This document shows, piece after piece, positions 1 through 64,000 of a stretch of DNA of 64,000 nucleotides. How positions within the stretch are numbered: position 1 is the first letter of the stretch; the number at the start of each line of letters is the position of its first letter. The position numbers were made by a program, and so were the translations under genes. Below the pieces are notes generated by a model. It worked only from the letters and a program-made list of their open reading frames with translations. It was not told the DNA's origin and did no database searches. Source of the stretch: Terriglobia bacterium (GTDB lineage Bacteria; Acidobacteriota; Terriglobia; Bryobacterales; Bryobacteraceae); the NCBI GenBank assembly GCA_020073265.1, contig JAIQFN010000001.1:186001-250000 (forward strand), in the 5' to 3' direction.

Positions 1-277
1 TGCCACCACGCACACCGATCCGGTGTACGTCGTCGACGGCGTGCTGCATTACTGCGTTTCGAACATGCCCGCCGCGGTGCCGCACACGTCCACGTTCGCG
101 CTCACCAACGCGACGTTTCCGTACCTGGCGGAGCTGTGCGCCAAGGGCTTGCAGCGTGCCTGCCGGGAAAATCCGGCCATTCGCGAAGGCGTGAACACCT
201 ACGGCGGCTACATCACCTATCCGGGTGTGGCGGAATCGCAGGGTCTCGGCTGGAAGGAACTTACTGCTTTGCTGTAG
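1..277 (+). CDS. ald: Alanine dehydrogenase, C-terminal part (cut by window start)
   Basis: The last 91 codons of a gene that begins before the window, read in the frame opening at base 2. The fragment has the alanine dehydrogenase C-terminal signature: [20 protein letters not shown] followed by [20 protein letters not shown] and a [15 protein letters not shown] tail. The family interconverts L-alanine and pyruvate with NAD(H) in the cytoplasm. The catalytic and most nucleotide-binding residues lie upstream and cannot be checked. The 3' end overlaps the convergent lipoprotein gene by 17 bp. Confident by motif; only the 5' limit is unknown. Confidence 0.9.
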
Positions 278-659
278 GCGCCGCTGAAAAACTCTTCTCG
301 AATTTCTCCGACTTCAACACGTTCCCGCGCTCCTGCTCGCGAATTACCAGCGTGGTGCGAACCGCGTCGGCGGGCACTCGCCACAGCTTGGTGATGTCGC
401 GCTCCTCCTTGCCGTTGAGGACGAACGCCGCCGGATGGAGCAAGCTGGACGATTTCTCCCAATGCCCGTTGGTTTCCGCCTGGCCCGTGATTTCGATCGC
501 AACCGGAACGCTGGCGCGATTCTCCAGGTTGACCACTTTGAGCTTCACCACGACCAGGTTTTCCGATTCCTTGTGAATGTCCATGGTGGTGGATAGCTGA
601 GGCGAATGAGCGCAACCGCCCAGAGCCACCAGCAGAATCAGCAACAGCGTGCGTATCAA
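261..659 (-). CDS. Small lipoprotein, unknown function
   Basis: 132 residues. The start is a TTG that overlaps the upstream transporter's TGA stop as TTGA, with a strong GGAGGA ribosome site about eight bases before it; this coupling decides the start. The protein opens [15 protein letters not shown], a lipoprotein signal with lipobox LGGC at about residue 16, so it is probably lipid-anchored. The rest (for example [20 protein letters not shown]) reads like an all-beta domain similar to YcfL-type periplasmic proteins, but I do not assign a family. It is the last gene after the MFS transporter and overlaps ald convergently. Confidence 0.75.
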
Positions 660-1819
660 GCAGACTTCCTCCCGGCGAATAGTAGCAGCGGTATCGCGGC
701 CAGTTGCGCGGTCACGGCGAAGGCCACCACCGCCGCAAGGGACCAACCGTAAAGGATACCAATCGCGGAGCTGCCCACGAACCACAGCACTCCGTAAACC
801 GTATTGAAGATCCCGTAAGCCGCGCCGCGGCGAGGCGCGGGAACCAGCGCGGCGATCTTGGCGCGGAGCGGAGTCTGCTGGGCGCCCATTCCCGCTCCCC
901 ACAGCGCCATGCCTGCCAGGGCCGGATAAAACGATCCGAAGAAGACCAGCGGACTGGAGGCCGCCGAGAGCAGTACGCCGGCGATCAACGCGGCGACGCC
1001 GATGCGATCGAACAGGCGCCCGAACAGCAGGGCCGCCAGCGCCTCCACGCCCATCGCGACGGAGTAGAAGACCGGGATCGCAGACGGGGAAGCGAGCGCG
1101 GTCTGGTGAAAATGAAAAGCGATCAGCGGGAAATCGACGAAGCCGGCCGCCAGCAGACCTGCCGCGGCGATGTAGATCCAGAAGGCGCGCGGCAAAGCCG
1201 TGGCGGCGCCGGTTGGGTGCTCGGCCGGCTCCTCAAAGCGCGATGGGTCTGGATAGAGCCGGACCGCCGCCACTAGCACGGCGAGCGCGAGACCCGCCGG
1301 AATCGCGAGCAACAGGTAGGCACGCGGGTAGTGCGACCCCGTGAGAGCAACGGCCACCATCAGAGGCCCGAGGAACGCGCCGGTTTGATCCATGAACTCG
1401 TGCAAGCCGAAGCCCCAGCCACGTCCGACGACGTGAGCTGCCTCGGAAAGCATGACGTCGCGGGAGGGTGTGCGGATTCCTTTGCCGGCGCGTTCGGCGA
1501 TGATCAGAGCGGCCGCCATTCCCCAGTGATTCGCGAAACCGAGCAGCGGCACGGCCAGCAGGTTCACCACGTAGCCGGCGATGGCGAAAGCCCAATAGCG
1601 ACGTTTGCGATCGGCCGCGACTCCCGAGGCGAGCCGCAACACATAGCCGGCCAGCTCTCCCGCGCCGGATACGATGCCCACCACCGCCGCACCTGCTCCG
1701 AGCGTCGCGAGGAACGGGCCGTTGATGCTGCGCGCGCCTTCGTAGGTCACGTCGGCCAGCAGGCTGACCATGCCCAAAGCAACGATGAATCGGATGGCGG
1801 AGGCGCGCGAGGCCGGCAC
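656..1819 (-). CDS. Major facilitator superfamily transporter
   Basis: 387 residues with about 11-12 hydrophobic segments along the whole length. MFS motif A-like loops occur between helices 2 and 3 (GVAADRKRRYW, residues about 66-76) and in the second half (GRLFDRIGV, about 264). The stretch AERAGKGIRTPSRDVMLSEA near residues 107-127 is typical of a bacterial MFS subgroup of unknown substrate. It should be an inner-membrane secondary transporter; the substrate cannot be read from sequence. It is translationally coupled to the downstream lipoprotein gene (TTGA). Upstream, the 154-bp gap to the next minus-strand gene is filled by palindromic repeats. Confidence 0.85.
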   Translation of the reverse strand: MPASRASAIRFIVALGMVSLLADVTYEGARSINGPFLATLGAGAAVVGIVSGAGELAGYVLRLASGVAADRKRRYWAFAIAGYVVNLLAVPLLGFANHWGMAAALIIAERAGKGIRTPSRDVMLSEAAHVVGRGWGFGLHEFMDQTGAFLGPLMVAVALTGSHYPRAYLLLAIPAGLALAVLVAAVRLYPDPSRFEEPAEHPTGAATALPRAFWIYIAAAGLLAAGFVDFPLIAFHFHQTALASPSAIPVFYSVAMGVEALAALLFGRLFDRIGVAALIAGVLLSAASSPLVFFGSFYPALAGMALWGAGMGAQQTPLRAKIAALVPAPRRGAAYGIFNTVYGVLWFVGSSAIGILYGWSLAAVVAFAVTAQLAAIPLLLFAGRKSA

Positions 1820-1836
1820 TAGCGGACGCTCAGTCT

Positions 1837-1876
1837 GCGTTCACACCAGTGTGAACGCGGCCCGCATGAAGCACCC
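1837..1876 (+). repeat. Interspersed palindrome family A, copy 1
   Basis: Arms GCGTTCACAC (1837-1846) and GTGTGAACGC (1849-1858) form a near-perfect palindrome, followed by a GC-rich tail (GGCCCGCATGAAGCACC). Related copies lie at 34905-34951 (opposite strand), 40084-40132 and 46457-46503. All are intergenic. Confidence 0.75.
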
Positions 1877-1956
1877 GGGACAGACGAATCTGTCCCAGCG
1901 CCCGACTGCATCGGCAAACGCAGCGACGGCCGCGCAGTGGACAGATCCGTCTGTCC
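1877..1956. repeat. Family B palindromes, inverted pair
   Basis: GGGACAGACGAATCTGTCCC at 1877-1896, and its relative in the opposite orientation, GGACAGATCCGTCTGTCC, at 1939-1956. Each unit is a 7-8 bp stem with a four-base loop. The inverted arrangement resembles BIME-type REP pairs. Other copies lie at 22657-22770 and 42877-43012. This block and copy 1 of family A fill the gap between the transporter and the YprB-like gene. Confidence 0.75.
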
Positions 1957-1973
1957 CCCGTTTTTCGACACCG

Positions 1974-3214
1974 TCATAACAGCTTCGCGGATTTCGGCGA
2001 TATGCGCTTCTCCAGCCGCGCCAGCCGGCGCCTTAGCGGTTCAGTCGGCTCCAAACCGAGCGCGCTGCGCGTCATCTCGAGCGCCATGGCGTAGTTGCGC
2101 TCGCGATGCTCGTAGTATTTCGCGAGTTCGATCAACGCCGCCGCGCGCCACGGATTGGGCGACGCCGCCAGATCCGTCAACACCGGAAGAGCGGCGTGCT
2201 CGCGCCCCAGCTTCTTCTCCAGCGCCGCCATGTCCCACAGGGTGCGGAACAGCAGCTCGTCCGGTAGACCGCGATCAACGGCTTGCCGGAAAAGCGCCAG
2301 CGCGTTCTCATGTTGCTCCGCCTGCCGCCACCAGCGCGCCAACCCGACCATCTCCGCGCCGTGAGCGAACTCGGCCTGATCCGGAGCGTGAAACGCCCGC
2401 GGCACGATGGCCGTCAAGCAGGCCAGCGTCAGGATGTCCATCGCGTTGTGGTGAAAGATGGGCAGCAGCCGGAAAATTTCGTGGGTGCGCAGGTACTCGA
2501 AGTACACGTATGGGATCAGCTCGCCCGGCAGATCGCCCTGCCGTTCGACACCCAGGATCTGGTTCTCGAGATCCACCAGCCGGCAACTGTCGAAGCGCAG
2601 ATTCCACAGCCGGCGCGCGCCAAAAAGCAGGTCCAGGTGTTCCAGCGAACCGAACGGAGGACGCTGCCGCACCATGCGGAAGCGCGTTTCGAGCAATGGC
2701 TGATCGTAAGTCCGGCCGTTATAGGTGATCAGCACGTCGAAGTCCTTGAGATGCTCGCGCAGCGCGCTGAGCTGGCTGGTCTCCTCGCCGAAATCGCGCA
2801 TGAAGAACTGGCGCACGCGAAAACCTTCGGGCGTTATGCGGCCCACGCCGACCAGGAACGCGTACGTTCCCGATCCACCCGCCAGACCCGTGGTTTCCGT
2901 GTCGAGGAAACACCATCGCGCCGGCGGGACGCCCTGAATCGCGCCTCCGGAAATGGACGCGAGCAGATCGGCGGACAAGTCTTCGAGATCCGCGATGCCG
3001 ATGCTGCCATGCCGGCGATGCCGCTCGTAAAGCTTTTCGGTCTCGAAGTGGCGCCCGTGCCCGGTCTCGATCTCTTGACCCGCCAGCCATTCTTCGGGAG
3101 CCGGAATGACGGGCTGGGGAGTGGCAACAGCGCGGCGCGGCTTGCCCTCCGCGTACTTCCGATCGATCTTCGCGATGCGGCGGCGAAGGTGCGCGAGTTG
3201 CTCTTGAAAGTCGC

Positions 3215-3218
<4 letters not shown>
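1974..3218 (-). CDS. YprB-like RNase H-fold (predicted exonuclease) protein with helical repeat tail
   Basis: 414 residues. The start is the ATG overlapping the upstream ABC-F stop as ATGA (3215-3218). Residues about 110-290 form a ribonuclease H-like exonuclease domain of the YprB type: RWCFLDTETTGLAGGSGT carries the DTET catalytic motif, VLITYNGRTYDQPLLETRF the second acidic region, and HHNAMDILTLACL the last aspartate. The C-terminal ~130 residues are helical and TPR-like (HENALALFRQAVDRGLPDE, NYAMALEMTRSALGLEPTEP). It is probably a metal-dependent nuclease; the substrate is unknown. It is coupled to the ABC-F gene, which hints at an RNA or ribosome-linked role, but that is only inference. 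Confidence 0.8.
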
Positions 3219-5140
<1,922 letters not shown>

Positions 5141-5174
5141 CTTCTACTAGTTTCTCGTTTCCGGGCGCCGGTTT

Positions 5175-6257
5175 CTAGTTCGGCTTGCCTGGCTTGCCCA
5201 GCGAGCAAAGCGGATCGCCCACCACGATGTTCATCCAGCTCAGCACCGGGATTGAAAGATAGTAGCTTTCGGCCAGGTTGCGGCCCAGATAATAAGCCGG
5301 CAGCAGAATGTTCGGCCGCGGCGTGAGTTGCAGGAATGGTTCCGCGACATGACCGGAAGCGCCGGTGACGCCATCGTGGAGGTAATCGGCGGTCAAGCTC
5401 TGCGGGGACCCGCCGAACTCAGCTCCGAGCGTCCAGCCGTCCGAAGGACGCGCAAAGGTTCGTCCATTGGTCGACACATATTCCGTCATGATGGCGCCCG
5501 GCAGCCAGTGAAATCCCAGATGACGCTGTTTGCGGTCCGGGTCGTTTGATCCCCAGGAGGCGTAGGCAATCACGTCTTCCTGATCGTAGAGGACTCTGGC
5601 GGAATCGTCTAGCACCACGCGGTTCTGCGGAAGCAGGCGCGCCGCTTCGCGCAGCCAGGCGTTGCCCTGCATGTTGTCCTTGGCTTTCAGGTCGATCACA
5701 AATCTGCCGCGGTTCCGCGCCTGCAAGGCCCGATCGATGATGCCCTTGACGTCGGCCAGATCGTAGCCGGCCAGGCGCGTGACCAGGTACATCGGGAAAT
5801 CGGGATGCCGGAAAGTTGCGTTGATCTTGCCGAAAAAAGGATTGCGGATGCCTCCCGGCACCGTGTGGCCGCGTCCGTGCATGTCGGAGTAGAGCAGCGC
5901 GAGTTCTGAATCCACCGAAGCGGTTTCAGAGATCAGTCCCCCGCCATGGCCGGGGATTCGAAGCGGAATGCCGCCCGTGGTGACGATGTAAAGGATCTTT
6001 TCTTCCAGGTGCTTCGCGCGGAGATAGGACGCGATGGGACCGGCGATTTCCTTTTCGAAATCCTCGCGCGAAATCTCCTCGTCCGGTTTGACATTCAGAC
6101 GGCAGACGTTAGCCGAGGGAATGTGCCGCCGCGCCGCGTAATACTCGCCGATGCTCTCCGAGAGAGGCGAAGCCTGATTGACCACAATCAGAACGTTCTG
6201 CGCGTCTTGAGAAAAGGCTATCGCGGCAACCGCAAAAAACAGCGCGAGTTTAGACAC
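5175..6257 (-). CDS. TIGR03790 family secreted protein
   Basis: 360 residues with an N-terminal signal peptide (KLALFFAVAAIAFSQ). The start of the mature part, NVLIVVNQASPLSESIGEYY followed by AARRHIPSANVCRL, and the later ILYIVTTGGIPLRIPG are hallmarks of TIGR03790, a family frequent in Acidobacteriota and Planctomycetota with no established function. The end, YYLSIPVLSWMNIVVGDPLC, also fits. Probably periplasmic or extracellular. It lies 34 bp downstream of nothing on its own strand and is read toward the ABC-F gene, but with a separate start region, so an operon is uncertain. Confidence 0.8.
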   Translation of the reverse strand: MSKLALFFAVAAIAFSQDAQNVLIVVNQASPLSESIGEYYAARRHIPSANVCRLNVKPDEEISREDFEKEIAGPIASYLRAKHLEEKILYIVTTGGIPLRIPGHGGGLISETASVDSELALLYSDMHGRGHTVPGGIRNPFFGKINATFRHPDFPMYLVTRLAGYDLADVKGIIDRALQARNRGRFVIDLKAKDNMQGNAWLREAARLLPQNRVVLDDSARVLYDQEDVIAYASWGSNDPDRKQRHLGFHWLPGAIMTEYVSTNGRTFARPSDGWTLGAEFGGSPQSLTADYLHDGVTGASGHVAEPFLQLTPRPNILLPAYYLGRNLAESYYLSIPVLSWMNIVVGDPLCSLGKPGKPN

Positions 6258-6323
6258 TCGCTTTTATTTTAGGCTCGATGTGCGCAAGCATGACTTGGCA
6301 TGCGCAAGATGCAACGAGCTTTT

Positions 6324-7430
6324 TCATTTCCTGCGCCCTTTCGCCGGACGCTTTGCCATCGCCGCGCGCCATGCTTCCCAGTCTTCGGTAGTTGCCTTGA
6401 CCATGCGGCCGGCGGCGTCATGCAGCCAATGGCGCGAGCGGTTGCCCAGGTGCCGCGGAATCGCCTGGCCGGCGCCGGCGCTACCCAGATGCACGTTCGC
6501 GGTCTCGAAACCCATAGCGTGCAGCAGCTTGCTCTCGTCGCGTTCCTTCGGCATGGAAGCCAGCTCGATGCGTGAACAATCGGGCGCCAGACGCCGCACG
6601 ATCCAGCGGCCTTTCAAGCGCACGAAAGGATCGATGGCGCGCCGCGCGCGGTCCAGAATTTCCTGATAGCGGAGGCGCTCGGACACCCCGTCGCCGGCCC
6701 ACACACAGGCCGAAGGAGCCAGCGCCTTGGCTTCCCGCGCCACCTTGGCGCCGCGATACATAGCGATCGCCACGAAGCGCTCGCGCCCCAGGCTCCCCAA
6801 ACCGGCGATCCGATGTGCTGTGCGATACTCCAGGCCGCCTTCGGGAAGCATGCGCTCCAGCGCGCGGCGGGCGCTCTTCGGGACTCGCCCCTTGTAGGTC
6901 GGCAGGCTGTCGAGCTTTTCCCAAAACTGCCGTGGATCGCGTAGCGCGCCTGTCACCATCTCGCGAAGCCAGCCGTGCTCTTCGGCCATCACGATGGGGC
7001 GGCCCCCCGTTTCGAGGCCCTTCTTGTAACCGCTGAGAATCGCGCCACAGGCATCCTTGGGAGCGATTTCGAGCCGCGCTTCGCGCACCGCGATGTGGGC
7101 GCTGGCCGCAAGCCGCACCAGGTCGACGCTGTAGGGCAGCTCGAACGCTTCATCGAAATCGTTGATGCCCCAAACCAGCCGGCCCTCCACGTCCCGCCAC
7201 GTGCCGAAGTTTTCAACATGCAGGTCGCCGACGGCCAGAACCTTGGGCGCGGCCCGCTCCTCCGGGCAAATCTGCGGCCAGAGCTGCATCCAGCGATAGA
7301 ACGTCGCGCGCAGGAACGGAAATACGTCCGCCGCCATGGCCGCGTGCTTGCGTTCCAGATCGGCGTCCAGCAAATCGATGCGCTTGCCCAGCCAGGTTTC
7401 GTAGCCCCGGGTGGCCTTCGCGATCTTCAT
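6324..7430 (-). CDS. DUF2252 family protein
   Basis: 368 residues from the ATG that overlaps the upstream hydrolase stop as ATGA (7427-7430); in-frame starts further upstream would lie inside that gene. The protein carries DUF2252 features: KVLAVGDLHVENFGTWRDVE and WGINDFDEAFELPYSVDLVR near residues 65-105, reminiscent of a kinase-like fold (HGDLHxxN and DFD motifs), then RLKGRWIVRRLAPDCSRIEL and the C-terminal HLGNRSRHWLHDA. DUF2252 is thought to be distantly related to aminoglycoside phosphotransferase/CotH-like kinases; its substrate is unknown. The coupling to the MetX-like hydrolase suggests joint expression. Confidence 0.82.
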   Translation of the reverse strand: MKIAKATRGYETWLGKRIDLLDADLERKHAAMAADVFPFLRATFYRWMQLWPQICPEERAAPKVLAVGDLHVENFGTWRDVEGRLVWGINDFDEAFELPYSVDLVRLAASAHIAVREARLEIAPKDACGAILSGYKKGLETGGRPIVMAEEHGWLREMVTGALRDPRQFWEKLDSLPTYKGRVPKSARRALERMLPEGGLEYRTAHRIAGLGSLGRERFVAIAMYRGAKVAREAKALAPSACVWAGDGVSERLRYQEILDRARRAIDPFVRLKGRWIVRRLAPDCSRIELASMPKERDESKLLHAMGFETANVHLGSAGAGQAIPRHLGNRSRHWLHDAAGRMVKATTEDWEAWRAAMAKRPAKGRRK

Positions 7431-8476
7431 CGGGCGCCGCTCGCAGCGGAGTGCGCGCCTGCTTCCGGCGGCCGCGAGGCCTCCAACAGCTCGGCCAAAT
7501 ACTGCTTCCATATCGCAGGCAGGGAATGCGTGCCGTGACCGCGCGTCTCACTGGTGATTGGCAGCAAAACGAAGCGGCCGCGTTTCACCCGCTGGATGGT
7601 GCGCTCCAGAATGCCCAACTCGGGCGGATTCACTACGTCGTCGGCCGAGTTGATGGCCACCAGCGGGGCCTGAATTTTACCTAAATCCGGCTCGGGATTG
7701 TAGTCGCGCGAAGAATCGAACTGGTACAGCATGTCGACGGCATTGTTGGCCTCCATCCGCCTGCGGATGGTTTCGTCGAAGAGCTTGTCGGCCTGGTCGC
7801 GCGTGGGCGCCTGCTTCTGCATCTGCAGCGGACTGGACGTCATGATCACCAGAATATCGATGGCCATGCGCAGCCCGTTCACCGGATCGTTGCGCAGCGC
7901 GTCGATAATCATGCGCCGGAAGAAGCGGTTTCGTCCCGCGATCTCCACCGGCGCGCTGGCCAGCGGCATCAGCGCGTCCATGAAGTCCGGATATTTCTCC
8001 CCCCACACCCAGCTCTGCATGCCGCCCATGGAAGTGCCCGTCACCAGGCGCAGGTGCTTCACCCCCAGCCCTTCGGTGAGCAATCGGTACTGCGCTGCCA
8101 CCATGTCGTCGTAGTCGTAGCGCGGAAAGCGTTCGCCCAACCCGTCGCTCGGCTTGCTGGATTTTCCATGGCCGATGCCGTCCGGCAGAACGATGTAGTA
8201 CCGGCTGGCGTCCAACAACTGGCCGGGACCGAACAACACCCCGGCGAATTGCTCGCTCAGGAATTGCTTTCCGGTTCCGCCTGTACCGTGCATGATCAGA
8301 ACGGCGTTGTCGCCACGTAGCGATCCCAGCGTGGTGTAGTGGAGCTTCAGTTCAGGCAGGCTGCCTCCGTCCTTGAACCGAAAGTCGCGCAGCACGAAGT
8401 CCGCCTCTTTCGGCGGCGGGTAATCGGCTCCGGCCGCGCAGAAGCCGAACACCAACAGCAAAGCCAGATGGCGCAC
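7427..8476 (-). CDS. Alpha/beta hydrolase of the MetX (homoserine O-acetyltransferase)-like type, exported
   Basis: 349 residues with a signal peptide (RHLALLLVFGFCAAGADYPP). It shows the alpha/beta-hydrolase nucleophile elbow GTSMGGMQSW (Ser near residue 150), an oxyanion-type HGTGGTGKQFL stretch near 65, a late aspartate in INSADDVVNPPELG and the final histidine in ETRGHGTHSLP. The overall layout is that of the homoserine acetyltransferase/MetX clade, but a signal peptide and no met genes nearby make a secreted esterase or acyltransferase more likely. A TATAAT box sits seven bases before the ATG, suggesting a nearly leaderless mRNA. Coupled to the DUF2252 gene. Confidence 0.82.
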   Translation of the reverse strand: MRHLALLLVFGFCAAGADYPPPKEADFVLRDFRFKDGGSLPELKLHYTTLGSLRGDNAVLIMHGTGGTGKQFLSEQFAGVLFGPGQLLDASRYYIVLPDGIGHGKSSKPSDGLGERFPRYDYDDMVAAQYRLLTEGLGVKHLRLVTGTSMGGMQSWVWGEKYPDFMDALMPLASAPVEIAGRNRFFRRMIIDALRNDPVNGLRMAIDILVIMTSSPLQMQKQAPTRDQADKLFDETIRRRMEANNAVDMLYQFDSSRDYNPEPDLGKIQAPLVAINSADDVVNPPELGILERTIQRVKRGRFVLLPITSETRGHGTHSLPAIWKQYLAELLEASRPPEAGAHSAASGAR

Positions 8477-8482
8477 GGCTCG

Positions 8483-8511
8483 ATTATAACGGGTCAGCCC
8501 TCATCTGTAAC
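8483..8511 (-). promoter_or_regulatory. Possible promoter of the alpha/beta hydrolase gene
   Basis: On the minus strand a perfect TATAAT (8488-8483) stands just upstream of the ATG at 8476, with only a weak -35 (TTACAG-like) about 16 bases before it. If used, transcription would begin at or within a base or two of the start codon. Inference from motif match only. Confidence 0.35.
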
Positions 8512-8530
8512 CCGCATCTTCAATTTGTCC

Positions 8531-8558
8531 TTTACTCGCTCCGGGTTTGTGATATATT
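8531..8558 (+). promoter_or_regulatory. Possible promoter of the asparagine synthetase gene
   Basis: TTTACT (8531-8536), a 16-base spacer and TATATT (8553-8558) make a plausible sigma-70-type promoter, about 50 bases before the TTG start of asnB. It lies in an unusually AT-rich stretch between the divergent genes. Confidence 0.4.
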
Positions 8559-8616
8559 TAACTCACAAGTCGTAACAGATTGAAGATGTTGAGCAGAAGA
8601 GACGGGGAACGGGGAA

Positions 8617-10542
8617 TTGTGCGGGATAGCTGGCTATACACACTACCAACATAAGGTGGATGCAGCTCGCATCCGGCGAGCCACATTTGCGCTGACTCAT
8701 CGGGGACCCGATCAGCAAGGGTTCTATGAGTCGGACTGCGTCTCGCTCGGGGCCGTGCGCCTGCGAATCATCGATCTCGCCGGCGGCGACCAACCCCTGA
8801 AAAGCGAAGACGGCGATACGGTCCTCGCCTTCAACGGCGAAATCTACAACAACACCGAACTCCGCGAAGAGTTGCGGGGACGCGGCCATTCTTTTCGCAC
8901 GCTCTGCGACACCGAGACCGTTCTCCACGCCTTCCTGGAGTGGGACACCGAATGCTTTTCGCGCCTGCGAGGCATGTTCGCGCTGGCCATTTGGAACAAC
9001 TCGGAACGCCGCCTGGTCCTGGCGCGCGACCGGATCGGCATCAAGCCGCTCTACATTTATCGCCACGGCGTCGATCTGTACTTCGGCTCCGAGCTGAAGG
9101 CGCTGTTCGTGCATCCGGAGGTGGAGCGCCGCATCGACCCGCTGGGGCTGCACTATTTCACCTCGCTCAACTACGTGCCGTCGCCGCACACGCTGGTGGA
9201 GGGCATCGAAAAATTGCCGCCCGGACACTGGCTGGAGTGGCGCCAAGGGCGAACCATAAGCTCGCCGTACTGGTCCTTGAGCTTCCATCCGGCGCGCCAC
9301 TATACGCTGGACTCGGCGGCCGAGGAACTGGACAGCCTGCTGAATGAATCGGTGCGCGAGCACCTGGTGTCCGATGTCCCGCTCGGCATTTGGGCCAGCG
9401 GCGGCCTGGATTCCTCCACCGTTCTGCACTATGCCAGCGCGCACTCCTCGGGCCCGCTGAACACGTTTTCGGTTTCCTTCGCCGGCCGCAGCTTTGACGA
9501 AGGCGAATACGCGCGCCGGGTCGCCCAGCATTATGGCGCCGAACATCACGAGTTCGATCTCAACCCGGAGGTCGATCTGGAGAGCGCCATCGAAAGCATG
9601 GCCTACCATTCCGACGAACCCGGAGCCGATGCCGGAGCCTTGCCGGTCTGGTTTCTGTCTCAGTTGAGCCGCCGGCACGTCACCGTCGCGCTGAGCGGCG
9701 AAGGCGCCGACGAACTCTTTGGCGGTTACTACACGTATCTGGGCGACAAGTACGCGCGCACTCTGCGTCGCGTCCCGGCGCTTGCGCGCAGGCTGGCTCT
9801 AGGACTGGCCCGCCGGTTGCCGGTATCGGACGACAAGATCGGACTCGACTACAAGCTGCAGCGCATGCTGGAAGGGTCGCTGCTGGATCCTGCCGACGCC
9901 CACCTGTTCTGGAACGGCACGTTTTCGGAAGCCCAAAAGAAGCACCTGCACCTGCACAACGGACATCCGCCGGTGGGAGCGCTGCTCGAAACACTTCCAC
10001 CGCAGTCGCAAGAGACCGGATACCTCAACCGCTATCTGTGGCTGGATCAGCGTTATTATCTGCCGGACGACATTCTGTACAAGTGCGACCGCATGAGCAT
10101 GGCGCATTCGCTCGAAGTGCGGCCTCCCTTCCTGGATCATCGCATCGTCGAGTTCGCCGCGCGTCTGCCGGAAAATCTGAAGATCCGGAATAGCACCTTG
10201 AAGCTGGTGCTGCGGCACCTCATGCGCGACAAGTTGCCGGCCTTCGTGCTTCGCCGCAAGAAGGAAGGCTTCGACATTCCGGCCCACGATTGGCTGCGCG
10301 GCGTGCTGCGGCCTCTGCTGCTCGACACGCTGACCCGGGAATCGGTCGAAAAATCCAACCTCTTCGATTGGAAAGTCGTCGACATGCTCATTCGCAGCCA
10401 CCTCGACCGGCGTGCTAATCTCGGTTATCATCTATGGGGCCTGCTGACGCTGTTCCTTTGGATGAAAAAATGGGGCATCCAAAGCGAACTGGCCGAGCCA
10501 CAGACAGCCGCGCTGTTCAGCACCGCTTCCGCTACGAACTGA
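8617..10542 (+). CDS. asnB: Asparagine synthetase, glutamine-hydrolysing (class B)
   Basis: 641 residues. The start is a TTG that places the catalytic nucleophile at position 2 (MCGIAGY, Cys2), preceded by a GGGGAACGGGG purine run as ribosome site. The N-terminal class II glutamine amidotransferase domain has RGPDQQG (29-35) and the AFNGEIYNN motif; the C-terminal synthase domain has the PP-loop ASGGLDSST near residue 261 and SGEGADELFGGY near 366. It transfers ammonia from glutamine to aspartate using ATP. Its length and its GT4 neighbour 57 bp downstream resemble AsnB paralogues found in exopolysaccharide clusters, which may amidate a sugar or other acid instead; that is inference. Confidence 0.93.
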   Translation: MCGIAGYTHYQHKVDAARIRRATFALTHRGPDQQGFYESDCVSLGAVRLRIIDLAGGDQPLKSEDGDTVLAFNGEIYNNTELREELRGRGHSFRTLCDTETVLHAFLEWDTECFSRLRGMFALAIWNNSERRLVLARDRIGIKPLYIYRHGVDLYFGSELKALFVHPEVERRIDPLGLHYFTSLNYVPSPHTLVEGIEKLPPGHWLEWRQGRTISSPYWSLSFHPARHYTLDSAAEELDSLLNESVREHLVSDVPLGIWASGGLDSSTVLHYASAHSSGPLNTFSVSFAGRSFDEGEYARRVAQHYGAEHHEFDLNPEVDLESAIESMAYHSDEPGADAGALPVWFLSQLSRRHVTVALSGEGADELFGGYYTYLGDKYARTLRRVPALARRLALGLARRLPVSDDKIGLDYKLQRMLEGSLLDPADAHLFWNGTFSEAQKKHLHLHNGHPPVGALLETLPPQSQETGYLNRYLWLDQRYYLPDDILYKCDRMSMAHSLEVRPPFLDHRIVEFAARLPENLKIRNSTLKLVLRHLMRDKLPAFVLRRKKEGFDIPAHDWLRGVLRPLLLDTLTRESVEKSNLFDWKVVDMLIRSHLDRRANLGYHLWGLLTLFLWMKKWGIQSELAEPQTAALFSTASATN

Positions 10543-10599
10543 TCGCCTTTCTGATCGCCGGCGTAGCCGGGAGCGGCGCCAGGTTCCGGCTCACCCATC

Positions 10600-11679
10600 A
10601 TGCGAATTCTGATTGACGCCACGCCGCTCTTGCTCCGCAGCGCGGGCGTCAAGACTTACACCTACCACTGGATCCAACATCTGATGCAGGAGGCTGGCAA
10701 CGAGCAGATCCTCACCTTCCCCCGTATTGAGCGCCTGGCGGCTCTGGATCACGAGCGCTCGATTTTCTCCTCAGCCCGGACGTTCTCCCGCCTGGGTCTG
10801 CTGTTCTTAGCCAACCGCCTCCCCGCCCTTCCGCTGATAAGCTGGATGACGCCCCGCGCGGATGTTTTCCATGTGTCGAACCAGGTCCGCAACCCGCCGC
10901 GGAGCGTGAAACTCACCGCCACGCTCTACGACCTCACCTGCCGCCTCATGCCGGAACTCCACACTCCTGCGAACATTCGCGCCGACGAGAGCCTGGCGAA
11001 AAACGTCCTCGCCAAAGCCGCCGGCCTGATCGCGATTTCCGAGAACACCCGGAACGATGCCGTGCGGCTACTCGGCCTGAACCCGGAACGCATCGAGGTG
11101 ATCTACCCCGGTGTCGCCGACGTCTATTTCGGCGCGCAACCCAGACCGGCCGAACGCCCCTACGTTCTCTACCTCGGCACCATCGAGCCGCGTAAGAACG
11201 TCGACGCGCTGCTGGACGCTTGGGAAGGTTCTCGATTGCGGAACGACTTCGACCTGGTGATTGCGGGACCTCGGGGTTGGTCATCCGAGAAAACCATGGC
11301 GCGCCTGGCGTCGCGTCCCCGGGGCGTGCGCTATCTCGGCTACGTTCCGGAAGACGAACTGCCCGGGCTCACCGCCGGAGCGGCAGTGTTCGTTTATCCG
11401 TCCCTCTATGAAGGCTTTGGTCTTCCGGTCGCCCAAGCCCTCGCGGCCGGAGTGCCAGTGATCAGTTCCAACGTCTCGTCGCTGCCCGAAGTGACCGGCG
11501 ATGCAGCGCTATTGGTCGATCCGCGCAGCCCCGCCGAAATTCGAGCCGCGCTCGATAAAGTGCTGGCCTCTCCCTCACTGCAGCAGCAGTTACGCGCCGC
11601 CGGCCTGGCGCGCGCCGGGCAATTCCGCTGGGCCGCGTGCGCCCGCAAAAGCCTGGAATTCTTCCGCCGATTCGGCTGA
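10600..11679 (+). CDS. Family 4-type glycosyltransferase
   Basis: 359 residues, GT-B fold. The C-terminal half has the donor-binding pattern: [18 protein letters not shown] near residues 190-207, and [20 protein letters not shown] (E-x7-E-like motif) near 269-288, then [16 protein letters not shown]. The N-terminal half ([11 protein letters not shown]) is the acceptor Rossmann domain; [14 protein letters not shown] fits the family start. It is a cytoplasmic or membrane-peripheral enzyme that transfers a sugar from a nucleotide donor; neither donor nor acceptor can be read. It follows asnB in the same direction, suggesting a small polysaccharide operon. Confidence 0.88.
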
Positions 11680-11702
11680 TCCTGAATTTGTGGAAACGCC
11701 GC

Positions 11703-12530
11703 CTATTTTCCGACACCCGGCGCGATAAAGAAATCCCACACCTGCATATTCACTTTGCCTTCGGTGTATTCGACCACCGCGTACTCGCCCGGCTCCATCG
11801 GTTTTTCCGGCCAGATCTTGAAGAGTCCATCGCCCACCTGTTTGCGAAAGGTCGCCACCAGGTCCGGCTCCTCGATCGTCTCATTGGTAACCGGCACCAC
11901 GCTCAGCTTCTCCACCACGCGATTCCCCTTGCGCAGCCCCATTCGCAGGATGCCGAAGCGCTCGTCGTTCGACAGACGAATATAAAATTCAGGTTCGCGG
12001 TTCGCCGTCCCCGTGGTCGCGTGCGGCCCGTCCAGCTCCAGCGTGGCCTTGCCCGGAACCATCGGCAGGGGGCTGAGAATCTTGAGCACGCTGCGCTTCT
12101 TGTCGGTGGCGACCTTGGACTCGGCCGCCTTGATCGCCGTCAACTTGTCGTCTTCGATCAAGTACACGCCCGGCTCCACCGGAATCCGCTCCACTTCCTT
12201 GCGGGCGTCCCGCTCGGCCTTGTCTTCGGCCGCCGACGCGGCTCGATCCTCGCGCGCTTCTTCTTCGCGCTGCTTGATCTCGGCTTGCGTCTTATCCAAA
12301 TCCACCAGGGACAGCGGCACCTCTTCCCATTCGCTCCGATCGGTGCTGAAGAACCGCACCCGGTCTTCTTCCACTTTGTACTCGCGCACCAGTTGATAGC
12401 TGCCGTCCTTGAGATACAGCTTGACCGTCGCGCCCAGCAGCGCGACAGCAGCCAGCAGAACACAGCACAGCGTTCGCAGGATAAGCGCCGCGCTTGTTGC
12501 TCTCAGCCGATGCTCCGCCCTGGTGCGCAT
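11703..12530 (-). CDS. Secreted protein of unknown function
   Basis: 275 residues with an N-terminal hydrophobic signal (LILRTLCCVLLAAVALLGAT). The mature N-terminus KLYLKDGSYQLVREYKVEED followed by DRVRFFSTDRSEWEEVPLSL is a short beta module that I recognise from several acidobacterial secreted proteins. It is followed by a charged coiled-coil stretch (residues about 88-125, KQREEEAREDRAASAAEDKA) and a beta-rich C-terminal domain ending YTEGKVNMQVWDFFIAPG. No enzyme motif is visible. It begins two bases after the stop of the site-2 protease gene, so the two are probably co-transcribed. Confidence 0.7.
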   Translation of the reverse strand: MRTRAEHRLRATSAALILRTLCCVLLAAVALLGATVKLYLKDGSYQLVREYKVEEDRVRFFSTDRSEWEEVPLSLVDLDKTQAEIKQREEEAREDRAASAAEDKAERDARKEVERIPVEPGVYLIEDDKLTAIKAAESKVATDKKRSVLKILSPLPMVPGKATLELDGPHATTGTANREPEFYIRLSNDERFGILRMGLRKGNRVVEKLSVVPVTNETIEEPDLVATFRKQVGDGLFKIWPEKPMEPGEYAVVEYTEGKVNMQVWDFFIAPGVGK

Positions 12531-12531
12531 T

Positions 12532-13662
12532 CTACCCTTCAGCCAATTGTAGCCCCGCGCTCCGGAGCAATAGGAACTGCGACAGATTTTCGGACGTCAA
12601 TAACCCCACCATGCGGCCATCCTGCATCACCGCCAGGCAAGCGCTGCCCTGCGCCATCAATGCCACTACCACCGACAACTCCGTGTCCGGCGAGACGCTG
12701 GTGAATTCCCGATCCATGAATCCGGCAATATACGACTGCGGCCCCTCCACCGCCATTCCACGCAGCAGCGCGTTGCGGCTCAGCAGCCCGATCACCTGAT
12801 CGCCATGCACCACTGGAAAATCCTGCTGCGCGGTGGACAACAACAGGTCGGCCGCGTCATGAAACGTGCTGGCGTGCGAAAGCGTCCGGTACTCGGTCAT
12901 CATGGCCGCGCGCACCGGAACTCCCTGCGACAGCGATCTCCGGCGCGAAGCCACGCCCTCGCTCTCGGCTCCCAAGTAGATGAAGAACGCGATCAAGGCC
13001 AACATCGGCACATAAAACAAACCGTAGGTGCCCAGACTGATCGCCAGCACACGCCCCGAAAAAGCCGCGATGCTGGTGGCTTCCGGTTCGGACCGGATCC
13101 GCGACAGCACCGCGCGCAACATCCGGCCTCCATCCATCGGAAAGGCGGGCAATAGATTGAATCCAGCCAGAATTAAATTGGCCAATGCAATTCGATCCGC
13201 GAGATTTGCGTCACCCGACTGCTCGAACGCCGCGAAATCCAACGCGCGGTTGTGCGAATAAAGCACCGCGACGATCAGCCCGGCAAGCGCAAGATTCACC
13301 AGCGGACCCGCCGCCGCGATCCAGAACTCCTCGCGAGGCTTGGCCGGCCGCTCCAATCGTGCCACGCCGCCGGTCGGATACATCACCACTTCCAGCGTCT
13401 TGATACCGCAGCGCGACGTGGCGAATGCGTGCCCCAGCTCGTGCAAAACTACGGAAGCCATCAATGCCAGCAAAAATAGCGCGTTGTTTCCCGCCGATTG
13501 ATTGTTCCCGATACCTGAAACGGCCAGGAAAATCAGAATCAAAACGAAAGTGAAATGGACTCGAACGGGAACGCCCATCAGCCGGATGGACCCCACCGAG
13601 CCAGGACTCATCGGTCGCGCCCTGCTGCGCTCCTGTGCCAAACCCTGCCTCTTCAATTTCAT
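12532..13662 (-). CDS. Site-2 protease-like M50 metalloprotease with CBS domains
   Basis: 376 residues. The zinc motif HELGH is at residues 74-78 (VVLHELGHAF) and the second metal site NLLPAFPMDGGR at 169-180, with Asp177. About five or six membrane segments surround them. Residues about 250-376 hold two CBS domains (QDFPVVHGDQVIGLLSRNAL; MVGLLTSENLSQFLL). This is the SpoIVFB-like class of intramembrane proteases, where the CBS pair senses adenine nucleotides. Substrate unknown. The start is uncertain: the ATG at 13611 would give MSPGSVGSIRL, which matches the usual family start better, and the first 17 residues are basic and atypical. A 13-bp palindrome GTGGCATAGCCAC (13664-13676) stands immediately before the ATG. 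Confidence 0.88.
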   Translation of the reverse strand: MKLKRQGLAQERSRARPMSPGSVGSIRLMGVPVRVHFTFVLILIFLAVSGIGNNQSAGNNALFLLALMASVVLHELGHAFATSRCGIKTLEVVMYPTGGVARLERPAKPREEFWIAAAGPLVNLALAGLIVAVLYSHNRALDFAAFEQSGDANLADRIALANLILAGFNLLPAFPMDGGRMLRAVLSRIRSEPEATSIAAFSGRVLAISLGTYGLFYVPMLALIAFFIYLGAESEGVASRRRSLSQGVPVRAAMMTEYRTLSHASTFHDAADLLLSTAQQDFPVVHGDQVIGLLSRNALLRGMAVEGPQSYIAGFMDREFTSVSPDTELSVVVALMAQGSACLAVMQDGRMVGLLTSENLSQFLLLRSAGLQLAEG

Positions 13663-13803
13663 TGTGGCATAGCCACTATCAAACTGGCCGGCCGGAAACG
13701 CTCTCGTTGCAGTTCCGTTTCAATGCAATGAAAAAACGCTGTCATCCAGCCCATGTGGCCGATCAACCATTGGAAATGCCGCGAGCCTATGGCATCCTGA
13801 ATC

Positions 13804-15372
13804 TTGACTCGCACAAAACGCATCTTCCTGGCGCTATTTGCCGTTGCGGCCACTCTGCTCGCGGCGAACACTCCGCCCGCCCGGCCACGCCTGGTGCTGG
13901 CCATCGTCATCGATCAATTCCGCTACGACTATCTGGAGCGCTTCCGAAAAGATTACAACAGCGGACTGAAGCGCCTCCTGGAACAAGGCGCAGTCTTCTC
14001 CGACGCCCACTATCTGCAAGCCGCCACCGTGACCGCCGTCGGCCACTCCACCTTCCTCAGCGGCGCCACGCCTTCGGTCAGCGGCATCATCAACAACGAT
14101 TGGTACGACCGCGAGAGCAGCCAGACCGTGACCAGCGTCTTCGATCCGAAATCGAAGCTGGTGGGCGGCGTCCCCGGAGCGCCCGGTTCCTCGCCTCGCC
14201 GGTTGCTGGTGAGCACGGTCGGCGACGAATTGAAGATGCACGGTGTCGAATCGAAGATCATCGGCGTGTCGATCAAGGACCGCAGCGCCATCCTGCCGGT
14301 CGGCCACATGGCGGACGGCGCCTACTGGTACGACGCAGATTCGAACCACTGGGTGACCAGCACCTACTACCGCGCCGAGTTGCCGGATTGGGTGCAGAAG
14401 CTCAATAGCGAGCAGCTCTATCAGCGTTACCTCGGCGCCAAGTGGCTGCCCTTCGACGCCCCGGATCAATCCGGCACGCCCTTCTGCAGCATGGCGGCGG
14501 GAACCGAAGTACGATTCTGCGGCGGCTTGGAAGCCACTCCCTGGGGCAACGAGATGATTGAAGAATTTGCCGAGCGCGCCATTTCCAACGAGAACCTCGG
14601 ACGCCATTCCGGCGTGGACATTCTCGCCGTCAGCTTCTCATCCAATGACTACGTCGGCCACGCTGTCGGCCCCGACGATCCGGCCGTGCGCGACATCTCC
14701 ATCCGCACCGATCGCCTGCTGGGCAAGCTGCTGGACTACGTCGACGCGCGCGTCGGCAAAGACGGCACGCTGGTAGTCTTGACAGCCGACCACGGCGTGG
14801 CGCCGGTACCCGAGGTCAACCAGGCGCGCAACATGCCGGGAGGCCGCCTTGCGGAGGCGCGCCTCACTCAGAGAATCTCGGAAGCTCTCACCAAGCGCTT
14901 CGGACCCGGAAAGTGGCTGCTCGGCGGATCGGCCACCATGCCGTACCTAAACCAGGAGCTGATTCAAACCCGCCGGCTCGATCCAGCCGAGGTGGAGCGC
15001 GTGGCCGCCGAGGCCGCATCCAAGCAGGAACACATCGCGCGCGTCTACACCCGGCACCAACTCCTGAGCGGTCAGGTGCAGCGCGACGACGTTGGGCGGG
15101 CCTTCAGCTTAGGCTTCTACGGTCCTCGTTCCGGCGACCTGCTCATCCTGCAGGAACCCTACTATTTGTTCGAAGCCACCGGCACATCGCACGGAACCCC
15201 CTACGATTACGATTCCCACGTGCCAATCATCTTCCTGGGACCGGGCATCCAGGCGCGGACCTACTGGCAGCGCGTCGCGCCCAACGACATCGCTCCTACT
15301 CTGTCGGCCATTCTCGGAATCGAAGCGCCCAGCGGCTCCATGGGCCGCGTGCTCAGCGAGCTGCTGCAATAA
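13804..15372 (+). CDS. PafA-like alkaline phosphatase, exported
   Basis: 522 residues from a TTG start, with signal peptide (IFLALFAVAATLLAANTPPA). Alkaline phosphatase-superfamily residues: Asp37 in VLAIVIDQFRYDYL, nucleophile Thr77 in AATVTAVGHSTFLSG, metal ligands in VLTADHGVAPVPE and GTSHGTPYDYDSHVPI. The Asn97/98 region (IINNDWYD) and SIKDR (Lys158, Arg160) match the phosphate-binding Asn, Lys and Arg that distinguish PafA/SPAP-type monoesterases from NPP-type diesterases, as I recall them. It should be a periplasmic phosphomonoesterase with broad substrate range, likely used for phosphate scavenging. The 3' end overlaps the convergent iscU-like gene by 20 bp. Confidence 0.85.
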   Translation: MTRTKRIFLALFAVAATLLAANTPPARPRLVLAIVIDQFRYDYLERFRKDYNSGLKRLLEQGAVFSDAHYLQAATVTAVGHSTFLSGATPSVSGIINNDWYDRESSQTVTSVFDPKSKLVGGVPGAPGSSPRRLLVSTVGDELKMHGVESKIIGVSIKDRSAILPVGHMADGAYWYDADSNHWVTSTYYRAELPDWVQKLNSEQLYQRYLGAKWLPFDAPDQSGTPFCSMAAGTEVRFCGGLEATPWGNEMIEEFAERAISNENLGRHSGVDILAVSFSSNDYVGHAVGPDDPAVRDISIRTDRLLGKLLDYVDARVGKDGTLVVLTADHGVAPVPEVNQARNMPGGRLAEARLTQRISEALTKRFGPGKWLLGGSATMPYLNQELIQTRRLDPAEVERVAAEAASKQEHIARVYTRHQLLSGQVQRDDVGRAFSLGFYGPRSGDLLILQEPYYLFEATGTSHGTPYDYDSHVPIIFLGPGIQARTYWQRVAPNDIAPTLSAILGIEAPSGSMGRVLSELLQ

Positions 15373-15736
15373 TCGACAGCAGCCGCTTCACCGCGTCCAC
15401 GCACAGCACCGCCGCGTGTTTCGACTCCGGAATCAACCCGCCCACCGCGGCATCAATCACGTCTGGTTTCAGCGCGGCCAGTTCAGCTCGCGTTTTTCCC
15501 TGCATCCACTCGGTGAGCGCCGACCCGCTCGCGATCGACGCCGTACACCCGCGCACCTTGTAGCGCACCTCCACGACGCGGTCTCCGTCGAAGAGCGCCG
15601 CCAGCCGCAGAATATCCCCGCAGGCCGGATTCTCAATGTCCACCGTCACCGCCGGCGGACCCAGCTCCCCCACGTTGCGCGGATTTTTGAAATGATCGAG
15701 AAAGACTTCGCTGTACACGACGCGGTCTCTATCCAA
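15353..15736 (-). CDS. IscU/NifU-type iron-sulfur cluster scaffold
   Basis: 127 residues. The three scaffold cysteines are in place: NPACGD (near 38-43), GCTASIASGS (near 63-72) and HAAVLCVDAVKRLL (near 106-119). The N-terminus VVYSEVFLDHFKNPRNVGEL is typical of IscU/SufU (NHxxxPRNxG). The usual HGCAIS is a diverged RGCTAS, and the spacing is of the IscU/NifU N-terminal domain. The start is TTG at 15736; GTG codons a few residues later are alternatives. No cysteine desulfurase or other isc/suf gene is adjacent, so it appears isolated here. Confidence 0.85.
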   Translation of the reverse strand: MDRDRVVYSEVFLDHFKNPRNVGELGPPAVTVDIENPACGDILRLAALFDGDRVVEVRYKVRGCTASIASGSALTEWMQGKTRAELAALKPDVIDAAVGGLIPESKHAAVLCVDAVKRLLSIIAAAR

Positions 15737-15764
15737 TTATGCTCATCTTCCCGCGGTGCCCGGT

Positions 15765-16142
15765 ATGACCACCGTCGTCGCCGCCGTCATCGAGCGCGAC
15801 GGACGCATCCTCATCGCGCAACGCAAGAACAGCGGCCAGCATCCGCTCAAGTGGGAGTTCCCCGGCGGAAAAGTGGAAGCCGACGAAACGCCCGAAGCCG
15901 CCGCCATCCGCGAGCTCTCCGAAGAATTGGCCATCCACGCCCGGATCGATCGCGAAATCATGCGCTACCAGTATCAGTACCCCGGACGCCCGCCCATTCT
16001 GCTGATCTTCTTCCGCGTGGTGGAGTTCGAAGGCCAGCCGCGCAACCTGGATTTCGAGCAGATCCGCTGGGAATCACCCGAGCGCCTCCGCGATTACGAT
16101 TTTCTGGAAGGCGACGCCGGCTTCATCGCGAGCTATTGCTGA
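15765..16142 (+). CDS. Nudix hydrolase, MutT-like
   Basis: 125 residues from the ATG at 15765; an upstream in-frame GTG at 15756 is less likely. The Nudix box runs from G35 to I57: GGKVEADE, then RELSEEL with Arg49, Glu50, Glu53 and Glu54 present and alanine in place of the final glycine. WEFPGGK just before it is typical of MutT (8-oxo-dGTP diphosphatase), and the C-terminus has the LDFEQIRWESPERLRDYDF pattern of the MutT/CTP pyrophosphohydrolase group. It probably sanitises oxidised nucleotides in the cytoplasm. It is divergent from the iscU-like gene, with 28 bp between the two starts. Confidence 0.88.
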   Translation: MTTVVAAVIERDGRILIAQRKNSGQHPLKWEFPGGKVEADETPEAAAIRELSEELAIHARIDREIMRYQYQYPGRPPILLIFFRVVEFEGQPRNLDFEQIRWESPERLRDYDFLEGDAGFIASYC

Positions 16143-16153
16143 ATTTCTCTCCA

Positions 16154-16196
16154 AGTGGGGCAGCCAATCCTGGCTGCAGCCGGCCTTCAGCCGGCG
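16154..16196 (+). repeat. Interspersed repeat family C, copy 1
   Basis: Begins AGTGGGGCAGCCAATCCTGG and continues CTGCAGCCGG then CCTTCAGCCGGCG. Contains two small stem-loops (CAGCCaatccTGGCTG and GCCGGccttcaGCCGGC). It begins 11 bases after the Nudix stop and overlaps the last ten bases of the convergent gene. Other copies: 32783-32824 and 41178-41283. Confidence 0.8.
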
Positions 16197-16573
16197 CGAT
16201 CCTTTTCCGCATGCTCTTCGCCTTCCGCTTCCCGCTCGATCGCCACGTACATCGGCCCCGCGCCGATCGACGCCACCAGAAACCACGTGCATCCGCCGGC
16301 ACGATTCACCGTCCTGAACTTCACGTGCTCGCCCGGCCCGGCGTCGAATTCGATGGTCTTCTTGTTCCAGGTGTTGTCCACCCGCAGCTTGTGCCGCCCC
16401 GCCGGTATGGGCTTTGAGAGCGTCTTGCCGAACAGCAGGTCTCCGATCCAGTCCCCGTCCAGCTTGCAGATGATTTGCCGTTGCTTGACGTCCTCAGGCG
16501 ACGTGCGCGCAATCGTCAGCCGCGCCGCCGGCTCCGTGCTGGTCTGGTTTTCAGCCGGCGGACTCACCGGCAT
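16187..16573 (-). CDS. Conserved hypothetical protein
   Basis: 128 residues, no obvious signal peptide in the reading used. The core, RLTIARTSPEDVKQRQIICK followed by LDGDWIGDLLFGKTLSKPIP and AGRHKLRVDNTWNKKTIEF, looks like a small beta-sandwich of PEGA-like type (the 'G-x-H-x-L-x-V' strand). A hydrophobic stretch follows (CTWFLVASIGAGPMYVAIE). I do not recognise a named family beyond that. Its stop codon lies inside a family C repeat. The start is uncertain because the sequence before residue 18 is of low complexity. Confidence 0.6.
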   Translation of the reverse strand: MPVSPPAENQTSTEPAARLTIARTSPEDVKQRQIICKLDGDWIGDLLFGKTLSKPIPAGRHKLRVDNTWNKKTIEFDAGPGEHVKFRTVNRAGGCTWFLVASIGAGPMYVAIEREAEGEEHAEKDRAG

Positions 16574-16600
16574 GTGGACTTCCGAAACAAAAGCAGCGCT

Positions 16601-17305
16601 TTACCTCGCCGGCAGCCTGAATTCCACGCCGCGCTCCGTGTTCAACCGCTGCGAAAGGTCGCGATCGATCAGATCCAGGCTGGCCTGGTTCAACGCGTGA
16701 TCGACGGTGACGTAGTGCAGGTTGGAACCCTCCATCCAATACCCCAAGGCCTGCACGATGCTGTGGTCTTTGAACGCGATCAGGTACAGCGTCGCCTGAT
16801 CTTCGTTCGCGCGCTGCGCCGGCACGGCATCCTGCGCCGAGGAATGCTCGTCAGGATTTGGATTCCCGTACTCGCGCACCACGGGATTGGCCTGCGGAGG
16901 AACAAAATTCTGATTGATCACCACCGAGGGCGCGCTGTTGGTGTTTACGATCGGCGGCGCCTGGTCGCCATAACCTGGCGCGTAGTTGGGTCCGTAGCCC
17001 GACGATGTATCGTACCCATAATCGTATCCGTAGCCGCCATAAAAAACCGGATACGGAACGATTGACCCGCGCTGATGAAACGGATGCGCCGCAGGCAAGG
17101 GACTTCTTACGACCGGACGTCCCGCGGATCCCGTTGGAAAACGCGGTCCGTTGAAACCGCCCGGCGGCATCGCCGGTGCGTGACCTGTGCCCGGATACAA
17201 AACGTTGCCGAACCCGCCCAGAGACCAGTATTGGCCCCCGCGGCCTTGTCCGAACGCAGTCCCCACCAGGCAAACGAAAATAGCCGCCGAGACCAAGGAG
17301 CGCAT
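16601..17305 (-). CDS. Secreted Gly/Tyr/Pro-rich protein, unknown function
   Basis: 234 residues from the ATG at 17305, chosen because GGGGAGGTGTT stands directly before it and a clear signal peptide follows (RSLVSAAIFVCLVGTAFGQG). Residues about 20-130 are low-complexity, rich in Gly, Pro and Tyr (YGGYGYDYGYDTSSGYGPNY). The C-terminal ~60 residues are ordered: TLYLIAFKDHSIVQALGYWM followed by EGSNLHYVTVDHALNQASLD. That tail recurs, from memory, in other acidobacterial secreted proteins. It is probably a surface or periplasmic protein; the function is unknown. It is divergent from the molybdopterin oxidoreductase gene. Confidence 0.7.
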   Translation of the reverse strand: MRSLVSAAIFVCLVGTAFGQGRGGQYWSLGGFGNVLYPGTGHAPAMPPGGFNGPRFPTGSAGRPVVRSPLPAAHPFHQRGSIVPYPVFYGGYGYDYGYDTSSGYGPNYAPGYGDQAPPIVNTNSAPSVVINQNFVPPQANPVVREYGNPNPDEHSSAQDAVPAQRANEDQATLYLIAFKDHSIVQALGYWMEGSNLHYVTVDHALNQASLDLIDRDLSQRLNTERGVEFRLPAR

Positions 17306-17374
17306 AACACCTCCCCACATCGATTGTAGCTCACAACACGAAATTCCAAGCCAGCCAAACGTTATAATCGAGAC

Positions 17375-19426
17375 ATGCCGGATGTCCGACATTCCGTCTG
17401 CGCCCTGGATTGCCCCGATTGCTGCTCGCTGCTCATCAATGTAGAAGACGGAAAGGGGAGCCACTTGCGTGGAGACCCGAATCATCCCGTCACGCGCGGA
17501 TTTCTGTGCGGCAAGGTGGCCCGGTACCTGGAGCGTGAGTACTCACAGGACCGCCTGCTCTACCCCCAAAAGCGCGTCGGGCGCAAAGGCGAAGGCAAGT
17601 TCGAACGCATCTCCTGGGATGAAGCGCTCGACACCATCGCGCGCAACCTGGCGCAAGTCTCGGCCGAACACGGCACCGAAGCGATCCTGCCCTACAGCTA
17701 CGCGGGCACCATGGGCTTGCTCAACGGCTCGGGCATGGACCGGCGCTTCTTCCATCGCCTGGGCGCCTCGCGGCTCGACCGTACCATCTGCTCGTCGGCC
17801 GGCGGCGCCGGTCTCACCGCCACGCTCGGCCTGCGCTACGGCACCGAGCCCGAGCAGTTCCGCCACTCCAAGCTGATCATCGCCTGGGGCGCCAGCATCC
17901 TCGCCACCAACGTCCATCTGTGGCCCTTCATCGTCGAGGCCCGCCGCAACGGAGCCAGGCTCTACACCATCGATCCGGTAAAAAATCGCACCGGACAGCT
18001 CGCCGACAAGCACTTCGCAATTTTCCCCGGCAGCGATCTCGCGCTCGCGCTCGGTCTGATGCACGTCATCATCGGCGAAAAGCTCTACGACGCCGATTAC
18101 GTCGCAAGCTACACCGACGGATTCGACGCGCTTCGCAAACGCGCCGCCGAATATCCGCCCGAACGCGTCGAATCGCTCACCGGACTCGATCGCCAGGACA
18201 TCGTCGCGCTGGCCCGCGAGTACGCCACCACGCGCCCGGCCGCCATCCGCTTGAACTACGGCGTGCAGCGCAGCGATCGCGGCGGCACGGCGGTTCGAGC
18301 CATTTCCGCGCTCCCCGCCCTCATCGGATCCTGGCGCGAAGTCGGCGGCGGCCTGCAGCTTTCCACCACCCAGGCGTTTCAACTGAATCGCGCCGGCCTC
18401 GAAATGGCCGAGCTGCAGCAGCGCTCCCCGCTCGGACGCCCGGCCCGCATCGTCAACATGGCCGAGCTCGGCAAGGCGCTAACTGAACTCGCCGATCCGC
18501 CCGTGAAAGCCCTCGTCGTCTACAACTCGAATCCCGCCGCCATCGCGCCCAATCAAAACCTGGTGCTCGAAGGCATGCAGCGCGACGACCTGTTCACCGT
18601 CGTGCTCGAGCAATTCCAGAACGACACCGCCGATTACGCCGACATCCTGCTGCCATCCACAACCTTCCTGGAACACACCGATCTCTACCTCGCCTACGGC
18701 CACTACTACCTGCAGCTCGCGCGGCCCGCTCTTCCCTCCCCCGGCGAAACCCGATCCAACGTCGAAGTGTTCCGCGCGCTCGCCGGGCGCATGGGTTTCG
18801 AAGACCCCTGCTTCCGCGATTCGGAAGACGACATGATCCGAACGCTACTCCGCTCCGAACATCCGTTCTTGCAAGGCATCACGCTCGAGCAGCTCGACCG
18901 CGATCATTCCGTGCGCCTGAACGTCGCCCCGCCCGGCCAGCCGTTCCTGCCGTTCGCCAACGGAGGATTCGGCACGCCTTCCGGCAAGTGCGAATTCGGC
19001 GCCGAGACGCTCGGCTACCAGCCGCCCGTCGAATCGCGCCTGGGAGCTTCCGAGCTGCGATCGCAGTTCCCGCTCGAGCTCATCTCCGCCAAAAGCCACG
19101 ACAGCATGAACTCCACGTTCGGCAATCGCCCCTGGGCGCAGCGCGAAACCGCCACCCTGTTCATGCACGAATCCGACGCCCAAACGCGCGGCATCTCCAA
19201 CGGCGACCGCGTGCGCATCTTCAACGCCCGCGGCAGTTGCCTGTCGGTGGCGGACGTCAACGGCACCGTTCGATCCGGCGTGGTCTGGTCTCCATCGGTT
19301 CGCTGGAGCAAGCTCTCGCCCGATGCCCGTAACATAAACGCCCTCACGTCCGACCGGCTCACCGACATCGGCGGCGGCCCCACCTTCTATAGCTGCCTGG
19401 TACAGGTTGAGAAGTGCGGCGACTGA
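17375..19426 (+). CDS. Molybdopterin oxidoreductase (DMSO reductase family), cytoplasmic
   Basis: 683 residues. The N-terminus carries the [4Fe-4S] cysteines C9-x3-C13-x2/3-C16/17 and C45 (CALDCPDCC, FLCGK), then the bis-MGD binding regions (IIAWGASILATNVHLWPFI, YTIDPVKNRTGQLADKH, YNSNPAAIAPNQNLV). The C-terminal molydopterin dinucleotide-binding domain has SMNSTFGNRP and HESDAQTRGISNGDRVRIFN. There is no Tat signal. It resembles the YoaE/thiosulfate-reductase-like group of stand-alone dehydrogenases. No electron-transfer subunit is adjacent; the downstream gene is an unrelated membrane protein. Substrate unknown. Confidence 0.88.
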   Translation: MPDVRHSVCALDCPDCCSLLINVEDGKGSHLRGDPNHPVTRGFLCGKVARYLEREYSQDRLLYPQKRVGRKGEGKFERISWDEALDTIARNLAQVSAEHGTEAILPYSYAGTMGLLNGSGMDRRFFHRLGASRLDRTICSSAGGAGLTATLGLRYGTEPEQFRHSKLIIAWGASILATNVHLWPFIVEARRNGARLYTIDPVKNRTGQLADKHFAIFPGSDLALALGLMHVIIGEKLYDADYVASYTDGFDALRKRAAEYPPERVESLTGLDRQDIVALAREYATTRPAAIRLNYGVQRSDRGGTAVRAISALPALIGSWREVGGGLQLSTTQAFQLNRAGLEMAELQQRSPLGRPARIVNMAELGKALTELADPPVKALVVYNSNPAAIAPNQNLVLEGMQRDDLFTVVLEQFQNDTADYADILLPSTTFLEHTDLYLAYGHYYLQLARPALPSPGETRSNVEVFRALAGRMGFEDPCFRDSEDDMIRTLLRSEHPFLQGITLEQLDRDHSVRLNVAPPGQPFLPFANGGFGTPSGKCEFGAETLGYQPPVESRLGASELRSQFPLELISAKSHDSMNSTFGNRPWAQRETATLFMHESDAQTRGISNGDRVRIFNARGSCLSVADVNGTVRSGVVWSPSVRWSKLSPDARNINALTSDRLTDIGGGPTFYSCLVQVEKCGD

Positions 19427-19457
19427 GGACCGGCCCCGACCTGCTCCCGCTCCCGTG

Positions 19458-21305
19458 ATGTCCCGAGCCCAGCGCATCGCCTACTACGGCCTCCCCATGT
19501 TGTTCTGCCTGGCCGTGCATTGGCTCGACCTGCGCGTCTGGTTTCACAACGACGACTTCGCCTGGCTGGGCCTGCCCCTGATGGTGCACTCCGCGCGCGA
19601 CCTCGTGAGCGTCCTGTTTTCAGCGCAAGCCCAGGGAACCGTCAGAACCCTCAGCGAACGCCTTTTCTTCCTGGTATTCACCACCGTCTTCGGCCTGCAC
19701 TCGCCGCCTTTCCGAGTTTGGGTTTTCCTCACTCAATTCGCCAACATCGCGCTGCTGATGTCCATTACTAGACGCCTCACCGGATCGGCCGCCGCCGGAT
19801 TTCTCGCCGCGATTCTGTGGACGGTCAACGCCTCGCTCGCCGATGCGATCGGCTGGAGCGCTGCATACAACGAAATTGCGTTCGCCTTCTTCATCCTGCT
19901 CGCCTTCCGGCTCCTGCTGCTCTACATCGATACCGGCCAGCGCAAGTTTTGGATCTGGCAGTGGGTCGTTTTCATCCTGGGATTCGGCGCGCTCGAGCTG
20001 AACGTCGTGTATCCCGTGCTCGCCGCCGGATACGCCCTGTGCTGCGCCCGCGATTACTTCCGCAAGACGCTGCTGCTGTTCATTCCTTCGGTCGCGTATG
20101 CCGCCCTGCACTTCGCCCTGGTGCCGGCGCCCACCGACCCTTACTACCAGATGCACTTCGACTCTTCGGTGTTCACCACGCTCTGGCAGTATTGGTCCTT
20201 CGCGCTGGGCGCGCTCCGTGATTCGAAGATCGACTGGCGCCCGCTCTGGCTGGGAATGGCCTGCACGCTGGCCGTCAGCGTGGCGCTCGCCTGCTTCGCC
20301 GCGATGAAACTGCGCCGCCGCAACTGGCTGCCCCTGCTCCTGATCGGCTGGTTCGTGGCCGTGCTCCTGCCGCTGCTGCCGCTCAAGAATCATTTCACCG
20401 AATACTACGTCAGCGTGCCCGCGATCGGCCTGGCCATGCTCGGCGGCTGGGCGCTGGCCGAAACCCGCGGTGTCCTGATCCCAGTCGCGGCGGCGCTCGC
20501 CGCTCTCTACGTGACCGTCTCGATCGCCGACAACCGCATCGCCGAGCGCTTCGAATACGACCGCGCGCGCAAATTGAAATACCTGGTCACCGCGCTCCAA
20601 TCCCTTCCCCCGGCCGAAGCGCACAAGAAAGTAATCCTGGCCGGCGTCGACAACGCTTTCTTCTGGACCGGCTTCCATGATGATCCTTTCCGCTTGATCG
20701 GCGTGCAGGTCTACCTTGCACCCGGCTCGGAACAGTCCATCGACCCGCACCCGGAAGGGGGCGGCATCTCGAAGTTCGTCATCCCCAAGGTGGTCGCAGT
20801 CCGCGCTTTGAGACAGCATCAGGCCGGCATGTTCCAGCTCGATGGCCGCCGCCTCAGCGACATCAGCGCGCAGTATCTCGCCGGCATTCCAGCTGACTAT
20901 GGCGCCGAAGCTCCCGACTTGATCGACGTGGGCGACACAACTTACCAAAGCTACCTCGGCCCCACCTGGTATGCCCCCGAGCAAGGCTATCGCTGGATGC
21001 CCAAGACCGCGACTCTCAAGATGGCCGGGCCGAAAAAATCCGGCGCCACGCTCGAGATCAGTGGCTTTTGTCCGGCGGTTCTGTTGTCCCAAGGCCCGTT
21101 GAAGGTCTCGTTCCGCGCCGATGGATCGACTATCGGAACCACCACGCTCAGCAAGCCCGCGCAATTCTACCTGCAGTTCCCGTTGCCCGGCGAACTCACC
21201 GGCAAGCCAACGGTGGAGATCGCGATCGAAGTCGATCGCACCACTCAGCCCAGCCGGGATTCCCGCCAGCTCGGCCTGGTCTTCGGAACGTTTAGGATGA
21301 AGTAA
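19458..21305 (+). CDS. GT-C-like membrane protein with C-terminal beta-sandwich module
   Basis: 615 residues, start ATG at 19458. About ten to twelve membrane segments fill residues 5-380; HNDDFAWLGLP (near 34-44) sits in the first periplasmic loop, where GT-C glycosyltransferases carry their acidic motif. The last ~90 residues (from GATLEISGFCPAVLLSQGP to RQLGLVFGTFRMK) form a beta-sandwich-like module that resembles the lipoprotein at 48711-49235. It is probably a lipid-linked sugar transferase or polymerase-like protein. It starts 31 bp after the oxidoreductase and is followed after 2 bp by the dipeptidase, so the three are probably co-transcribed without a clear functional link. Confidence 0.75.
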   Translation: MSRAQRIAYYGLPMLFCLAVHWLDLRVWFHNDDFAWLGLPLMVHSARDLVSVLFSAQAQGTVRTLSERLFFLVFTTVFGLHSPPFRVWVFLTQFANIALLMSITRRLTGSAAAGFLAAILWTVNASLADAIGWSAAYNEIAFAFFILLAFRLLLLYIDTGQRKFWIWQWVVFILGFGALELNVVYPVLAAGYALCCARDYFRKTLLLFIPSVAYAALHFALVPAPTDPYYQMHFDSSVFTTLWQYWSFALGALRDSKIDWRPLWLGMACTLAVSVALACFAAMKLRRRNWLPLLLIGWFVAVLLPLLPLKNHFTEYYVSVPAIGLAMLGGWALAETRGVLIPVAAALAALYVTVSIADNRIAERFEYDRARKLKYLVTALQSLPPAEAHKKVILAGVDNAFFWTGFHDDPFRLIGVQVYLAPGSEQSIDPHPEGGGISKFVIPKVVAVRALRQHQAGMFQLDGRRLSDISAQYLAGIPADYGAEAPDLIDVGDTTYQSYLGPTWYAPEQGYRWMPKTATLKMAGPKKSGATLEISGFCPAVLLSQGPLKVSFRADGSTIGTTTLSKPAQFYLQFPLPGELTGKPTVEIAIEVDRTTQPSRDSRQLGLVFGTFRMK

Positions 21306-21307
21306 GC

Positions 21308-22657
21308 ATGAACTACTATCAACAGCACCACGCGGAGTACCTCGAAGGACTGAAAACGTTCCTTCGCATCCCCAGCATCAGCACGCTCTCCGAACACAAG
21401 CCCGACATCAAGAAAGCCGCCGAGTTCGTTCGCGCCGAGCTCGAAAAGGCCGGCCTCCAGCAGGCGCAGCTCATCGAGGGTCAGGGCAATCCGCTGGTTT
21501 ACGCCGAGTGGCTGGGCGCTCCGGGCAAGCCCACGCTGCTGTTGTACGGCCACTACGATGTCCAGCCGCCCGATCCGCTGGACGAATGGAAATCTCCGCC
21601 CTTCGAACCCGCCATCCGCAACGACAACATCTACGCGCGCGGCTCGGCCGACGACAAGGGACAAACCTACATCCTCATCAAGGCCGTCGAGGGACTGCTG
21701 AAGCAGCATGGCCGGCTGCCGATCAACGTCAAGTTCCTGATCGAAGGTGAGGAAGAAGTCGGCGGCGAGCACATCGAAAGCTATGTCGCCACCAAGCCCG
21801 CGCGCCTCAAGTCCGACGCCGCCGTCATCTGCGACACCGAGATGTTCGCGCCCGAGCTGCCCACCATTTGCGTGGGCCTGCGCGGCATCATCTATGGCGA
21901 GCTGGTGGTGGAAGGCGCCAACCACGATCTGCACTCGGGCGTCTACGGCGGCGCCGCGCCCAATCCCATCCAGGCCATCGCCGAGATTCTGTCAACACTG
22001 AAGGACCGTGAGGGCCACATCCGCATTCCCGGTTTCTACGATCGCGTCGTCGCCCCCAGCGCCAAGGAACGCGCAGCTTGGGCGCGGCTGCCCTTCGATG
22101 AAAAGGAGTACACGGAAAAAGAAATGGGCGCGAAGGCACTGGTCGGCGAACCCGAGATCCCGCTGTTCGAGCGGCTGTGGGCGCGGCCGACGCTCGAAGT
22201 CCACGGCATCCGCGGCGGCTTCACCGGCGAAGGCGCCAAGACCGTGATCCCGGCCCGCGCGCTCGCCAAGCTCAGCCTGCGCCTGGTGGCCGATCAGCGT
22301 CCCGACGAAGCCACCGCGCAGCTTCAGAAAGCCATCGCGGCCGCGTGCCCCAAAGGCGTGACCGCCGAGTACCGTCCCATCCACTCCGCTCCTCCTTCGC
22401 TGGTGAACCCGGACAACCGCTACATCCAGGCCGCCGCCGAAGCGATGAAGCAGGTGTTCGGCAAAGAAACCGTCTACATCCGCTCGGGCGGCTCCATCCC
22501 GATCGTGGCCGCGTTCGACGAATTCCTCGGAATCCCCAGCGTCATGATGGGCTTCGGCCTGCCGGACGACAACCTCCACGCCCCCAACGAAAAGCTCCAC
22601 TTGCCCAACTTCTTCCGCGGCATCGAAGCCGTAGCCCGCTACCTCGAACTCCTCTAA
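21308..22657 (+). CDS. M20 family metallo-dipeptidase
   Basis: 449 residues. Peptidase family M20 motifs in order: metal-binding YGHYDVQPPDPLDEW (near 79-93), RGSADDKGQ with the bridging Asp, the catalytic glutamates in LIEGEEEVGGEH (near 142-153), CDTEMF, and the dimerisation/lid domain with DLHSGVYGGAAPNP. SGGSIPIVAAFDE and LHAPNEKLHL at the C-terminus carry the last ligand histidine. It matches the carnosinase-like/CNDP group of cytoplasmic dipeptidases. There is no signal peptide. The stop codon is the first base of a long inverted repeat. Confidence 0.92.
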   Translation: MNYYQQHHAEYLEGLKTFLRIPSISTLSEHKPDIKKAAEFVRAELEKAGLQQAQLIEGQGNPLVYAEWLGAPGKPTLLLYGHYDVQPPDPLDEWKSPPFEPAIRNDNIYARGSADDKGQTYILIKAVEGLLKQHGRLPINVKFLIEGEEEVGGEHIESYVATKPARLKSDAAVICDTEMFAPELPTICVGLRGIIYGELVVEGANHDLHSGVYGGAAPNPIQAIAEILSTLKDREGHIRIPGFYDRVVAPSAKERAAWARLPFDEKEYTEKEMGAKALVGEPEIPLFERLWARPTLEVHGIRGGFTGEGAKTVIPARALAKLSLRLVADQRPDEATAQLQKAIAAACPKGVTAEYRPIHSAPPSLVNPDNRYIQAAAEAMKQVFGKETVYIRSGGSIPIVAAFDEFLGIPSVMMGFGLPDDNLHAPNEKLHLPNFFRGIEAVARYLELL

Positions 22658-22770
22658 ACCTGGGGACAGACGGAACGTTTCCGAGTTTCGCAAACGTATC
22701 TTGCTGATTTCACTAGAGCGCGCCATTTCACCATGACGTTATCGGGAAACGTTCCGTCTGTCCCCAGGTT
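22657..22770. repeat. 114-bp element with 26-bp perfect terminal inverted repeats (family B variant)
   Basis: The left arm 22657-22682 (AACCTGGGGACAGACGGAAC then GTTTCC) is exactly complementary to the right arm 22745-22770. The 62-bp middle has no gene. The arms share GGGGACAGACGGA with family B. It fills the gap between convergent genes, so it may end transcription from both sides; it also has the outline of a MITE, but no target duplication was found. Confidence 0.85.
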
Positions 22771-22785
22771 TTACTTCCCAGGTTT

Positions 22786-23787
22786 TTACTTCGCCGCGCC
22801 TTGCTCCGCCTGACGCGCGATGCTCAACATGTGCGGCAGCGCGACGTTTCCCTCGTGACACGCGAACTCGTACATCGCCCCCGACGCCTTGTGCATCGAA
22901 AGCTCGCCCGTCCAAGACCGGGTAAACGCCGTCGGATCGTCCACCGTGAATTGATACAGGATGGTATCCGCATCCACTCGCGTGAACCGCTCCACCAGAT
23001 GCAGGTTCTGATCCGACCCCCGGAAGTGCGTCTTCTCCGTGAAATTCGTAGAATCCACCACCAGCGTATCGCCCTCCCAACGCCCCCGCGGATCTCCCAT
23101 CCACTGCCGCACGCTCGCCGCCAGATGCGGCCTTCCATCCATCGGAACCACGCGCACGTCGTGGATCATCTCGATCACCAGCATCACGACTCCCGGCGCC
23201 TGCACGATCTGAATGTTGTTGTTGTAAGGACCCGACAGCATCGGCGGCCCGGTGGAGTTCGACAGCAAACAGCGTTCCTGCAAGCTCCGATCCTCCGGAC
23301 CATCGGCCGGATGCATCCGCGTCTGCGCCCGCGCCTCCTGCATCCTCTTCTGCGCCTCCGGAGTCAAAGCCGGCACCCGCCCGTCCGCCGGATCCACGAT
23401 CAGCGAAGTCCGCAGCGTGGACACCACCTTGGTCCCGCGCTCCCACCACACCACCGGATCCGCCACCGATGCGATCGCCTCGGGATCGGCATCGCGCCGC
23501 TCCACCATGCGCTTCTGGTAGGCCTCCGCTTCCTCGCGCGTGAAGTACTGCTTCCCCGCCAAGTCCCGCGGGCGCTCCAGCGGCGTCAGCGTGACGTTAT
23601 TCCAAATCCCCTGCAAGTCCGGATGCCCGTCCGCCATTCGCGGAGGCGCCCATTTCTTTTCAGCGGATGCCGCGGATTGCCCGGCTCCGGCGCATGGCAC
23701 CAGCAAAGCAATAGCCAGCACGCCGGCAAATCGCCAAGTCACCTTTCGAAACCTCCGGCAGTAAGATGGATACGATCCTACATTCAA
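22786..23787 (-). CDS. Secreted protein of the 'PPRMADGHPDLQGIW' family
   Basis: 333 residues with an N-terminal signal (FAGVLAIALLVPCAGAGQ). The start of the mature part, WAPPRMADGHPDLQGIWNN, is the hallmark of a family I know as abundant in Acidobacteriota and other soil bacteria but without a defined function. Further conserved pieces are PYNNNIQIVQAPGVVMLVIE, HLAASVRQWMGDPRGRWEGD and TLVVDSTNFTEKTHF. Probably a periplasmic beta-rich protein. A GTG at the VTWRFAG position is an alternative start, since the first 16 residues are atypical for a signal peptide. Confidence 0.75.
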   Translation of the reverse strand: MNVGSYPSYCRRFRKVTWRFAGVLAIALLVPCAGAGQSAASAEKKWAPPRMADGHPDLQGIWNNVTLTPLERPRDLAGKQYFTREEAEAYQKRMVERRDADPEAIASVADPVVWWERGTKVVSTLRTSLIVDPADGRVPALTPEAQKRMQEARAQTRMHPADGPEDRSLQERCLLSNSTGPPMLSGPYNNNIQIVQAPGVVMLVIEMIHDVRVVPMDGRPHLAASVRQWMGDPRGRWEGDTLVVDSTNFTEKTHFRGSDQNLHLVERFTRVDADTILYQFTVDDPTAFTRSWTGELSMHKASGAMYEFACHEGNVALPHMLSIARQAEQGAAK

Positions 23788-23830
23788 CCGGTTTCGGTGT
23801 CAATCGAAAGGCGTTGCGCGAACGCTGTGG

Positions 23831-24082
23831 CTAGGCCGCCAGAATAGTGCAGACGCTTCCGGCTCTCGGTCGATCGGCCGGGAATTGGACCAGGCCCGAA
23901 GCATGCTTGCGGCTCATGCATACCTCGCACTGCGGGAGACTCATGTCGCGGGGCGTATTCCGCATCAGCCCGGCCAGCGTCGAACGGATCGCCGCCAGAG
24001 CTGCTTCCTTTAGCGGACTGTCCGGCCACTCCTCGACGATATGCAGCCGATTGTGTTCCGTCGTAAGCCATTGGAAGTGCAT
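23831..24082 (-). CDS. Small hypothetical protein
   Basis: 83 residues from the ATG at 24082, which has GGGGGAG as ribosome site; an in-frame ATG at 24127 has none. The protein is MHFQWLTTEHNRLHIVEEWP onwards, with a helical middle (LKEAALAAIRSTLAGLM) and a C-x2-C pair (QCEVCMSR) near residue 52. No family recognised. It does not overlap another gene and has a good ribosome site, so it is probably real. Confidence 0.5.
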   Translation of the reverse strand: MHFQWLTTEHNRLHIVEEWPDSPLKEAALAAIRSTLAGLMRNTPRDMSLPQCEVCMSRKHASGLVQFPADRPRAGSVCTILAA

Positions 24083-24187
24083 TGTAATCTCCCCCTCAAA
24101 CTTCTCATCGACCGACTTCACACACACTTCCGGTGCATGTCGATGTCCAAAGGGTCGAAGCTACGACTGGGACGCTAAGCGCTTATG

Positions 24188-24313
24188 CTACTTCGCTTTT
24201 GCAGCCTTGGCTTCAGTCAAAGCCCGCCGGAGCTCTCGTATCTGCTTTCTCCGATTGATCTTCTGCTTCCGCTGGCGGCCAAAGCGCGACTTATCGCCGT
24301 TGTGGGCTGACAT
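24188..24313 (-). CDS. Small basic protein, 41 residues
   Basis: An ORF too short for most gene callers: MSAHNGDKSRFGRQRKQKIN followed by RRKQIRELRRALTEAKAAKAK. It is preceded by GGGAGGACAAT, a very strong ribosome site. More than a third of its residues are Lys or Arg, with none hydrophobic enough for membrane insertion. The pattern 'SRFGRQRKQKxxRR' resembles small basic proteins annotated sporadically in Acidobacteriota; a nucleic-acid- or ribosome-binding role is possible but unproven. It lies 105 bp upstream of the 83-residue gene, on the same strand. Confidence 0.65.
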   Translation of the reverse strand: MSAHNGDKSRFGRQRKQKINRRKQIRELRRALTEAKAAKAK

Positions 24314-24534
24314 ATTGTCCTCCCAGCATACCAAATTGTCGCCGTCATTCCTCCGGCAGGTGAAAATTAGCCACCAGGTACTCTGGATGACATAGGTTCA
24401 AAAAAGATAAACCTGCCGCCCGAGCGCAATGGATTTCCGAGTATAAGGAACCTGCCCAGAAGTTATCAGCCGCTAAGAGACCAAGCCAAGGAAAAACGAG
24501 CGGACGACGAACGAAACTCCCTGACACCTGGCAC

Positions 24535-25524
24535 CTACCTCACCGTGACCTGCTTGGGCTCGATCCAGCCCGCCAGCAGCTCGTTCAATTTCGGATTCGG
24601 ATGCCCGTCCGGCAGACGCAGGCTGCGGTCATTCAACTCCGCGTGGCCGCAATCGATCAGAGCGATCTGGTGCGACTCCAGATACTGGCGGTAGCTCTTG
24701 CGCTGCTCGGGCGTCATATCGAACAGGATCACCGTGAACTCCCCTCCGCGCGCCCGCGCGGTTTCGTCCATCTTCGCCAGCAGCATTTCGGTGACCCGTT
24801 GCTTGTTGTGCACGCGTCCATAGGCGCGGGCGAGTTCGTAATAATCCTCGAGCATGGCGGCCGTGCGCGATAACCGGCTGATCGGCCACACCAGCTCGCC
24901 CTCGGACCTCCGCTCCCCGAGCGACCCGCGGGAAAGCTCCGCGTAAGGAAAGAAAAACCCCGGCGGCGGCGCCTTCGTCACCCGGACCCAGCTCACCGCG
25001 ACGACATTCCGCTCTTCGTGAAACCCGTTGAGCAGATAAAACACCTGCGCGGCGCGGCCGCCCGACTTCTTCAGCGCCAGATACGATTGGTAGGTCCCGT
25101 AATACGACGTGCCGTAGTTGTCGACTTTCAGCTCCGGATGCCGCGCCTGAAAGATCCACGGAAACGTCTCCGAATCCGTCAGCCCGTAGCCCTGCACATA
25201 CGAGTCGCCGAAGAACGCAACCTCCGGACGCCCGCCCGCGCTCTGGTCCGGCTCGCGCGCCGAAGTGGCCCGCCGCCCCTGGCTCCAGTTGGTGTAGCGG
25301 AACGATTCCTTGCGCAGCGGCCCCGTCAGGTCGAAGATCCCGGCGTGGCTCTTCCAACCCAGCTCCGGATCGGTCTCATATTGGTCCGACGAGACGCTCA
25401 GTTGCTGCCCTCTCCAACTCGGGTAGCCGAGCAGGTACAGCATGCCCTCGGCGCCCAGCAGCGACACCACCGCCGTGATCGACCGCGCCAGCACCAGCAC
25501 CGACCGTTTGGGCTGCTTCTTCAC
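24535..25524 (-). CDS. SGNH/GDSL-like protein, membrane-anchored
   Basis: 329 residues. An N-terminal hydrophobic segment (residues about 9-33) probably anchors it in the membrane. The SGNH-type block I motif is GDSYVQGYG with Ser108, and the C-terminal catalytic Asp-x2-His is in RLPDGHPNPKLNE. YGTSYYGTYQSYLALKK gives the block II-like Gly and QVFYLLNGFHEERN the block III-like Asn. Such proteins are esterases or acyl-modifying enzymes acting on surface polysaccharide. No neighbouring gene suggests a substrate. Confidence 0.75.
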   Translation of the reverse strand: MKKQPKRSVLVLARSITAVVSLLGAEGMLYLLGYPSWRGQQLSVSSDQYETDPELGWKSHAGIFDLTGPLRKESFRYTNWSQGRRATSAREPDQSAGGRPEVAFFGDSYVQGYGLTDSETFPWIFQARHPELKVDNYGTSYYGTYQSYLALKKSGGRAAQVFYLLNGFHEERNVVAVSWVRVTKAPPPGFFFPYAELSRGSLGERRSEGELVWPISRLSRTAAMLEDYYELARAYGRVHNKQRVTEMLLAKMDETARARGGEFTVILFDMTPEQRKSYRQYLESHQIALIDCGHAELNDRSLRLPDGHPNPKLNELLAGWIEPKQVTVR

Positions 25525-25704
25525 TGCAAGTCTCCGACACCCTAAGATCGGCGGAGGCCCCGGAAAAGCTTATATAAGGTGGACAAACGGCTCTGGCACC
25601 GACTACCGTGCCAGTCTAAATGGTTCCGAACGGAAATGGAATACAGCCGATTCGATTCCGTTTGCAATGAGTCGGGTGCATTAAGGTATAACAAAAGTGG
25701 ATTT

Positions 25705-25998
25705 GTGATTCCCCATCGCTACCTCCTCAGGCACTTTCTAGCTGGCACATGTTTGCTTCTTACGACGAAAGGCTTACTGTTGTCCCAGTCCCCTTCGCCC
25801 AGGGATATTCTCGTACGCTTCTGTGATCTCGATGCGCGAGGCGAACTACTTTCTCCAGAAGGCTGGGAGCGGTTAGCGGCGCTCTTCACTGCGCCAGGAG
25901 CGCCTCGGCACGATGAGATCACCGTTGTCAGAGATTTCGTTGTAGGCAAGGATTATGGCAACCCTGACTCCTTGATGCTTTTATTTTTGGAATGCTGA
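25705..25998 (+). pseudogene. Truncated secreted-protein gene
   Basis: Ninety-seven codons from a GTG at 25705 (upstream in-frame starts give an implausible N-terminus). A signal-like segment (FLAGTCLLLTTKGLLLSQ) is followed by ILVRFCDLDARGELLSPEGW and TVVRDFVVGK. That N-terminal pattern resembles a secreted acidobacterial family in which about 60-80 more residues normally follow. Here it stops after DSLMLLFLEC, so the gene looks truncated. The stop overlaps the next gene's upstream start. Read as a broken gene; a short functional product cannot be excluded. Confidence 0.45.
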
Positions 25999-26000
25999 CT

Positions 26001-26612
26001 ATGGTAAAAATTGTTTTCCTCGTTTGTCTTGCTTTGAACGCCGCTAGCGCTCTCGGCTGTGAATGTGTCCCCTTATCGCTGAACGAAGCAAAAGCGATGG
26101 CGGAGGTGGTGTTCCGTGGAACAATCACGGACATCCGCGCCGGTAAAGTGTTCTTCCGCGTAGACCGCGTTTGGAAAGGCAACGTGGGCCGTACTTTCGA
26201 CATGCCCGACTTCACCGAGTCTTCGGCGTGCATCGGCTTCATGCCGAAGTGGCTTCGAGTCGGAAACGACCTCCTTGTATTTGCCACGCGGCTGCATCGA
26301 TACCCGGGCGACAACGACTACTTCACCAATATATGCAGCTGGACAAGCCTCGCAAGTGAAGCAGGTGATGCTCTTGAAAAGTTGGGGAGAGGCAGACTTC
26401 CACGCAACTCGCCGGCCCCAAGCGGTAAAGTGGGACAGCTGTGGCCCGCAAAAATTCGGTCCGCGCCAAGCTACCTCCTCTCCCAAGCGATAGTCGTGGT
26501 GCAACCCGCCGAGGATCGGTCGCGATTTGACGATATGTGCGGCGGGAAGCCTATGTCTATGGCCGCTGGCCGGAACATTCGCTTGGATGGGTTCCGGAAT
26601 GCCAGGGCCTAG
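26001..26612 (+). CDS. Secreted TIMP/NTR-like protein with a chimeric C-terminus
   Basis: 203 residues; ATG at 26001 (GGAA eight bases before) or 25992. The signal peptide ends at LNAASALGCECVPL, so the mature protein begins with a C-x-C pair, as in tissue-inhibitor-of-metalloprotease/netrin-like domains. AEVVFRGTITDIRAGKVFFR and VDRVWKGNVGRTF are typical of bacterial members. After about residue 135 (GRGRLPRNSPAPSG) the reading frame runs into a repeat shared with 29731-29811, so the last ~70 residues are probably not native. Likely a damaged gene that still encodes the inhibitor-like domain. Confidence 0.6.
   Translation: MVKIVFLVCLALNAASALGCECVPLSLNEAKAMAEVVFRGTITDIRAGKVFFRVDRVWKGNVGRTFDMPDFTESSACIGFMPKWLRVGNDLLVFATRLHRYPGDNDYFTNICSWTSLASEAGDALEKLGRGRLPRNSPAPSGKVGQLWPAKIRSAPSYLLSQAIVVVQPAEDRSRFDDMCGGKPMSMAAGRNIRLDGFRNARA
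26446..26527. repeat. 80-bp direct repeat, copy 1
   Basis: Begins CCGCAAAAATTCGGTCCGCG and continues CCAAGCTACCTCCTC ... GCGATAGTCGTGGTGCAACC. About 80% identical by eye to 29731-29811, in the same orientation. It lies inside the 3' part of the TIMP-like reading frame. Possibly the edge of a lost mobile element; no transposase was recognised. Confidence 0.7.
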
Positions 26613-28921
26613 TGAGGAGTGAGGACGGCCACGATTGTAGTACAGGACGACCAGGCGGAAGCGCCACCCTGGTTCCCAATCTGATGAACATGTCAGTCGG
26701 GGACACCCGCACCATGCAGGCGCTGAATTCTTCGGGGCAGCCGGTTACGGGACTTACCTGGGCATCCAGCGACTCCAACATCGTAAGTCTTTCCACCGAC
26801 GACCCGCCCGTACTGACGGCCGTCGCCGCCGGCCACGCGACCATCACGGCCGGTGGAGCCTCCGCCGATATCACCGTTGTTTCCGGCGCCCTGGCGCTCG
26901 GTACCATACTTTGGTCGAACCCAGGCGGCGCTTCCGGTGTCTATTCCATTGTGCCTGCCGTGCCCAGCCCCAACGGCGTCGCCGACGTTTTCGCCTTCCA
27001 AAACGACAGCACAGTGCAAGCCATCACCAGCGACGGCACCACGGCCTGGACAGCGAATCTGAGCAACGTGCTGGAGGCCAGGTTCTCCGATTTAAGATTC
27101 GACCTCAACGCCATACCGGATTTCCAGGGTGGCCTGGTGCTCGCCAAATTCCCGCCCGGCAATTGCTGCCAGCTCGCCTCCATCGTGAAGCTGGACGGGA
27201 TCACCGGCCAGCCGGGGCCAGCCTACACGCCCAGCGGGACGGCGTACCTGTACCTCGACAGTCCGCTGGTGGTCCATCCGGACGGCACCATCTTCGCTCT
27301 TCAAACCGTGGGAGATCCCGACCCGCTCGGCAACTACGCGCCGGCCGTGATTGGCATCGATTCGGCCACCGGCGCGCAGAAGTTCAGCGTGCCGCTCGAG
27401 AACTTCAATCCCGACTATTCCGGCGAGTGGGGGCCAACGCCGCGCCTCATCATCGCCGGCGACGGCAATGCGTACGTGGCATACTCGTATCCGGTGGGAG
27501 CGGGCGCTTCAGTGCAACTCAGTGTGCTGCGCGTCAGCAGCAGCGGCGACCATGCCACCATCCCGATCCAATCCTATCCGGTGGGAATCTGGTTCTTCCC
27601 GCAGATCCAGGCGGACATGATCACCAACGCCGACACTGGCGTCGCGCTCACTTGGAAAGCGGCGCGGCCCTACGCGCCGGAAGGAGGCGGCCTACCGAAT
27701 CGCCCGGCGCCCTATCCGGTGGAGTACGGCATGGCGATCGTGACAGGAACGAGCGCAGCAGTAACCAGCGGACCAAGCGTGGCCGGCCAGGTGACGCATG
27801 TCGCGCCGGTGCTGCAGGCTGAGGACGGTTCGTTCATCGGCACCGTTGGCGTCGCGCCGGACCAGGACGGCAACCCGACCCGGACCAACATGGTCGCGTT
27901 CGATCAGAGTGGCGCAGTTCGGTGGATCGTACCGAACGAGCAGCCGCAGATCGCAGTCTCCGGCGGCGGAGTGATCACACAAACTGGAACCACCCATGAC
28001 CAAGGCGGAAACGCGACCGGGCTGAGCAGCCTCGAGAGTAGCCAAGTACCTGGATGGCTTGGCAACGTATTTGGAACAGCTTATGCCCTGAACTCCGGCA
28101 CGCTTTCGTCGGCGGTGTCACAGAACACGAATTACGCAACCACGTTCGCTTCCTTGCTGGGCGGGAACGGATCAGGTTCCTTCACAGCCATTCTGCAGGT
28201 AATAACAAAGCCGCCACAGACCGGTGCAAAGCAGTTACCGAATCTTAGTTCCGCCAGTTGCTTGTCAACTTTCACACCCACCTGTGGAAACATCAATGCC
28301 GTCGAACTCCTTACGACTGCGTCGCCTGATTTCATTTTCCAGAACTACATCCAGACGTTCCTGCCAGTAACTGCCCTCGCAAACCCACGGAACCCCGTAA
28401 TGACGTTCACGGGTCCTGGAGGCAGCAATACAATAAATGTCACGGGAGCTGGCCAAACGTTGACGATCGCTCTAAGAGGATTTGATCAGTTTCTTCAAAA
28501 TCCGTTCCAGGTAATGACGGAACGGTTCGATCCGACTGCCCACACCATCTCCGTTGTTACATTGGCAGGCCATCCCCTAGCAGGCTGGCGATACTGGCGA
28601 GTCTATTCCATCGGAACAAACGACGTGGTTATAGAGACAGGCGCATATGATCAGCCGGGACCTGGAGCCAAGAATTTTGCAGGATACTACGTCGCCACCG
28701 GATCTGTATTCCGAGGATGGCAGAAGTACCTGGAGTTTATACAGAGCAAGCTGCCGCCTGGCACCGTCCAGGGATCTCATCTTCAGAACAGCCTTGGCGG
28801 AATTCCCCTCAGGAATTTCCCGGTGCCACACCAACCTTTGCTGAAGGGCTATTGGGACCACTTGGGCGATTTCACGCAATACATTCTGAACAATGTCTGC
28901 CAATCAACATCTTGCAATTGA
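26537..28921 (+). CDS. Secreted protein with a Big_2-type Ig-like domain, damaged N-terminus
   Basis: 794 codons open. From residue ~47 (TLVPNLMNMSVGDTRTMQAL) to ~118 there is a bacterial Ig-like domain (Big_2): GLTWASSDSNIVSLSTDDPP, AAGHATITAGGASADITVV. Then a long beta-propeller-like region (PNGVADVFAFQNDSTVQAIT; IVKLDGITGQPGPAYTP; VVHPDGTIFAL) and a C-terminal domain (HPLAGWRYWRVYSIG, IETGAYDQPGPGAKNFAGYY). No signal peptide is present in this frame. A one-base frameshift near 26654 would join VVQDDQ, read in another frame from a GTG at about 26625, to GGSATLVPN. So the natural N-terminus seems lost or shifted, and the product may not be exported. Confidence 0.6.
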   Translation: MRREAYVYGRWPEHSLGWVPECQGLVRSEDGHDCSTGRPGGSATLVPNLMNMSVGDTRTMQALNSSGQPVTGLTWASSDSNIVSLSTDDPPVLTAVAAGHATITAGGASADITVVSGALALGTILWSNPGGASGVYSIVPAVPSPNGVADVFAFQNDSTVQAITSDGTTAWTANLSNVLEARFSDLRFDLNAIPDFQGGLVLAKFPPGNCCQLASIVKLDGITGQPGPAYTPSGTAYLYLDSPLVVHPDGTIFALQTVGDPDPLGNYAPAVIGIDSATGAQKFSVPLENFNPDYSGEWGPTPRLIIAGDGNAYVAYSYPVGAGASVQLSVLRVSSSGDHATIPIQSYPVGIWFFPQIQADMITNADTGVALTWKAARPYAPEGGGLPNRPAPYPVEYGMAIVTGTSAAVTSGPSVAGQVTHVAPVLQAEDGSFIGTVGVAPDQDGNPTRTNMVAFDQSGAVRWIVPNEQPQIAVSGGGVITQTGTTHDQGGNATGLSSLESSQVPGWLGNVFGTAYALNSGTLSSAVSQNTNYATTFASLLGGNGSGSFTAILQVITKPPQTGAKQLPNLSSASCLSTFTPTCGNINAVELLTTASPDFIFQNYIQTFLPVTALANPRNPVMTFTGPGGSNTINVTGAGQTLTIALRGFDQFLQNPFQVMTERFDPTAHTISVVTLAGHPLAGWRYWRVYSIGTNDVVIETGAYDQPGPGAKNFAGYYVATGSVFRGWQKYLEFIQSKLPPGTVQGSHLQNSLGGIPLRNFPVPHQPLLKGYWDHLGDFTQYILNNVCQSTSCN

Positions 28922-28929
28922 GCGCATCA

Positions 28930-29727
28930 ATGGGTACAACCGCGAAAATAATAGTCGCCATTGCAATCATTACCGGATTGATAGTGGGCGTTAGCTATAA
29001 GGTGTACTTCATTCGTGAGAACAGCGTCGGTTATGTGATGTGGAATCCCAGGGAAGCATTTTTCTTCATCCATACCGGCAAGGATGGCCTGTACGTAAGC
29101 GGTCTCGGTTATCCATGGTACAAATTCAAACAGTATCTCGGCGGCTTCGCCGCGGTGGAACTCCCCGATGATCAACGAGTATCCCTGGTTGTTTTTCGAG
29201 TGACGCCTATTGGTGTAGAACACCACATGGTTAGGGTGGATCGCGGCGCTCACGGAGGTCCTGGAAGGGATGCTGATAAGTACACGCCGCTCGACGATCG
29301 CATCTACGCGTACTGCCCTGAGGTCATCGGAAGTTTTATGCAGGATGGTCACTTGGTAGCAAAAGACCCGAATGATGGACTGTGCCGGTGGACTGGCGAT
29401 CACTTCGAGAAAGCGACGGAGGAGGAACGGCAACGGCTTGGTGGCGTTAGCCGTCTCACCATGGGGGATTTCGAGAACAATGAAGACGGATGGTCGCGCC
29501 GTGCATTTGGTGCTGAACAAATGGACCGCAGATTTACGATTGACATGGGCGACAAGTGTCGACTTGCCGTGAATAATGTGGTAACGAGACCTGGTAATAG
29601 CAGTATTACAATAGATCTGCTACTCCCCGGAAAGACTCCCGAAAGGATAGGGGTTTTCGAGGCACGCGAGGGAAGGGTCAGCAAGTCCGAGTACCAGCAC
29701 ACCTTCCAAAGTCCGAGTGGCGATTGA
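28930..29727 (+). CDS. Membrane-anchored hypothetical protein
   Basis: 265 residues from the ATG at 28930, nine bases after the preceding stop. A single hydrophobic segment (TTAKIIVAIAIITGLIVGVS) at the N-terminus is a membrane anchor or uncleaved signal. The rest is soluble and mixed: VGYVMWNPREAFFFIHTGKD, DDRIYAYCPEVIGSFMQDGH, DHFEKATEEERQRLGGVSRL. I do not recognise a family. Its codon use and slightly lower GC resemble the neighbouring accessory genes. It ends just before the second 80-bp repeat. Confidence 0.6.
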   Translation: MGTTAKIIVAIAIITGLIVGVSYKVYFIRENSVGYVMWNPREAFFFIHTGKDGLYVSGLGYPWYKFKQYLGGFAAVELPDDQRVSLVVFRVTPIGVEHHMVRVDRGAHGGPGRDADKYTPLDDRIYAYCPEVIGSFMQDGHLVAKDPNDGLCRWTGDHFEKATEEERQRLGGVSRLTMGDFENNEDGWSRRAFGAEQMDRRFTIDMGDKCRLAVNNVVTRPGNSSITIDLLLPGKTPERIGVFEAREGRVSKSEYQHTFQSPSGD

Positions 29728-29730
29728 CAT

Positions 29731-29811
29731 CCGCAAAAATTCGGTCCGGCGCTAAGCTACCTCCTTTTCAGGCGATAGTCATGATGCAACCCTCCGAGAA
29801 CCGGTGAGGAG
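29731..29811. repeat. 80-bp direct repeat, copy 2
   Basis: CCGCAAAAATTCGGTCCGGC, continuing GCTAAGCTACCTCCT ... GCGATAGTCATGATGCAACC. Related to 26446-26527 with about one difference in five. The two copies bracket the Big_2 protein gene and the 28930 gene (about 3.3 kb). Confidence 0.7.
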
Positions 29812-30206
29812 ATCGCCCGGATCGTCGCTGAAAGTTAGCGGCCCTCGATTCTCATAGACTACGCGACCGCGGCTCCTTGAGCGTCCTGCCTGATCCTATC
29901 GGCGGCCTAACACTTGCAAGCTTTGCTCCCGGCAATTGCTGTCAAGCCGCAGTAACCACCAACGCCCGCTTCTTTCTCGCCCATCCTGAACAACTTCCGA
30001 ACGCGCCGCAATGCGCCCGCACAGCCCGGTTGATAAACTACAACCGCAATGTCTAACAGCGCCTGGAAATCAGACTCCATCACGCCCCACGCGCCCGAAA
30101 AAGTAAAATTACAAAACAAACCGAATCCCATTTCTGGACACTTCCGCCGTCCATTCTGAATTCCGCCTCCCTCCCCGCCCGCTCCCCCCAGGCGTAAAAT
30201 CAAACC
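29812..30206. other. Intergenic stretch without a recognised gene
   Basis: About 400 bp between the second 80-bp repeat and the molybdenum hydroxylase operon. Short open frames exist on both strands but none has a ribosome site or recognisable product. The last 60 bases are pyrimidine-rich, with AGGCGTAAAATCAAACC just before the next start. No clear promoter was identified. Confidence 0.5.
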
Positions 30207-30692
30207 ATGGAACTGGTCGTCAATCAGAAGCACTACCGCATCGAAGTCCACCCCGACCGCATGCTCCTCTGGGTCCTCCGCAACGACCTCGAACTCACCG
30301 GCACCAAGTACGGCTGCGGCGAAGGCCAGTGCGGCGCCTGCACCGTCCTGGTCGACGGCGCCCCGGTCCGCTCCTGCCTGGCCCGCGCCTCCACCGCCGC
30401 CGGAAAAGAAATCACCACCATCGAAGGCCTCGCCCAAAACGGCAAGCTGCATCCCTTGCAGGAAGCTTTCATCCAGGCCGACGCCATGCAGTGCGGCTAC
30501 TGCACCCCCGGCATGATCGTCTCCGGCGCCGCGCTGCTCAAGAAAACTCCCCAGCCTAGCGACGCCGAGATCCGCCGCGCCATGGAGGGCAACGTCTGCC
30601 GCTGCGGCACCTACCCGCGAATCGTGGCCGCGGTCCGGATGGCCTCGCGCCAGTCGACCCAGCGAACCGCTAACGGAGGCCCGCATGCTTGA
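30207..30692 (+). CDS. Molybdenum hydroxylase small subunit, two [2Fe-2S] clusters
   Basis: 161 residues. The plant-type ferredoxin cluster is bound by GCGEGQCGACTVLVDG with Cys37, 42 and 45, plus Cys57 (VRSCLAR). The second, helical cluster domain has QCGYCTPGMI and VCRCGTYPRI. This is the small subunit of the xanthine oxidase family in its isoquinoline-1-oxidoreductase/aldehyde-dehydrogenase (IorA-like) form. It shares an 8-bp overlap with the large subunit gene and no FAD subunit gene is present, so electrons probably go to a cytochrome or quinone. Confidence 0.93.
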   Translation: MELVVNQKHYRIEVHPDRMLLWVLRNDLELTGTKYGCGEGQCGACTVLVDGAPVRSCLARASTAAGKEITTIEGLAQNGKLHPLQEAFIQADAMQCGYCTPGMIVSGAALLKKTPQPSDAEIRRAMEGNVCRCGTYPRIVAAVRMASRQSTQRTANGGPHA

Positions 30693-32784
30693 ACCGGAAC
30701 GCTACGAACTGAACGAAGGTCCCGCCTACCACTTCGAACTCGAGCGGCGCGACTTCTTCAAATTCCTCGGCGGCGGCCTGGTCCTGCTCCTGGTCTTCGA
30801 CCACCCCGCTGACGCCCAGGAATCCGGCCGAGCCCCACGCGGCGACGCGCGCCCGCCCGAAATCGCAGCCTGGCTGCACATCGGCGAGGACGGCGCCGTC
30901 ACCGTCTACACCGGCAAAGCCGAAATGGGCCAGAACATCCGCACCTCGCTCACCCAAGCTGTCGCCGAGGAACTGCACGCCCCGGTCTCGTCCATCCAGC
31001 TCGTCATGGCCGACACCGCGCTCACACCCTACGACATGGGCACTTTCGGAAGCCGCACCACTCCCACCATGGCGCCGCAGCTCCGAAAAGTGGGCGCAGC
31101 CGCGCGCGAGGCTCTCATTGGACTCGCCGCCGAGAAGTGGAAAACCAGCCGCGCGTCCATCACCGTCGCCGGCGGCAAAGTCAAAAACGCCTCGAGCGGT
31201 GAAACCATCGGTTTCGGCGAGCTCACCCAGGGCCGCCAGATCATGAGCACCGTGAACGCCGCCAACCTCACTCCCGCCGACCAGTGGACGACAGCAGGTT
31301 CCTCCGTCACCAAAGTCAACGCGCGCGACATCGTCACCGGCGCGCACCGCTACGCCAGCGACATCGCGCGGCCCGGCATGCTGCTCGGCCGAGTCCTGCG
31401 CCCGCCCATGGTCGACGCCAAGCTCGTTTCCGTGGACGCTTCCAAGCTGAACGGCGTCTCCGGCGTCCTGGTCGTCCGCGACGGCGATTTCGCCGGCGTC
31501 GTGGCCGAAGATGAGCTGACCGCAGCCACCGCCCTCGCCGCGATCAGCTCCAGGTGGGACCACCAAAAGGACCAGCCCTCCGACAAGAACGTCTACCAGT
31601 ACCTCAAGAGCCACACGCAGTCCGGCGCCAGATCCAATCCCGAGCACGGCTCCATCGACCAGGCCCTGGCCTCGTCCGATCACAAGCTCGACGCCACCTA
31701 CACCGTCGCCTACATCGCCCATACGCCGCTCGAGCCGCGCGCCGCCGTGGCCGAATGGGAGGACGGCAAACTCACCGTGTGGACTGGAACGCAGCGCCCC
31801 TTCGGCGTCCGCAGCGAGCTGGCCGAAGCCTTCAGCATTCCAGAGGACCGCGTGCGCGTGATCGTGCCCGACACCGGCTCCGGCTATGGCGGCAAACATT
31901 CCGGTGAATGCGCCATCGAAGCGGCGCGCCTCGCCAAGGCCGCCAAGAAGCCCGTCAAGTTGATCTGGACGCGCGAGGAGGAATTCACCTGGGCCTACTT
32001 CCGGCCCGCCGGCGTCATCGACATCCGCGGCGGAATCACTAGCGACGGCCTGCTCGCCGCCTGGGAATTTCACAACTACAATTCCGGACCGTCGGGCATC
32101 AACACCCCGTACGAAGTCCCCAGCCACGTGATCGAGTTTCACGCCACCGACTCGCCGCTCCGCCAGGGCTCCTATCGCGGACTCGCGGCCACGGCCAACC
32201 ATTTCGCGCGCGAATCGCACATGGACGACTTGGCCGTTGCGGCCGGCCTGGACCCGCTCGAATTCCGCCTGAAGAATCTGAAGGACGCCCGCCTGCGCGC
32301 GGTGCTCCAGGCCGCCGCTGACAAATTCGGCTGGAGCAATTCGCAGAGCACTCCCACGCGCGGGTTCGGCCTCGCCTGCGGCGTCGAAAAAGGTGGCTAC
32401 GTCGCCAGTTGCGCCGAAGTCTCCATCGCGCAGCCCGGCGGCAAGGTCAAGATCGAGCGCGTGGTCACCGCCTTCGAGTGCGGCGCCATCGTGAATCCCG
32501 AACATCTGAAGAACCAGGTGGAGGGCTCGGTCATCATGGGGATCGGCGGCGCGCTGTTCGAGTCCATTCAGTTCGCGGACGGCAAGATCCTCAACGCGCA
32601 GCTCTCGAAATATCGCGTGCCGCGCTTCTCCGACACTCCCGCCGTCGAAACCGTGCTGCTCGATCGCAAGGATCTGCCATCCGCCGGCGCCGGCGAAACC
32701 CCCATCGTGGCCCTGGCCCCGGCCGTCGGCAACGCCATCTTCCACGCCACCGGCACCCGCATCCGCTCATTACCCATGATCTAG
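30685..32784 (+). CDS. Molybdenum hydroxylase large subunit (IorB-like), Tat-exported
   Basis: 699 residues. The N-terminus ERRDFFKFLGGGLVLLLVFD is a twin-arginine signal, so the complex is probably exported folded with its small subunit. Molybdopterin cytosine dinucleotide-binding motifs: YTGKAEMGQNIRTSLTQAVA near residue 75, TGTQRPFGVRSELAEAF, GSGYGGKHSGECAIEAARLA near 400, QGSYRGLAATANHFARESHM, and FECGAIVNPEHLKNQVEGS near the end. GGKHSGEC carries the segment around the conserved region before the catalytic Glu. Family known for hydroxylating N-heterocycles or oxidising aldehydes; the substrate here is unknown. The stop TAG forms the first bases of a family C repeat. Confidence 0.92.
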   Translation: MLEPERYELNEGPAYHFELERRDFFKFLGGGLVLLLVFDHPADAQESGRAPRGDARPPEIAAWLHIGEDGAVTVYTGKAEMGQNIRTSLTQAVAEELHAPVSSIQLVMADTALTPYDMGTFGSRTTPTMAPQLRKVGAAAREALIGLAAEKWKTSRASITVAGGKVKNASSGETIGFGELTQGRQIMSTVNAANLTPADQWTTAGSSVTKVNARDIVTGAHRYASDIARPGMLLGRVLRPPMVDAKLVSVDASKLNGVSGVLVVRDGDFAGVVAEDELTAATALAAISSRWDHQKDQPSDKNVYQYLKSHTQSGARSNPEHGSIDQALASSDHKLDATYTVAYIAHTPLEPRAAVAEWEDGKLTVWTGTQRPFGVRSELAEAFSIPEDRVRVIVPDTGSGYGGKHSGECAIEAARLAKAAKKPVKLIWTREEEFTWAYFRPAGVIDIRGGITSDGLLAAWEFHNYNSGPSGINTPYEVPSHVIEFHATDSPLRQGSYRGLAATANHFARESHMDDLAVAAGLDPLEFRLKNLKDARLRAVLQAAADKFGWSNSQSTPTRGFGLACGVEKGGYVASCAEVSIAQPGGKVKIERVVTAFECGAIVNPEHLKNQVEGSVIMGIGGALFESIQFADGKILNAQLSKYRVPRFSDTPAVETVLLDRKDLPSAGAGETPIVALAPAVGNAIFHATGTRIRSLPMI

Positions 32785-32824
32785 TGGGGCAGCCAATCCT
32801 GGCTGCCGCCGGCTTCAGCCGGCG
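32783..32824 (+). repeat. Interspersed repeat family C, copy 2
   Basis: AGTGGGGCAGCCAATCCTGG then CTGCCGCCGGCTTCAGCCGG CG. Nearly identical to 16154-16196. The preceding gene's TAG stop overlaps its first two bases. Confidence 0.8.
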
Positions 32825-32862
32825 TCAGTGCACGCCGCCCGGCCCGCCCTATATCAGCTACA

Positions 32863-33843
32863 ATGACTCAAAATATGCGATATCCTCGCCTCTTCCTGAT
32901 CACCGGCTTCCTCGCGCTGCTGTCCCTCGGCTTCCTCCTCACCCGCGGCGACGCCCAGCCCAACACCGTCAAGCAAATCGCTCCCGGCGTCTGGTTCCGC
33001 GAAGGCGACATCATCCATGAGGGCCACTGCAACAACATGATCATCGAGATGAAGGACTACCTCATCGTCGTCGACGCCAACTTCCCCTCCGGGGCCCGCG
33101 CCGCGCTCGCCGACGCCAAGAAAGTCTCTTCCAAGCCCGTCAAATACGTCTTCGACACCCACCATCACGGCGATCACGCCTACGGCAACGCGGTATGGAC
33201 CCAGCAGGGCGCCGTCACCATCGCCTTCCAAGGCGTCGCCGACGAAATGAAGCGCTACGAACCCGCGCGTTGGCAGTCCGCCGCGAAAGAGCGCAAGGAC
33301 GTCGCCGACATGCACAGCAACGGCCCCGAGCCTCCTAAGCAAACCTTCACCGACAACCCGCACGTCCTCACCGACGGCACGCGCCGCGTCGAGTTCCGCT
33401 CCTTCGGCTGGGCCCACACCCGTGGCGACGGCTTCGTGTATCTGCCAAAAGAAAAAGTCCTGTGTACCGGCGACGCCGTCGCCAACGGCCCCTACAACTA
33501 CACCGCCGACGGCAACATCGGCAACTGGCCCAACGTCGTCGCGGGCGCGATGAAGCTGGACGTCGAGCATGTCCTGCCCGGCCACGGCCCCGCCGGCGGC
33601 AAAGAGGTGCTGGTCGGCCAGCGTGCCTTTATGCTCGAGCTGCACAAGGGTGTCGAGGCCGCCATCAAGAGCGGCCAGAAGCTGGGCGATCTGGTCAAGA
33701 CCGAAAATGGCCGGCAGGTCGCCGCCCTGCAGCTTCCCGACAGCGTGAAGAACTGGGTCGGACCATCGCTGCCCGCCCAAGTCACCGACGCCTACAACGA
33801 AATCACCAACAAAAAGGCCGCCGGTGACCTTCCCCATCAGTAA
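32863..33843 (+). CDS. Metallo-beta-lactamase-fold hydrolase, exported
   Basis: 326 residues; ATG at 32863 or 32875. A signal peptide follows (RLFLITGFLALLSLGFLLTR). The metallo-beta-lactamase motif is THHHGDHAYGNAV (near 100-112), with further ligands in SFGWAHTRGDGFVYLPKEKV (His), LCTGDAVANGP (Asp) and HVLPGHGPAGGKE (His). NMIIEMKDYLIVVDANFPSG is typical of the first strand pair. It is a periplasmic hydrolase of unknown substrate; its position behind the Tat-exported hydroxylase, 78 bp downstream and across a family C repeat, may be coincidental. Confidence 0.88.
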   Translation: MTQNMRYPRLFLITGFLALLSLGFLLTRGDAQPNTVKQIAPGVWFREGDIIHEGHCNNMIIEMKDYLIVVDANFPSGARAALADAKKVSSKPVKYVFDTHHHGDHAYGNAVWTQQGAVTIAFQGVADEMKRYEPARWQSAAKERKDVADMHSNGPEPPKQTFTDNPHVLTDGTRRVEFRSFGWAHTRGDGFVYLPKEKVLCTGDAVANGPYNYTADGNIGNWPNVVAGAMKLDVEHVLPGHGPAGGKEVLVGQRAFMLELHKGVEAAIKSGQKLGDLVKTENGRQVAALQLPDSVKNWVGPSLPAQVTDAYNEITNKKAAGDLPHQ

Positions 33844-33920
33844 GAGAACAAAGCCTCCCGCCAGCGGCCGGTCCGCGCGCGCCCTGGTGGCCGATCCCGG
33901 CTTGGGTGTAGGCTGACGGT

Positions 33921-34898
33921 ATGGCGGCTCTGTCGGATTCGGCCCTGGCGCGCATCGTCGACTTGCGGCACTTGCGCTCCGGCGACCTGGATCCGCTGCT
34001 CGACGAGGAAACACAGGTCTGGCACGACAAACTGGACTGGGATTTTCACGCCTCCGCCGCTCTGGTGCGCCGCTTCCTGGATATGCAGGCGCTCAACGGC
34101 TACGCGCTGGTGATGAACGGCCATCCGGTCGGCTACTGCTACTTCGTCTCGGAAGAAAAAAAAGGACTCATCGGCGACCTGTACGTCATGCACGATTTCG
34201 TCAGCGTGGAAGCCGAGGAGCGATTGCTCGGCGCCGTGGTCGACACCCTGGTCAAGACTCCCTACGTCCAGCGCATCGAGTCGCAGTTAATGATGTTGCG
34301 CAACGGCGCAAAAATCGACCTGCCTCAGCGCGCCCATCTGCGCATGCACGGACGCACCTTCATGGAAATTGACCTGAAGCATGTTGCGCGCCTGCCCGAG
34401 CGCCGCGCCGCCCACGCGGTGTTGATCGATAGCTGGACCGAGCGCAAGCAGGACGAATCCGCCGCTCTGATCGCCAACGCCTACCAGGGCCACATCGACG
34501 CCGAGATCAACGACCAGTACCGCTCGCCCTCCGGCGCCCGCCGGTTTCTCACCAACATTATTCAATACCCCGGTTGCGGCAGCTTTTTCCAGCCGGCTTC
34601 CTTCGTGGCCTTGGATCAGGAGACCGGCAAGCTGTGCGGAATCTGCCTCAGCAGCCTGGTGCATTCCGACGTCGGACACATCACGCAGGTGTGCGTCTCG
34701 AAGGCCGTGCGCGGAAGCGGCGTGGGCTACCAGTTGATCCGCCGGTCTCTCGACTCGCTCGCCCGCCACGGCTGCCGCAAAGCCAGCCTCACTGTTACCT
34801 CCGCCAATCAGGAAGCTATCGAGCTCTACGAGCGCATGGGCTTCCACAAATCGCGCGACTTCGCCGCCTACGTCTGGGAAAACTTTTCCCGCCGCTGA
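33921..34898 (+). CDS. GNAT acetyltransferase, tandem domains
   Basis: 325 residues. The C-terminal GNAT domain (about 200-320) has the acetyl-CoA-binding loop VSKAVRGSGVGYQLIRRSLD (Q/R-x-x-G-x-G/A) and the end motif ANQEAIELYERMGFHKSRDF. The N-terminal ~130 residues (WDFHASAALVRRFLDMQALN, GYALVMNGHPVGYCYFV) look like a degenerate second GNAT domain. The substrate is unknown. It is separated from the preceding gene by 77 bp and followed by a family A repeat. Confidence 0.8.
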   Translation: MAALSDSALARIVDLRHLRSGDLDPLLDEETQVWHDKLDWDFHASAALVRRFLDMQALNGYALVMNGHPVGYCYFVSEEKKGLIGDLYVMHDFVSVEAEERLLGAVVDTLVKTPYVQRIESQLMMLRNGAKIDLPQRAHLRMHGRTFMEIDLKHVARLPERRAAHAVLIDSWTERKQDESAALIANAYQGHIDAEINDQYRSPSGARRFLTNIIQYPGCGSFFQPASFVALDQETGKLCGICLSSLVHSDVGHITQVCVSKAVRGSGVGYQLIRRSLDSLARHGCRKASLTVTSANQEAIELYERMGFHKSRDFAAYVWENFSRR

Positions 34899-34904
34899 CC
34901 GCTT

Positions 34905-34951
34905 CGTGGCGCACGCACTCCTCGGTGCCGCGTTCACACTCGTGTGAACGC
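34905..34951 (-). repeat. Interspersed palindrome family A, copy 2
   Basis: On the minus strand GCGTTCACAC then GTGTGAACGC with a two-base centre, followed by GGCACCGAGGAGTGCGTGCG CCACG. Same element as 40084-40132 in opposite orientation. It starts seven bases after the GNAT stop. Confidence 0.78.
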
Positions 34952-35000
34952 AGGGGTCTGTAGTTTACCACCCGCGCAGTCGATAGCTGAAAGGGGACAC

Positions 35001-36089
35001 ATGCGCCAACGGCTCGACCTCTTCGCCGCCATTCTCATCGGCGTGGTGTTCTTTTCCCTGATGCCCTGGTCGCGAATGCTCTCGGCGCGCAACGACTTCG
35101 TTCACTTCTACATCGGCGGCCAGCTCTTCGGCCACCCCGGCATCTTCTCGCCGGAGGTGAACTACGCCAAACAGCGCGAGCTGATCGGCGCGACCATGGA
35201 GCACTCCTTCTTCGGACGCCCGGCCTTCTATGGGTTCTTCCTGAAGCCACTCACACTGCTCCCGTACATGCAGGCCTACTGGGTCTTCCAGCTCGGCAGC
35301 CTGGCGAGCCTGTTCGTCTTCATCAAGCTCAACGCGCAGCGTTTCCCCAAGCTCCTTCTGCTGTGTATCATGTCGCCCGCGCTCGCCGCGAACTTCGTCA
35401 ACGGCCAGGACGTTCTCTACCTGCTGCTGTTCTGCTCGATATCGCTGGCCTGCGCCGAGCGCGGCTGGGACTTCGCGGCGGGATTGGTGCTGTCGCTGTG
35501 CGCCATCAAAGCGCATCTGTTCCTGCCCGTGCCGCTGGCCGTCGTCCTTTGGAAGCGTTGGCGCATCCTGGCCGGTGGAGCCATCGGCGGGAGCGTCCTC
35601 GGGCTGATCAGCCTGGCCGGCGGAGGCCTGGCGGCGCAGCTTGAGCTAATGAAGCAACTGGGAAATCCCGAACACTCGCCCTATCCGGACCTGATGCCCA
35701 GCCTGCGCAGCCTGACCGGCGATCATCATGAGGTTTTCTGGGTGGCCGCCATCGCAGTTCTCGCAGCGGTTGCGTTTCTGATGCGCCGCGCGCAGTCTTA
35801 CGAGGCGGCCTTTGGATGGGCGCTGATCGGAGGAGTGCTCGCCAGCTACCATGCCTATGTTCAGGATTGCCTGCTGATCCTGCTCGCGCTGGTTCTGATC
35901 CACGCCGAATTGTCCAAAGCCGCGAACGTGCTTCTGACCGTCGCGGTTCTGCCCTTCATCTATATTCCGCTGGCGGCCGGCTACCCATACAGCGCGATCT
36001 TCCCGGTGGTTCTGCTGGTCTGCCTGGCGTCGCAATTGATCCACGCCGTTCGGCCGCGCGCGCCCATGCCTGCGATGGCCCAGGCATAG
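35001..36089 (+). CDS. GT87/DUF2029-like integral membrane protein
   Basis: 362 residues from the ATG at 35001. About nine to ten membrane segments. The first periplasmic loop has SARNDFVHFYIGGQLFGHPG (residues about 30-50), where the Asp of N/D-DF is the typical GT-C acidic residue, followed by the SFFGRPAFYGFFLKPLTLLP segment common in DUF2029. NFVNGQDVLYLLLF and SYHAYVQDCLLILLALVLI also match. This family includes polyprenol-phosphate-mannose-dependent mannosyltransferases of mycobacteria; here the donor and acceptor are unknown. Convergent with the next gene, two bases apart. Confidence 0.8.
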   Translation: MRQRLDLFAAILIGVVFFSLMPWSRMLSARNDFVHFYIGGQLFGHPGIFSPEVNYAKQRELIGATMEHSFFGRPAFYGFFLKPLTLLPYMQAYWVFQLGSLASLFVFIKLNAQRFPKLLLLCIMSPALAANFVNGQDVLYLLLFCSISLACAERGWDFAAGLVLSLCAIKAHLFLPVPLAVVLWKRWRILAGGAIGGSVLGLISLAGGGLAAQLELMKQLGNPEHSPYPDLMPSLRSLTGDHHEVFWVAAIAVLAAVAFLMRRAQSYEAAFGWALIGGVLASYHAYVQDCLLILLALVLIHAELSKAANVLLTVAVLPFIYIPLAAGYPYSAIFPVVLLVCLASQLIHAVRPRAPMPAMAQA

Positions 36090-36091
36090 GC

Positions 36092-36682
36092 TCAGGGCCT
36101 GTGGGAATCGGCCAGTTTTCTCGCGTTCTTGTAGTCCGCAGCCAGGTCCCTGGCGATCTTGTCCGCGACGTCGGCGCTCGCGCCCAGGAACTTGCCCCCC
36201 TGGCTTTCGGCGGTTCCCGACCAGATCACGTCGCCATCGTGATTCACCAGCCGCACCGTCACCATCGCCTCGTGCTTGCGTTCCTGCGTGTGGCGGCTCT
36301 CGTTCTCGCCGATCGTCACGCCGGCGTAACGCACGCCGCTGTTGGTCTTGGTGCTTCCGTTGACGCCGCCGCCGATCTGGGTGTGCGCATTGATGCTATC
36401 GGAGGACTGGTGCGTCTCGTTGAACACCTGGTCGTCGCCGGCTCCCTTGAGCACGGCGTCAGCCTTCTCTTCGTCTTCGGTAATGATGAACTGCTTGGTG
36501 CTTTGCAGGCTGGTCATGAGCAGGTCGCGAATCTGGAGCGCCGCGTCGCCGCCGGTCAGGATCCTGATGTAAATGCGGCGCACCTTGGCCAGTTGCTGTA
36601 CGGCCTCGTCGGACCCCGCCGCCTCGTCCGCCGCGAAGCCGAGAGGAGCCAACATTGCGAGACAAACCAGTAGACGTTTCAT
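36092..36682 (-). CDS. Secreted hypothetical protein
   Basis: 196 residues with signal peptide (KRLLVCLAMLAPLGFAADEA). The mature part has a helix-strand arrangement (VRRIYIRILTGGDAALQIRD, LLMTSLQSTKQFIITEDEEK, ADAVLKGAGDD) resembling the domain of CsgG-like or DUF4136-like periplasmic proteins that detects a named output; then a Gly/Asn/Thr-rich loop and VRLVNHDGDVIWSGTAESQG. Function unknown. It begins three bases after the stop of the upstream gene, so the two form an operon. Confidence 0.68.
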   Translation of the reverse strand: MKRLLVCLAMLAPLGFAADEAAGSDEAVQQLAKVRRIYIRILTGGDAALQIRDLLMTSLQSTKQFIITEDEEKADAVLKGAGDDQVFNETHQSSDSINAHTQIGGGVNGSTKTNSGVRYAGVTIGENESRHTQERKHEAMVTVRLVNHDGDVIWSGTAESQGGKFLGASADVADKIARDLAADYKNARKLADSHRP

Positions 36683-36685
36683 GAC

Positions 36686-37144
36686 TCACCCCTTGCCGGC
36701 GTTGCGCGCGTCGTCGTCCTGATATTCCACTCGGCGGCCGGTGCGTGCTTCCAGGCTCACCAGAATGGAGCGGATGTCGTCTTTGCTGACCTTGAAAATC
36801 ATGGCCTGCTGCTGGTGCTCGTCGTCCGAATAGCCCACCGTGAGATAGTGCTGGCGCTTCTTGGCCAGCAGGAACAGCGGCGAAACCAGGACTGCCGCTA
36901 TGTAGCGGCGATCCACCTTCTGGCCGTACTCGATGAGGTTGATCCGGTTGTACGGCACGCGCCAGCTCGCCTTGCCGGAATAAAAGACTAAGTATTGCGT
37001 GTCAACGGCCTGCATTCTTCCTTCGCAGCCGGCCGGAATCTGCGAGATGGTGCCGCCCACGTACTCGGCGCGGCCTCCGTTGCCACCCGCAACCAAAACG
37101 GAGCAGGCAAGCACAATCAGCATGGCCAGTCTCTTGGGTGTCAT
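36686..37144 (-). CDS. Secreted hypothetical protein, paralogue of the last gene of the window
   Basis: 152 residues with signal peptide (RLAMLIVLACSVLVAGGNGG). The mature part, AEYVGGTISQIPAGCEGRMQ followed by ASWRVPYNRINLIEYGQKVD, parallels VEYVGGTVKSIPANSVGSLS and SVYKLPYEQVTATDISKG in the gene at 63554. The module is a short beta unit followed by a membrane-proximal loop (LVSPLFLLAKKRQHYLTVGY). An inverted repeat (GGGTT/AACCC, 37148-37166) stands just before the start codon. Function unknown. Confidence 0.68.
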   Translation of the reverse strand: MTPKRLAMLIVLACSVLVAGGNGGRAEYVGGTISQIPAGCEGRMQAVDTQYLVFYSGKASWRVPYNRINLIEYGQKVDRRYIAAVLVSPLFLLAKKRQHYLTVGYSDDEHQQQAMIFKVSKDDIRSILVSLEARTGRRVEYQDDDARNAGKG

Positions 37145-37183
37145 ACTGGGTTTAGTACTTCAACCCGCTCGAAACTCTCACCG

Positions 37184-38140
37184 ATGTTTGCCAAGCAACA
37201 CACCAAGCAGCAGGTTCGCAGCGCGCCGGACCGCCGCTCGCGTTTCGGCGAGCTGGCCGGAGCCGCCCGGTTCGCGGGCCGCAACGCGCCCGAATTCCTT
37301 CGACGCGTTCAGAGCGAGCGCCGCCGCGCCATCGCTCCCGCGCCCTTCGTGCCGAGTCCGAAATTGTGGCCGGACCTTGGCTTACACGCCGCCTGGCTGG
37401 GCCACAGCACCGTGCTGATCAAGATCGACGGCTTCACCATCCTCACCGACCCGGTGCTGGGACAGCGCTGCGGAGTCCGCATGGGTCCGATGACCGTGGG
37501 CCTGAAGCGCATCGTCGCGCCCGCCCTAAGTCGCTCCGCCCTGCCTCACATCGATCTGATCCTGCTCTCGCACGCGCACTTCGATCATTTCGACCTGGCT
37601 TCGCTGCGCAGCCTGGAACGATCCGGCGCTTCGGTGGTCACTGCGCGCAACACCAGCGACCTGCTGCACGTCCGCCGCTACAAATCGGTTCATGAACTGG
37701 GCTGGGACGAACACACGCGCGTTGGTCCGGCGACCATTACCGGCATTCGGGTGAATCACTGGGGCGCCCGGCTGCGCTCGGACGTGCATCGCGGCTTCAA
37801 CGGATACCTGATCGAGACCAAGCGGCATCGCGTCGTATTCGGCGGCGATACCGCGCTGACCGATTCATTTCGCGCCGTCCGAAGTTCGCGGCCGGTGGAC
37901 CTGGCCATCCTCCCGGTGGGTGCCTACGATCCGTGGATCCGCGTGCACTGCAATCCCGAGCAAGCCTGGCGCATGGGCGCCGATTGTGGCGCCGAACATT
38001 TGCTGCCGGTGCACCACCAGACCTTCCGCCTTAGCCGCGAGCCATATCTCGAACCGGTGGAGCGCTTCCTGGATGCGGCGGCCAATCATCCCGACCGCGT
38101 CGTGGCCACGCGCATCGGGCACCAGTGGTCCGAAGGGTAA
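37184..38140 (+). CDS. UlaG/NAPE-PLD-like metallo-beta-lactamase-fold hydrolase
   Basis: 318 residues; the ATG at 37184 follows the divergent gene by 39 bp, and open frame upstream runs antisense through that gene and is not used. Motifs: AWLGHSTVLIKIDGFTILTD (near 69-88), LLSHAHFDHFDLASLRSL (H-x-H-x-D-H), VNHWGARLRSD, FGGDTALTDSF (Asp) and HLLPVHHQTFRLS (His). This is the pattern of the UlaG/NAPE-PLD group. No signal peptide, so cytoplasmic. Substrate unknown. The next gene starts four bases after its stop. Confidence 0.88.
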   Translation: MFAKQHTKQQVRSAPDRRSRFGELAGAARFAGRNAPEFLRRVQSERRRAIAPAPFVPSPKLWPDLGLHAAWLGHSTVLIKIDGFTILTDPVLGQRCGVRMGPMTVGLKRIVAPALSRSALPHIDLILLSHAHFDHFDLASLRSLERSGASVVTARNTSDLLHVRRYKSVHELGWDEHTRVGPATITGIRVNHWGARLRSDVHRGFNGYLIETKRHRVVFGGDTALTDSFRAVRSSRPVDLAILPVGAYDPWIRVHCNPEQAWRMGADCGAEHLLPVHHQTFRLSREPYLEPVERFLDAAANHPDRVVATRIGHQWSEG

Positions 38141-38144
38141 TCGC

Positions 38145-38969
38145 ATGCGGCGCTTCGTTCCGCTGGCGTTCGCGAGCCTGCTGGTCTCCGGACTGTTGGC
38201 CGAAGACGCGCGCGAGATCGTCCGCAAGTCGGTGGCGCTCGACCAGGCCAACTGGCTTCGCATGAAGGACTACACCTGGATCGCCAAGGAAACCGAGCGC
38301 TCGCTCGATTCCAAGGGACAGGTGAAATCCGAACAGACTGACGCCTGGGAGACGGTGATTCTTTTCGGCGAGCCGCACCGCCGCATGCTGGAACGCAACG
38401 GCAAGCCGCTATCGGCGGGCGATGAGCGCAAGGAGCAGGAGAAGCTGGATCGCGCGGTCGCCAAGCTCGCGCGCGAGTCCGATGAGCAAAGGCAGCGCCG
38501 CCTGGAGAAATCGGAGAAAGAACGCGAGAAGGAGCGCGACTTCCTGCGCGAAGTCGTAGATCTGTACGACTTCCGGCTGGAAGGCGAGGACACAATGGAG
38601 GGCCGCAACGTCTGGCTGATCACGGCGACGCCCAAGCCCGCTTATCAACCCAAGCACCGCGAAGGCAAAGCGCTGCTGAAGATTCGCGGCAAGCTGTGGA
38701 TCGACAAGACCGAGTATCAATGGGTGCGGATCGAGGCCGAGACCACCGACACCATCTCGTTCGGACTGTTTATCGCGCGCCTGAACCCGGGCGCCCGGCT
38801 GGTGTTCGAGCAAACGCGAGTCAACGACCAGATCTGGCTGCCCAAGCGCGAAGTGGTCAGCGGCTCCGGCCGGCTAGGGCTGATCAAGAAGATCGCATTG
38901 GAGCAGGAGACCACCTGGAACAACTACCGCAAGTTCCAAGTGGACTCGAAAATCATCGCGACGCAGTAA
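38145..38969 (+). CDS. Secreted LolA-like outer-membrane sorting protein
   Basis: 274 residues with signal peptide (RRFVPLAFASLLVSGLLAED). The sequence starts AREIVRKSVALDQANWLRMK with a Trp-rich strand (DYTWIAKETERSLDSKGQVK), then a long charged coiled coil (RESDEQRQRRLEKSEKEREK) and beta strands (LLKIRGKLWIDKTEYQWVRI). This matches the LolA/YdbH-like fold found in MucB/outer-membrane lipoprotein-sorting proteins. It is co-transcribed with the upstream hydrolase. Convergent with the TAXI gene. Function inferred from fold only. Confidence 0.68.
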   Translation: MRRFVPLAFASLLVSGLLAEDAREIVRKSVALDQANWLRMKDYTWIAKETERSLDSKGQVKSEQTDAWETVILFGEPHRRMLERNGKPLSAGDERKEQEKLDRAVAKLARESDEQRQRRLEKSEKEREKERDFLREVVDLYDFRLEGEDTMEGRNVWLITATPKPAYQPKHREGKALLKIRGKLWIDKTEYQWVRIEAETTDTISFGLFIARLNPGARLVFEQTRVNDQIWLPKREVVSGSGRLGLIKKIALEQETTWNNYRKFQVDSKIIATQ

Positions 38970-38990
38970 CACTGCATTAACTTCGAATCC

Positions 38991-40043
38991 CTACTTCATG
39001 TAGCCGCGCTCGCGGTAGTAACGCGCGGCGCCTGGGTGCAGCGGGACCTCGAAGGCCTTCCAGACGGTGCGCGGATTGTAGGAGAGGTTCAGGTGGCTCC
39101 ATTGCAGCAGGTCCTGGTGTTCGTCCAGGGCTTTCGCGACCGTGTAGGCGAAATCGTCCGGGTTGTCGCTGCGGCCGTAGACGGCGTGGCCGGTGCGCGT
39201 CACGGTGGGGATGGGATGATCGATGCCGCGCAGCAGGCCGTCCGGAATGGTCCCGAGCTGCATTTCGTTTTCCTTGGCCAGCTTGGCCAGCAGGTCGTGC
39301 GGCAGCTCGAGGTAGTTCAGATCGAATTTCTGACTCACCTCGTACCACACGTTGAACTCGGGCGCGTTCGCCAGAGTGCCGCCGTGAATGATGACGTCGA
39401 AATTCTTGCGCTCCTCGGGAACGCCGCCGCGGCCGACATGCCCGCCGGCTGATTCGATGGCCTGTCTGGTCAATCCGTAGTAGGCCAGAACCGCGGTGGA
39501 GACCTCGTTGCCATCGGTCAGCAATCGCAGCGGCCAGCGCTTTTGTTTGATCTGCGCGAGATCGGTGATTCCCAGTTCCGCCCGTGCGGCGACGATCAGG
39601 TAATTGGGCGACTGGATCACGGCGAACAGGCGCAGGTTTTTTCGCGGACCTTCGCCCGAGTAGCCGTGCGTCCCTTGATAAGCATTCCAGAGGTTCTGTA
39701 CGCTGGTGGCGCCGAAGTCGACCGGCCCGTGCGGCGGCGGCGGAGATTGGTTGGGCGGAATGAAGGGGAATTGTTTCCAGGCCTTTTCGATGGGTTCCGG
39801 CATCTTGGCGGCGGCGACGATTCGCGGGGCTTCGCCGGTGGCGCAGTTGTAGCAGATCAGGACGTCGTAGCCGTAGGGCTGCATGGCGGTCTTCACGATT
39901 TCGGCCACGGCTCCCCAGGGGCAGACCTTGCAGGCGCCGCCGAAGACGGGTTTTTTGATTTTGATGCCGGTTTCCTGGGCGTTGGCGAAGTGGACCAGAG
40001 CTGACAGAACGGCTGCCAAGAACACGCGGCGGACGCTTACCAT
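38991..40043 (-). CDS. TAXI-family periplasmic solute-binding protein
   Basis: 350 residues from the ATG at 40043, which has AAAGGAGGAAG as ribosome site; the longer open frame to 40928 is antisense to the next gene. The signal peptide is RRVFLAAVLSALVHFANAQE. TAXI/NMT1-like features: ADLAQIKQKRWPLRLLTDGN-like segment, DVIIHGGTLANAPEFNVWYE, and DDFAYTVAKALDEHQDLLQW at the C-terminus, as in TRAP-TAXI binding proteins. Unusually, two C-x2-C pairs occur at residues 38-41 (ACKVCPWG) and 64-67 (ICYNCATG). No TRAP permease is adjacent. Confidence 0.75.
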   Translation of the reverse strand: MVSVRRVFLAAVLSALVHFANAQETGIKIKKPVFGGACKVCPWGAVAEIVKTAMQPYGYDVLICYNCATGEAPRIVAAAKMPEPIEKAWKQFPFIPPNQSPPPPHGPVDFGATSVQNLWNAYQGTHGYSGEGPRKNLRLFAVIQSPNYLIVAARAELGITDLAQIKQKRWPLRLLTDGNEVSTAVLAYYGLTRQAIESAGGHVGRGGVPEERKNFDVIIHGGTLANAPEFNVWYEVSQKFDLNYLELPHDLLAKLAKENEMQLGTIPDGLLRGIDHPIPTVTRTGHAVYGRSDNPDDFAYTVAKALDEHQDLLQWSHLNLSYNPRTVWKAFEVPLHPGAARYYRERGYMK

Positions 40044-40083
40044 GCTTCCTCCTTTGTCGGTGTGAGTATAGCATCCGACCCTG

Positions 40084-40132
40084 GCGTTCACACGAGTGTG
40101 AACGCGGCACGCACGAGTGCGTACGCTACGGG
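40084..40132 (+). repeat. Interspersed palindrome family A, copy 3
   Basis: GCGTTCACAC, two bases, GTGTGAACGC, then GGCACGCACGAGTGCGTACG CTAC. It lies between the divergent TAXI and isomerase genes and so sits where their promoters should be. Confidence 0.78.
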
Positions 40133-40154
40133 GTAGAATGGGGGCAGCATCCGA

Positions 40155-41180
40155 ATGGTTCGTCTCTTCCCGTTCACTCTGGTCGCGATCGCGGCTCTCT
40201 CCCTTGGTGGTTGCAAGCGGGCGGTCCCGGACAATGTCGCCGCAACGGTGAACGGGCGCGTGATCACTTTCGCCGACCTGGACAAGCAGGTGCAAGCGCA
40301 ATTCATGTCGGCGACCGAGCGTCCCAGCGACGACCAGATGACCATCCAGAAGCTGGAAGTGCTGCGCACGCTGGTGGACAACGAGATCATGCTGCAGCGC
40401 GCCGAGCGGCTGGGCCTGATGGCGACCGACGCCGACGTCGAGTCGAAGTTCACCGAACTCAAGGCGCCCTACACGCAGGAGGAATTTCAGAAACAACTGG
40501 CCGCGCGCAAGATGTCGGTGGACGACATGAAGGCGCAGCTCAAGCGCGACCTGAGCATCACCAAGCTGTTCAACAAGGAGATCACCTCCCACATTTCGAT
40601 TTCCGACAAAGACGTGACCGACTTCTACAACTCCAACAAGAGCAGCTTCAACTTCCCCGAGCCGCAAGTGCACCTGGCCCAGATCCTGGTGACTCCCATG
40701 CCGGACCCGAACGTGAAGAATCTGAAGAACGACAAAGCGCAGAACGAAGACCAGGCGCGCAAGAAGATCGACATGCTGGCGGCGCGCATGCGGCAAGGCG
40801 AGGACTACGCGATGCTGGCCCAGAATTATTCCGAGGATCCGGCGTCGGCGGCCAACGGAGGGGACCTGGGATTCGTGCCGGAATCGGCGCTGGAGAAAGC
40901 CAACCCCGAGATCCGGCGCGCGATTCAAACCGCCTCACCCGGCCAGGTGACGCCGGTGGTGAAGACTCCGGAGGGTTACCGGATTTTCAAGATCTATTCC
41001 AAAGAACCCGCCGGCCAGAGGGAACTGACCGATCCGCGAGTGCAGCAGAACATCCGCGAGACGCTGCTCAATCGCAAGGATCAGCTTCTGCGCGCTGCCT
41101 ACTACGAAGTGGCGCGCGATGAAGTCAAAGTGGTGAACTACCTGGCGCAGTCGATTGCGCAGATCAAGGATCAGAAATAG
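40155..41180 (+). CDS. SurA/PrsA-type peptidyl-prolyl isomerase lipoprotein
   Basis: 341 residues. Lipoprotein signal with Cys20 (AIAALSLGGCKRAVPDN). Residues about 25-165 form a SurA N-terminal-type helical chaperone domain (VAATVNGRVITFADLDKQVQ, LRTLVDNEIMLQRAERLG), followed by a parvulin rotamase domain (VHLAQILVTPMPDPN, RMRQGEDYAMLAQNYSEDPA, GGDLGFVPE, GQVTPVVKTPEGYRIFKIYS). A periplasmic folding factor for outer-membrane or exported proteins. Its TAG stop abuts a family C repeat. Confidence 0.9.
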   Translation: MVRLFPFTLVAIAALSLGGCKRAVPDNVAATVNGRVITFADLDKQVQAQFMSATERPSDDQMTIQKLEVLRTLVDNEIMLQRAERLGLMATDADVESKFTELKAPYTQEEFQKQLAARKMSVDDMKAQLKRDLSITKLFNKEITSHISISDKDVTDFYNSNKSSFNFPEPQVHLAQILVTPMPDPNVKNLKNDKAQNEDQARKKIDMLAARMRQGEDYAMLAQNYSEDPASAANGGDLGFVPESALEKANPEIRRAIQTASPGQVTPVVKTPEGYRIFKIYSKEPAGQRELTDPRVQQNIRETLLNRKDQLLRAAYYEVARDEVKVVNYLAQSIAQIKDQK

Positions 41181-41283
41181 TGGGGCAGCCAATCGTGGCT
41201 GCAGCCGTCTTTTAGGCGGCTCTGGTATTCACGGGAGACGCCGGCTGAAAGCCGGCTGCGGGCAGGATTGCCCGCCCCACCAG
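41178..41283. repeat. Family C repeat, long form (BIME-like)
   Basis: TGGGGCAGCCAATCGTGGCT then GCAGCCG on the left and, in opposite orientation, GCGGGCAGGATTGCCCGCCC CACCA at the right end, with inner stem-loops (GCCGGCTGAAAGCCGGC). It completely fills the gap between convergent genes and overlaps the TAG stop of the isomerase gene, so it probably ends both transcripts. Confidence 0.8.
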
Positions 41284-42819
41284 TCAGTTTCCCGCAGCCT
41301 TGGGCTTGGTTTTGGCGGCCGGCTGTTTGCGGATCTCTTCGAAGTATTGCTGCACGTACTGCTGGTAGGCTAGCGGAACCTCGTCGCGATTGATTTCGCC
41401 GCCCGCCTCGGCGTGCTGCGCGTTGCGGCCGGTGTACTGGGTTCGCAACTGCTGCTTGCCGGAGGAAACTTCCACCATCACTTCGCCCGTGACGTTGGCC
41501 GAGCGCTTGCCGAGAATTTCGCTGATCTTGCCCATGGCGGCGAGCTGTTCGGCATCGCGCAGGGCCTTGTCGCCATCCTGCTTGCCGATTCCGCTCTTGC
41601 CATCCTGGGTGTGGTCGGAACTGCGGGCATCGCTGTTGCCTTGCGCCGACTGCTGCGACCCGTTCTGCGACTGCTGATCGCCCTGCGATTGCGAGTTCGC
41701 ATTGGTTTCGGACTGCTGGTCGCCGGTCGCACCTTTGGAGTTGGGCTGATTCTGATTCTGGCGCTGCGCGGACTGCTGGCCGTTCTGCGACGACGAGCCG
41801 CCCTGCTTGCCGTCGCCGGTCTTAGGCTGCGATTTCATCTTGGCGAGCAGGTTGGCGATGGCGTCTTTCATCTTCTCGGCCAGGCTGGAGTTCTCGCCGG
41901 AGCTCGAGTCGGAGCTTTTCTGCGAATCTTTGTCCTGCTTGCCTTGCTGCGAGCCGGCGTCGGGCGAACCATTCTCGTCGCCGCTCTGGCGGGTGTCGGA
42001 GGGTGAAGGCTGTCCTTTGTCGGGGGAATTCAGCAGGTCGTCGCCGGGCGGCGATTTTTCCTCACCGGTGGATTTGGATTTGGCCGCGGGGTCGGCGCCG
42101 CCGTCGGGATTGTTCACTTCCGGCTCGTCGACGGTGTCGAGGGCGGCGTCGGGCGCCTGTTCGAGATCCGACGGCTTGGACTCCCAAGGATCCACCGCCA
42201 CGCCGTTTTCGCGATGGCCGTCCTGATCGAAAAGCCGCTTCCCGCGCGTCTTGTCCGCTTTTGCGACCTCGCGCGGTCCGAGGAATCCATCGAAGCTGAC
42301 GTGGATCAACGAAGAGCGCAGGTCCAGGCTGCGGTTGATTCCGTACCGCAGGCCGAACATGGCGAAGACGGCGACCGCGAGAGCCGCGTTGACGTAGAAA
42401 GTTCTGGGCCGGGCGAAGGGCAGGCCGCTGCGAACGTCAACCGAGCGCGCCAGCTCTTCGGCGAATTGGCGTTGATCGTGGACGAACTCGGGAGGAGAGA
42501 CGGCGCGATTGGGATGCTCGCCGAAGTAGTGCGCGGTGGAAAGCGCATCCTGGAAACCGAGCCGGGCGTCCATGGATTGGGCGACTCGATAGCTGGACAG
42601 AATCTTGTTGCGTCCGCGATACACGCCCGCGCCAAGGCTCACCGTGAACAGCAGAACCAGCCAATACCAGTTGAGAATTTCCGTGCCGAGGATCAGCAGC
42701 AGGATGGCGCCGCCGAGCGCCAGCGCAGCGGAGAAGGAGGCCTGTTGAACGAGCAGATTGCGGATCTGACGCCGCCGGCCTTTGCGGATTAGGTCTGTAA
42801 GTGCGCTCTGCTCAACCAC
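41284..42819 (-). CDS. Membrane protein with long Ser/Gln/Asn-rich region
   Basis: 511 residues. Two membrane segments near the N-terminus (residues about 28-46 and 50-68) and one near 145-160, then a very long polar, Gln/Ser/Asn/Asp-rich stretch (about 215-430) with blocks such as SQNGQQSAQRQNQNQPNSKG. The folded N-terminal part resembles DUF4175-like/von Willebrand-cluster membrane proteins often beside MoxR and DUF58 genes, none of which is here. A short conserved C-terminus (EVPLAYQQYVQQYFEEIRKQ) follows. Function unknown. Confidence 0.65.
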   Translation of the reverse strand: MVEQSALTDLIRKGRRRQIRNLLVQQASFSAALALGGAILLLILGTEILNWYWLVLLFTVSLGAGVYRGRNKILSSYRVAQSMDARLGFQDALSTAHYFGEHPNRAVSPPEFVHDQRQFAEELARSVDVRSGLPFARPRTFYVNAALAVAVFAMFGLRYGINRSLDLRSSLIHVSFDGFLGPREVAKADKTRGKRLFDQDGHRENGVAVDPWESKPSDLEQAPDAALDTVDEPEVNNPDGGADPAAKSKSTGEEKSPPGDDLLNSPDKGQPSPSDTRQSGDENGSPDAGSQQGKQDKDSQKSSDSSSGENSSLAEKMKDAIANLLAKMKSQPKTGDGKQGGSSSQNGQQSAQRQNQNQPNSKGATGDQQSETNANSQSQGDQQSQNGSQQSAQGNSDARSSDHTQDGKSGIGKQDGDKALRDAEQLAAMGKISEILGKRSANVTGEVMVEVSSGKQQLRTQYTGRNAQHAEAGGEINRDEVPLAYQQYVQQYFEEIRKQPAAKTKPKAAGN

Positions 42820-42876
42820 CTGATTAATTATGTCAGAAAAGAGTACTAAGTGCTTTTGGGAGCTTTGAAAACCCGG

Positions 42877-43012
42877 GGACAGACGGATCTGTCCACGCGC
42901 GAAGGCCGCTTGTCAAATTGTGGCCTTGGGACAGACGGATCTGTCCACGCGCGAAGGCCACTTGTCAGATCAAAGAGAGACCTCTGCCGCTTGGGACAGA
43001 TTCGTCTGTCCC
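42877..43012. repeat. Family B palindromes, cluster of three
   Basis: GGACAGACGGATCTGTCC at 42877-42894 and again at 42929-42946, each followed by ACGCGCGAAGGCC, making a 52-bp tandem unit; a third copy in opposite orientation, GGGACAGATTCGTCTGTCCC, is at 42993-43012. All lie in the gap after the osmC gene and before the 511-residue protein's start. Confidence 0.8.
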
Positions 43013-43075
43013 CAAGAGACGTTCGACGATCACCACGTCGCGCCATTCGCCGTCCGGCGCGCTGGGCGGCGTTCA

Positions 43076-43546
43076 TCAGTCCGCGGTAACCGAGGGCTGG
43101 CAGTGCACCGGGAAGTTGACCGAGGCGGCGAGGCTGCAGAACTTGTGGGCTTGCTCGTGCAGCGCTTCGGCGTCCTGGATTCTCGAGGGGTCGGTGATCT
43201 TCATCACCGGGTGGAGAGTGACTTCGGAGAAACGTTCCGTCTGTCCTCCCATTTTCATCTTGCCGGTGGCGTCGTCGACGTAAGAGACGACCGTGATGCC
43301 GGCGTCGGCGCACAGATGCAGAAGCCACATCATGTGGCAAGCCGACAGCGCGGCCACCAGCAATTCCTCGGGGTTGTAGCGCGTGGCGTCGTTGAACTTG
43401 GGGACCACGGTGGTTCCCAGGATCGGGTTCTTGTGGGGCGCGGAGATCTCGTGCGAGCGCTGGTAGGACGTGTAGGCAGCAGTTCCCTGCCCGGTATTGC
43501 CGGTCCAGGTGGTGCGGACCTGGTAGCGGTGATGTAGGTCGGGCAT
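43076..43546 (-). CDS. OsmC family peroxiredoxin-like protein
   Basis: 156 residues. The two redox cysteines of OsmC are at Cys70 (LVAALSACHMMWLLHL) and Cys137 (HKFCSLAASVNFPVHCQP). NPEELLVAALSACH is the family signature. OsmC proteins reduce organic hydroperoxides in the cytoplasm. Residues about 100-108 (GGQTERFSE) are encoded by an 18-bp stretch identical to the family B repeat arm at 22746-22763, a possible repeat-derived insertion. Co-directional with the DinB gene upstream, nine bases away. Confidence 0.9.
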   Translation of the reverse strand: MPDLHHRYQVRTTWTGNTGQGTAAYTSYQRSHEISAPHKNPILGTTVVPKFNDATRYNPEELLVAALSACHMMWLLHLCADAGITVVSYVDDATGKMKMGGQTERFSEVTLHPVMKITDPSRIQDAEALHEQAHKFCSLAASVNFPVHCQPSVTAD

Positions 43547-43555
43547 CGGATGCGG

Positions 43556-44116
43556 CTAGCGGCTGGCGGGCGGCACGATCTTGTTCATGCGCGCGTACAC
43601 CACCGACTGGCCGTAGTGATCGAAGCTGTGCCAGGCGATGATGGACACCAGGTTGATGCGCGTCGTCTTGCCGTCGCCGAAGGGCGATTGCAACATATCC
43701 ATCATGTTGGCCGCAGTGAGGGCGTTGGCGGCGCGGTGCGCCAGCGCGAAGGAACCCTTCAGATACTTCACCACCGCGTCTTTGCCGCGGATGTCGGCGT
43801 CACCGTTCTCGTTCTTGCCCGTGGCGACCGGGCATTTTTCGCCCAGCGCTGCGGACGAGACCTCGTAGATCACCGTGGCGATGTGGGTCATCTGCAGCGA
43901 GAAGGTACGCACGGTTTTGAACTCCCCGTTAGTGGGCGCGAAATCGTACTTGTCGGCGGGCATGGCCTCGGCGAGCGAGCCGATCTCGCTCTCCACCTGT
44001 CGAACCTGGCTGTCGAAGACTTTGCTGAGGGGCGGCGCTGGCGCGTCGGCGGCGAAAGCGGTCCCCGAAATTGCGGCTAACGTGCAAGCGAGAAGAAGTG
44101 GTCTCATGAAGCTCAT
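43556..44116 (-). CDS. DinB-like protein, exported
   Basis: 186 residues from the ATG at 44116, which overlaps the upstream hutF stop as TAATG; ATGs at 44125 and 44107 are alternatives. A signal peptide follows (RPLLLACTLAAISGTAFAAD). DinB-fold features: the helix with TVRTFSLQMTHIATVIYEVS provides the first histidine and IIAWHSFDHYGQSVVYARM the last pair. DinB proteins are metal-binding four-helix bundles; exported members are common in Acidobacteriota, with unknown substrates. Confidence 0.78.
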   Translation of the reverse strand: MSFMRPLLLACTLAAISGTAFAADAPAPPLSKVFDSQVRQVESEIGSLAEAMPADKYDFAPTNGEFKTVRTFSLQMTHIATVIYEVSSAALGEKCPVATGKNENGDADIRGKDAVVKYLKGSFALAHRAANALTAANMMDMLQSPFGDGKTTRINLVSIIAWHSFDHYGQSVVYARMNKIVPPASR

Positions 44117-45495
44117 TATACGCATCCAGCGGGCAACTTCCCTATGACTGTCTTAACCGTGTCGAAGTTGCGGACGATCTCGGCGGCGCGCGGGTGATGG
44201 CCGCCGCGAATCACGAACTCCCCGGCGACCGAGACATCGCGGATCGCGGTGCGCTGGAGCGAAAATACGATGCTGCTAGCGAGCGAATCCGGGGATGAGC
44301 CGGCGATGGACGGATCGTTGAGGTCGACGGTGAAGAAATCGGCTGAGCGTCCCACTTCGAGTTGGCCGCCGGGCGCGGCGAGGCTGGCGGCGCCCGCTGC
44401 GGTGGCGCAGGTCAGAAGTCGATTGGCGAGAGCGTCCGGGGCCGGCTCGCGCGTCAGCACCACTCGTTCCAGGCGATTCAGGCGCAGGTGGTACTCCAGC
44501 TCGCGCGCGTCCTCCAGCAGGTCGATTTGGACGTTGCTGTCGGAGCCGAGCGCGATGGGCACTCCGGCACTCATGAGCTGGTCGGCCGGGCAGATGCCGT
44601 CGCCGAGGTTGCGCTCGGTGGTGGGGCAGGCGCAGACCGCGCTCTTCGCTGCAGCCAGGTAGTCGATCTCTTCGGCCGTGACGTGGATGGCGTGGACGGC
44701 GGTGAAGCGGGAATCCAGGACACCGTGCTGGTGCAACAAGGCGAGCGGGCGCAGGCCGTATTCGGCCAGGCAGGTCTCCACGTCGGCGGGTTGCTCGGAG
44801 ACGTGCATGTGCAGAGGCAGATCGTGGGAGCGCGCGTAATGGACCACTTCGAGCAGGTAGTCGAGCGGGACCGCGCGGAGGCTATGGGGCGCAACGCCCA
44901 CCCAGGCGCGATCGGGCTTCGAGATGCTTGGAATCGCCGCGCGAAGCGCCTCGGTATCGGCGATGAAGCCGGCGGGATTTGGTGTCAGGAAGCAAGCTTG
45001 CCCGCCGCGTGCGTAGGCGGTGCGCAGCAGCGCAATGCGGAGTCCGGTGTCCGCGGCGGCGCGCAGCAGTTGAATCGCGAGAAGATTGCGATCCTGGTAG
45101 GGCGCGCCGTCAGGGGCGTGGTGCAGGTAGTGAAATTCTCCGACGGTGGTGACGCCGCCGAGCAGCATTTCGAGAAAAGCCATGCGCGCGGCATGATACA
45201 GCGCTTCGGGCGAGAGCAGCTTGGCGGCGCGATACATAGTCTCGCGCCAGGTCCAGAAGGTGTCGCGTTGCGTGGTGCGATGTTCGGTGCGGCCGCGGAT
45301 TACGCGCTGGAACGCATGGGAGTGGGCATTCACCAGACCAGGCAGCAGGGCGCAGCCGGGGAGGCGCTGGGCTTGCGCGAGGCCGGCGGCGTCGCTCGAG
45401 AATCGGCTGATCCGGCCGCTGGAATCGGCGAACATCGCCACGCCGGAGTGGAACGCGCCGTCGCGATAGATCAGATCGGGGAGCCAGCCGGTCAC
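44116..45495 (-). CDS. hutF: Formimidoylglutamate deiminase
   Basis: 459 residues. The GTG start at 45495 overlaps the upstream kinase stop as GTGA and has GGAGGAAAAG before it; frame open upstream belongs to the kinase. Amidohydrolase features: NAHSHAF (His58, His60) near residue 58, LHMHVSEQPADVETCLAEYG, TAVHAIHVT and LGSDSNVQIDLLEDARELEY (metal-binding Asp and the HutF-type strand). The family hydrolyses N-formimino-L-glutamate to N-formylglutamate and ammonia in the histidine degradation branch. No other hut gene is nearby, so the substrate assignment is by family resemblance; a guanine/cytosine deaminase-like role is the alternative. Confidence 0.85.
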   Translation of the reverse strand: MTGWLPDLIYRDGAFHSGVAMFADSSGRISRFSSDAAGLAQAQRLPGCALLPGLVNAHSHAFQRVIRGRTEHRTTQRDTFWTWRETMYRAAKLLSPEALYHAARMAFLEMLLGGVTTVGEFHYLHHAPDGAPYQDRNLLAIQLLRAAADTGLRIALLRTAYARGGQACFLTPNPAGFIADTEALRAAIPSISKPDRAWVGVAPHSLRAVPLDYLLEVVHYARSHDLPLHMHVSEQPADVETCLAEYGLRPLALLHQHGVLDSRFTAVHAIHVTAEEIDYLAAAKSAVCACPTTERNLGDGICPADQLMSAGVPIALGSDSNVQIDLLEDARELEYHLRLNRLERVVLTREPAPDALANRLLTCATAAGAASLAAPGGQLEVGRSADFFTVDLNDPSIAGSSPDSLASSIVFSLQRTAIRDVSVAGEFVIRGGHHPRAAEIVRNFDTVKTVIGKLPAGCV

Positions 45496-46442
45496 GGCTT
45501 TTCCTCCGGGACATCCGAGAGCGTGCAGCCGATTCCTGCGGCGCGATAAGCCTCCAGCAAAGCGCCGGCGGCGGGGCCGTACACCGGCGGCGCGAGCTGG
45601 CTGCCGGGTTCGGCCTCGATCAACGCGCGGAATCGCGAGAGCAGGGTCCGGCTTCCGAAGACGCCGCCGAGGTAGGACACACACGTCTCTTCACCCGGTT
45701 CGAACAATTGGCTGCGCACAACTACCGCGAGCTTGGCCAAGTGTTGGGCGGATTGCTGGAGGATCTCCAGCGCGGCCGCGTCTCCGTTTTCGGCGACCTG
45801 GTCGACCAGCTTTGCGAACCCGGCGATTCTGGCGCGCGGGTACTCGGTGGTGTAGAAGCGATGCAGCAGCTCGTTGGCATCAGGCGCACCGGTGGCATCC
45901 AGCAACGCCGCACGCAGGGAGGTCGCGGGGGCCCAGCCTTCTTCCATGCGCAGGGCCGCTCGCAGGGCTTGCCGCACGATATCGAAACCACCGCCTTCGT
46001 CGCCGAAGAGGTAGCCCCAACCTCCGACGCGAGCGGTGCGGCCCTGGGCATTGCGGCCGAATGCGATGGAGCCGGTTCCGGCGATGGTGACGAGTCCGGG
46101 CTGGCCGGCGGTGGCGCCGGCGAGGGCGATGAGCGCGTCGTGGGTGACCAGCATGCGGTCGCTCGAGATGAGCTCGGCCAGCAGGGCCTGCTTGTCCGCC
46201 GGTCCGCCGCTGAAGCCCAGGCACGCGGAGGCGAAGCGCGTGGCAGGGCTCAGGCCCGCGTTGCCGCGCGCCGATTGGAGGCATTCGTTCATGGCGCTGA
46301 CGAATTTCGTTTTGCCCTCCGAGGCGCCTACGTGATTGCAAGGGCCGGCGCGGCCGACACCCACGACGCGGCCGGTCTGATCGCCGATCAGGGCCGTGGT
46401 GCTGGACTGGCCGCCGTCCACGCCGAGGAAGTAGCTGGTCAT
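45492..46442 (-). CDS. BadF/BadG-type ATPase, N-acetylglucosamine-kinase-like
   Basis: 316 residues from the ATG at 46442; open frame upstream to 46502 lies in a family A repeat. ASKHA fold: GVDGGQSSTTALIG (phosphate 1, residues about 7-20), GSIAFGRNAQGRTARVGGWG then YLFGDEGGGFDI (phosphate 2/connect), and SYLGGVFGSRTLL near the end. VTHDALIALAGAT and GVGRAGPCNHVG are typical of GlcNAc/glucosamine kinases of the BadF family. It phosphorylates an amino sugar, probably in the cytoplasm. Its GTGA coupling to hutF is unexplained. Confidence 0.82.
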   Translation of the reverse strand: MTSYFLGVDGGQSSTTALIGDQTGRVVGVGRAGPCNHVGASEGKTKFVSAMNECLQSARGNAGLSPATRFASACLGFSGGPADKQALLAELISSDRMLVTHDALIALAGATAGQPGLVTIAGTGSIAFGRNAQGRTARVGGWGYLFGDEGGGFDIVRQALRAALRMEEGWAPATSLRAALLDATGAPDANELLHRFYTTEYPRARIAGFAKLVDQVAENGDAAALEILQQSAQHLAKLAVVVRSQLFEPGEETCVSYLGGVFGSRTLLSRFRALIEAEPGSQLAPPVYGPAAGALLEAYRAAGIGCTLSDVPEEKP

Positions 46443-46456
46443 CGGGGCACCTGCAT

Positions 46457-46503
46457 GCGTTCGCAGAAGTGCGAACGCTGCACGCTTGAGTGCGCGCGCC
46501 ACG
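46457..46503 (+). repeat. Interspersed palindrome family A, copy 4
   Basis: Variant palindrome GCGTTCGCA, four bases, TGCGAACGC, then TGCACGCTTGAGTGCGCGCG. It fills the gap between the kinase start and the upstream gene's stop. Confidence 0.7.
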
Positions 46504-48714
46504 TTAGTCGATTCGGTACAGCCGCCTGTTGTTCCATCGTCCGATATTGGTGATGCCCCATTGATTGGCGTACACGGAAAAATCGCGGGCGCCGTGGTCG
46601 TCGTCTCTTATGAGCAGATAGCGGATGCCGCGGGCTTTCAATTCGCTGGTGGCCGCGCGGCGAAGATTGGCGCGCGACGCTCGCTCGATTTCGTACGGTT
46701 GCTCGGAGATGGTGGTCCATTTGCCATCCGGAGTCATCGCGTCCAGCTTTATTTTTGCCGCTCGCGCGTCGCCGGAGGTTTCCACCACCACCGCGTCGAC
46801 GGTTTGCGCGCGCCCGAAATCCACGTCCAGATACATTCCGGGTTCGGCGTCCTGCCAGCTCCGCCAGCGCGTTACGGGACTGTTGTCGAAAGCCAGTTGG
46901 ACTTCCCACGGATTGGGATGCGCGGTCAGCCTCCATGCGGGTGCGCGCGGAACTTCGCCGGAGCCGGCAAAGACCCGCAATTCGGACACCGACCACTGCA
47001 CATCGCGGGCGGCGGCGGTTTGAATCACGCGGATTCGCCGAAGGGCGCGCGCGGGAAATTGGAACCTCAGAAACCGCGTGGGAGCCATGTCGGCAGTCAT
47101 AGGCGTCCAGAGGATGTCCTGCAGCACTTCCCCGTACGCGGACTGCCAGCCCACCAGCATGTCGCGCTGGGTATAGGATTCGGCCGTGGGCGAGAATGTG
47201 AAGGTCCGCTGCCCGGGAGGAACCAGGCGCTCCACCAGGCGGGCGGTATTGTACTCTTCGCTCTCGTGGCTCAAGTAGGTGTCCGAGGGGAGCTTCCGCA
47301 CGGCGGCTCCGAGCGAGACCTTGTTCAGGGACCAGCTGCCGGGGGTGTAGCGCACATAAACCCGCGGAAGAGAAGTAACGGAGTGCGCGACGATCAGCAG
47401 GAGGAGGAGCCAGGGCAGCTCGGTGAATGCCAAGGCGAGCGACAGGGCGACATACGGGACCACCGGAATGAGAAATCGCGCGCCGATGTTACTGAAATAA
47501 GTAAGCGTGAAGATTCCTCCGGCCAGCAGCAGTTGGCGGCCGGCGGGAAGGCGCAGCGAGAGCAGCGCCAGCGGAGTCATCAGGAAGAGCGGCCCCAGGA
47601 AGCCCGCCAGCTTGTTGCCCTGGACGGTGACCTGGAAGGGAATCTCCATGTAGCTTGCGAGGTCGTAAGTTTTCAGCCACTGCCGCCACGAGTATTCTTC
47701 CGAAACGTGCTCGTAGGGGTTGGGAAAGATGCCGCTGGCGAACGGCGCGATGGGATTGCGGACCTCGATCCAGTTTTTGGCCATCCACGGGAGGATGAAA
47801 GCCAGGGCGACGGCGGATATGGTCAAGGCCGGACGCAGGATGGGGCGGCGGGCTCTCCACATTTTCCAACCCACGAAGCCGAGGGCATACGGCACGGCGA
47901 GAATGGCCGTGTATTTCACCGCGTAACCGAATCCGGCCAGCATTCCGATGAGGGCCAGCAGGCGCGGGTTCCAGTCCTGGTCCCAGATCTGAAGCAGATA
48001 GAAAAGCGCGAACAGGACCGCTGCCACGGCGACGTCGATATAGGCGACGGATCCATCGAAGGCAACCAACGGCGACACGGCGGTGAAGATCGCGCCGGCC
48101 ACACCCGCCGCCGGATGAGCGATGCGGCGGCCGTAGCACAGGATCATTCCGGCGAGCGCGATCCAGAGCGCAAAGTGCACCAGCGCTGCGGCGGAGTGCT
48201 TTCCGAACTCGAAGGCATACAGGAACAGCAGCTCCGCGCCTTCCGAAAGGCTGGCGTGCAGGTTGTCGGTGATGCGGATGAATCCGTGGGCGCGCTGATA
48301 TTTCGCGACCACGCCGAGATGATAGGCCATGCCATCGGGGCTCATTTCGGGCGCCAGGGCGTTCAAGAAATACAGGAGCGCGAAGCCGCCGAAGATCACG
48401 ACGAAGGTCCAGCGCCAGAGCGGTGGAAGCGGGGGGAAGTCCTGGCCGCGCGAGCGGTGGGCGCCCGAGCGCACGGCATAGCCGATGCCGGCCAGTCCGA
48501 CGGCGAGCAGCACGCCGGGATGCACCAACCGGACTGCGCACAGCAGAAAAACGATGGCGCTGAGGGAAGCGGATCCCAGTACAAACGCGAGCAGGCGCTC
48601 TTCCCAGCGATCCAGGCTGATCGAGCATCTGCGGAGCAGCAGCGCGCCCAGCGCCCAGGCGGTGGCGACAGTGAAGCAAGCGCCGAACAGGACCGCGGCC
48701 AGCGTGCGGATCAC
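46504..48714 (-). CDS. GT-C membrane glycosyltransferase with discoidin-like tail
   Basis: 736 residues. Ten to twelve membrane segments in the first ~460 residues. The first periplasmic loop has NALAPEMSPDGMAYHLGVVA (Asp near 130), the GT-C acidic motif region, and KYTAILAVPYALGF further on. The C-terminal ~150 residues (about 560-720) are beta-rich and read like an F5/8-type or discoidin-like carbohydrate-binding domain (PNPWEVQLAFDNSPVTRWRS, WQDAEPGMYLDVDFG, AVVVETSGDARAAKIKLDA). It is coupled by ATGA to a lipoprotein gene. Probably transfers a lipid-linked sugar to a surface polymer; substrates unknown. Confidence 0.82.
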   Translation of the reverse strand: MIRTLAAVLFGACFTVATAWALGALLLRRCSISLDRWEERLLAFVLGSASLSAIVFLLCAVRLVHPGVLLAVGLAGIGYAVRSGAHRSRGQDFPPLPPLWRWTFVVIFGGFALLYFLNALAPEMSPDGMAYHLGVVAKYQRAHGFIRITDNLHASLSEGAELLFLYAFEFGKHSAAALVHFALWIALAGMILCYGRRIAHPAAGVAGAIFTAVSPLVAFDGSVAYIDVAVAAVLFALFYLLQIWDQDWNPRLLALIGMLAGFGYAVKYTAILAVPYALGFVGWKMWRARRPILRPALTISAVALAFILPWMAKNWIEVRNPIAPFASGIFPNPYEHVSEEYSWRQWLKTYDLASYMEIPFQVTVQGNKLAGFLGPLFLMTPLALLSLRLPAGRQLLLAGGIFTLTYFSNIGARFLIPVVPYVALSLALAFTELPWLLLLLIVAHSVTSLPRVYVRYTPGSWSLNKVSLGAAVRKLPSDTYLSHESEEYNTARLVERLVPPGQRTFTFSPTAESYTQRDMLVGWQSAYGEVLQDILWTPMTADMAPTRFLRFQFPARALRRIRVIQTAAARDVQWSVSELRVFAGSGEVPRAPAWRLTAHPNPWEVQLAFDNSPVTRWRSWQDAEPGMYLDVDFGRAQTVDAVVVETSGDARAAKIKLDAMTPDGKWTTISEQPYEIERASRANLRRAATSELKARGIRYLLIRDDDHGARDFSVYANQWGITNIGRWNNRRLYRID

Positions 48715-49235
48715 GGAGCAAATCCGATTCGCGTGAGAATGATGCCGAACTTAGCGCCGTCGGAGGGCGAAACATACAGCTTGCCGACTCGGATGGCGAC
48801 GGTGGACTCGATGTCGGTCCGCAGCCAGTCCTGCGGCACCGCTTTTTCGAAGTGCTTCTGTCCGGGCGAGGTGTAGCGGACGGTATCCAGGACATGGCCG
48901 TTCACCAGGAATGCCAATTCGAGCGGGCCGGTCTGCTTGAAGCCCGGGGCCCAGATGGCGAAGTCGGCGCTCAGCTTGATGTTGACGGCAGAATAGGCCA
49001 GCACCTTGAAGGTGGGTTCCTGGCCGGTCCAGCGCCAGGAGGCGTCCCCCTTACCGTAGACGTCCTTGACGATGTGCTCGGAGAGACTGGGGCTGTCCAT
49101 TTCGAGCAGCATGTCCTGGACGGCGAGGCGGGAGTCTTCGGCGGGCTGGCGTTGCTCGGGCGGCGGATAGCTGTCCGGCAGCCGCTCGCAAGCGCACAGG
49201 GCCAGCAGCAGGATTGCGGTCAGCGTTCGGGTCAA
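48711..49235 (-). CDS. Lipoprotein related to the C-terminal module of the 19458 protein
   Basis: 174 residues with lipoprotein signal (ILLLALCACERLPDS). The soluble part (FKVLAYSAVNIKLSADFAIW, then GPLELAFLVNGHVLDTVRYT, SPGQKHFEKAVPQDWLRTDI, and TVAIRVGKLYVSPSDGAKFG) is a beta-sandwich-like module with the same order of motifs as the C-terminus of the GT-C-like protein at 19458-21305. It overlaps the GT-C gene by 4 bp (ATGA) and probably acts with it at the membrane. Function unknown. Confidence 0.7.
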   Translation of the reverse strand: MTRTLTAILLLALCACERLPDSYPPPEQRQPAEDSRLAVQDMLLEMDSPSLSEHIVKDVYGKGDASWRWTGQEPTFKVLAYSAVNIKLSADFAIWAPGFKQTGPLELAFLVNGHVLDTVRYTSPGQKHFEKAVPQDWLRTDIESTVAIRVGKLYVSPSDGAKFGIILTRIGFAP

Positions 49236-49284
49236 GAGATATTATGCCAGTGCGTCGCAAGGACCGGCTTCCAGCCGGGCGGCG

Positions 49285-49947
49285 TCATGCCACAGGCGCG
49301 ACCAGCGATAAGCGCGCCCAGGGGCGATGCACGGAGACGCGGGCCTGGGGCAATCCGGCGCGGTTGGCGAGCGCGAGAAGCTCGTCTTTCTTGAAGGCCG
49401 CCTGCACGGAGATCTGGCCGTCGTGTACCGAGATGCGGTGCCAGTCGAACAGCCAGCGGGTGGCCGGCAGGAATCGGAACGCCAGGGGGCCGCGCTCCAG
49501 ATCGATGGCCAGAACCGCGCGGCGAGCCACGCGTTTGAAATCCGCCAGGAGTTCCACCACCTGCTGGTCTGAGAAGTGGTGCAGGAACAGGGAGCTGAAG
49601 ACAAAGTCGAAGCTGGCGGGCGCGAAGGGCAACCGAAAGGCGTCGGCCACCAGCCTGGGCGGGTCGGCCTGCGCGACGTGAACCTGCTGGCGGTCGAGCG
49701 AAACCACGGCGCAGCGCGGATGACTGCGGCGGAGCGCCACGCCGGTGTCGCCCGCGCCGGCTCCCACGTCCAGCAGCGAAAAGCCTTCCTCGGGGCGCGC
49801 GAATTCGCGGAACACTTTGCGCAGAATGCTGAAGCCGCCGAAGTAGCGATTGATGCGCTCCAGATCCTGAAGACAGCGGCGGGCGTCCTCGGGGCTGGCG
49901 TGGTCGAGCAATTCGGGAACCACCAGTCGTTGTTCGGCTAACGGCAC
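49285..49947 (-). CDS. Class I SAM-dependent methyltransferase
   Basis: 220 residues. SAM-binding motif I is FSLLDVGAGAGDTGVALRRS (near 56-75), motif II region CAVVSLDRQQ, and SFDFVFSSLFLHHFSDQQVV carries motif IV/post I. The N-terminus (MPLAEQRLVVPELLDHASPE) and the DARRCLQDLERINRYFGGF helix match UbiE-like methyltransferases found beside polyketide or oxidoreductase genes in other bacteria. Substrate unknown. Separated from tdk by the short tandem repeats; the two genes are divergent. Confidence 0.82.
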   Translation of the reverse strand: MPLAEQRLVVPELLDHASPEDARRCLQDLERINRYFGGFSILRKVFREFARPEEGFSLLDVGAGAGDTGVALRRSHPRCAVVSLDRQQVHVAQADPPRLVADAFRLPFAPASFDFVFSSLFLHHFSDQQVVELLADFKRVARRAVLAIDLERGPLAFRFLPATRWLFDWHRISVHDGQISVQAAFKKDELLALANRAGLPQARVSVHRPWARLSLVAPVA

Positions 49948-49983
49948 CTTCTCATGATAAGATGCGGCGAAGGCGAGGTTCCC

Positions 49984-50079
49984 GGTTCATTGGTTCGTTG
50001 GTTCATTGGTTCGTTGGTTGGTTGGGCGAATGCGAGCCTTCGGAACCAAGGAACCAAGGAACGAAGGAACCAAGGAACT
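49984..50079. repeat. Two short tandem-repeat runs, roughly complementary
   Basis: Left run 49984-50026: GGTTCATT, GGTTCGTT, GGTTCATT, GGTTCGTT, GGTTGGTTGGG (8-base period). Right run 50042-50079: GGAACCAA twice, GGAACGAA, GGAACCAA, GGAACTG. The right run provides several AAGGAA motifs just before the tdk start, which could serve as ribosome sites. Confidence 0.75.
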
Positions 50080-50086
50080 GTTTTCA

Positions 50087-50701
50087 ATGGATTTTGTAGC
50101 TGGCAATCTGGGTTGGATCGAAGCGATTTGCGGGCCCATGTTCTCGGGCAAGAGCGAGGAGCTGATGCGGCGGCTGCGGCGCGCCATGATCGCGCGAAAA
50201 CGCGTGCAGGTCTTCAAGCCGGTTCTGGACGACCGCTATTCGAGCGACGAGATCGTCTCGCACGCCGACGTGCGGATGAAGTCGGAGACGATCACGGGGG
50301 CGCCGGACATCCTGACGCAGTTGGACTGGCGGACCGAGGTGGTGGGAATCGATGAAGCCAACTTCTTTGGGGCCGAGCTGGTCGCGGTGGCGGGCCGGTT
50401 GGCGGACAGCGGCAAGCAGGTGATCGTGGCGGGTCTGGACACCGACTATATGGGGCGGCCGTTTCCGCCCATGCCGGAGCTGCTGACGCTGGCCGAATCG
50501 ATCACCAAGATGCTGGCCATCTGCATGCGCTGCGGGAATCCGGCCAAGCACACGCAGCGGCTGGTGGAGTCCAATGAGCTGATCGTGGTGGGGGCGACGG
50601 GCATGTACGAGGCCCGCTGCCGGCGCTGTTTCGAGCCGGGCGTGCCGAAGCAGGAGTACCTGAATTTTGCGAGGCCGCGCCGGAATCCGCCAGAAAAGTG
50701 A
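50087..50701 (+). CDS. tdk: Thymidine kinase
   Basis: 204 residues from the ATG at 50087; upstream in-frame codons lie in the tandem repeats. Type II thymidine kinase motifs: P-loop ICGPMFSGKSEELMRRLRR (GPMFSGKS at 16-23), VVGIDEANFFG (Walker B and glutamate), the lasso region DTDYMGRPFPPMPEL, and zinc-binding CMRCG and CRRCFEPG. YMGRPF and ELIVVGATGMYEARC complete the family pattern. It phosphorylates thymidine for nucleotide salvage. Confidence 0.94.
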   Translation: MDFVAGNLGWIEAICGPMFSGKSEELMRRLRRAMIARKRVQVFKPVLDDRYSSDEIVSHADVRMKSETITGAPDILTQLDWRTEVVGIDEANFFGAELVAVAGRLADSGKQVIVAGLDTDYMGRPFPPMPELLTLAESITKMLAICMRCGNPAKHTQRLVESNELIVVGATGMYEARCRRCFEPGVPKQEYLNFARPRRNPPEK

Positions 50702-50780
50702 AACCTGGGCGTGCAGCCAGCGCCTCTAACCTGTTAGATTGTTGTTACGCACGTACTAAGCGCGCTCTGAAGAGGCCACC

Positions 50781-51782
50781 ATGTCGATCTTTCCGAACCC
50801 GAGCCCGATTCCCGGTCCCGAGCAACCCACGCCGCCATCGCCTCCAGGCGGGGCACCGCCTCCTCCGGGGCCGCCGCAGTATAGCGTTCCGCCACCGCAG
50901 TATCCGGCCTACTATGCTCCTCCGCCTCCCGCTCCCAGCATGGGGTGGAAAATCCCGGTTTTATTCGGAGCCGTGATCGCGCTGCTGGGCGGCTGCGTGT
51001 ATCTGTATCTGCAGCTCGATCAGGTGAAGAAGGATCTCGTCAAGAACACGGATGCGACGCAAGCGCGGCTGGACAAGCTGGAGGAATCGTCCTCGCTGAC
51101 GACGCGGACCAACCAAAAGCGAGTGGAAGAACTCAGAGATCAGTTGGAAAGAGCCAGGCGGCAGGCCAGCCTGGCAGCCGGCCAAGCCAAGGAAGAGGCG
51201 CTGAAGAAGGTGGACGAAACGCGGGCGCAACTGGAAGCGGCGCAGCAGCAGGCCCAGCAGGCCCAGAAGGAGCTCAAGTCCGACATTTCGGCGGTGCGGG
51301 AACAAACCGACACGGCCAACAGCAAGATCTCGCAGGTGGGCAGCGAGGTGAGCGCCGTGAAGACCGACGTGGCGTCCACCAAGTCGCAGCTCGAGAAGAC
51401 CATCTCGGACCTCAAGCGCGCCACCGGCGATCTGGACGGCCACAGCGTCCTGATCGCGACCAACGCCAAGGAGCTGGCGGCGTTGCGGCAACTGGGCGAG
51501 CGCAACTACGTGGAGTTCACCATCCACAAGGCGAAGAAGGCGCAGCGGGTGGGCGATGTCGCCATTCTGCTGAAGAACGCCGATCCGAAAAAGAATCGCT
51601 ACACCATCGAGCTGACGGCGGACGACAAGACTTCGGAGCGCAAGGATCGCGCCATCAACGAGCCGCTGCAGTTCATGGTGTCCAAGGCCAAACAACCCTA
51701 CGAGCTGGTGGTCAACGACGTCAAGAAGGACACCATCGCGGGGTATCTGTCGGTTCCGAAAGTGCAGAACGTCAGGAACTGA
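50781..51782 (+). CDS. Membrane-anchored coiled-coil protein with proline-rich N-terminus
   Basis: 333 residues. Residues 1-52 are Pro/Gly/Tyr-rich (PPGGAPPPPGPPQYSVPPPQ), then one membrane segment (IPVLFGAVIALLGGCVYLYL, about 58-77), then a long coiled coil (about 80-210; EELRDQLERARRQASLAAGQ, KELKSDISAVREQTDTANSK) and a folded C-terminal domain (YVEFTIHKAKKAQRVGDVAI; DVKKDTIAGYLSVPKV). A type of inner-membrane protein that I know from acidobacterial genomes without assigned role. Confidence 0.7.
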   Translation: MSIFPNPSPIPGPEQPTPPSPPGGAPPPPGPPQYSVPPPQYPAYYAPPPPAPSMGWKIPVLFGAVIALLGGCVYLYLQLDQVKKDLVKNTDATQARLDKLEESSSLTTRTNQKRVEELRDQLERARRQASLAAGQAKEEALKKVDETRAQLEAAQQQAQQAQKELKSDISAVREQTDTANSKISQVGSEVSAVKTDVASTKSQLEKTISDLKRATGDLDGHSVLIATNAKELAALRQLGERNYVEFTIHKAKKAQRVGDVAILLKNADPKKNRYTIELTADDKTSERKDRAINEPLQFMVSKAKQPYELVVNDVKKDTIAGYLSVPKVQNVRN

Positions 51783-51843
51783 CGGCGAGCCAAATCGCAA
51801 GCCTGCCTTGGGTCCAGGGAACTGGTGTATATTCAGTGCCAGC

Positions 51844-52329
51844 ATGCCCAGTTTGACCAAGCGACGTCCGCCCCACCCGCAACTGCTCGGATTCCTGGAG
51901 GCCTACGACCGGCACATCTCGGACCTCGCGCTGGCGCTGCGCGAGACTGTTCTGGAGGAGTCACCGGACGCCTCCGAGTCGATCTACCAGGTGTACACGG
52001 TCGCCATCTGGTTCGGGTTCAGCGGAAAGATGAAGGACATGTTCTGCTACATCACGACCAACGCGCGGCACGTGAATCTCGGCTTCCCGCGCGGCGCCTC
52101 GCTGCCCGATCCGAATCGCGTGCTGGAAGGCGAGGGCAAGGCCATGCGCCACATCAAGTTCAGGACCCAGCGCGATGTGGAGCGTCCTTTCGTGCGGCGC
52201 TACATCCAGGCGGCCATGAAGCAGGCGGCGCCGGCAGGTGCGCGCGGAACCGGCCAGAGCGTAGTCAAGAGCGCCGTCAAGAAGAGGGTCAAGAAGCCGG
52301 TCAAGCGCGGCCGCCGCGCCGCAAAGTGA
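51844..52329 (+). CDS. DUF1801-domain protein with basic tail
   Basis: 161 residues from the ATG at 51844. The DUF1801/YdhG-like core: LGFLEAYDRHISDLALALRE, YQVYTVAIWFGFSGKMKDMF, CYITTNARHVNLGFPRGASL, then DVERPFVRRYIQAAMK. The C-terminus is Lys/Arg-rich (VKKRVKKPVKRGRRAAK). YdhG-like proteins are possibly involved in iron or stress responses, with no firm function. Starts 62 bp after the coiled-coil gene. Confidence 0.75.
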   Translation: MPSLTKRRPPHPQLLGFLEAYDRHISDLALALRETVLEESPDASESIYQVYTVAIWFGFSGKMKDMFCYITTNARHVNLGFPRGASLPDPNRVLEGEGKAMRHIKFRTQRDVERPFVRRYIQAAMKQAAPAGARGTGQSVVKSAVKKRVKKPVKRGRRAAK

Positions 52330-52392
52330 TTCCAAGCTGAGGGCGAGACTCCAGTCACGCCTTGGGCCATACTCTCCCCTTGCACTCTCTCC

Positions 52393-52422
52393 TTGACAGC
52401 TTAGGAGAAGCTCGGTTATACT
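52393..52422 (+). promoter_or_regulatory. Promoter of the padR-ADOP operon
   Basis: TTGACA (52393-52398), an 18-base spacer and TATACT (52417-52422), 23 bases before the padR ATG. The best promoter match in the window. Confidence 0.65.
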
Positions 52423-52439
52423 CCTTAGTAGATTAGGAG
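52421..52439. promoter_or_regulatory. Possible PadR operator
   Basis: CTCCT, nine bases, AGGAG: an imperfect palindrome (52421-52439) that overlaps the -10 box and the AGGAG ribosome site of padR. PadR proteins usually bind such palindromes at their own promoter, so autoregulation is likely. Inference. Confidence 0.45.
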
Positions 52440-52444
52440 AGTGC

Positions 52445-52786
52445 ATGTCCGGCCAGGCCCAGCTTCTTCCAGGAACTCTCGATCTTCTGATTCTGAAAGC
52501 AGTCTCGCTCGGTCCTCTGCATGGCTACGGGATTCTTCTGCGCATCGGGCAAATCTCGGGGCGGGCGCTACTCATCGAGCAGGGAGCGCTTTATCCCGCA
52601 TTGTTCCGGCTGGTGCGCCAGGGCCTGCTGAAAGCCAGCTGGGGGACATCCGAGAACAATCGACGCGCCAAGTTTTACGAACTCACATCTCTTGGGCGCA
52701 AGCGTCTCAAAGAGGAGACTGAGGGGTGGAACCGCCTGGCCGCGGCCATTGCTTCCGCGCTCGCCGCCGAACCGGAGGAAATATGA
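52445..52786 (+). CDS. PadR family transcriptional regulator
   Basis: 113 residues. Winged-helix PadR signature: LPGTLDLLILKAVSLGPLHG (near 8-27), YGILLRIGQISGRALLIEQG then ALYPALFRLVRQGLLKASWG, and the dimerisation helix LKEETEGWNRLAAAIASALA. In Acidobacteriota such regulators sit directly before ADOP permease genes. The stop overlaps the ADOP start as ATGA, so the two are translated together. Confidence 0.92.
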   Translation: MSGQAQLLPGTLDLLILKAVSLGPLHGYGILLRIGQISGRALLIEQGALYPALFRLVRQGLLKASWGTSENNRRAKFYELTSLGRKRLKEETEGWNRLAAAIASALAAEPEEI

Positions 52787-55437
52787 AACTCCTGGCCTAC
52801 TTTCGTTCGCTGGCTGCTAAATTCTTTCATCCTTCTCGGAGCGAGGCTGAGCTGGAGGAAGAGCTTCGCTCACACATCCAGCACCGCGCCGACGATCTGG
52901 AACGATCCGGCCTGAATCGCGCCGAGGCGGAACGCCGCGCGCGCATCGAGTTCGGCGGCCATGCGCGATTCAAAGAGGAATCCCGCCAAGAGCTGGGCGG
53001 AAATTTTATCGAGACTCTGATACTGGACGTGCGCTTCGGCGTTCGCGTGTTGCGCAAGTCTCCCGGATTCACGATCGTGGCCGTTTTCACGCTGGCCTTG
53101 GCCATCGGCGCCAACGCCGTGGTTTTTGGAGTAATGAACGGGCTGATACTCCGCCCGCTGAATGTGCCTCAGGCGGAGAGCCTGTATGGAATCGAGCACG
53201 CCAAAGAGCATTCCATGTACGAGTCGTATCCCGACTATCTCGACCTGCGCGACCGCAACCGCAGTTTCGATGGTCTGGCCGGCTTTACCATCGATCAAAT
53301 AGGTGTCGACACGGGCGAAAATCCATCGCACGCCTGGGCCAATGTGGTGAGCGGGAACTACTTCGACGTGTTGGGCATTCAGCCGTATCTTGGCCGCGTC
53401 TTGCACGACTCCGATGAGCATGGCCCGAACAGCGCGCCGTACATCGTGCTCAGTCACGCGTATTGGCATAACCATTTTCAAGACGACCGCGGGGTGGTGG
53501 GCCGCGTCGTAAGGCTAAACAAGCATCCGTTTACCATCGTCGGCGTAGCGCCACCGGAGTTCCACGGGGTTCTATTAATTGCCGCCCCTGATTTCTTCGT
53601 GCCGCTGGTGAACCTGGAGCAGCTGGAGGGGAAGAATACTCTGGATGTGCGCAGGACCGAGTCGGTCTTCATGACGCTGGGGCATCTGAAGGCGGGAGTG
53701 ACGCCGGAGCAGGCGGTTGCCGATCTAAACTCGATTGGCGCATACCTGGAAAAAAACTATCCCAGAGACCACGGTACGACCACATTCACATTGGCTCGTC
53801 CCGGTCTTTACGGCAACTTTATCGGCGGTCCGATGCGGGAGTTCGTCACGGGATTGATGCTGCTGGCGGGGCTGATTCTGCTGGCTGCCTGCGCCAACCT
53901 GGGGAGCCTGTTTGCCGCACGCGCCGCCGATCGTTCCCGGGAAATTGCTTTGCGGCTCGCCTTGGGAGCAAGCCGCAACCGTATTCTGCGGCAATTACTC
54001 ACCGAAGCAATACTGATCTCACTCACCGGAGGCGCGGTGGGGCTATGGGGCAGCGTAGCGCTGTTGCGCTGGCTGAGCATGTGGCAGCCAGTACCGAAAT
54101 TTCCGGTCAATGTGCCTGTGACCCCCGACGCCAGTGTTTACGGAATCGCTTTGGTCCTGGCGGTGGTCAGCGGACTCCTGTTCGGGTTTGTTCCCGTGCG
54201 TCAGGTTTTGCGGGCCAGTCCATACCAGGTCGTCAAGGCGGGGTCCAGCGGTACGGTTGGGCGGAGGATTACGGTGCGGGAGTTGTTGCTGGTAACGCAA
54301 ATTGCAATCTGTGCCGTGCTGGTCACTTCTTCGATGGTTGCGGTGCGCGGGCTGGCGCGTTCGCTGCACAGCAATTTCGGCTTTAATCCGCGCAATGCGA
54401 TGCTGGCGGAAACCGATTTGAATATGGCAGGTTACCGTGGCGACCAGGTGCCTGCCATGCAAAGGCGCATGATTGATGCGACGGCGGCGATTCCTGGCGT
54501 GGAGTCCGTGGGATTAGTGGGCCGGGCGCCATTAAATGGAGGCGGGTTCGGCGCGCTGGTCTTTACCGACCGCACGACCGATCTGAGACCATCCAACGCA
54601 GCCGCGAACGCCATCAGGTACAACATATCTCCCGAATACCTTCAGGCGGCTGGTACGGCCTTATTGGCGGGCAGGGCCTTCTCATGGCATGACGACAAAA
54701 ACGCGCCACGCGTAGCGGTGGTGAATCGGCAGTTTGCCGGCAAACTTTTCGGCTCAACCATGAACGCAGTGGGCGGACATTTCAAGCTGCGGGATGGAAC
54801 CAGCATCCAAGTGGTGGGCGTTGTCGAGGACGGAAAATATATGAACCTCACCGAAGATCCAGAGGCGGCGTTGTTCTACCCCATTCTGCAAGCGCCCATG
54901 AGTGAGACCTGGCTGGTGGTGCGCTCGAATCGCGATCCGCGGCAACTGGCTGCAGCCATCCAAAGTAGCCTGCGGGGCCTGGATAGCGGGCTGCCGGTCT
55001 TCGTTGAAACCTGGAACCAACAACTGGGCTTCGCTCTGTTTCCAGCGCAGGTGGCGACGATATCGCTGGGGGTGCTGGGCGCGATGGGCGCGATGCTGTC
55101 CATCACTGGCATCTTTGGAATGGCTGCGTACTCGGTCAGCAAGCGGCTGAAGGAACTGGGCATTCGCATCGCGATCGGCGCGCAGCCTAAGGAAGTGTTG
55201 CAGGCCGCGTTGGGCCGGGCTTTCAAGTTGCTGGCGATTGGGTCTGCAGCCGGATTGGTCCTTGGGCTCTTGGCGACCCGGGTGCTGGCTTCCATCGTGT
55301 ATCAGGCCACTCCCCGCGATCCGCTGGTATTGGCTGGCGTGGTTCTGGCGATGTTGTTGCTGGGGCTACTGGCAACGTGGATTCCAGCGCAACGCGCATT
55401 GTCGATTGATCCTTTGACGCTGCTGCGCGAAGAGTGA
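52783..55437 (+). CDS. ADOP family ABC-type permease (FtsX/MacB fold)
   Basis: 884 residues from the ATG at 52783, preceded by GGAGGAAAT. Residues 1-75 are the ADOP-specific coupling segment (EAELEEELRSHIQHRADDLE, RARIEFGGHARFKEESRQEL). Then a first membrane helix, a MacB periplasmic core domain, three helices (FtsX-like: LAACANLGSLFAARAADRSR), a second MacB-type domain and four more helices (ELGIRIAIGAQPKEVLQAAL). There is no ATPase gene nearby. Members are proposed to be orphan exporter or signalling permeases paired with PadR. Substrate unknown. Confidence 0.9.
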   Translation: MKLLAYFRSLAAKFFHPSRSEAELEEELRSHIQHRADDLERSGLNRAEAERRARIEFGGHARFKEESRQELGGNFIETLILDVRFGVRVLRKSPGFTIVAVFTLALAIGANAVVFGVMNGLILRPLNVPQAESLYGIEHAKEHSMYESYPDYLDLRDRNRSFDGLAGFTIDQIGVDTGENPSHAWANVVSGNYFDVLGIQPYLGRVLHDSDEHGPNSAPYIVLSHAYWHNHFQDDRGVVGRVVRLNKHPFTIVGVAPPEFHGVLLIAAPDFFVPLVNLEQLEGKNTLDVRRTESVFMTLGHLKAGVTPEQAVADLNSIGAYLEKNYPRDHGTTTFTLARPGLYGNFIGGPMREFVTGLMLLAGLILLAACANLGSLFAARAADRSREIALRLALGASRNRILRQLLTEAILISLTGGAVGLWGSVALLRWLSMWQPVPKFPVNVPVTPDASVYGIALVLAVVSGLLFGFVPVRQVLRASPYQVVKAGSSGTVGRRITVRELLLVTQIAICAVLVTSSMVAVRGLARSLHSNFGFNPRNAMLAETDLNMAGYRGDQVPAMQRRMIDATAAIPGVESVGLVGRAPLNGGGFGALVFTDRTTDLRPSNAAANAIRYNISPEYLQAAGTALLAGRAFSWHDDKNAPRVAVVNRQFAGKLFGSTMNAVGGHFKLRDGTSIQVVGVVEDGKYMNLTEDPEAALFYPILQAPMSETWLVVRSNRDPRQLAAAIQSSLRGLDSGLPVFVETWNQQLGFALFPAQVATISLGVLGAMGAMLSITGIFGMAAYSVSKRLKELGIRIAIGAQPKEVLQAALGRAFKLLAIGSAAGLVLGLLATRVLASIVYQATPRDPLVLAGVVLAMLLLGLLATWIPAQRALSIDPLTLLREE

Positions 55438-55458
55438 GTCGGCTTTATCGAAGGAGTC

Positions 55459-55809
55459 TCAGCGCATTCGGCACGGTGCATTGGGATGCCCGGATGCAAT
55501 TCGGTGCAGTACCGTTTGGCGCCTCATGCGCCCAAACGTCTCTTTGACCTCGGGAGGCGCTGGATGAGAAGCGGTGAAAGCATCCTCTTCGCGCTCCCGT
55601 TCCGCAATGTCCTTCTCCACCTCCTCCTTACGCCCGAGGTAGAACGCGATCGCGCCATAAACCTGCTCGAGGCTCAACGTTGGATAGTGTGATCGGATGG
55701 CCTCAGGGGATTCGCCACGCCGAAATTCTCGCACGATGTGTGCTAGGGGTACACGGCTTCTTTCAAGGTAGAAGCTTCCATCCCGGCGTTCAACGAATTC
55801 CCTGCTCAT
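55459..55809 (-). CDS. DUF433-type antitoxin-like protein
   Basis: 116 residues. The N-terminal ~55 residues (ERRDGSFYLERSRVPLAHIV, FRRGESPEAIRSHYPTLSLE, QVYGAIAFYLGRKEEVEKDI) are a DUF433/VapB45-like helix-turn-helix domain, usually an antitoxin next to a DUF5615 PIN-like toxin. Here the tail (HPAPPEVKETFGRMRRQTVL) extends further and no toxin gene is adjacent on either side, so it is an orphan. Confidence 0.75.
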   Translation of the reverse strand: MSREFVERRDGSFYLERSRVPLAHIVREFRRGESPEAIRSHYPTLSLEQVYGAIAFYLGRKEEVEKDIAEREREEDAFTASHPAPPEVKETFGRMRRQTVLHRIASGHPNAPCRMR

Positions 55810-55912
55810 GCTGCTTTCAGTCTAGACGATTCCTGCCCAGCGGCGGGCACTGCAACGAAACAGGTCAGGACCTCTAGAGGCTTCTGCATCGTGGCGCACA
55901 AGCCGGCGCTAT

Positions 55913-57460
55913 TCAGATGGTCTCGCGCGGTTCGTGCACGTCCACCAGGAAGCGCCAGCCCTGGTGCTCGCGAATGATGGCGTGGTCGGCGTCCTGAAGA
56001 AGCTGGATCAGGGCTTGCGGCGTGTTGATCTTATCCATGTCGGCGGCCAGGCGTCCCAGCGACTTCTTCATGGCGGCGTATTGCAGGGAAGTCCGGTTGT
56101 ATTCGCGGAAGGCTCGAAACCCGGCCACTGCGGCTCCACCGGCGGGCAGGATGGTAGCGGCGGCTTCAATCAGTCTTTCGTCGTGGAACGAGTGGAGCGC
56201 GTGAAGCAGAGCAGCGATGGCGGTGGCCAGGAACAAAGCCACGCCGGCGCCGGCCAGCAGCCGGTGCTTGTTCTCGAACTCCCGGCTGCGCTGGTCATAG
56301 TATTGCCTCTGATTCAGGATCCAGCCTTGCTGGATGAACTGGGTCACCGCCCGGAGGTCGGCCGGGACCAGGGCGCGCAAGGAGCAGTCGCGAATGGAAT
56401 CCAGCGCCCGGACCATCCAGGAGACGGGCTGATCGGAGCTAGGCGCTTCGCAGGCCAAACCGGCGACGAACAGAAAAACGGATGCGCGCAGGCGCTCGGC
56501 CAGGAAGCGATAGTCGATCCAGCGGCGCAGCCATTCCCAAAATTCCGACACACCCACCACCAGAAGGATGGCGCCCATTTCGCCGACCTCGGCAAAGATC
56601 CAGGGCCGGCCCCAGCCGAACAGACTGACCATGGTGGCGTTGGCGACGGCCACGGCGGCCATCCCATAGATGAAGAAGCCCGCGGCAACATGCCAGTTCT
56701 GCCAAAAGACCGCCAGCCGGCTGGCGCGGACGAAGTGCGGAATGACGCGCCGTTCCAGCGGTTCCAGGGTCCCGGGTTGAAGCTGACACTGGTAGGCCAG
56801 GGCTTCCAGGGTTTCCGTCCGATCGCGCACGCCGGCCGCGATTTGCTCCGGGCGAACGCGCTCGGCGTTGTAAGCGTTCAAATGCCAGATGCAATCGATG
56901 AAGCCGTCGTCGTTCTCGTAGCATTTGATCTTGCCGCTGGCGGGATCGATCCAATAGACCGTGCGTCCGGCGCTTTCGAGCGCATACGCGATCAGCGGCG
57001 CGGCGCTGGCTTGATCGAAGACCTGATCCCGATTCCAGATTGCGATCAAGACACTGCAATCGCGGATGGCCTGTTGGCCGCGCGCACGGTCCGGGTTGGG
57101 CGCGGCATCGCCCTTGGCGGCGTCGAACATGGCGCGAAACTGCTGCTTCGATCGCTCCGTCTTAAAACTACGGAGGAAGTGCCGCAGCGCGGTGGCGACG
57201 CGTCCCGCGGCATGCGTCACTGATGGACTCTGGTTGCGATCCGCGGCGGGCATCAAGCGGTCGGCGCCGTCGGCCAAGCCTTGAGCCAGCGTGTAGCTGG
57301 GCTGCGAGCGATCCAGCATGGCGTCCAATTCGCGGATTATGCTTTGAACGCTTGCGGCCAACTGCGGTTCCTGCTCGGCATCCCAATGACCGAGGATGCC
57401 GATGCGCACGTCGACCGGAATAGTGAGGTCCTGCGAGCGTGCTGGCACGGCCTGGGGCAT
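55913..57460 (-). CDS. SLOG-SLATT membrane protein, predicted conflict effector
   Basis: 515 residues. Residues about 17-200 read as a SLOG-type nucleotide-binding domain: RIGILGHWDAEQ (canonical GHR is here GHW, 24-26), QGLADGADRL (60-69), QAIRDCSVLIAIWNRD (130-145), APLIAYALESAGRTVYWID (154-172). Then two SLATT-like membrane regions: hairpin 252-310 followed by WIDYRFLAERLRASVFLFV (314-332), and QYYDQRSREFENKHRLLAGA with helices about 402-450. SLATT is proposed as a membrane pore-forming effector in nucleotide-dependent immunity. No cyclase or CARF gene is adjacent. The assignment is by pattern. Confidence 0.75.
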   Translation of the reverse strand: MPQAVPARSQDLTIPVDVRIGILGHWDAEQEPQLAASVQSIIRELDAMLDRSQPSYTLAQGLADGADRLMPAADRNQSPSVTHAAGRVATALRHFLRSFKTERSKQQFRAMFDAAKGDAAPNPDRARGQQAIRDCSVLIAIWNRDQVFDQASAAPLIAYALESAGRTVYWIDPASGKIKCYENDDGFIDCIWHLNAYNAERVRPEQIAAGVRDRTETLEALAYQCQLQPGTLEPLERRVIPHFVRASRLAVFWQNWHVAAGFFIYGMAAVAVANATMVSLFGWGRPWIFAEVGEMGAILLVVGVSEFWEWLRRWIDYRFLAERLRASVFLFVAGLACEAPSSDQPVSWMVRALDSIRDCSLRALVPADLRAVTQFIQQGWILNQRQYYDQRSREFENKHRLLAGAGVALFLATAIAALLHALHSFHDERLIEAAATILPAGGAAVAGFRAFREYNRTSLQYAAMKKSLGRLAADMDKINTPQALIQLLQDADHAIIREHQGWRFLVDVHEPRETI

Positions 57461-57523
57461 ACCACTTCAGCCGTCGATCATATCGCAAACGGTTGCGAAG
57501 GGGGTCCGGCGGCGGGGATTCGC

Positions 57524-58453
57524 TCAGAGTGCGGCTACTTCTGCCTGCACATCGCCCAGGGTCATGGCGGTGTGCGGGCGCGCGTGCTCGGTTCGCACGT
57601 AGGCGAGCGCGGCAACCCGGTCGAGCACCGGTGAATACGCCGCCGAGGTGATCTCCGCGACGCTTGCTTCGCCGATCTGGAGCTTGGCGCCGGGTTCGGG
57701 CGGGACTTTCGTATCGAGCAGCAGCGGCATCAGCACGCGATGGACCTGGCCGCGCGAGCGGACGCGCTCCACGATCTCCTGGCCGAGATAACAGCCCTTG
57801 GAGAAATGCATGGCCTGCGGCTGATTGGTCTCCTGCGCGAGGAATCGCTCGCTGATGTCCTCGCCGTAGCGCGGTTTGCCATGTTCGAGCCGCACCACGC
57901 GAAACGATTCGGCATCGGCGGAGTCGGCGCCCGCGGCTTCGAGCGCAGCGATCAGGCCGGCTTTCTCCTCGATGGGCGCGAAGACGAAGCAGCCGCGGCT
58001 CCCGGTGGAGTTGAGGCGCGCCACCAGGCGATGGCCCCACGGCAAAGTGGCGTAGTCGGCGTCCGGCAGCGGCGCTCCGGCTCGCTCCAGCACGCGGTCC
58101 GACTCCGGTCCTTCCACCGCGATGGTCACGGCCGCTTCGGGGGCGTCCTCGAGCGTGACGTCGTCGGCGATGATGAAGCGATCCAGGTGCTGATAGATCT
58201 TCTCGCGCGTCTCGGGTTCGAGATCGAGCAGCATATGGTCCGGGCGGCACAGAATGTTCGCGTCGGCGAGAATGCGGCCCTTGTCGTTCAGGAAAAACGC
58301 GTAGCATCCGGCGCCCGGAGTGAGCTGCTGGATGTGATTGGTGGTCATGGCATGCAGCAGGCGCGCGCGATCCTCGCCCGTGAGCTTGATCTTGCCGCGC
58401 GCGGACAGATCCAGCCAGGCGGCCCGCTGGCGAAGCGCTTCGTAACCCCTCAT
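57524..58453 (-). CDS. ygfZ: YgfZ/GcvT-like folate-binding Fe-S maintenance protein
   Basis: 309 residues from the ATG at 58453, overlapping the upstream stop as ATGA. The YgfZ motif KGCYLGQE is at 219-226; the N-terminus (SARGKIKLTGEDRARLLHAM, TTNHIQQLTPGAGCYAFFLN, DKGRILAD) and RVVRLEHGKPRYGEDI are typical. YgfZ binds tetrahydrofolate and helps keep [4Fe-4S] enzymes active. Coupled to a CopD-like membrane protein gene. Confidence 0.9.
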   Translation of the reverse strand: MRGYEALRQRAAWLDLSARGKIKLTGEDRARLLHAMTTNHIQQLTPGAGCYAFFLNDKGRILADANILCRPDHMLLDLEPETREKIYQHLDRFIIADDVTLEDAPEAAVTIAVEGPESDRVLERAGAPLPDADYATLPWGHRLVARLNSTGSRGCFVFAPIEEKAGLIAALEAAGADSADAESFRVVRLEHGKPRYGEDISERFLAQETNQPQAMHFSKGCYLGQEIVERVRSRGQVHRVLMPLLLDTKVPPEPGAKLQIGEASVAEITSAAYSPVLDRVAALAYVRTEHARPHTAMTLGDVQAEVAAL

Positions 58454-58887
58454 GACAGGGACATCCATCGCAGATAGCCCGCGATCGCAAAGATGACCAG
58501 GCCCGAGACGATCATCCCGGTCAGCCAACGGTTGCGCTTGGCTTCGTCCGCCGAAGGCAGCGTATAGAGGATGCTGACGGCGAAAATGTGGAGCACGAAC
58601 AGAAACTTGATGCCCATCCACATGTGGTAGTGCGGAGGATAGGACGCCTTCGAGAGGTAGTTGTACAACCCCGAGCCGAGGATCGCGACCAGGACGGTGT
58701 ACAGAATGGGCCGGAAGTTTTCGGCCGTGCGCTTCGCGAGAGCCTGCCGCTCGGGCGCGGCCAACGTGGCCAGCGCGGGCGCCAGCACGAATCGCGCGTA
58801 GATGAACCCGCCGATTAGCGTGACAACCGACGCGATGTGAATCCACCGTATGCTGACGGCCAGCACGGCGTTGAGGGTTGGGTCCAT
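58450..58887 (-). CDS. Small four-helix membrane protein (CopD/DUF4149-like)
   Basis: 145 residues from the ATG at 58887 (GTG at 58905 possible). Four membrane segments: AVSIRWIHIASVVTLIGGFI, FRPILYTVLVAILGSGLYNY, GIKFLFVLHIFAVSILYTLP and WLTGMIVSGLVIFAIAGYLR. His-containing helices (RWIHIAS, HYHMWMGIKFLFVLHIF) fit the CopD-like/DUF2269-type haem or copper proteins. Coupled by ATGA to ygfZ. The start lies 9 bp from the divergent hydrolase start. Confidence 0.72.
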   Translation of the reverse strand: MDPTLNAVLAVSIRWIHIASVVTLIGGFIYARFVLAPALATLAAPERQALAKRTAENFRPILYTVLVAILGSGLYNYLSKASYPPHYHMWMGIKFLFVLHIFAVSILYTLPSADEAKRNRWLTGMIVSGLVIFAIAGYLRWMSLS

Positions 58888-58896
58888 AATTCCATT

Positions 58897-59529
58897 ATGA
58901 TTCACGAGATCCTTCCGGTCGGCATGCTGCAGTGCAATTGCTCCATCTTCGGCGACGAACAGAGCCGCGAGGCAGTGGTGATCGACCCGGGCGATGAGAT
59001 CGAGAGCATTCTGGCGGTTCTGGAGAAGCACCACTTGCGCGTGAAGGCCATCGTGATCACGCACGCGCATATCGATCATATCGGAGGCGCGCAGAAGCTC
59101 AAGCTGGCGACCGGCGCGCCGGTCTATATGAACGCCAACGATCAACCGCTGTACGAGGGTATCGACATGCAGGCCGGGTGGCTGGGGATGGAGACGCCGG
59201 AGCGCGCCGAGATCGATGTGGACGCGCGGGAAGGCGGGAAGCTGACGCTGGGCGCGGCCGAGTTCCACATTCTGGACACGCCCGGGCACACGCAAGGGAG
59301 CATCAGCGTGTGGATTCCGGCGGAGAACAAGCTGGTGGCCGGCGACACGCTGTTCATGGACAGCATCGGGCGCACGGACCTGCCGGGCGGCAACTATCGG
59401 CAGATTCTGCGATCGATTCACGACAAGCTGCTGCCGCTGGAGGATCGGGTGCTGGTGATTCCGGGGCACGGGCCGAACACGACCATCGGGCGGGAGCGGG
59501 AGCGGAATCCGTTCTTGCAGGGGCTGTAG
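58897..59529 (+). CDS. Glyoxalase II-like metallo-beta-lactamase-fold hydrolase
   Basis: 210 residues from the ATG at 58897. Motifs: LQCNCSIFGDEQSREAVVID (first strand), THAHIDHIGGAQ (H-x-H-x-D-H), DTPGHTQGSISVWI, VAGDTLFMDSIGRTDLPGG and IPGHGPNTTIGRERERNPFL. That is the YcbL/glyoxalase II-like pattern of small thioesterase-type hydrolases. Cytoplasmic. Its last 163 bases are duplicated at 62581-62743. Confidence 0.92.
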   Translation: MIHEILPVGMLQCNCSIFGDEQSREAVVIDPGDEIESILAVLEKHHLRVKAIVITHAHIDHIGGAQKLKLATGAPVYMNANDQPLYEGIDMQAGWLGMETPERAEIDVDAREGGKLTLGAAEFHILDTPGHTQGSISVWIPAENKLVAGDTLFMDSIGRTDLPGGNYRQILRSIHDKLLPLEDRVLVIPGHGPNTTIGRERERNPFLQGL

Positions 59530-59846
59530 CCAGGGAAAACGGCGAGTTGGGGAGACACTACCAATGAGATCGGCCCAGGTAAACACTAGAAGCGTGCAAC
59601 CAGGTGGGAGTGAAGCATCTACCTCCGATGTAAGGTTGACGCGCAGATGGCGCGCCTGTTCAATATGTAAAACTTGCCAGGACCAATTCACCGGTTTGAG
59701 ACAAACCAGCCAAGTGCATTGCCAGTGCCCGCTCTCGAACGGCCGGTCCCACCTTCGAACAGTCCTGATCGCACCGCCGCAGCAGCAGCAGACATTTACC
59801 CCGGAAACCAGCGTGCTCTAACAATACCGATCTGGAGGTGTGCACC
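59530..59846. other. Intergenic stretch before the second ADOP gene
   Basis: 317 bp. One open frame on the plus strand (59564-59821) has no ribosome site and no recognisable product. No clear promoter or repeat was found. GGAGG at 59834-59838 is the ribosome site of the next gene. Confidence 0.5.
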
Positions 59847-62270
59847 TTGCTCAACGGCGTTTTCTCCGGCCTTCGCCCAACACTACGCGGCCTGAAGCGC
59901 AGTCCCGGCTTCACGCTGTTCGTCATCCTCACCTTCGCCCTTGGGATCGGGTCGTCGACGGCCATCTTCAGCGTCGCGGACGCATTTCTCTTCAAGCCGC
60001 TTGCGTTCCCGCAACCCGGCCGCCTGGTGATGCTGCACCAACGCGCACCGGGGAACACCAGCCTGCAAAGCGCCGTTGCGCCGGCCGATTTTCTGGATTT
60101 CCAAAGGCGCGTCACATCCTATGAAAACCTGGCCGCCTATCAGCAAGTGGACTTCAACGTATCGCAGAACGGCGACCCCGAAACGGTCTACTCCAGCGTC
60201 GTCACGCCGAATTTCTTCGATACGCTGGGCGCAAAACCGATACTCGGCCGCACTTTTGCCCGCGGTGAGGACTCACCCGGCAATAACCAGGTGGCCGTGC
60301 TCAGCTTCGGACTTTGGCAGCGCCTTTTCGCGGGCGACACCAATATCGTCGGCCGGCAAATCAAGTTGAACGGAAGCGTGTTCTCCGTAATCGGCGTCAT
60401 GAGCAAGAGCATCCGCTTTCCGGTGGGCGGCGAACTCTGGGCGCCCCTCACATTTTCGGCCTACGACCGCCAGGATCGCGAGAATCATACCCTGCGCGTC
60501 GTGGCGCGCTTGAAGAACGGCGTCTCCGAATCGCAAGCTCGCGCGGAGCTTCAGACCATCGCGGCGTCGCTCGCACGAGACTACCCGAAGACGAATCAAG
60601 GCTGGGGCATCCTGGTCCAGCCGCTGAATCGCTATATCGTCGGCGACTTCAATCGCGAGTACACGCTGTTCCTGCTCGGCGCGGTATTCTTTGTCCTGCT
60701 CATCGTCTGCGCGAACGTGATGAGCTTGCACTTCGCGCGCATCTCAGGACGTCAGAAAGAATTCGGCGTTCGCGCGGCCCTGGGCGCCAGCCGCTGGGGT
60801 ATCGCCAGAGAGATCGTCGCCGAGAGCCTGGTGCTGTCGCTCGCCGGCGGACTCGCGAGTCTCTTGTTTTCCAGTTGGAGCCTGTCGCTGATCCTCTCGA
60901 GCATGCCGGCCGACGTAGCGAAGTACATCGCCGCCTGGGATGACATCCAGCTGGATGGGCGCACGCTCGCCTTCACGCTTGCCGTGGCCGTGCTTGCCGG
61001 CATGTTCTCCGGCTTGCTTCCGGCGATGCGCATACGCCCGGACGTCAACGAAGCTCTAAAGGAAGGCGCTCGCGGCAGCTCGGCGGGGCGATCGAGACTG
61101 CGTTCCCGCAGCGTTCTGGTGATCGCTCAGATTTCCGCCGCGATGGTGCTGCTGGCGGGCGCGGGGCTGATGCTGAAAGGCTCGCGCTCGCTCATCACCG
61201 TCAACCAGGGTCTGCGCCCCGAATCGATCCTGACGATGCAAATGGTTCTGAGCGACCGGCACTACGGCGAGGAAAGTCTGCGCGCGGCGTTCTTCGACCG
61301 GATGCTCGACCGGGTCTCGGCGCTGCCGGGAGTGCAGGCCGCCACGCTGGTTTCAAATCCACCCTACGGCACGAACGAGCGCCTGCTGCCCTACACCGTG
61401 GAAGGACAGCCGGCCGAAAACGCGAGCCAGCGCAAATCGGCGCAAGTGATGAGCGTGAGCCCGAACTATCTCGAGACCTTCGGCATTCCACTGCTCGCCG
61501 GCCGCGAGTTTCGCGATTCCGACGGCCCGAAGGCCGAAGCCGTCGTCATCGTATCGGAGAATTTCGCGCGCCGAAACTGGCCGCGCGCGGATGCCATCGG
61601 CCGTCACGTGCGCCTGGGTACGCACGGCGATTGGCTCACGGTGATCGGGGTCGTGAGAGACGTGCGCTACAACCCGTGGACGGCGGAAATCGCGCCGGCC
61701 ATTTATCAGCCTTACCGCCAATCGGCCCTCTACTACACCTACGTGGCGGTCCGCGCCAAAGGCGATCCGCTCGCTCTGGCCGCTCCGGTGCGCCGCGCGA
61801 TCGCGGCTCTGGATATCGATCGGCCGCTGTGGGAGATCAAGACGCTCGAGCGTGTCATCGCCGGGCAACTCATCGGGCTCAACTACGTCGCCGTCATGCT
61901 AGCCGTTTTGGGCGGGATCGCGATCCTGCTTTCGGCAGCCGGAATTTACGGCCTGATGGCCTACACAGTCGTGGAACGAACGCGCGAGATCGGGATTCGC
62001 CTGGCTCTCGGCGCGGAGCGCCAGGACGTGCTCCGCATGCTCGCCCGCCGCGGGCTTTTCCTGACTCTCGCTGGGCTGGCCATCGGCCTGGCGATCTCGA
62101 TCCCGCTCGCACGCCTGCTTTCGAGCTTGATCTATGGCGTCAGCGCAAGCGATGGGACGGCCTTCGGCGCTACCGCGTTCCTGCTTGCGGCCGTCGCGCT
62201 CCTGGCATGTTACATCCCCGCGCGCCGCGCGATGAAGGTGGATCCGATGATCGCCCTGCGCCAGGAGTAA
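59847..62270 (+). CDS. ADOP/MacB-type ABC permease, without PadR partner
   Basis: 807 residues. The TTG at 59847 is chosen because GGAGG lies eight bases upstream; a GTG at 59838 overlaps that site. It begins directly with the first membrane region (LKRSPGFTLFVILTFALGIG), lacking the ADOP N-terminal coupling segment seen in the 52783 protein. Two MacB-type periplasmic domains (QPGRLVMLHQRAPGNTSLQS; PAIYQPYRQSALYYTYVAVR) and eight helices including REIGIRLALGAERQDVLRML. No PadR or ATPase gene is adjacent. Flanked by a duplicated piece of the upstream gene. Confidence 0.88.
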   Translation: MLNGVFSGLRPTLRGLKRSPGFTLFVILTFALGIGSSTAIFSVADAFLFKPLAFPQPGRLVMLHQRAPGNTSLQSAVAPADFLDFQRRVTSYENLAAYQQVDFNVSQNGDPETVYSSVVTPNFFDTLGAKPILGRTFARGEDSPGNNQVAVLSFGLWQRLFAGDTNIVGRQIKLNGSVFSVIGVMSKSIRFPVGGELWAPLTFSAYDRQDRENHTLRVVARLKNGVSESQARAELQTIAASLARDYPKTNQGWGILVQPLNRYIVGDFNREYTLFLLGAVFFVLLIVCANVMSLHFARISGRQKEFGVRAALGASRWGIAREIVAESLVLSLAGGLASLLFSSWSLSLILSSMPADVAKYIAAWDDIQLDGRTLAFTLAVAVLAGMFSGLLPAMRIRPDVNEALKEGARGSSAGRSRLRSRSVLVIAQISAAMVLLAGAGLMLKGSRSLITVNQGLRPESILTMQMVLSDRHYGEESLRAAFFDRMLDRVSALPGVQAATLVSNPPYGTNERLLPYTVEGQPAENASQRKSAQVMSVSPNYLETFGIPLLAGREFRDSDGPKAEAVVIVSENFARRNWPRADAIGRHVRLGTHGDWLTVIGVVRDVRYNPWTAEIAPAIYQPYRQSALYYTYVAVRAKGDPLALAAPVRRAIAALDIDRPLWEIKTLERVIAGQLIGLNYVAVMLAVLGGIAILLSAAGIYGLMAYTVVERTREIGIRLALGAERQDVLRMLARRGLFLTLAGLAIGLAISIPLARLLSSLIYGVSASDGTAFGATAFLLAAVALLACYIPARRAMKVDPMIALRQE

Positions 62271-62333
62271 CACCCGGTACCCGCCGGCGCGCCGCCAAGG
62301 TAAAACATGGCGATGAAAAAAGATACTACGTTC

Positions 62334-62499
62334 TTAAATGAACGACTTGCCAGTTTCCCCCGCTATGCTGCCGTACCTCTAACCAACGATCGCGACGAAG
62401 ACGTCACACTCCCGCACTTTGGCGAGGCCTTCTTTCATACACCTCGTCTCGGTATTCTTCCAAACCTTTGGCCACCGAGCTTAGGAATACGGTCCGCAT
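62334..62499 (-). pseudogene. Broken DUF4062 gene remnant
   Basis: On the minus strand, ATG at 62499 reads MRTVFLSSVAKGLEEYRDEV Y, the N-terminus of DUF4062, then runs to a stop (62404). In the next frame the text continues KEGLAKVRECDVFVAIVG, a TAG, then RYGSIAGETGKSFI and TAA (62334). DUF4062 normally reads CDVFVGIxGxxYG, so the gene shows an internal deletion of about 25 residues, a frameshift and a nonsense change, and has lost everything downstream. DUF4062 proteins are often joined to NTPase or effector domains in defence. Confidence 0.7.
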
Positions 62500-62576
62500 C
62501 GAGAAGTATCACTGTATCACGCGTTGATGATTCACCTCGCTGGCGGAATGCGATCACGCTAACTAGAGGGAACATG

Positions 62577-62743
62577 TGGTCGGGCGCAGGGACCTGCCGG
62601 GCTGCAACTATCGGCAGATTCTGCGATCGATTCACGACAAGCTGCTGGCGCTGGAGGATCGGGTGCTGACGATTCCGGAGCACGGGCCGAACACGACCAT
62701 CGGGCGGGAGCGGGCGCGGAAACCGTTTTTGCAGGGGCTTTAA
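62577..62743 (+). pseudogene. Duplicated 3' fragment of the glyoxalase II-like gene
   Basis: Bases 62581-62743 match 59367-59529 without gaps, with about 11 differences in 163 bases by eye. Translation from 62577: VVGRRDLPGCNYRQILRSIH, then DKLLALEDRVLTIPEHGPNT and TIGRERARKPFLQGL stop; the ligand glycine of IPGHG is IPEHG. A stop codon stands 15 bases upstream of the GTG, so only the fragment is present. It lies on the far side of the second ADOP gene. Confidence 0.85.
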
Positions 62744-62754
62744 CATGAAATCTA

Positions 62755-62880
62755 GTGCGAGATCGCAACACTTACGTTTGGTTACCCAAGAGTCTAGTGG
62801 AGGAGATCGACAAGATTGCGGGATCACGGGGGCGAAGTGCGAATCCAGCAGCAGCGAGATCACGACTGACGGCGGCATGA
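62755..62880 (+). pseudogene. Ribbon-helix-helix antitoxin-like remnant
   Basis: From GTG at 62755: VRDRNTYVWLPKSLVEEIDK, then IAGSRGRSANPAAARSRLTA A stop. The strand (NTYVWLP), helix A (KSLVEEIDKIAG) and SRGRS turn are typical of CopG/ParD-type antitoxins, but helix B (usually FIxEAxREKL) is shortened to NPAAARSRL. No ribosome site and no toxin gene. Probably a relic; a functional 41-residue protein is possible. Confidence 0.5.
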
Positions 62881-62940
62881 CGGAGTTTCGTGAGCCGTCA
62901 AGCCCCCTCCGTCGATATACTCAGTGTGAGAGTCCTGTTT

Positions 62941-63090
62941 GTGAAATCTGAACCAACTGCTCCACCGAAACCACCCGAGAAGAGCCCGCCTCCCGGGTAT
63001 CAGCCGTCGCTCGGCCGCAAGCTGTTCATGCTCGGCCTCTGCATCCTGGGGCTGATCATCGTCTGGACCTACTACTTCCGGAGCCAGTAG
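62941..63090 (+). CDS. Small single-pass membrane protein
   Basis: 49 residues from GTG at 62941 (GTG at 62890 would add 17 atypical residues). A Pro/Lys-rich cytoplasmic start (KSEPTAPPKPPEKSPPPGYQ) is followed by one membrane segment (LFMLGLCILGLIIVWTYYF) and a short RSQ end. No family recognised. The transmembrane pattern is well formed, but the ribosome site is weak. Confidence 0.5.
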   Translation: MKSEPTAPPKPPEKSPPPGYQPSLGRKLFMLGLCILGLIIVWTYYFRSQ

Positions 63091-63106
63091 GCCCCATAGT
63101 TACCGG

Positions 63107-63179
63107 CTCCCTAACGGTCGCGGCTCTGCAAGTGACTCTCGCCGCAGAACGCCGATTCTGAGCCGCGACCGTCAGGGAG
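63107..63179. repeat. Inverted repeat family D, 20-bp arms
   Basis: CTCCCTAACGGTCGCGGCTC (63107-63126) pairs with GAGCCGCGACCGTCAGGGAG (63160-63179) with one mismatch and a 33-base loop. It lies 16 bases after the small membrane protein stop and could end its transcript. From memory this sequence recurs in Solibacter-type genomes. Confidence 0.75.
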
Positions 63180-63205
63180 TGGTTGGCGGGTTTTTCAGCA
63201 AGCTC

Positions 63206-63475
63206 CTAGCCGCGCATTTCCTCGCGCTTTCGCCGCAGCTCGCCCATGACGTCTGAGACCAGTTCCTTGGCGTCGGTCAGGCACTTCGAGATCATCTGAA
63301 TGTCCATGGCGGGCTTGCCGGGTTGGCGGGCGCTCTGGCAGTAGACGCCGTGTTGGCCGACCAACACCAGGGCGTCGGTCAACAGGTCCAGGGTGACGGC
63401 CAGCCGGCCGCGCTCGGCACCCATCATAAACTCTTGTTTTTCCAGCTCTTCCCGGCGTTCGTCGTAGACAGACAT
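63206..63475 (-). CDS. Small helical hypothetical protein
   Basis: 89 residues with a GGAG ribosome site before the ATG. Mostly helical: DERREELEKQEFMMGAERGR, LAVTLDLLTDALVLVGQHGV, then ISKCLTDAKELVSDVMGELR. It resembles DUF1844-type or other small cytoplasmic helical proteins, but I do not assign it. Divergent from the last gene. Confidence 0.6.
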   Translation of the reverse strand: MSVYDERREELEKQEFMMGAERGRLAVTLDLLTDALVLVGQHGVYCQSARQPGKPAMDIQMISKCLTDAKELVSDVMGELRRKREEMRG

Positions 63476-63530
63476 GCTGACTCCATTGTAAGTTGCGGTA
63501 GCGCTAAAGTCTCTGGTCGCGGACGCCGAT

Positions 63531-63552
63531 AGTACCTCTCAGGAGAGGTACT
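63531..63552 (+). promoter_or_regulatory. Palindrome over the ribosome site of the last gene
   Basis: AGTACCTCTC (63531-63540) and GAGAGGTACT (63543-63552) are perfectly complementary with a two-base centre, ending one base before ATG 63554 and covering the GGAGAGG site. It may be a repressor operator or, in RNA, hide the ribosome site. Confidence 0.55.
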
Positions 63553-63553
63553 A

Positions 63554-64000
63554 ATGTCCACAAGGCGCCAGTTTCTGTTTTCAACCCTGATTTTCGCGTT
63601 CGTTCCGACGGCTACCATGTACGCCGCGCCGAGCGCGGTCGAGTATGTCGGTGGAACCGTGAAATCGATTCCCGCCAATTCGGTCGGCTCGCTGAGTTTC
63701 GCGGATGCCAAGGAGCTGCAGTTCAGCTACGGCGAATCGGTTTACAAGCTGCCCTACGAGCAGGTCACCGCGACCGACATCAGCAAGGGTGAGGGACACC
63801 ATATTCTTCGCAAGATTCCCGTGCCGTCGCTGACGCCGGGCAGGCGCAAGGAAACGCTGACCATCAGCTACAAGGATGCCGCGGGCACAACGGGAACGCT
63901 GAACTTCGAACTCTCCGCGAGCCAGGCCGCCGCGGCGCGCGACACGATCGCCGCCAAGAAAGCCGCGCCTGACGCCGAAACCGCCAGCCAGTCGAACGAG
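63554..64000 (+). CDS. Secreted hypothetical protein, cut by window end
   Basis: 149 codons visible from ATG 63554 with signal peptide (RRQFLFSTLIFAFVPTATMY). VEYVGGTVKSIPANSVGSLS, then KELQFSYGESVYKLPYEQVT is a paralogue of the module in the gene at 36686-37144. A second part (TLTISYKDAAGTTGTLNFEL) and a Lys/Ala-rich region follow. Open to the end of the window. Function unknown. Confidence 0.68.
   Translation, partial: MSTRRQFLFSTLIFAFVPTATMYAAPSAVEYVGGTVKSIPANSVGSLSFADAKELQFSYGESVYKLPYEQVTATDISKGEGHHILRKIPVPSLTPGRRKETLTISYKDAAGTTGTLNFELSASQAAAARDTIAAKKAAPDAETASQSNE

What the first reader, a model, noticed from the sequence alone, without database searches (positions are those of the whole stretch)
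26446..29811. 80-bp direct repeats bracket two accessory genes
Copies at 26446-26527 and 29731-29811 lie in the same orientation and enclose the Big_2 protein and the 28930 gene. This is compatible with insertion or recombination that brought in a 3.3-kb segment.
Basis: seen in the sequence. Interest (0 to 1): 0.5.

Follow-up and report, generated by a model that had tools for sequence, protein, structure and literature searches.

The report
Headless toxin-like cassette between transposon stubs
The two repeats are worn-down ends of an old jumping gene, and the two genes between them look like the cut-off business end of a mix-and-match bacterial weapon and its matching protector gene, from a family whose intact members occur in related soil bacteria.

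Summary
The repeat pair is real: 67/80 aligned bases identical, the only significant copies in the 6.4-Mb genome. Both are the terminal inverted repeat plus transposase 3' end of an IS481/IS3-like insertion sequence; two full-length 1.2-kb relatives in another genome of the family share that end. They cannot form a working composite element: same orientation, no second end.

The enclosed genes are the interesting part. The "Big_2" gene begins within 6 bp of the left stub and lacks a signal peptide and the TIG repeats of relatives. Acidobacterial relatives share its stem (Ig-like + BamB-like propeller) but end in ten blastp-distinct tail classes, followed by downstream genes with hydrophobic N-terminal or membrane segments. 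Tail type predicts downstream-gene type (9 of 11 tail-linked pairs, 0 of 142 others). Tails have lower GC3 than stems in 14 of 14 loci tested. The window's tail plus gene 28930 recurs as a pair in three other genomes, once without a stem. This is the pattern of a polymorphic toxin/immunity system, here beheaded and decaying. A degraded stem fragment after the right stub favours tandem duplication plus erosion over insertion of a 3.3-kb segment. No clean empty site was found. Toxicity is untested.

The parts
26440..26648 (-). Left IS stub: terminal inverted repeat (26440-26463) plus last ~57 codons of the transposase (reads leftwards)
   Evidence: Tnp of G172 (L033) aa 316-372 matches 26648-26487, 58%, E 1e-14; IS tip as in the full-length G012 copies
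29725..29811 (-). Right IS stub: diverged terminal inverted repeat plus about 60 bp of transposase 3' end; its first three bases serve as the TGA stop of gene 28930
   Evidence: 84% identical to left stub; 54/73 to the IS of G012
26654..28921 (+). Headless polymorphic-toxin-like gene (ORF called from 26537 because the frame runs on through the IS stub): Ig-like domain, BamB-like beta-propeller stem, tail T1
   Evidence: Stem profile match begins at 26654; 7 of 14 stem-bearing relatives scanned have TIG repeats upstream; signal peptides in some; propeller fold
28205..28918 (+). Variable C-terminal tail T1 (about 240 aa; conserved HPLAGWRYWRVYS..ETGA core and two C-terminal Cys)
   Evidence: Same tail in G070, G257, G330; only weak DUF1990 hits
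28930..29727 (+). Gene D1, 265 aa, N-terminal hydrophobic segment: candidate cognate immunity gene
   Evidence: Homologue directly after T1 in 4 of 4 T1 loci, window included
29832..29954 (+). Eroded fragment of the same stem (window protein aa 174-214)
   Evidence: tblastn 49% over 41 aa; tblastx 43.7 bits, 0 of 200 random window segments as good; but only 1.2 bits with the family profile
25579..25998 (+). Candidate orphan immunity-like gene, related to three tandem genes after a CHAT-like tail in G287
   Evidence: tblastn at genome-size statistics E 6e-8 (L196:3215-3382) and 3e-5 (L196:4509-4679); also a gene near the G039 locus (pairwise blastp E 4e-8)
25992..26439 (+). Small exported-looking CxC protein gene whose reading frame runs on into the IS stub (to 26612)
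   Evidence: Homologues in G213 and G346 are 135 and 142 aa and stand among unrelated genes

Best explanation
SHOWN: the repeats are two stubs of one IS family, each keeping the transposase-side end. The left one is followed at once by a 5'-truncated stem gene; the right one is followed within about 20 bp by a short, weaker-scoring fragment of the same stem. SHOWN by comparison: the stem gene belongs to an acidobacterial family (signal peptide where a start could be read, TIG repeats in half of those scanned, Ig-like domain, BamB-like propeller) with exchangeable C-terminal tails, and tail type goes with downstream-gene type. INFERRED: intact members are Sec-exported polymorphic toxins. The TIG/Ig/propeller part displays the tail outside the cell, the tail attacks a rival's envelope or exported proteins, and the downstream protein protects the producer. 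INFERRED history here: an IS landed at the 5' side of a toxin gene next to gene 25992. A deletion between the IS interior and the gene removed about 1 kb of IS and the export part of the gene. The 3.29-kb unit (IS stub, stem, tail T1, gene D1) was then duplicated in tandem and the second copy eroded, leaving the second stub and a stem fragment. The window copy can no longer be exported by its own signal; it is a reservoir cassette or a decaying gene, while D1 could still protect.
For: IS identity. Stem relatives: 13 of 201 relative genomes at E<=1e-3, 18 of 399 class genomes at E<=1e-10, own genome included in both. Tail variety and pairing: 18 tail/downstream loci, 11 of 153 pairs of loci tail-linked, 9 of these also linked by the downstream gene and 0 of the other 142, 0 of 100,000 permutations (repeated with one corrected gene); leaving out the four T1 loci, 3 of 5 tail-linked pairs, 0 others, 22 of 100,000 permutations. 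Tail swap inside one genome: G093b and G093c have 86-87% identical stem DNA in the segments that align and diverge just after ...TFDQNGNVTGQIDNLP, no Ns. Stem and tail histories differ: the nearest stem to G070a (T1) is G093c (T3b, 57%), not the window (T1, 49%). GC3: stem above tail in 14 of 14 loci tested of the 18 (Wilcoxon p 1.2e-4), stem above downstream gene in 9 of 10. Stem-less T1-D1 cassette in G330 (L160). Fold of stem: Z 17-18 to BamB and YxaL. Signal peptide by rule in L077, by eye in L088 and L094. Duplication.
Against: The IS stubs are more alike (67/80) than the stem copies (69/109 over the whole fragment, Fisher p 0.002; 31/44 in its core, p 0.11), which a single duplication after IS insertion does not predict. 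The stem fragment scores only 1.2 bits with the family profile. Two tail-linked pairs lack a downstream link at E<=1e-3: T4 (G195, G093b) and T3b (G093c, L089; E 0.003, 1.7e-4 alone). T1 loci supply 6 of the 9 linked pairs. Some tail classes may be distantly related (T3a/T3b, E 0.002-0.043; two CHAT-like ones). No tail has a strong Pfam domain: CHAT E 0.036, DUF1990 E 0.012-0.048, HExxH and NlpC/P60-like motifs read by eye. Foldseek TM-scores for the stem are low (0.22-0.36 of the query in the top 25 rows). T1 fold prediction failed (pLDDT 38). Relatives are largely draft MAGs (contig ends, one 2-N gap, one frame break in G070a, one internal TAG in G093c). No toxicity or immunity data exist.
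Confidence: 0.66

Rival explanations
1. Two independent insertions of the same IS into two neighbouring stem genes of a pre-existing tandem array, each followed by deletion; no duplication of the unit.
For: Neighbouring stem genes exist in G070 (L072) and G093 (L073); stem copies are more diverged than the stubs.
Against: Same orientation, same retained IS end and stem sequence next to both; no other significant copy of the stub in the genome and no transposase of this family at E<=1e-30.
Confidence: 0.25
2. The family is an ordinary set of exported hydrolases and binding proteins with lineage-specific C-termini and accessory genes, not toxins; the downstream genes are helpers.
For: No toxicity data; tails lack strong matches to known toxin domains; one downstream gene has a TonB_C domain.
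Against: Tail exchange at a fixed point, matching tail and downstream types, a stem-less cassette, lower GC3 of tails. Zincin, caspase and NlpC/P60 tails are listed as polymorphic toxin domains in PMC3482391 (passages read).
Confidence: 0.25
3. The repeats flank a mobile 3.3-kb segment (composite element or IS-driven capture of an effector-immunity cassette).
For: They bracket exactly one tail-immunity unit; the T1-D1 pair occurs alone in G330.
Against: Same orientation; the other IS tip was not found near the stubs at up to 3 mismatches; no empty site in the genus; no plasmid match for the repeat or T1 and no viral-contig match for T1.
Confidence: 0.08
4. The repeat is a structured RNA or regulatory element shared by two operons.
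For: Only that it is conserved in relatives.
Against: No Rfam match (whole window at gathering; left copy at E<=5); folding no better than shuffles on either strand; encodes the transposase C-terminus.
Confidence: 0.01

Closest known systems
IS481/IS3-type insertion sequences
   Same: DDE-type transposase of about 375 aa with rve_3 core, TG...CA tips with imperfect inverted repeats, about 1.2 kb
   Different: Transposase scores below the NCBIfam cut-offs (89 of 224 bits IS481; 78 of 160 bits IS3); no target duplication seen by eye; in the window only one end of each copy was found
Polymorphic toxin systems, Sec-exported class (Zhang et al. 2012, PMC3482391; passages and table rows read)
   Same: Constant export/display part, exchangeable C-terminal tails, downstream cognate genes, stem-less toxin-immunity cassettes, beta-propeller listed among stem repeats, zincin, caspase and NlpC/P60 tail classes
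   Different: Stem of TIG repeats, Ig-like domain and BamB-like propeller ('TIG' and 'IPT' do not occur as whole words in the held first 300,000 characters); tail T1 and gene D1 reach no curated cut-off in the libraries searched; window copy has no signal peptide
CDI / Rhs orphan toxin-immunity cassettes (recalled; the cassette principle is in PMC3482391)
   Same: Headless toxin tail followed by its protector gene next to debris of mobile elements
   Different: Stem is a TIG/Ig/propeller type; Rhs or filamentous-haemagglutinin repeats did not show in the Pfam scans made; a CdiB-type partner was not searched for

Membership tests
IS481/IS3-like insertion sequence (the repeats) | Homology to a DDE transposase of the family | tested here: met
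   57 aa at 58%, E 1e-14; rve_3 E 6.8e-15 in the full-length homologue
IS481/IS3-like insertion sequence (the repeats) | Characteristic terminal inverted repeat at the boundary | tested here: met
   TGTGG(T/C)CCGCAAAAA tip as in the two G012 copies: 0 mismatches left, 3 right
IS481/IS3-like insertion sequence (the repeats) | Complete element with both ends and target duplication | tested here: not met
   Only transposase codons 316-372 found; no opposite tip near the stubs at up to 3 mismatches; no duplication seen by eye even in G012. So: stubs, not an element
IS481 or IS3 family sensu NCBIfam | Score above the curated cut-off | tested here: not met
   89 of 224 and 78 of 160 bits; hence 'IS481/IS3-like'
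Polymorphic toxin system (the gene family) | Constant N-terminal part with different C-terminal tails | tested here: met
   10 tail classes at blastp E<=1e-3 among 18 loci, of which G330 has no stem and G257 is cut by a contig end; junction in one genome
Polymorphic toxin system (the gene family) | Cognate downstream gene that changes with the tail | tested here: met
   9 of 11 tail-linked pairs, 0 of 142 others; T4 and, at this cut-off, T3b are exceptions
Polymorphic toxin system (the gene family) | Stem-less tail-immunity cassettes | tested here: met
   G330, L160:6168-6773 and 6786-7526; best of 15 stems against the 12-kb locus E 0.13; one case
Polymorphic toxin system (the gene family) | Export signal | tested here: met
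   Of 9 N-termini inspected L077 passes the script's rule, L088 and L094 look like signal peptides by eye; of the other six one is the window and five showed none, several starting inside frames or at contig ends. No trained predictor was run
Polymorphic toxin system (the window copy) | Export signal | tested here: not met
   ORF starts in IS sequence, no signal peptide; so the window copy is not filed as a working polymorphic toxin
Polymorphic toxin system (the gene family) | Tails belong to known toxin folds | tested here: inconclusive
   CHAT E 0.036; HExxH and NlpC/P60-like motifs by eye; T1 fold failed
Polymorphic toxin system (the gene family) | Toxicity neutralised by the downstream protein | not testable with these tools
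   Needs bench work
DUF1990 (tail T1) | Score above Pfam gathering cut-off | tested here: not met
   16.1 bits (window) and 14.2 bits (G330) against 23

The most novel reading that the evidence does not exclude
Acidobacteria carry a polymorphic toxin family not found in the papers searched, built on a TIG/Ig/BamB-like-propeller stem. Tail T1 with gene D1 is a new effector-immunity pair with disulfide-type extracytoplasmic action, and the window shows how an IS beheads such a gene and so creates a silent orphan cassette that local duplication then copies.
Probability: 0.5. Interest if true: 0.68.

Novelty: new variant of a known kind. Interest (0 to 1): 0.48.

Why it matters
Acidobacteria are abundant soil bacteria that are hard to culture (start of the abstract of PMC3174227, seen), and how they compete is little tested (my own knowledge). 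A family with a constant displayed stem and about ten exchangeable tail classes, most with a candidate protector of their own, would give a ready list of new effector-immunity pairs. The window locus would also document a concrete route from an active toxin gene to a silent cassette: IS insertion, loss of the export part, duplication, erosion. The repeat itself is ordinary IS debris.

Tried and rejected
Structured RNA: no Rfam match in the window at gathering or around the left copy at E<=5; folding not better than shuffles. Composite transposon or site-specific element: orientation and the missing other end speak against it. Empty site: sought in G001, G002, G003, G004; coxS-coxL found in all four at about 72%; in three the upstream side could be read and carries other genes, in G003 the contig ends there. 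Gene 25992 as an orphan protector (it looked TIMP-like by eye): dropped, because its relatives in G213 and G346 stand among unrelated genes and no library matched. Tail T1 structure: pLDDT 38, not used. PDB sequence searches of T1, D1 and the stem gave nothing useful. PADLOC no match; PHROGs an Ig match (E 4e-4) of the stem to a phage structural family and two weaker ones. G093d (2-N gap at L064:2168-2169) was left in the pair counts but is not used as swap evidence. In one search the L089 downstream gene was read from a wrong start; one search repeats the count with the right one (same totals). GC3 was not computed for 4 of the 18 loci (G093c, G093d, G257, G330). VIA-align rows cover model residues 77-475 only; its top row is a designed propeller; the Ig-like domain was not searched alone.

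Literature: searches 'polymorphic toxin + Acidobacteria + immunity' (7 papers, all listed), 'Solibacter + toxin + immunity' (31 papers, 12 listed), 'TIG domain + polymorphic toxin' (0), two of 'Bryobacteraceae / secreted / immunity protein' (1,707, 10 listed), two of 'polymorphic toxin / PQQ / propeller' (128, 8 listed), 'DUF1990 + toxin' (1): none of the listed titles describes this family. Only an open-licence library was searched; of PMC3482391 and PMC3174227 I saw passages, not the whole text.
Full report
WHAT IS THERE. The two repeats exist and are no chance match: 67 of 80 aligned bases identical with 2 gap columns, E 2e-16 against the whole genome, and no other significant copy among 11 and 18 places reported at E<=10. 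They lie in the same orientation around the stem ('Big_2') gene and gene 28930. The window sits on a 310-kb contig of a 6.41-Mb, 131-contig draft genome. Named relatives of the stem gene are Bryobacterales, Ca. Solibacter and other Acidobacteria, so the host is probably a Bryobacteraceae member (inference).

WHAT THE REPEATS ARE. Similar stretches occur in 8 of 201 relative genomes at E<=0.01, own genome included. I inspected the 10 places outside the own genome. By eye, five of them (L032, L033, L034, L039, L041) carry, on the strand opposite to the repeat as read in the window, a frame like ...LGGLHHEYRL...; the other five are matches of 23-30 bases. L033 holds a whole 378-aa transposase with rve_3 core and IS481/IS3-like scores below the curated cut-offs. 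Its codons 316-372 match window 26648-26487 at 58%, E 1e-14. G012 has two copies of such an IS, 98.9% identical over 1.2 kb, with ends TGTGATCCGCAGAAAGTCC... and TGTGGTCCGCAAAAACTCC.... The window stubs start with TGTGGCCCGCAAAAATTCGG (26440) and TGACATCCGCAAAAATTCGG (29725). They are therefore terminal inverted repeat plus transposase 3' end. The opposite tip was not found near them: of 5 window matches at up to 3 mismatches, against 5.5 expected by chance, only the two known tips lie in the region. The own genome has no transposase of this family at E<=1e-30. Gene 25992 reads on into the left stub, and gene 28930 takes its TGA stop from the tip of the right stub.

WHAT THE STUBS DID. The stem profile begins at 26654, 6 bp after the last transposase match, and the ORF called from 26537 starts inside IS sequence, so the gene has lost its head. 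Of 14 stem-bearing relatives scanned, several of them partial, 7 have TIG repeats, 1 to 13 stretches. Among 9 N-termini inspected, one passes a simple signal-peptide rule (L077) and two more look like signal peptides by eye (L088, L094). Right of the right stub, 29832-29954 resembles window stem residues 174-214: 49% over 41 aa, E 9e-4 in the genome search, tblastx 43.7 bits against a best of 37.7 in 200 random segments. Against this, the family profile gives it only 1.2 bits; the likeness is to the window's own stem (shared PGNCCQ), as a local duplicate would show. Tandem duplication of the 3.29-kb unit followed by erosion is my preferred history, but the stubs are more alike than the stem copies (84% against 63-70%; Fisher p 0.002 over the whole fragment, 0.11 over the core), so two independent insertions remain possible. 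In same-genus genomes coxS-coxL is conserved, but in the three with readable upstream DNA the neighbours are other genes, so no empty site can be defined. G001 has its own 35-residue stem remnant.

WHAT THE GENES ARE. A model of the stem from 15 sequences (pLDDT 72, pTM 0.71) is all-beta and matches BamB and YxaL propellers over residues 77-475 (Z 17-18, rmsd 4-5 A; Foldseek E 7e-8 to YxaL but low TM-scores). The first 75 residues correspond to the weak Big_2-type Ig match. After a shared end (TFDQNGNATGQ...) the proteins carry different tails. Classes at blastp E<=1e-3: T1 (window, G070, G257, G330), T2 CHAT-like (G070b, G093d; Pfam CHAT E 0.036 in G070b), T3a and T3b with HE(A/S)LH motifs (G093a, G039; G093c, L089; perhaps distant relatives, E 0.002-0.043), T4 with NlpC/P60-like C...GH motifs (G093b, G195), T5 with HEL..H (G076, L087), and singletons G034 (HELGH), L094, L095 and G287 (CHAT-like by eye). 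Motif readings are by eye.

PAIRING OF TAIL AND DOWNSTREAM GENE. In 18 loci (153 pairs) 11 pairs are linked by tail and 9 by downstream gene; all 9 are among the 11, none among the other 142 (0 of 100,000 permutations, same totals after correcting the L089 gene). Six of the nine come from T1; without the four T1 loci 5 pairs are tail-linked and 3 linked by the downstream gene, all 3 shared (22 of 100,000 permutations). The pairs are not phylogenetically independent. The two tail-linked pairs without a downstream link are T4 and T3b; the T3b genes are weakly alike (E 0.003, 1.7e-4 compared alone). All 18 downstream products have a hydrophobic stretch in their first 70 residues (best 17-residue mean hydropathy 1.4-3.1; no trained predictor was run), as expected if protection is needed outside the cytoplasm (inference). 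Stem and tail histories differ: G070a's stem is closest to a T3b protein (57%) rather than to the window's T1 protein (49%). In G093 two genes with 86-87% identical stem DNA in the segments that align part within about 25 codons of TFDQNGNVTGQIDNLP. Third-position GC is lower in tail than in stem in 14 of 14 loci tested (of 18) and lower in the downstream gene in 9 of 10. The T1-D1 pair stands without a recognisable stem in G330; in G257 the contig ends before the stem. Window stem, tail and D1 compared with G070 have pN well below pS (0.31/0.65, 0.22/0.75, 0.31/0.63), but pS is near saturation, so this says only that the genes were constrained for most of their history.

COMPARISON. These traits match the published description of polymorphic toxins: constant export/display part, recombining C-terminal tails, downstream immunity genes, stand-alone toxin-immunity cassettes; beta-propellers are listed among stem repeats of Sec-exported toxins, and zincin, caspase-like and NlpC/P60 peptidases among tails (PMC3482391; passages and table rows seen). 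What I did not find in print is this stem or the T1/D1 pair (searches, mostly capped lists). So: works like, and for the family probably is, a polymorphic toxin system; the window copy itself fails the export test and is a headless cassette.

NEIGHBOURS. Gene 25579 resembles the three tandem genes that follow the CHAT-like tail in G287 (E 6e-8 and 3e-5 at genome-size statistics) and a gene near the G039 locus, so it may be an orphan protector. Gene 25992 was considered for the same role and dropped.

VERDICT. Observation confirmed; interpretation partly supported; the repeat is ordinary IS debris, and the enclosed gene pair is a new variant of a known kind. Toxicity and immunity remain untested.

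Noticed in passing
L196 (G287:C99) 2585-4766, minus strand: Three tandem paralogues of a small exported-looking protein follow a CHAT-like tail; looks like a small immunity array, related to window gene 25579.
   Followed up: partly
window 1837-1869, 34930-34962, 40084-40116, 46457-46489: Dispersed palindromic repeat GCGTTCACAC..GTGTGAACGC, 4 copies in the window, three of them 70-91% alike to the reference copy (family D2); REP-like.
   Followed up: no
window 16154-16195, 32783-32824, 41179-41220: Three copies of a 42-bp repeat AGTGGGGCAGCCAATC... (family D5), the second right at the end of the coxL ORF.
   Followed up: no
window 42876-42970, 1877-1919, 1937-1966: GGGACAGACGGATCTGTCC palindrome in a near-perfect tandem pair (95%) plus diverged and inverted copies 41 kb away (D4 and I4).
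   Followed up: no
window 59366-59528 and 62580-62742: 163-bp direct repeat, 94% identical, 3.2 kb apart (D1).
   Followed up: no
window 25992-26439: Small exported-looking CxC protein with relatives in 6 other genomes of 399 searched; looks TIMP/NTR-like by eye, no library match.
   Followed up: partly
L080 (G001:C473) 6770-6874, minus strand: A same-genus genome carries an isolated 35-residue stem remnant between unrelated genes, so the family is decaying elsewhere too.
   Followed up: partly
window 30207-33843: coxS-coxL-like pair is conserved in all 4 other same-genus genomes, but the beta-lactamase-fold gene next to it matches on other contigs there: a rearranged region.
   Followed up: partly
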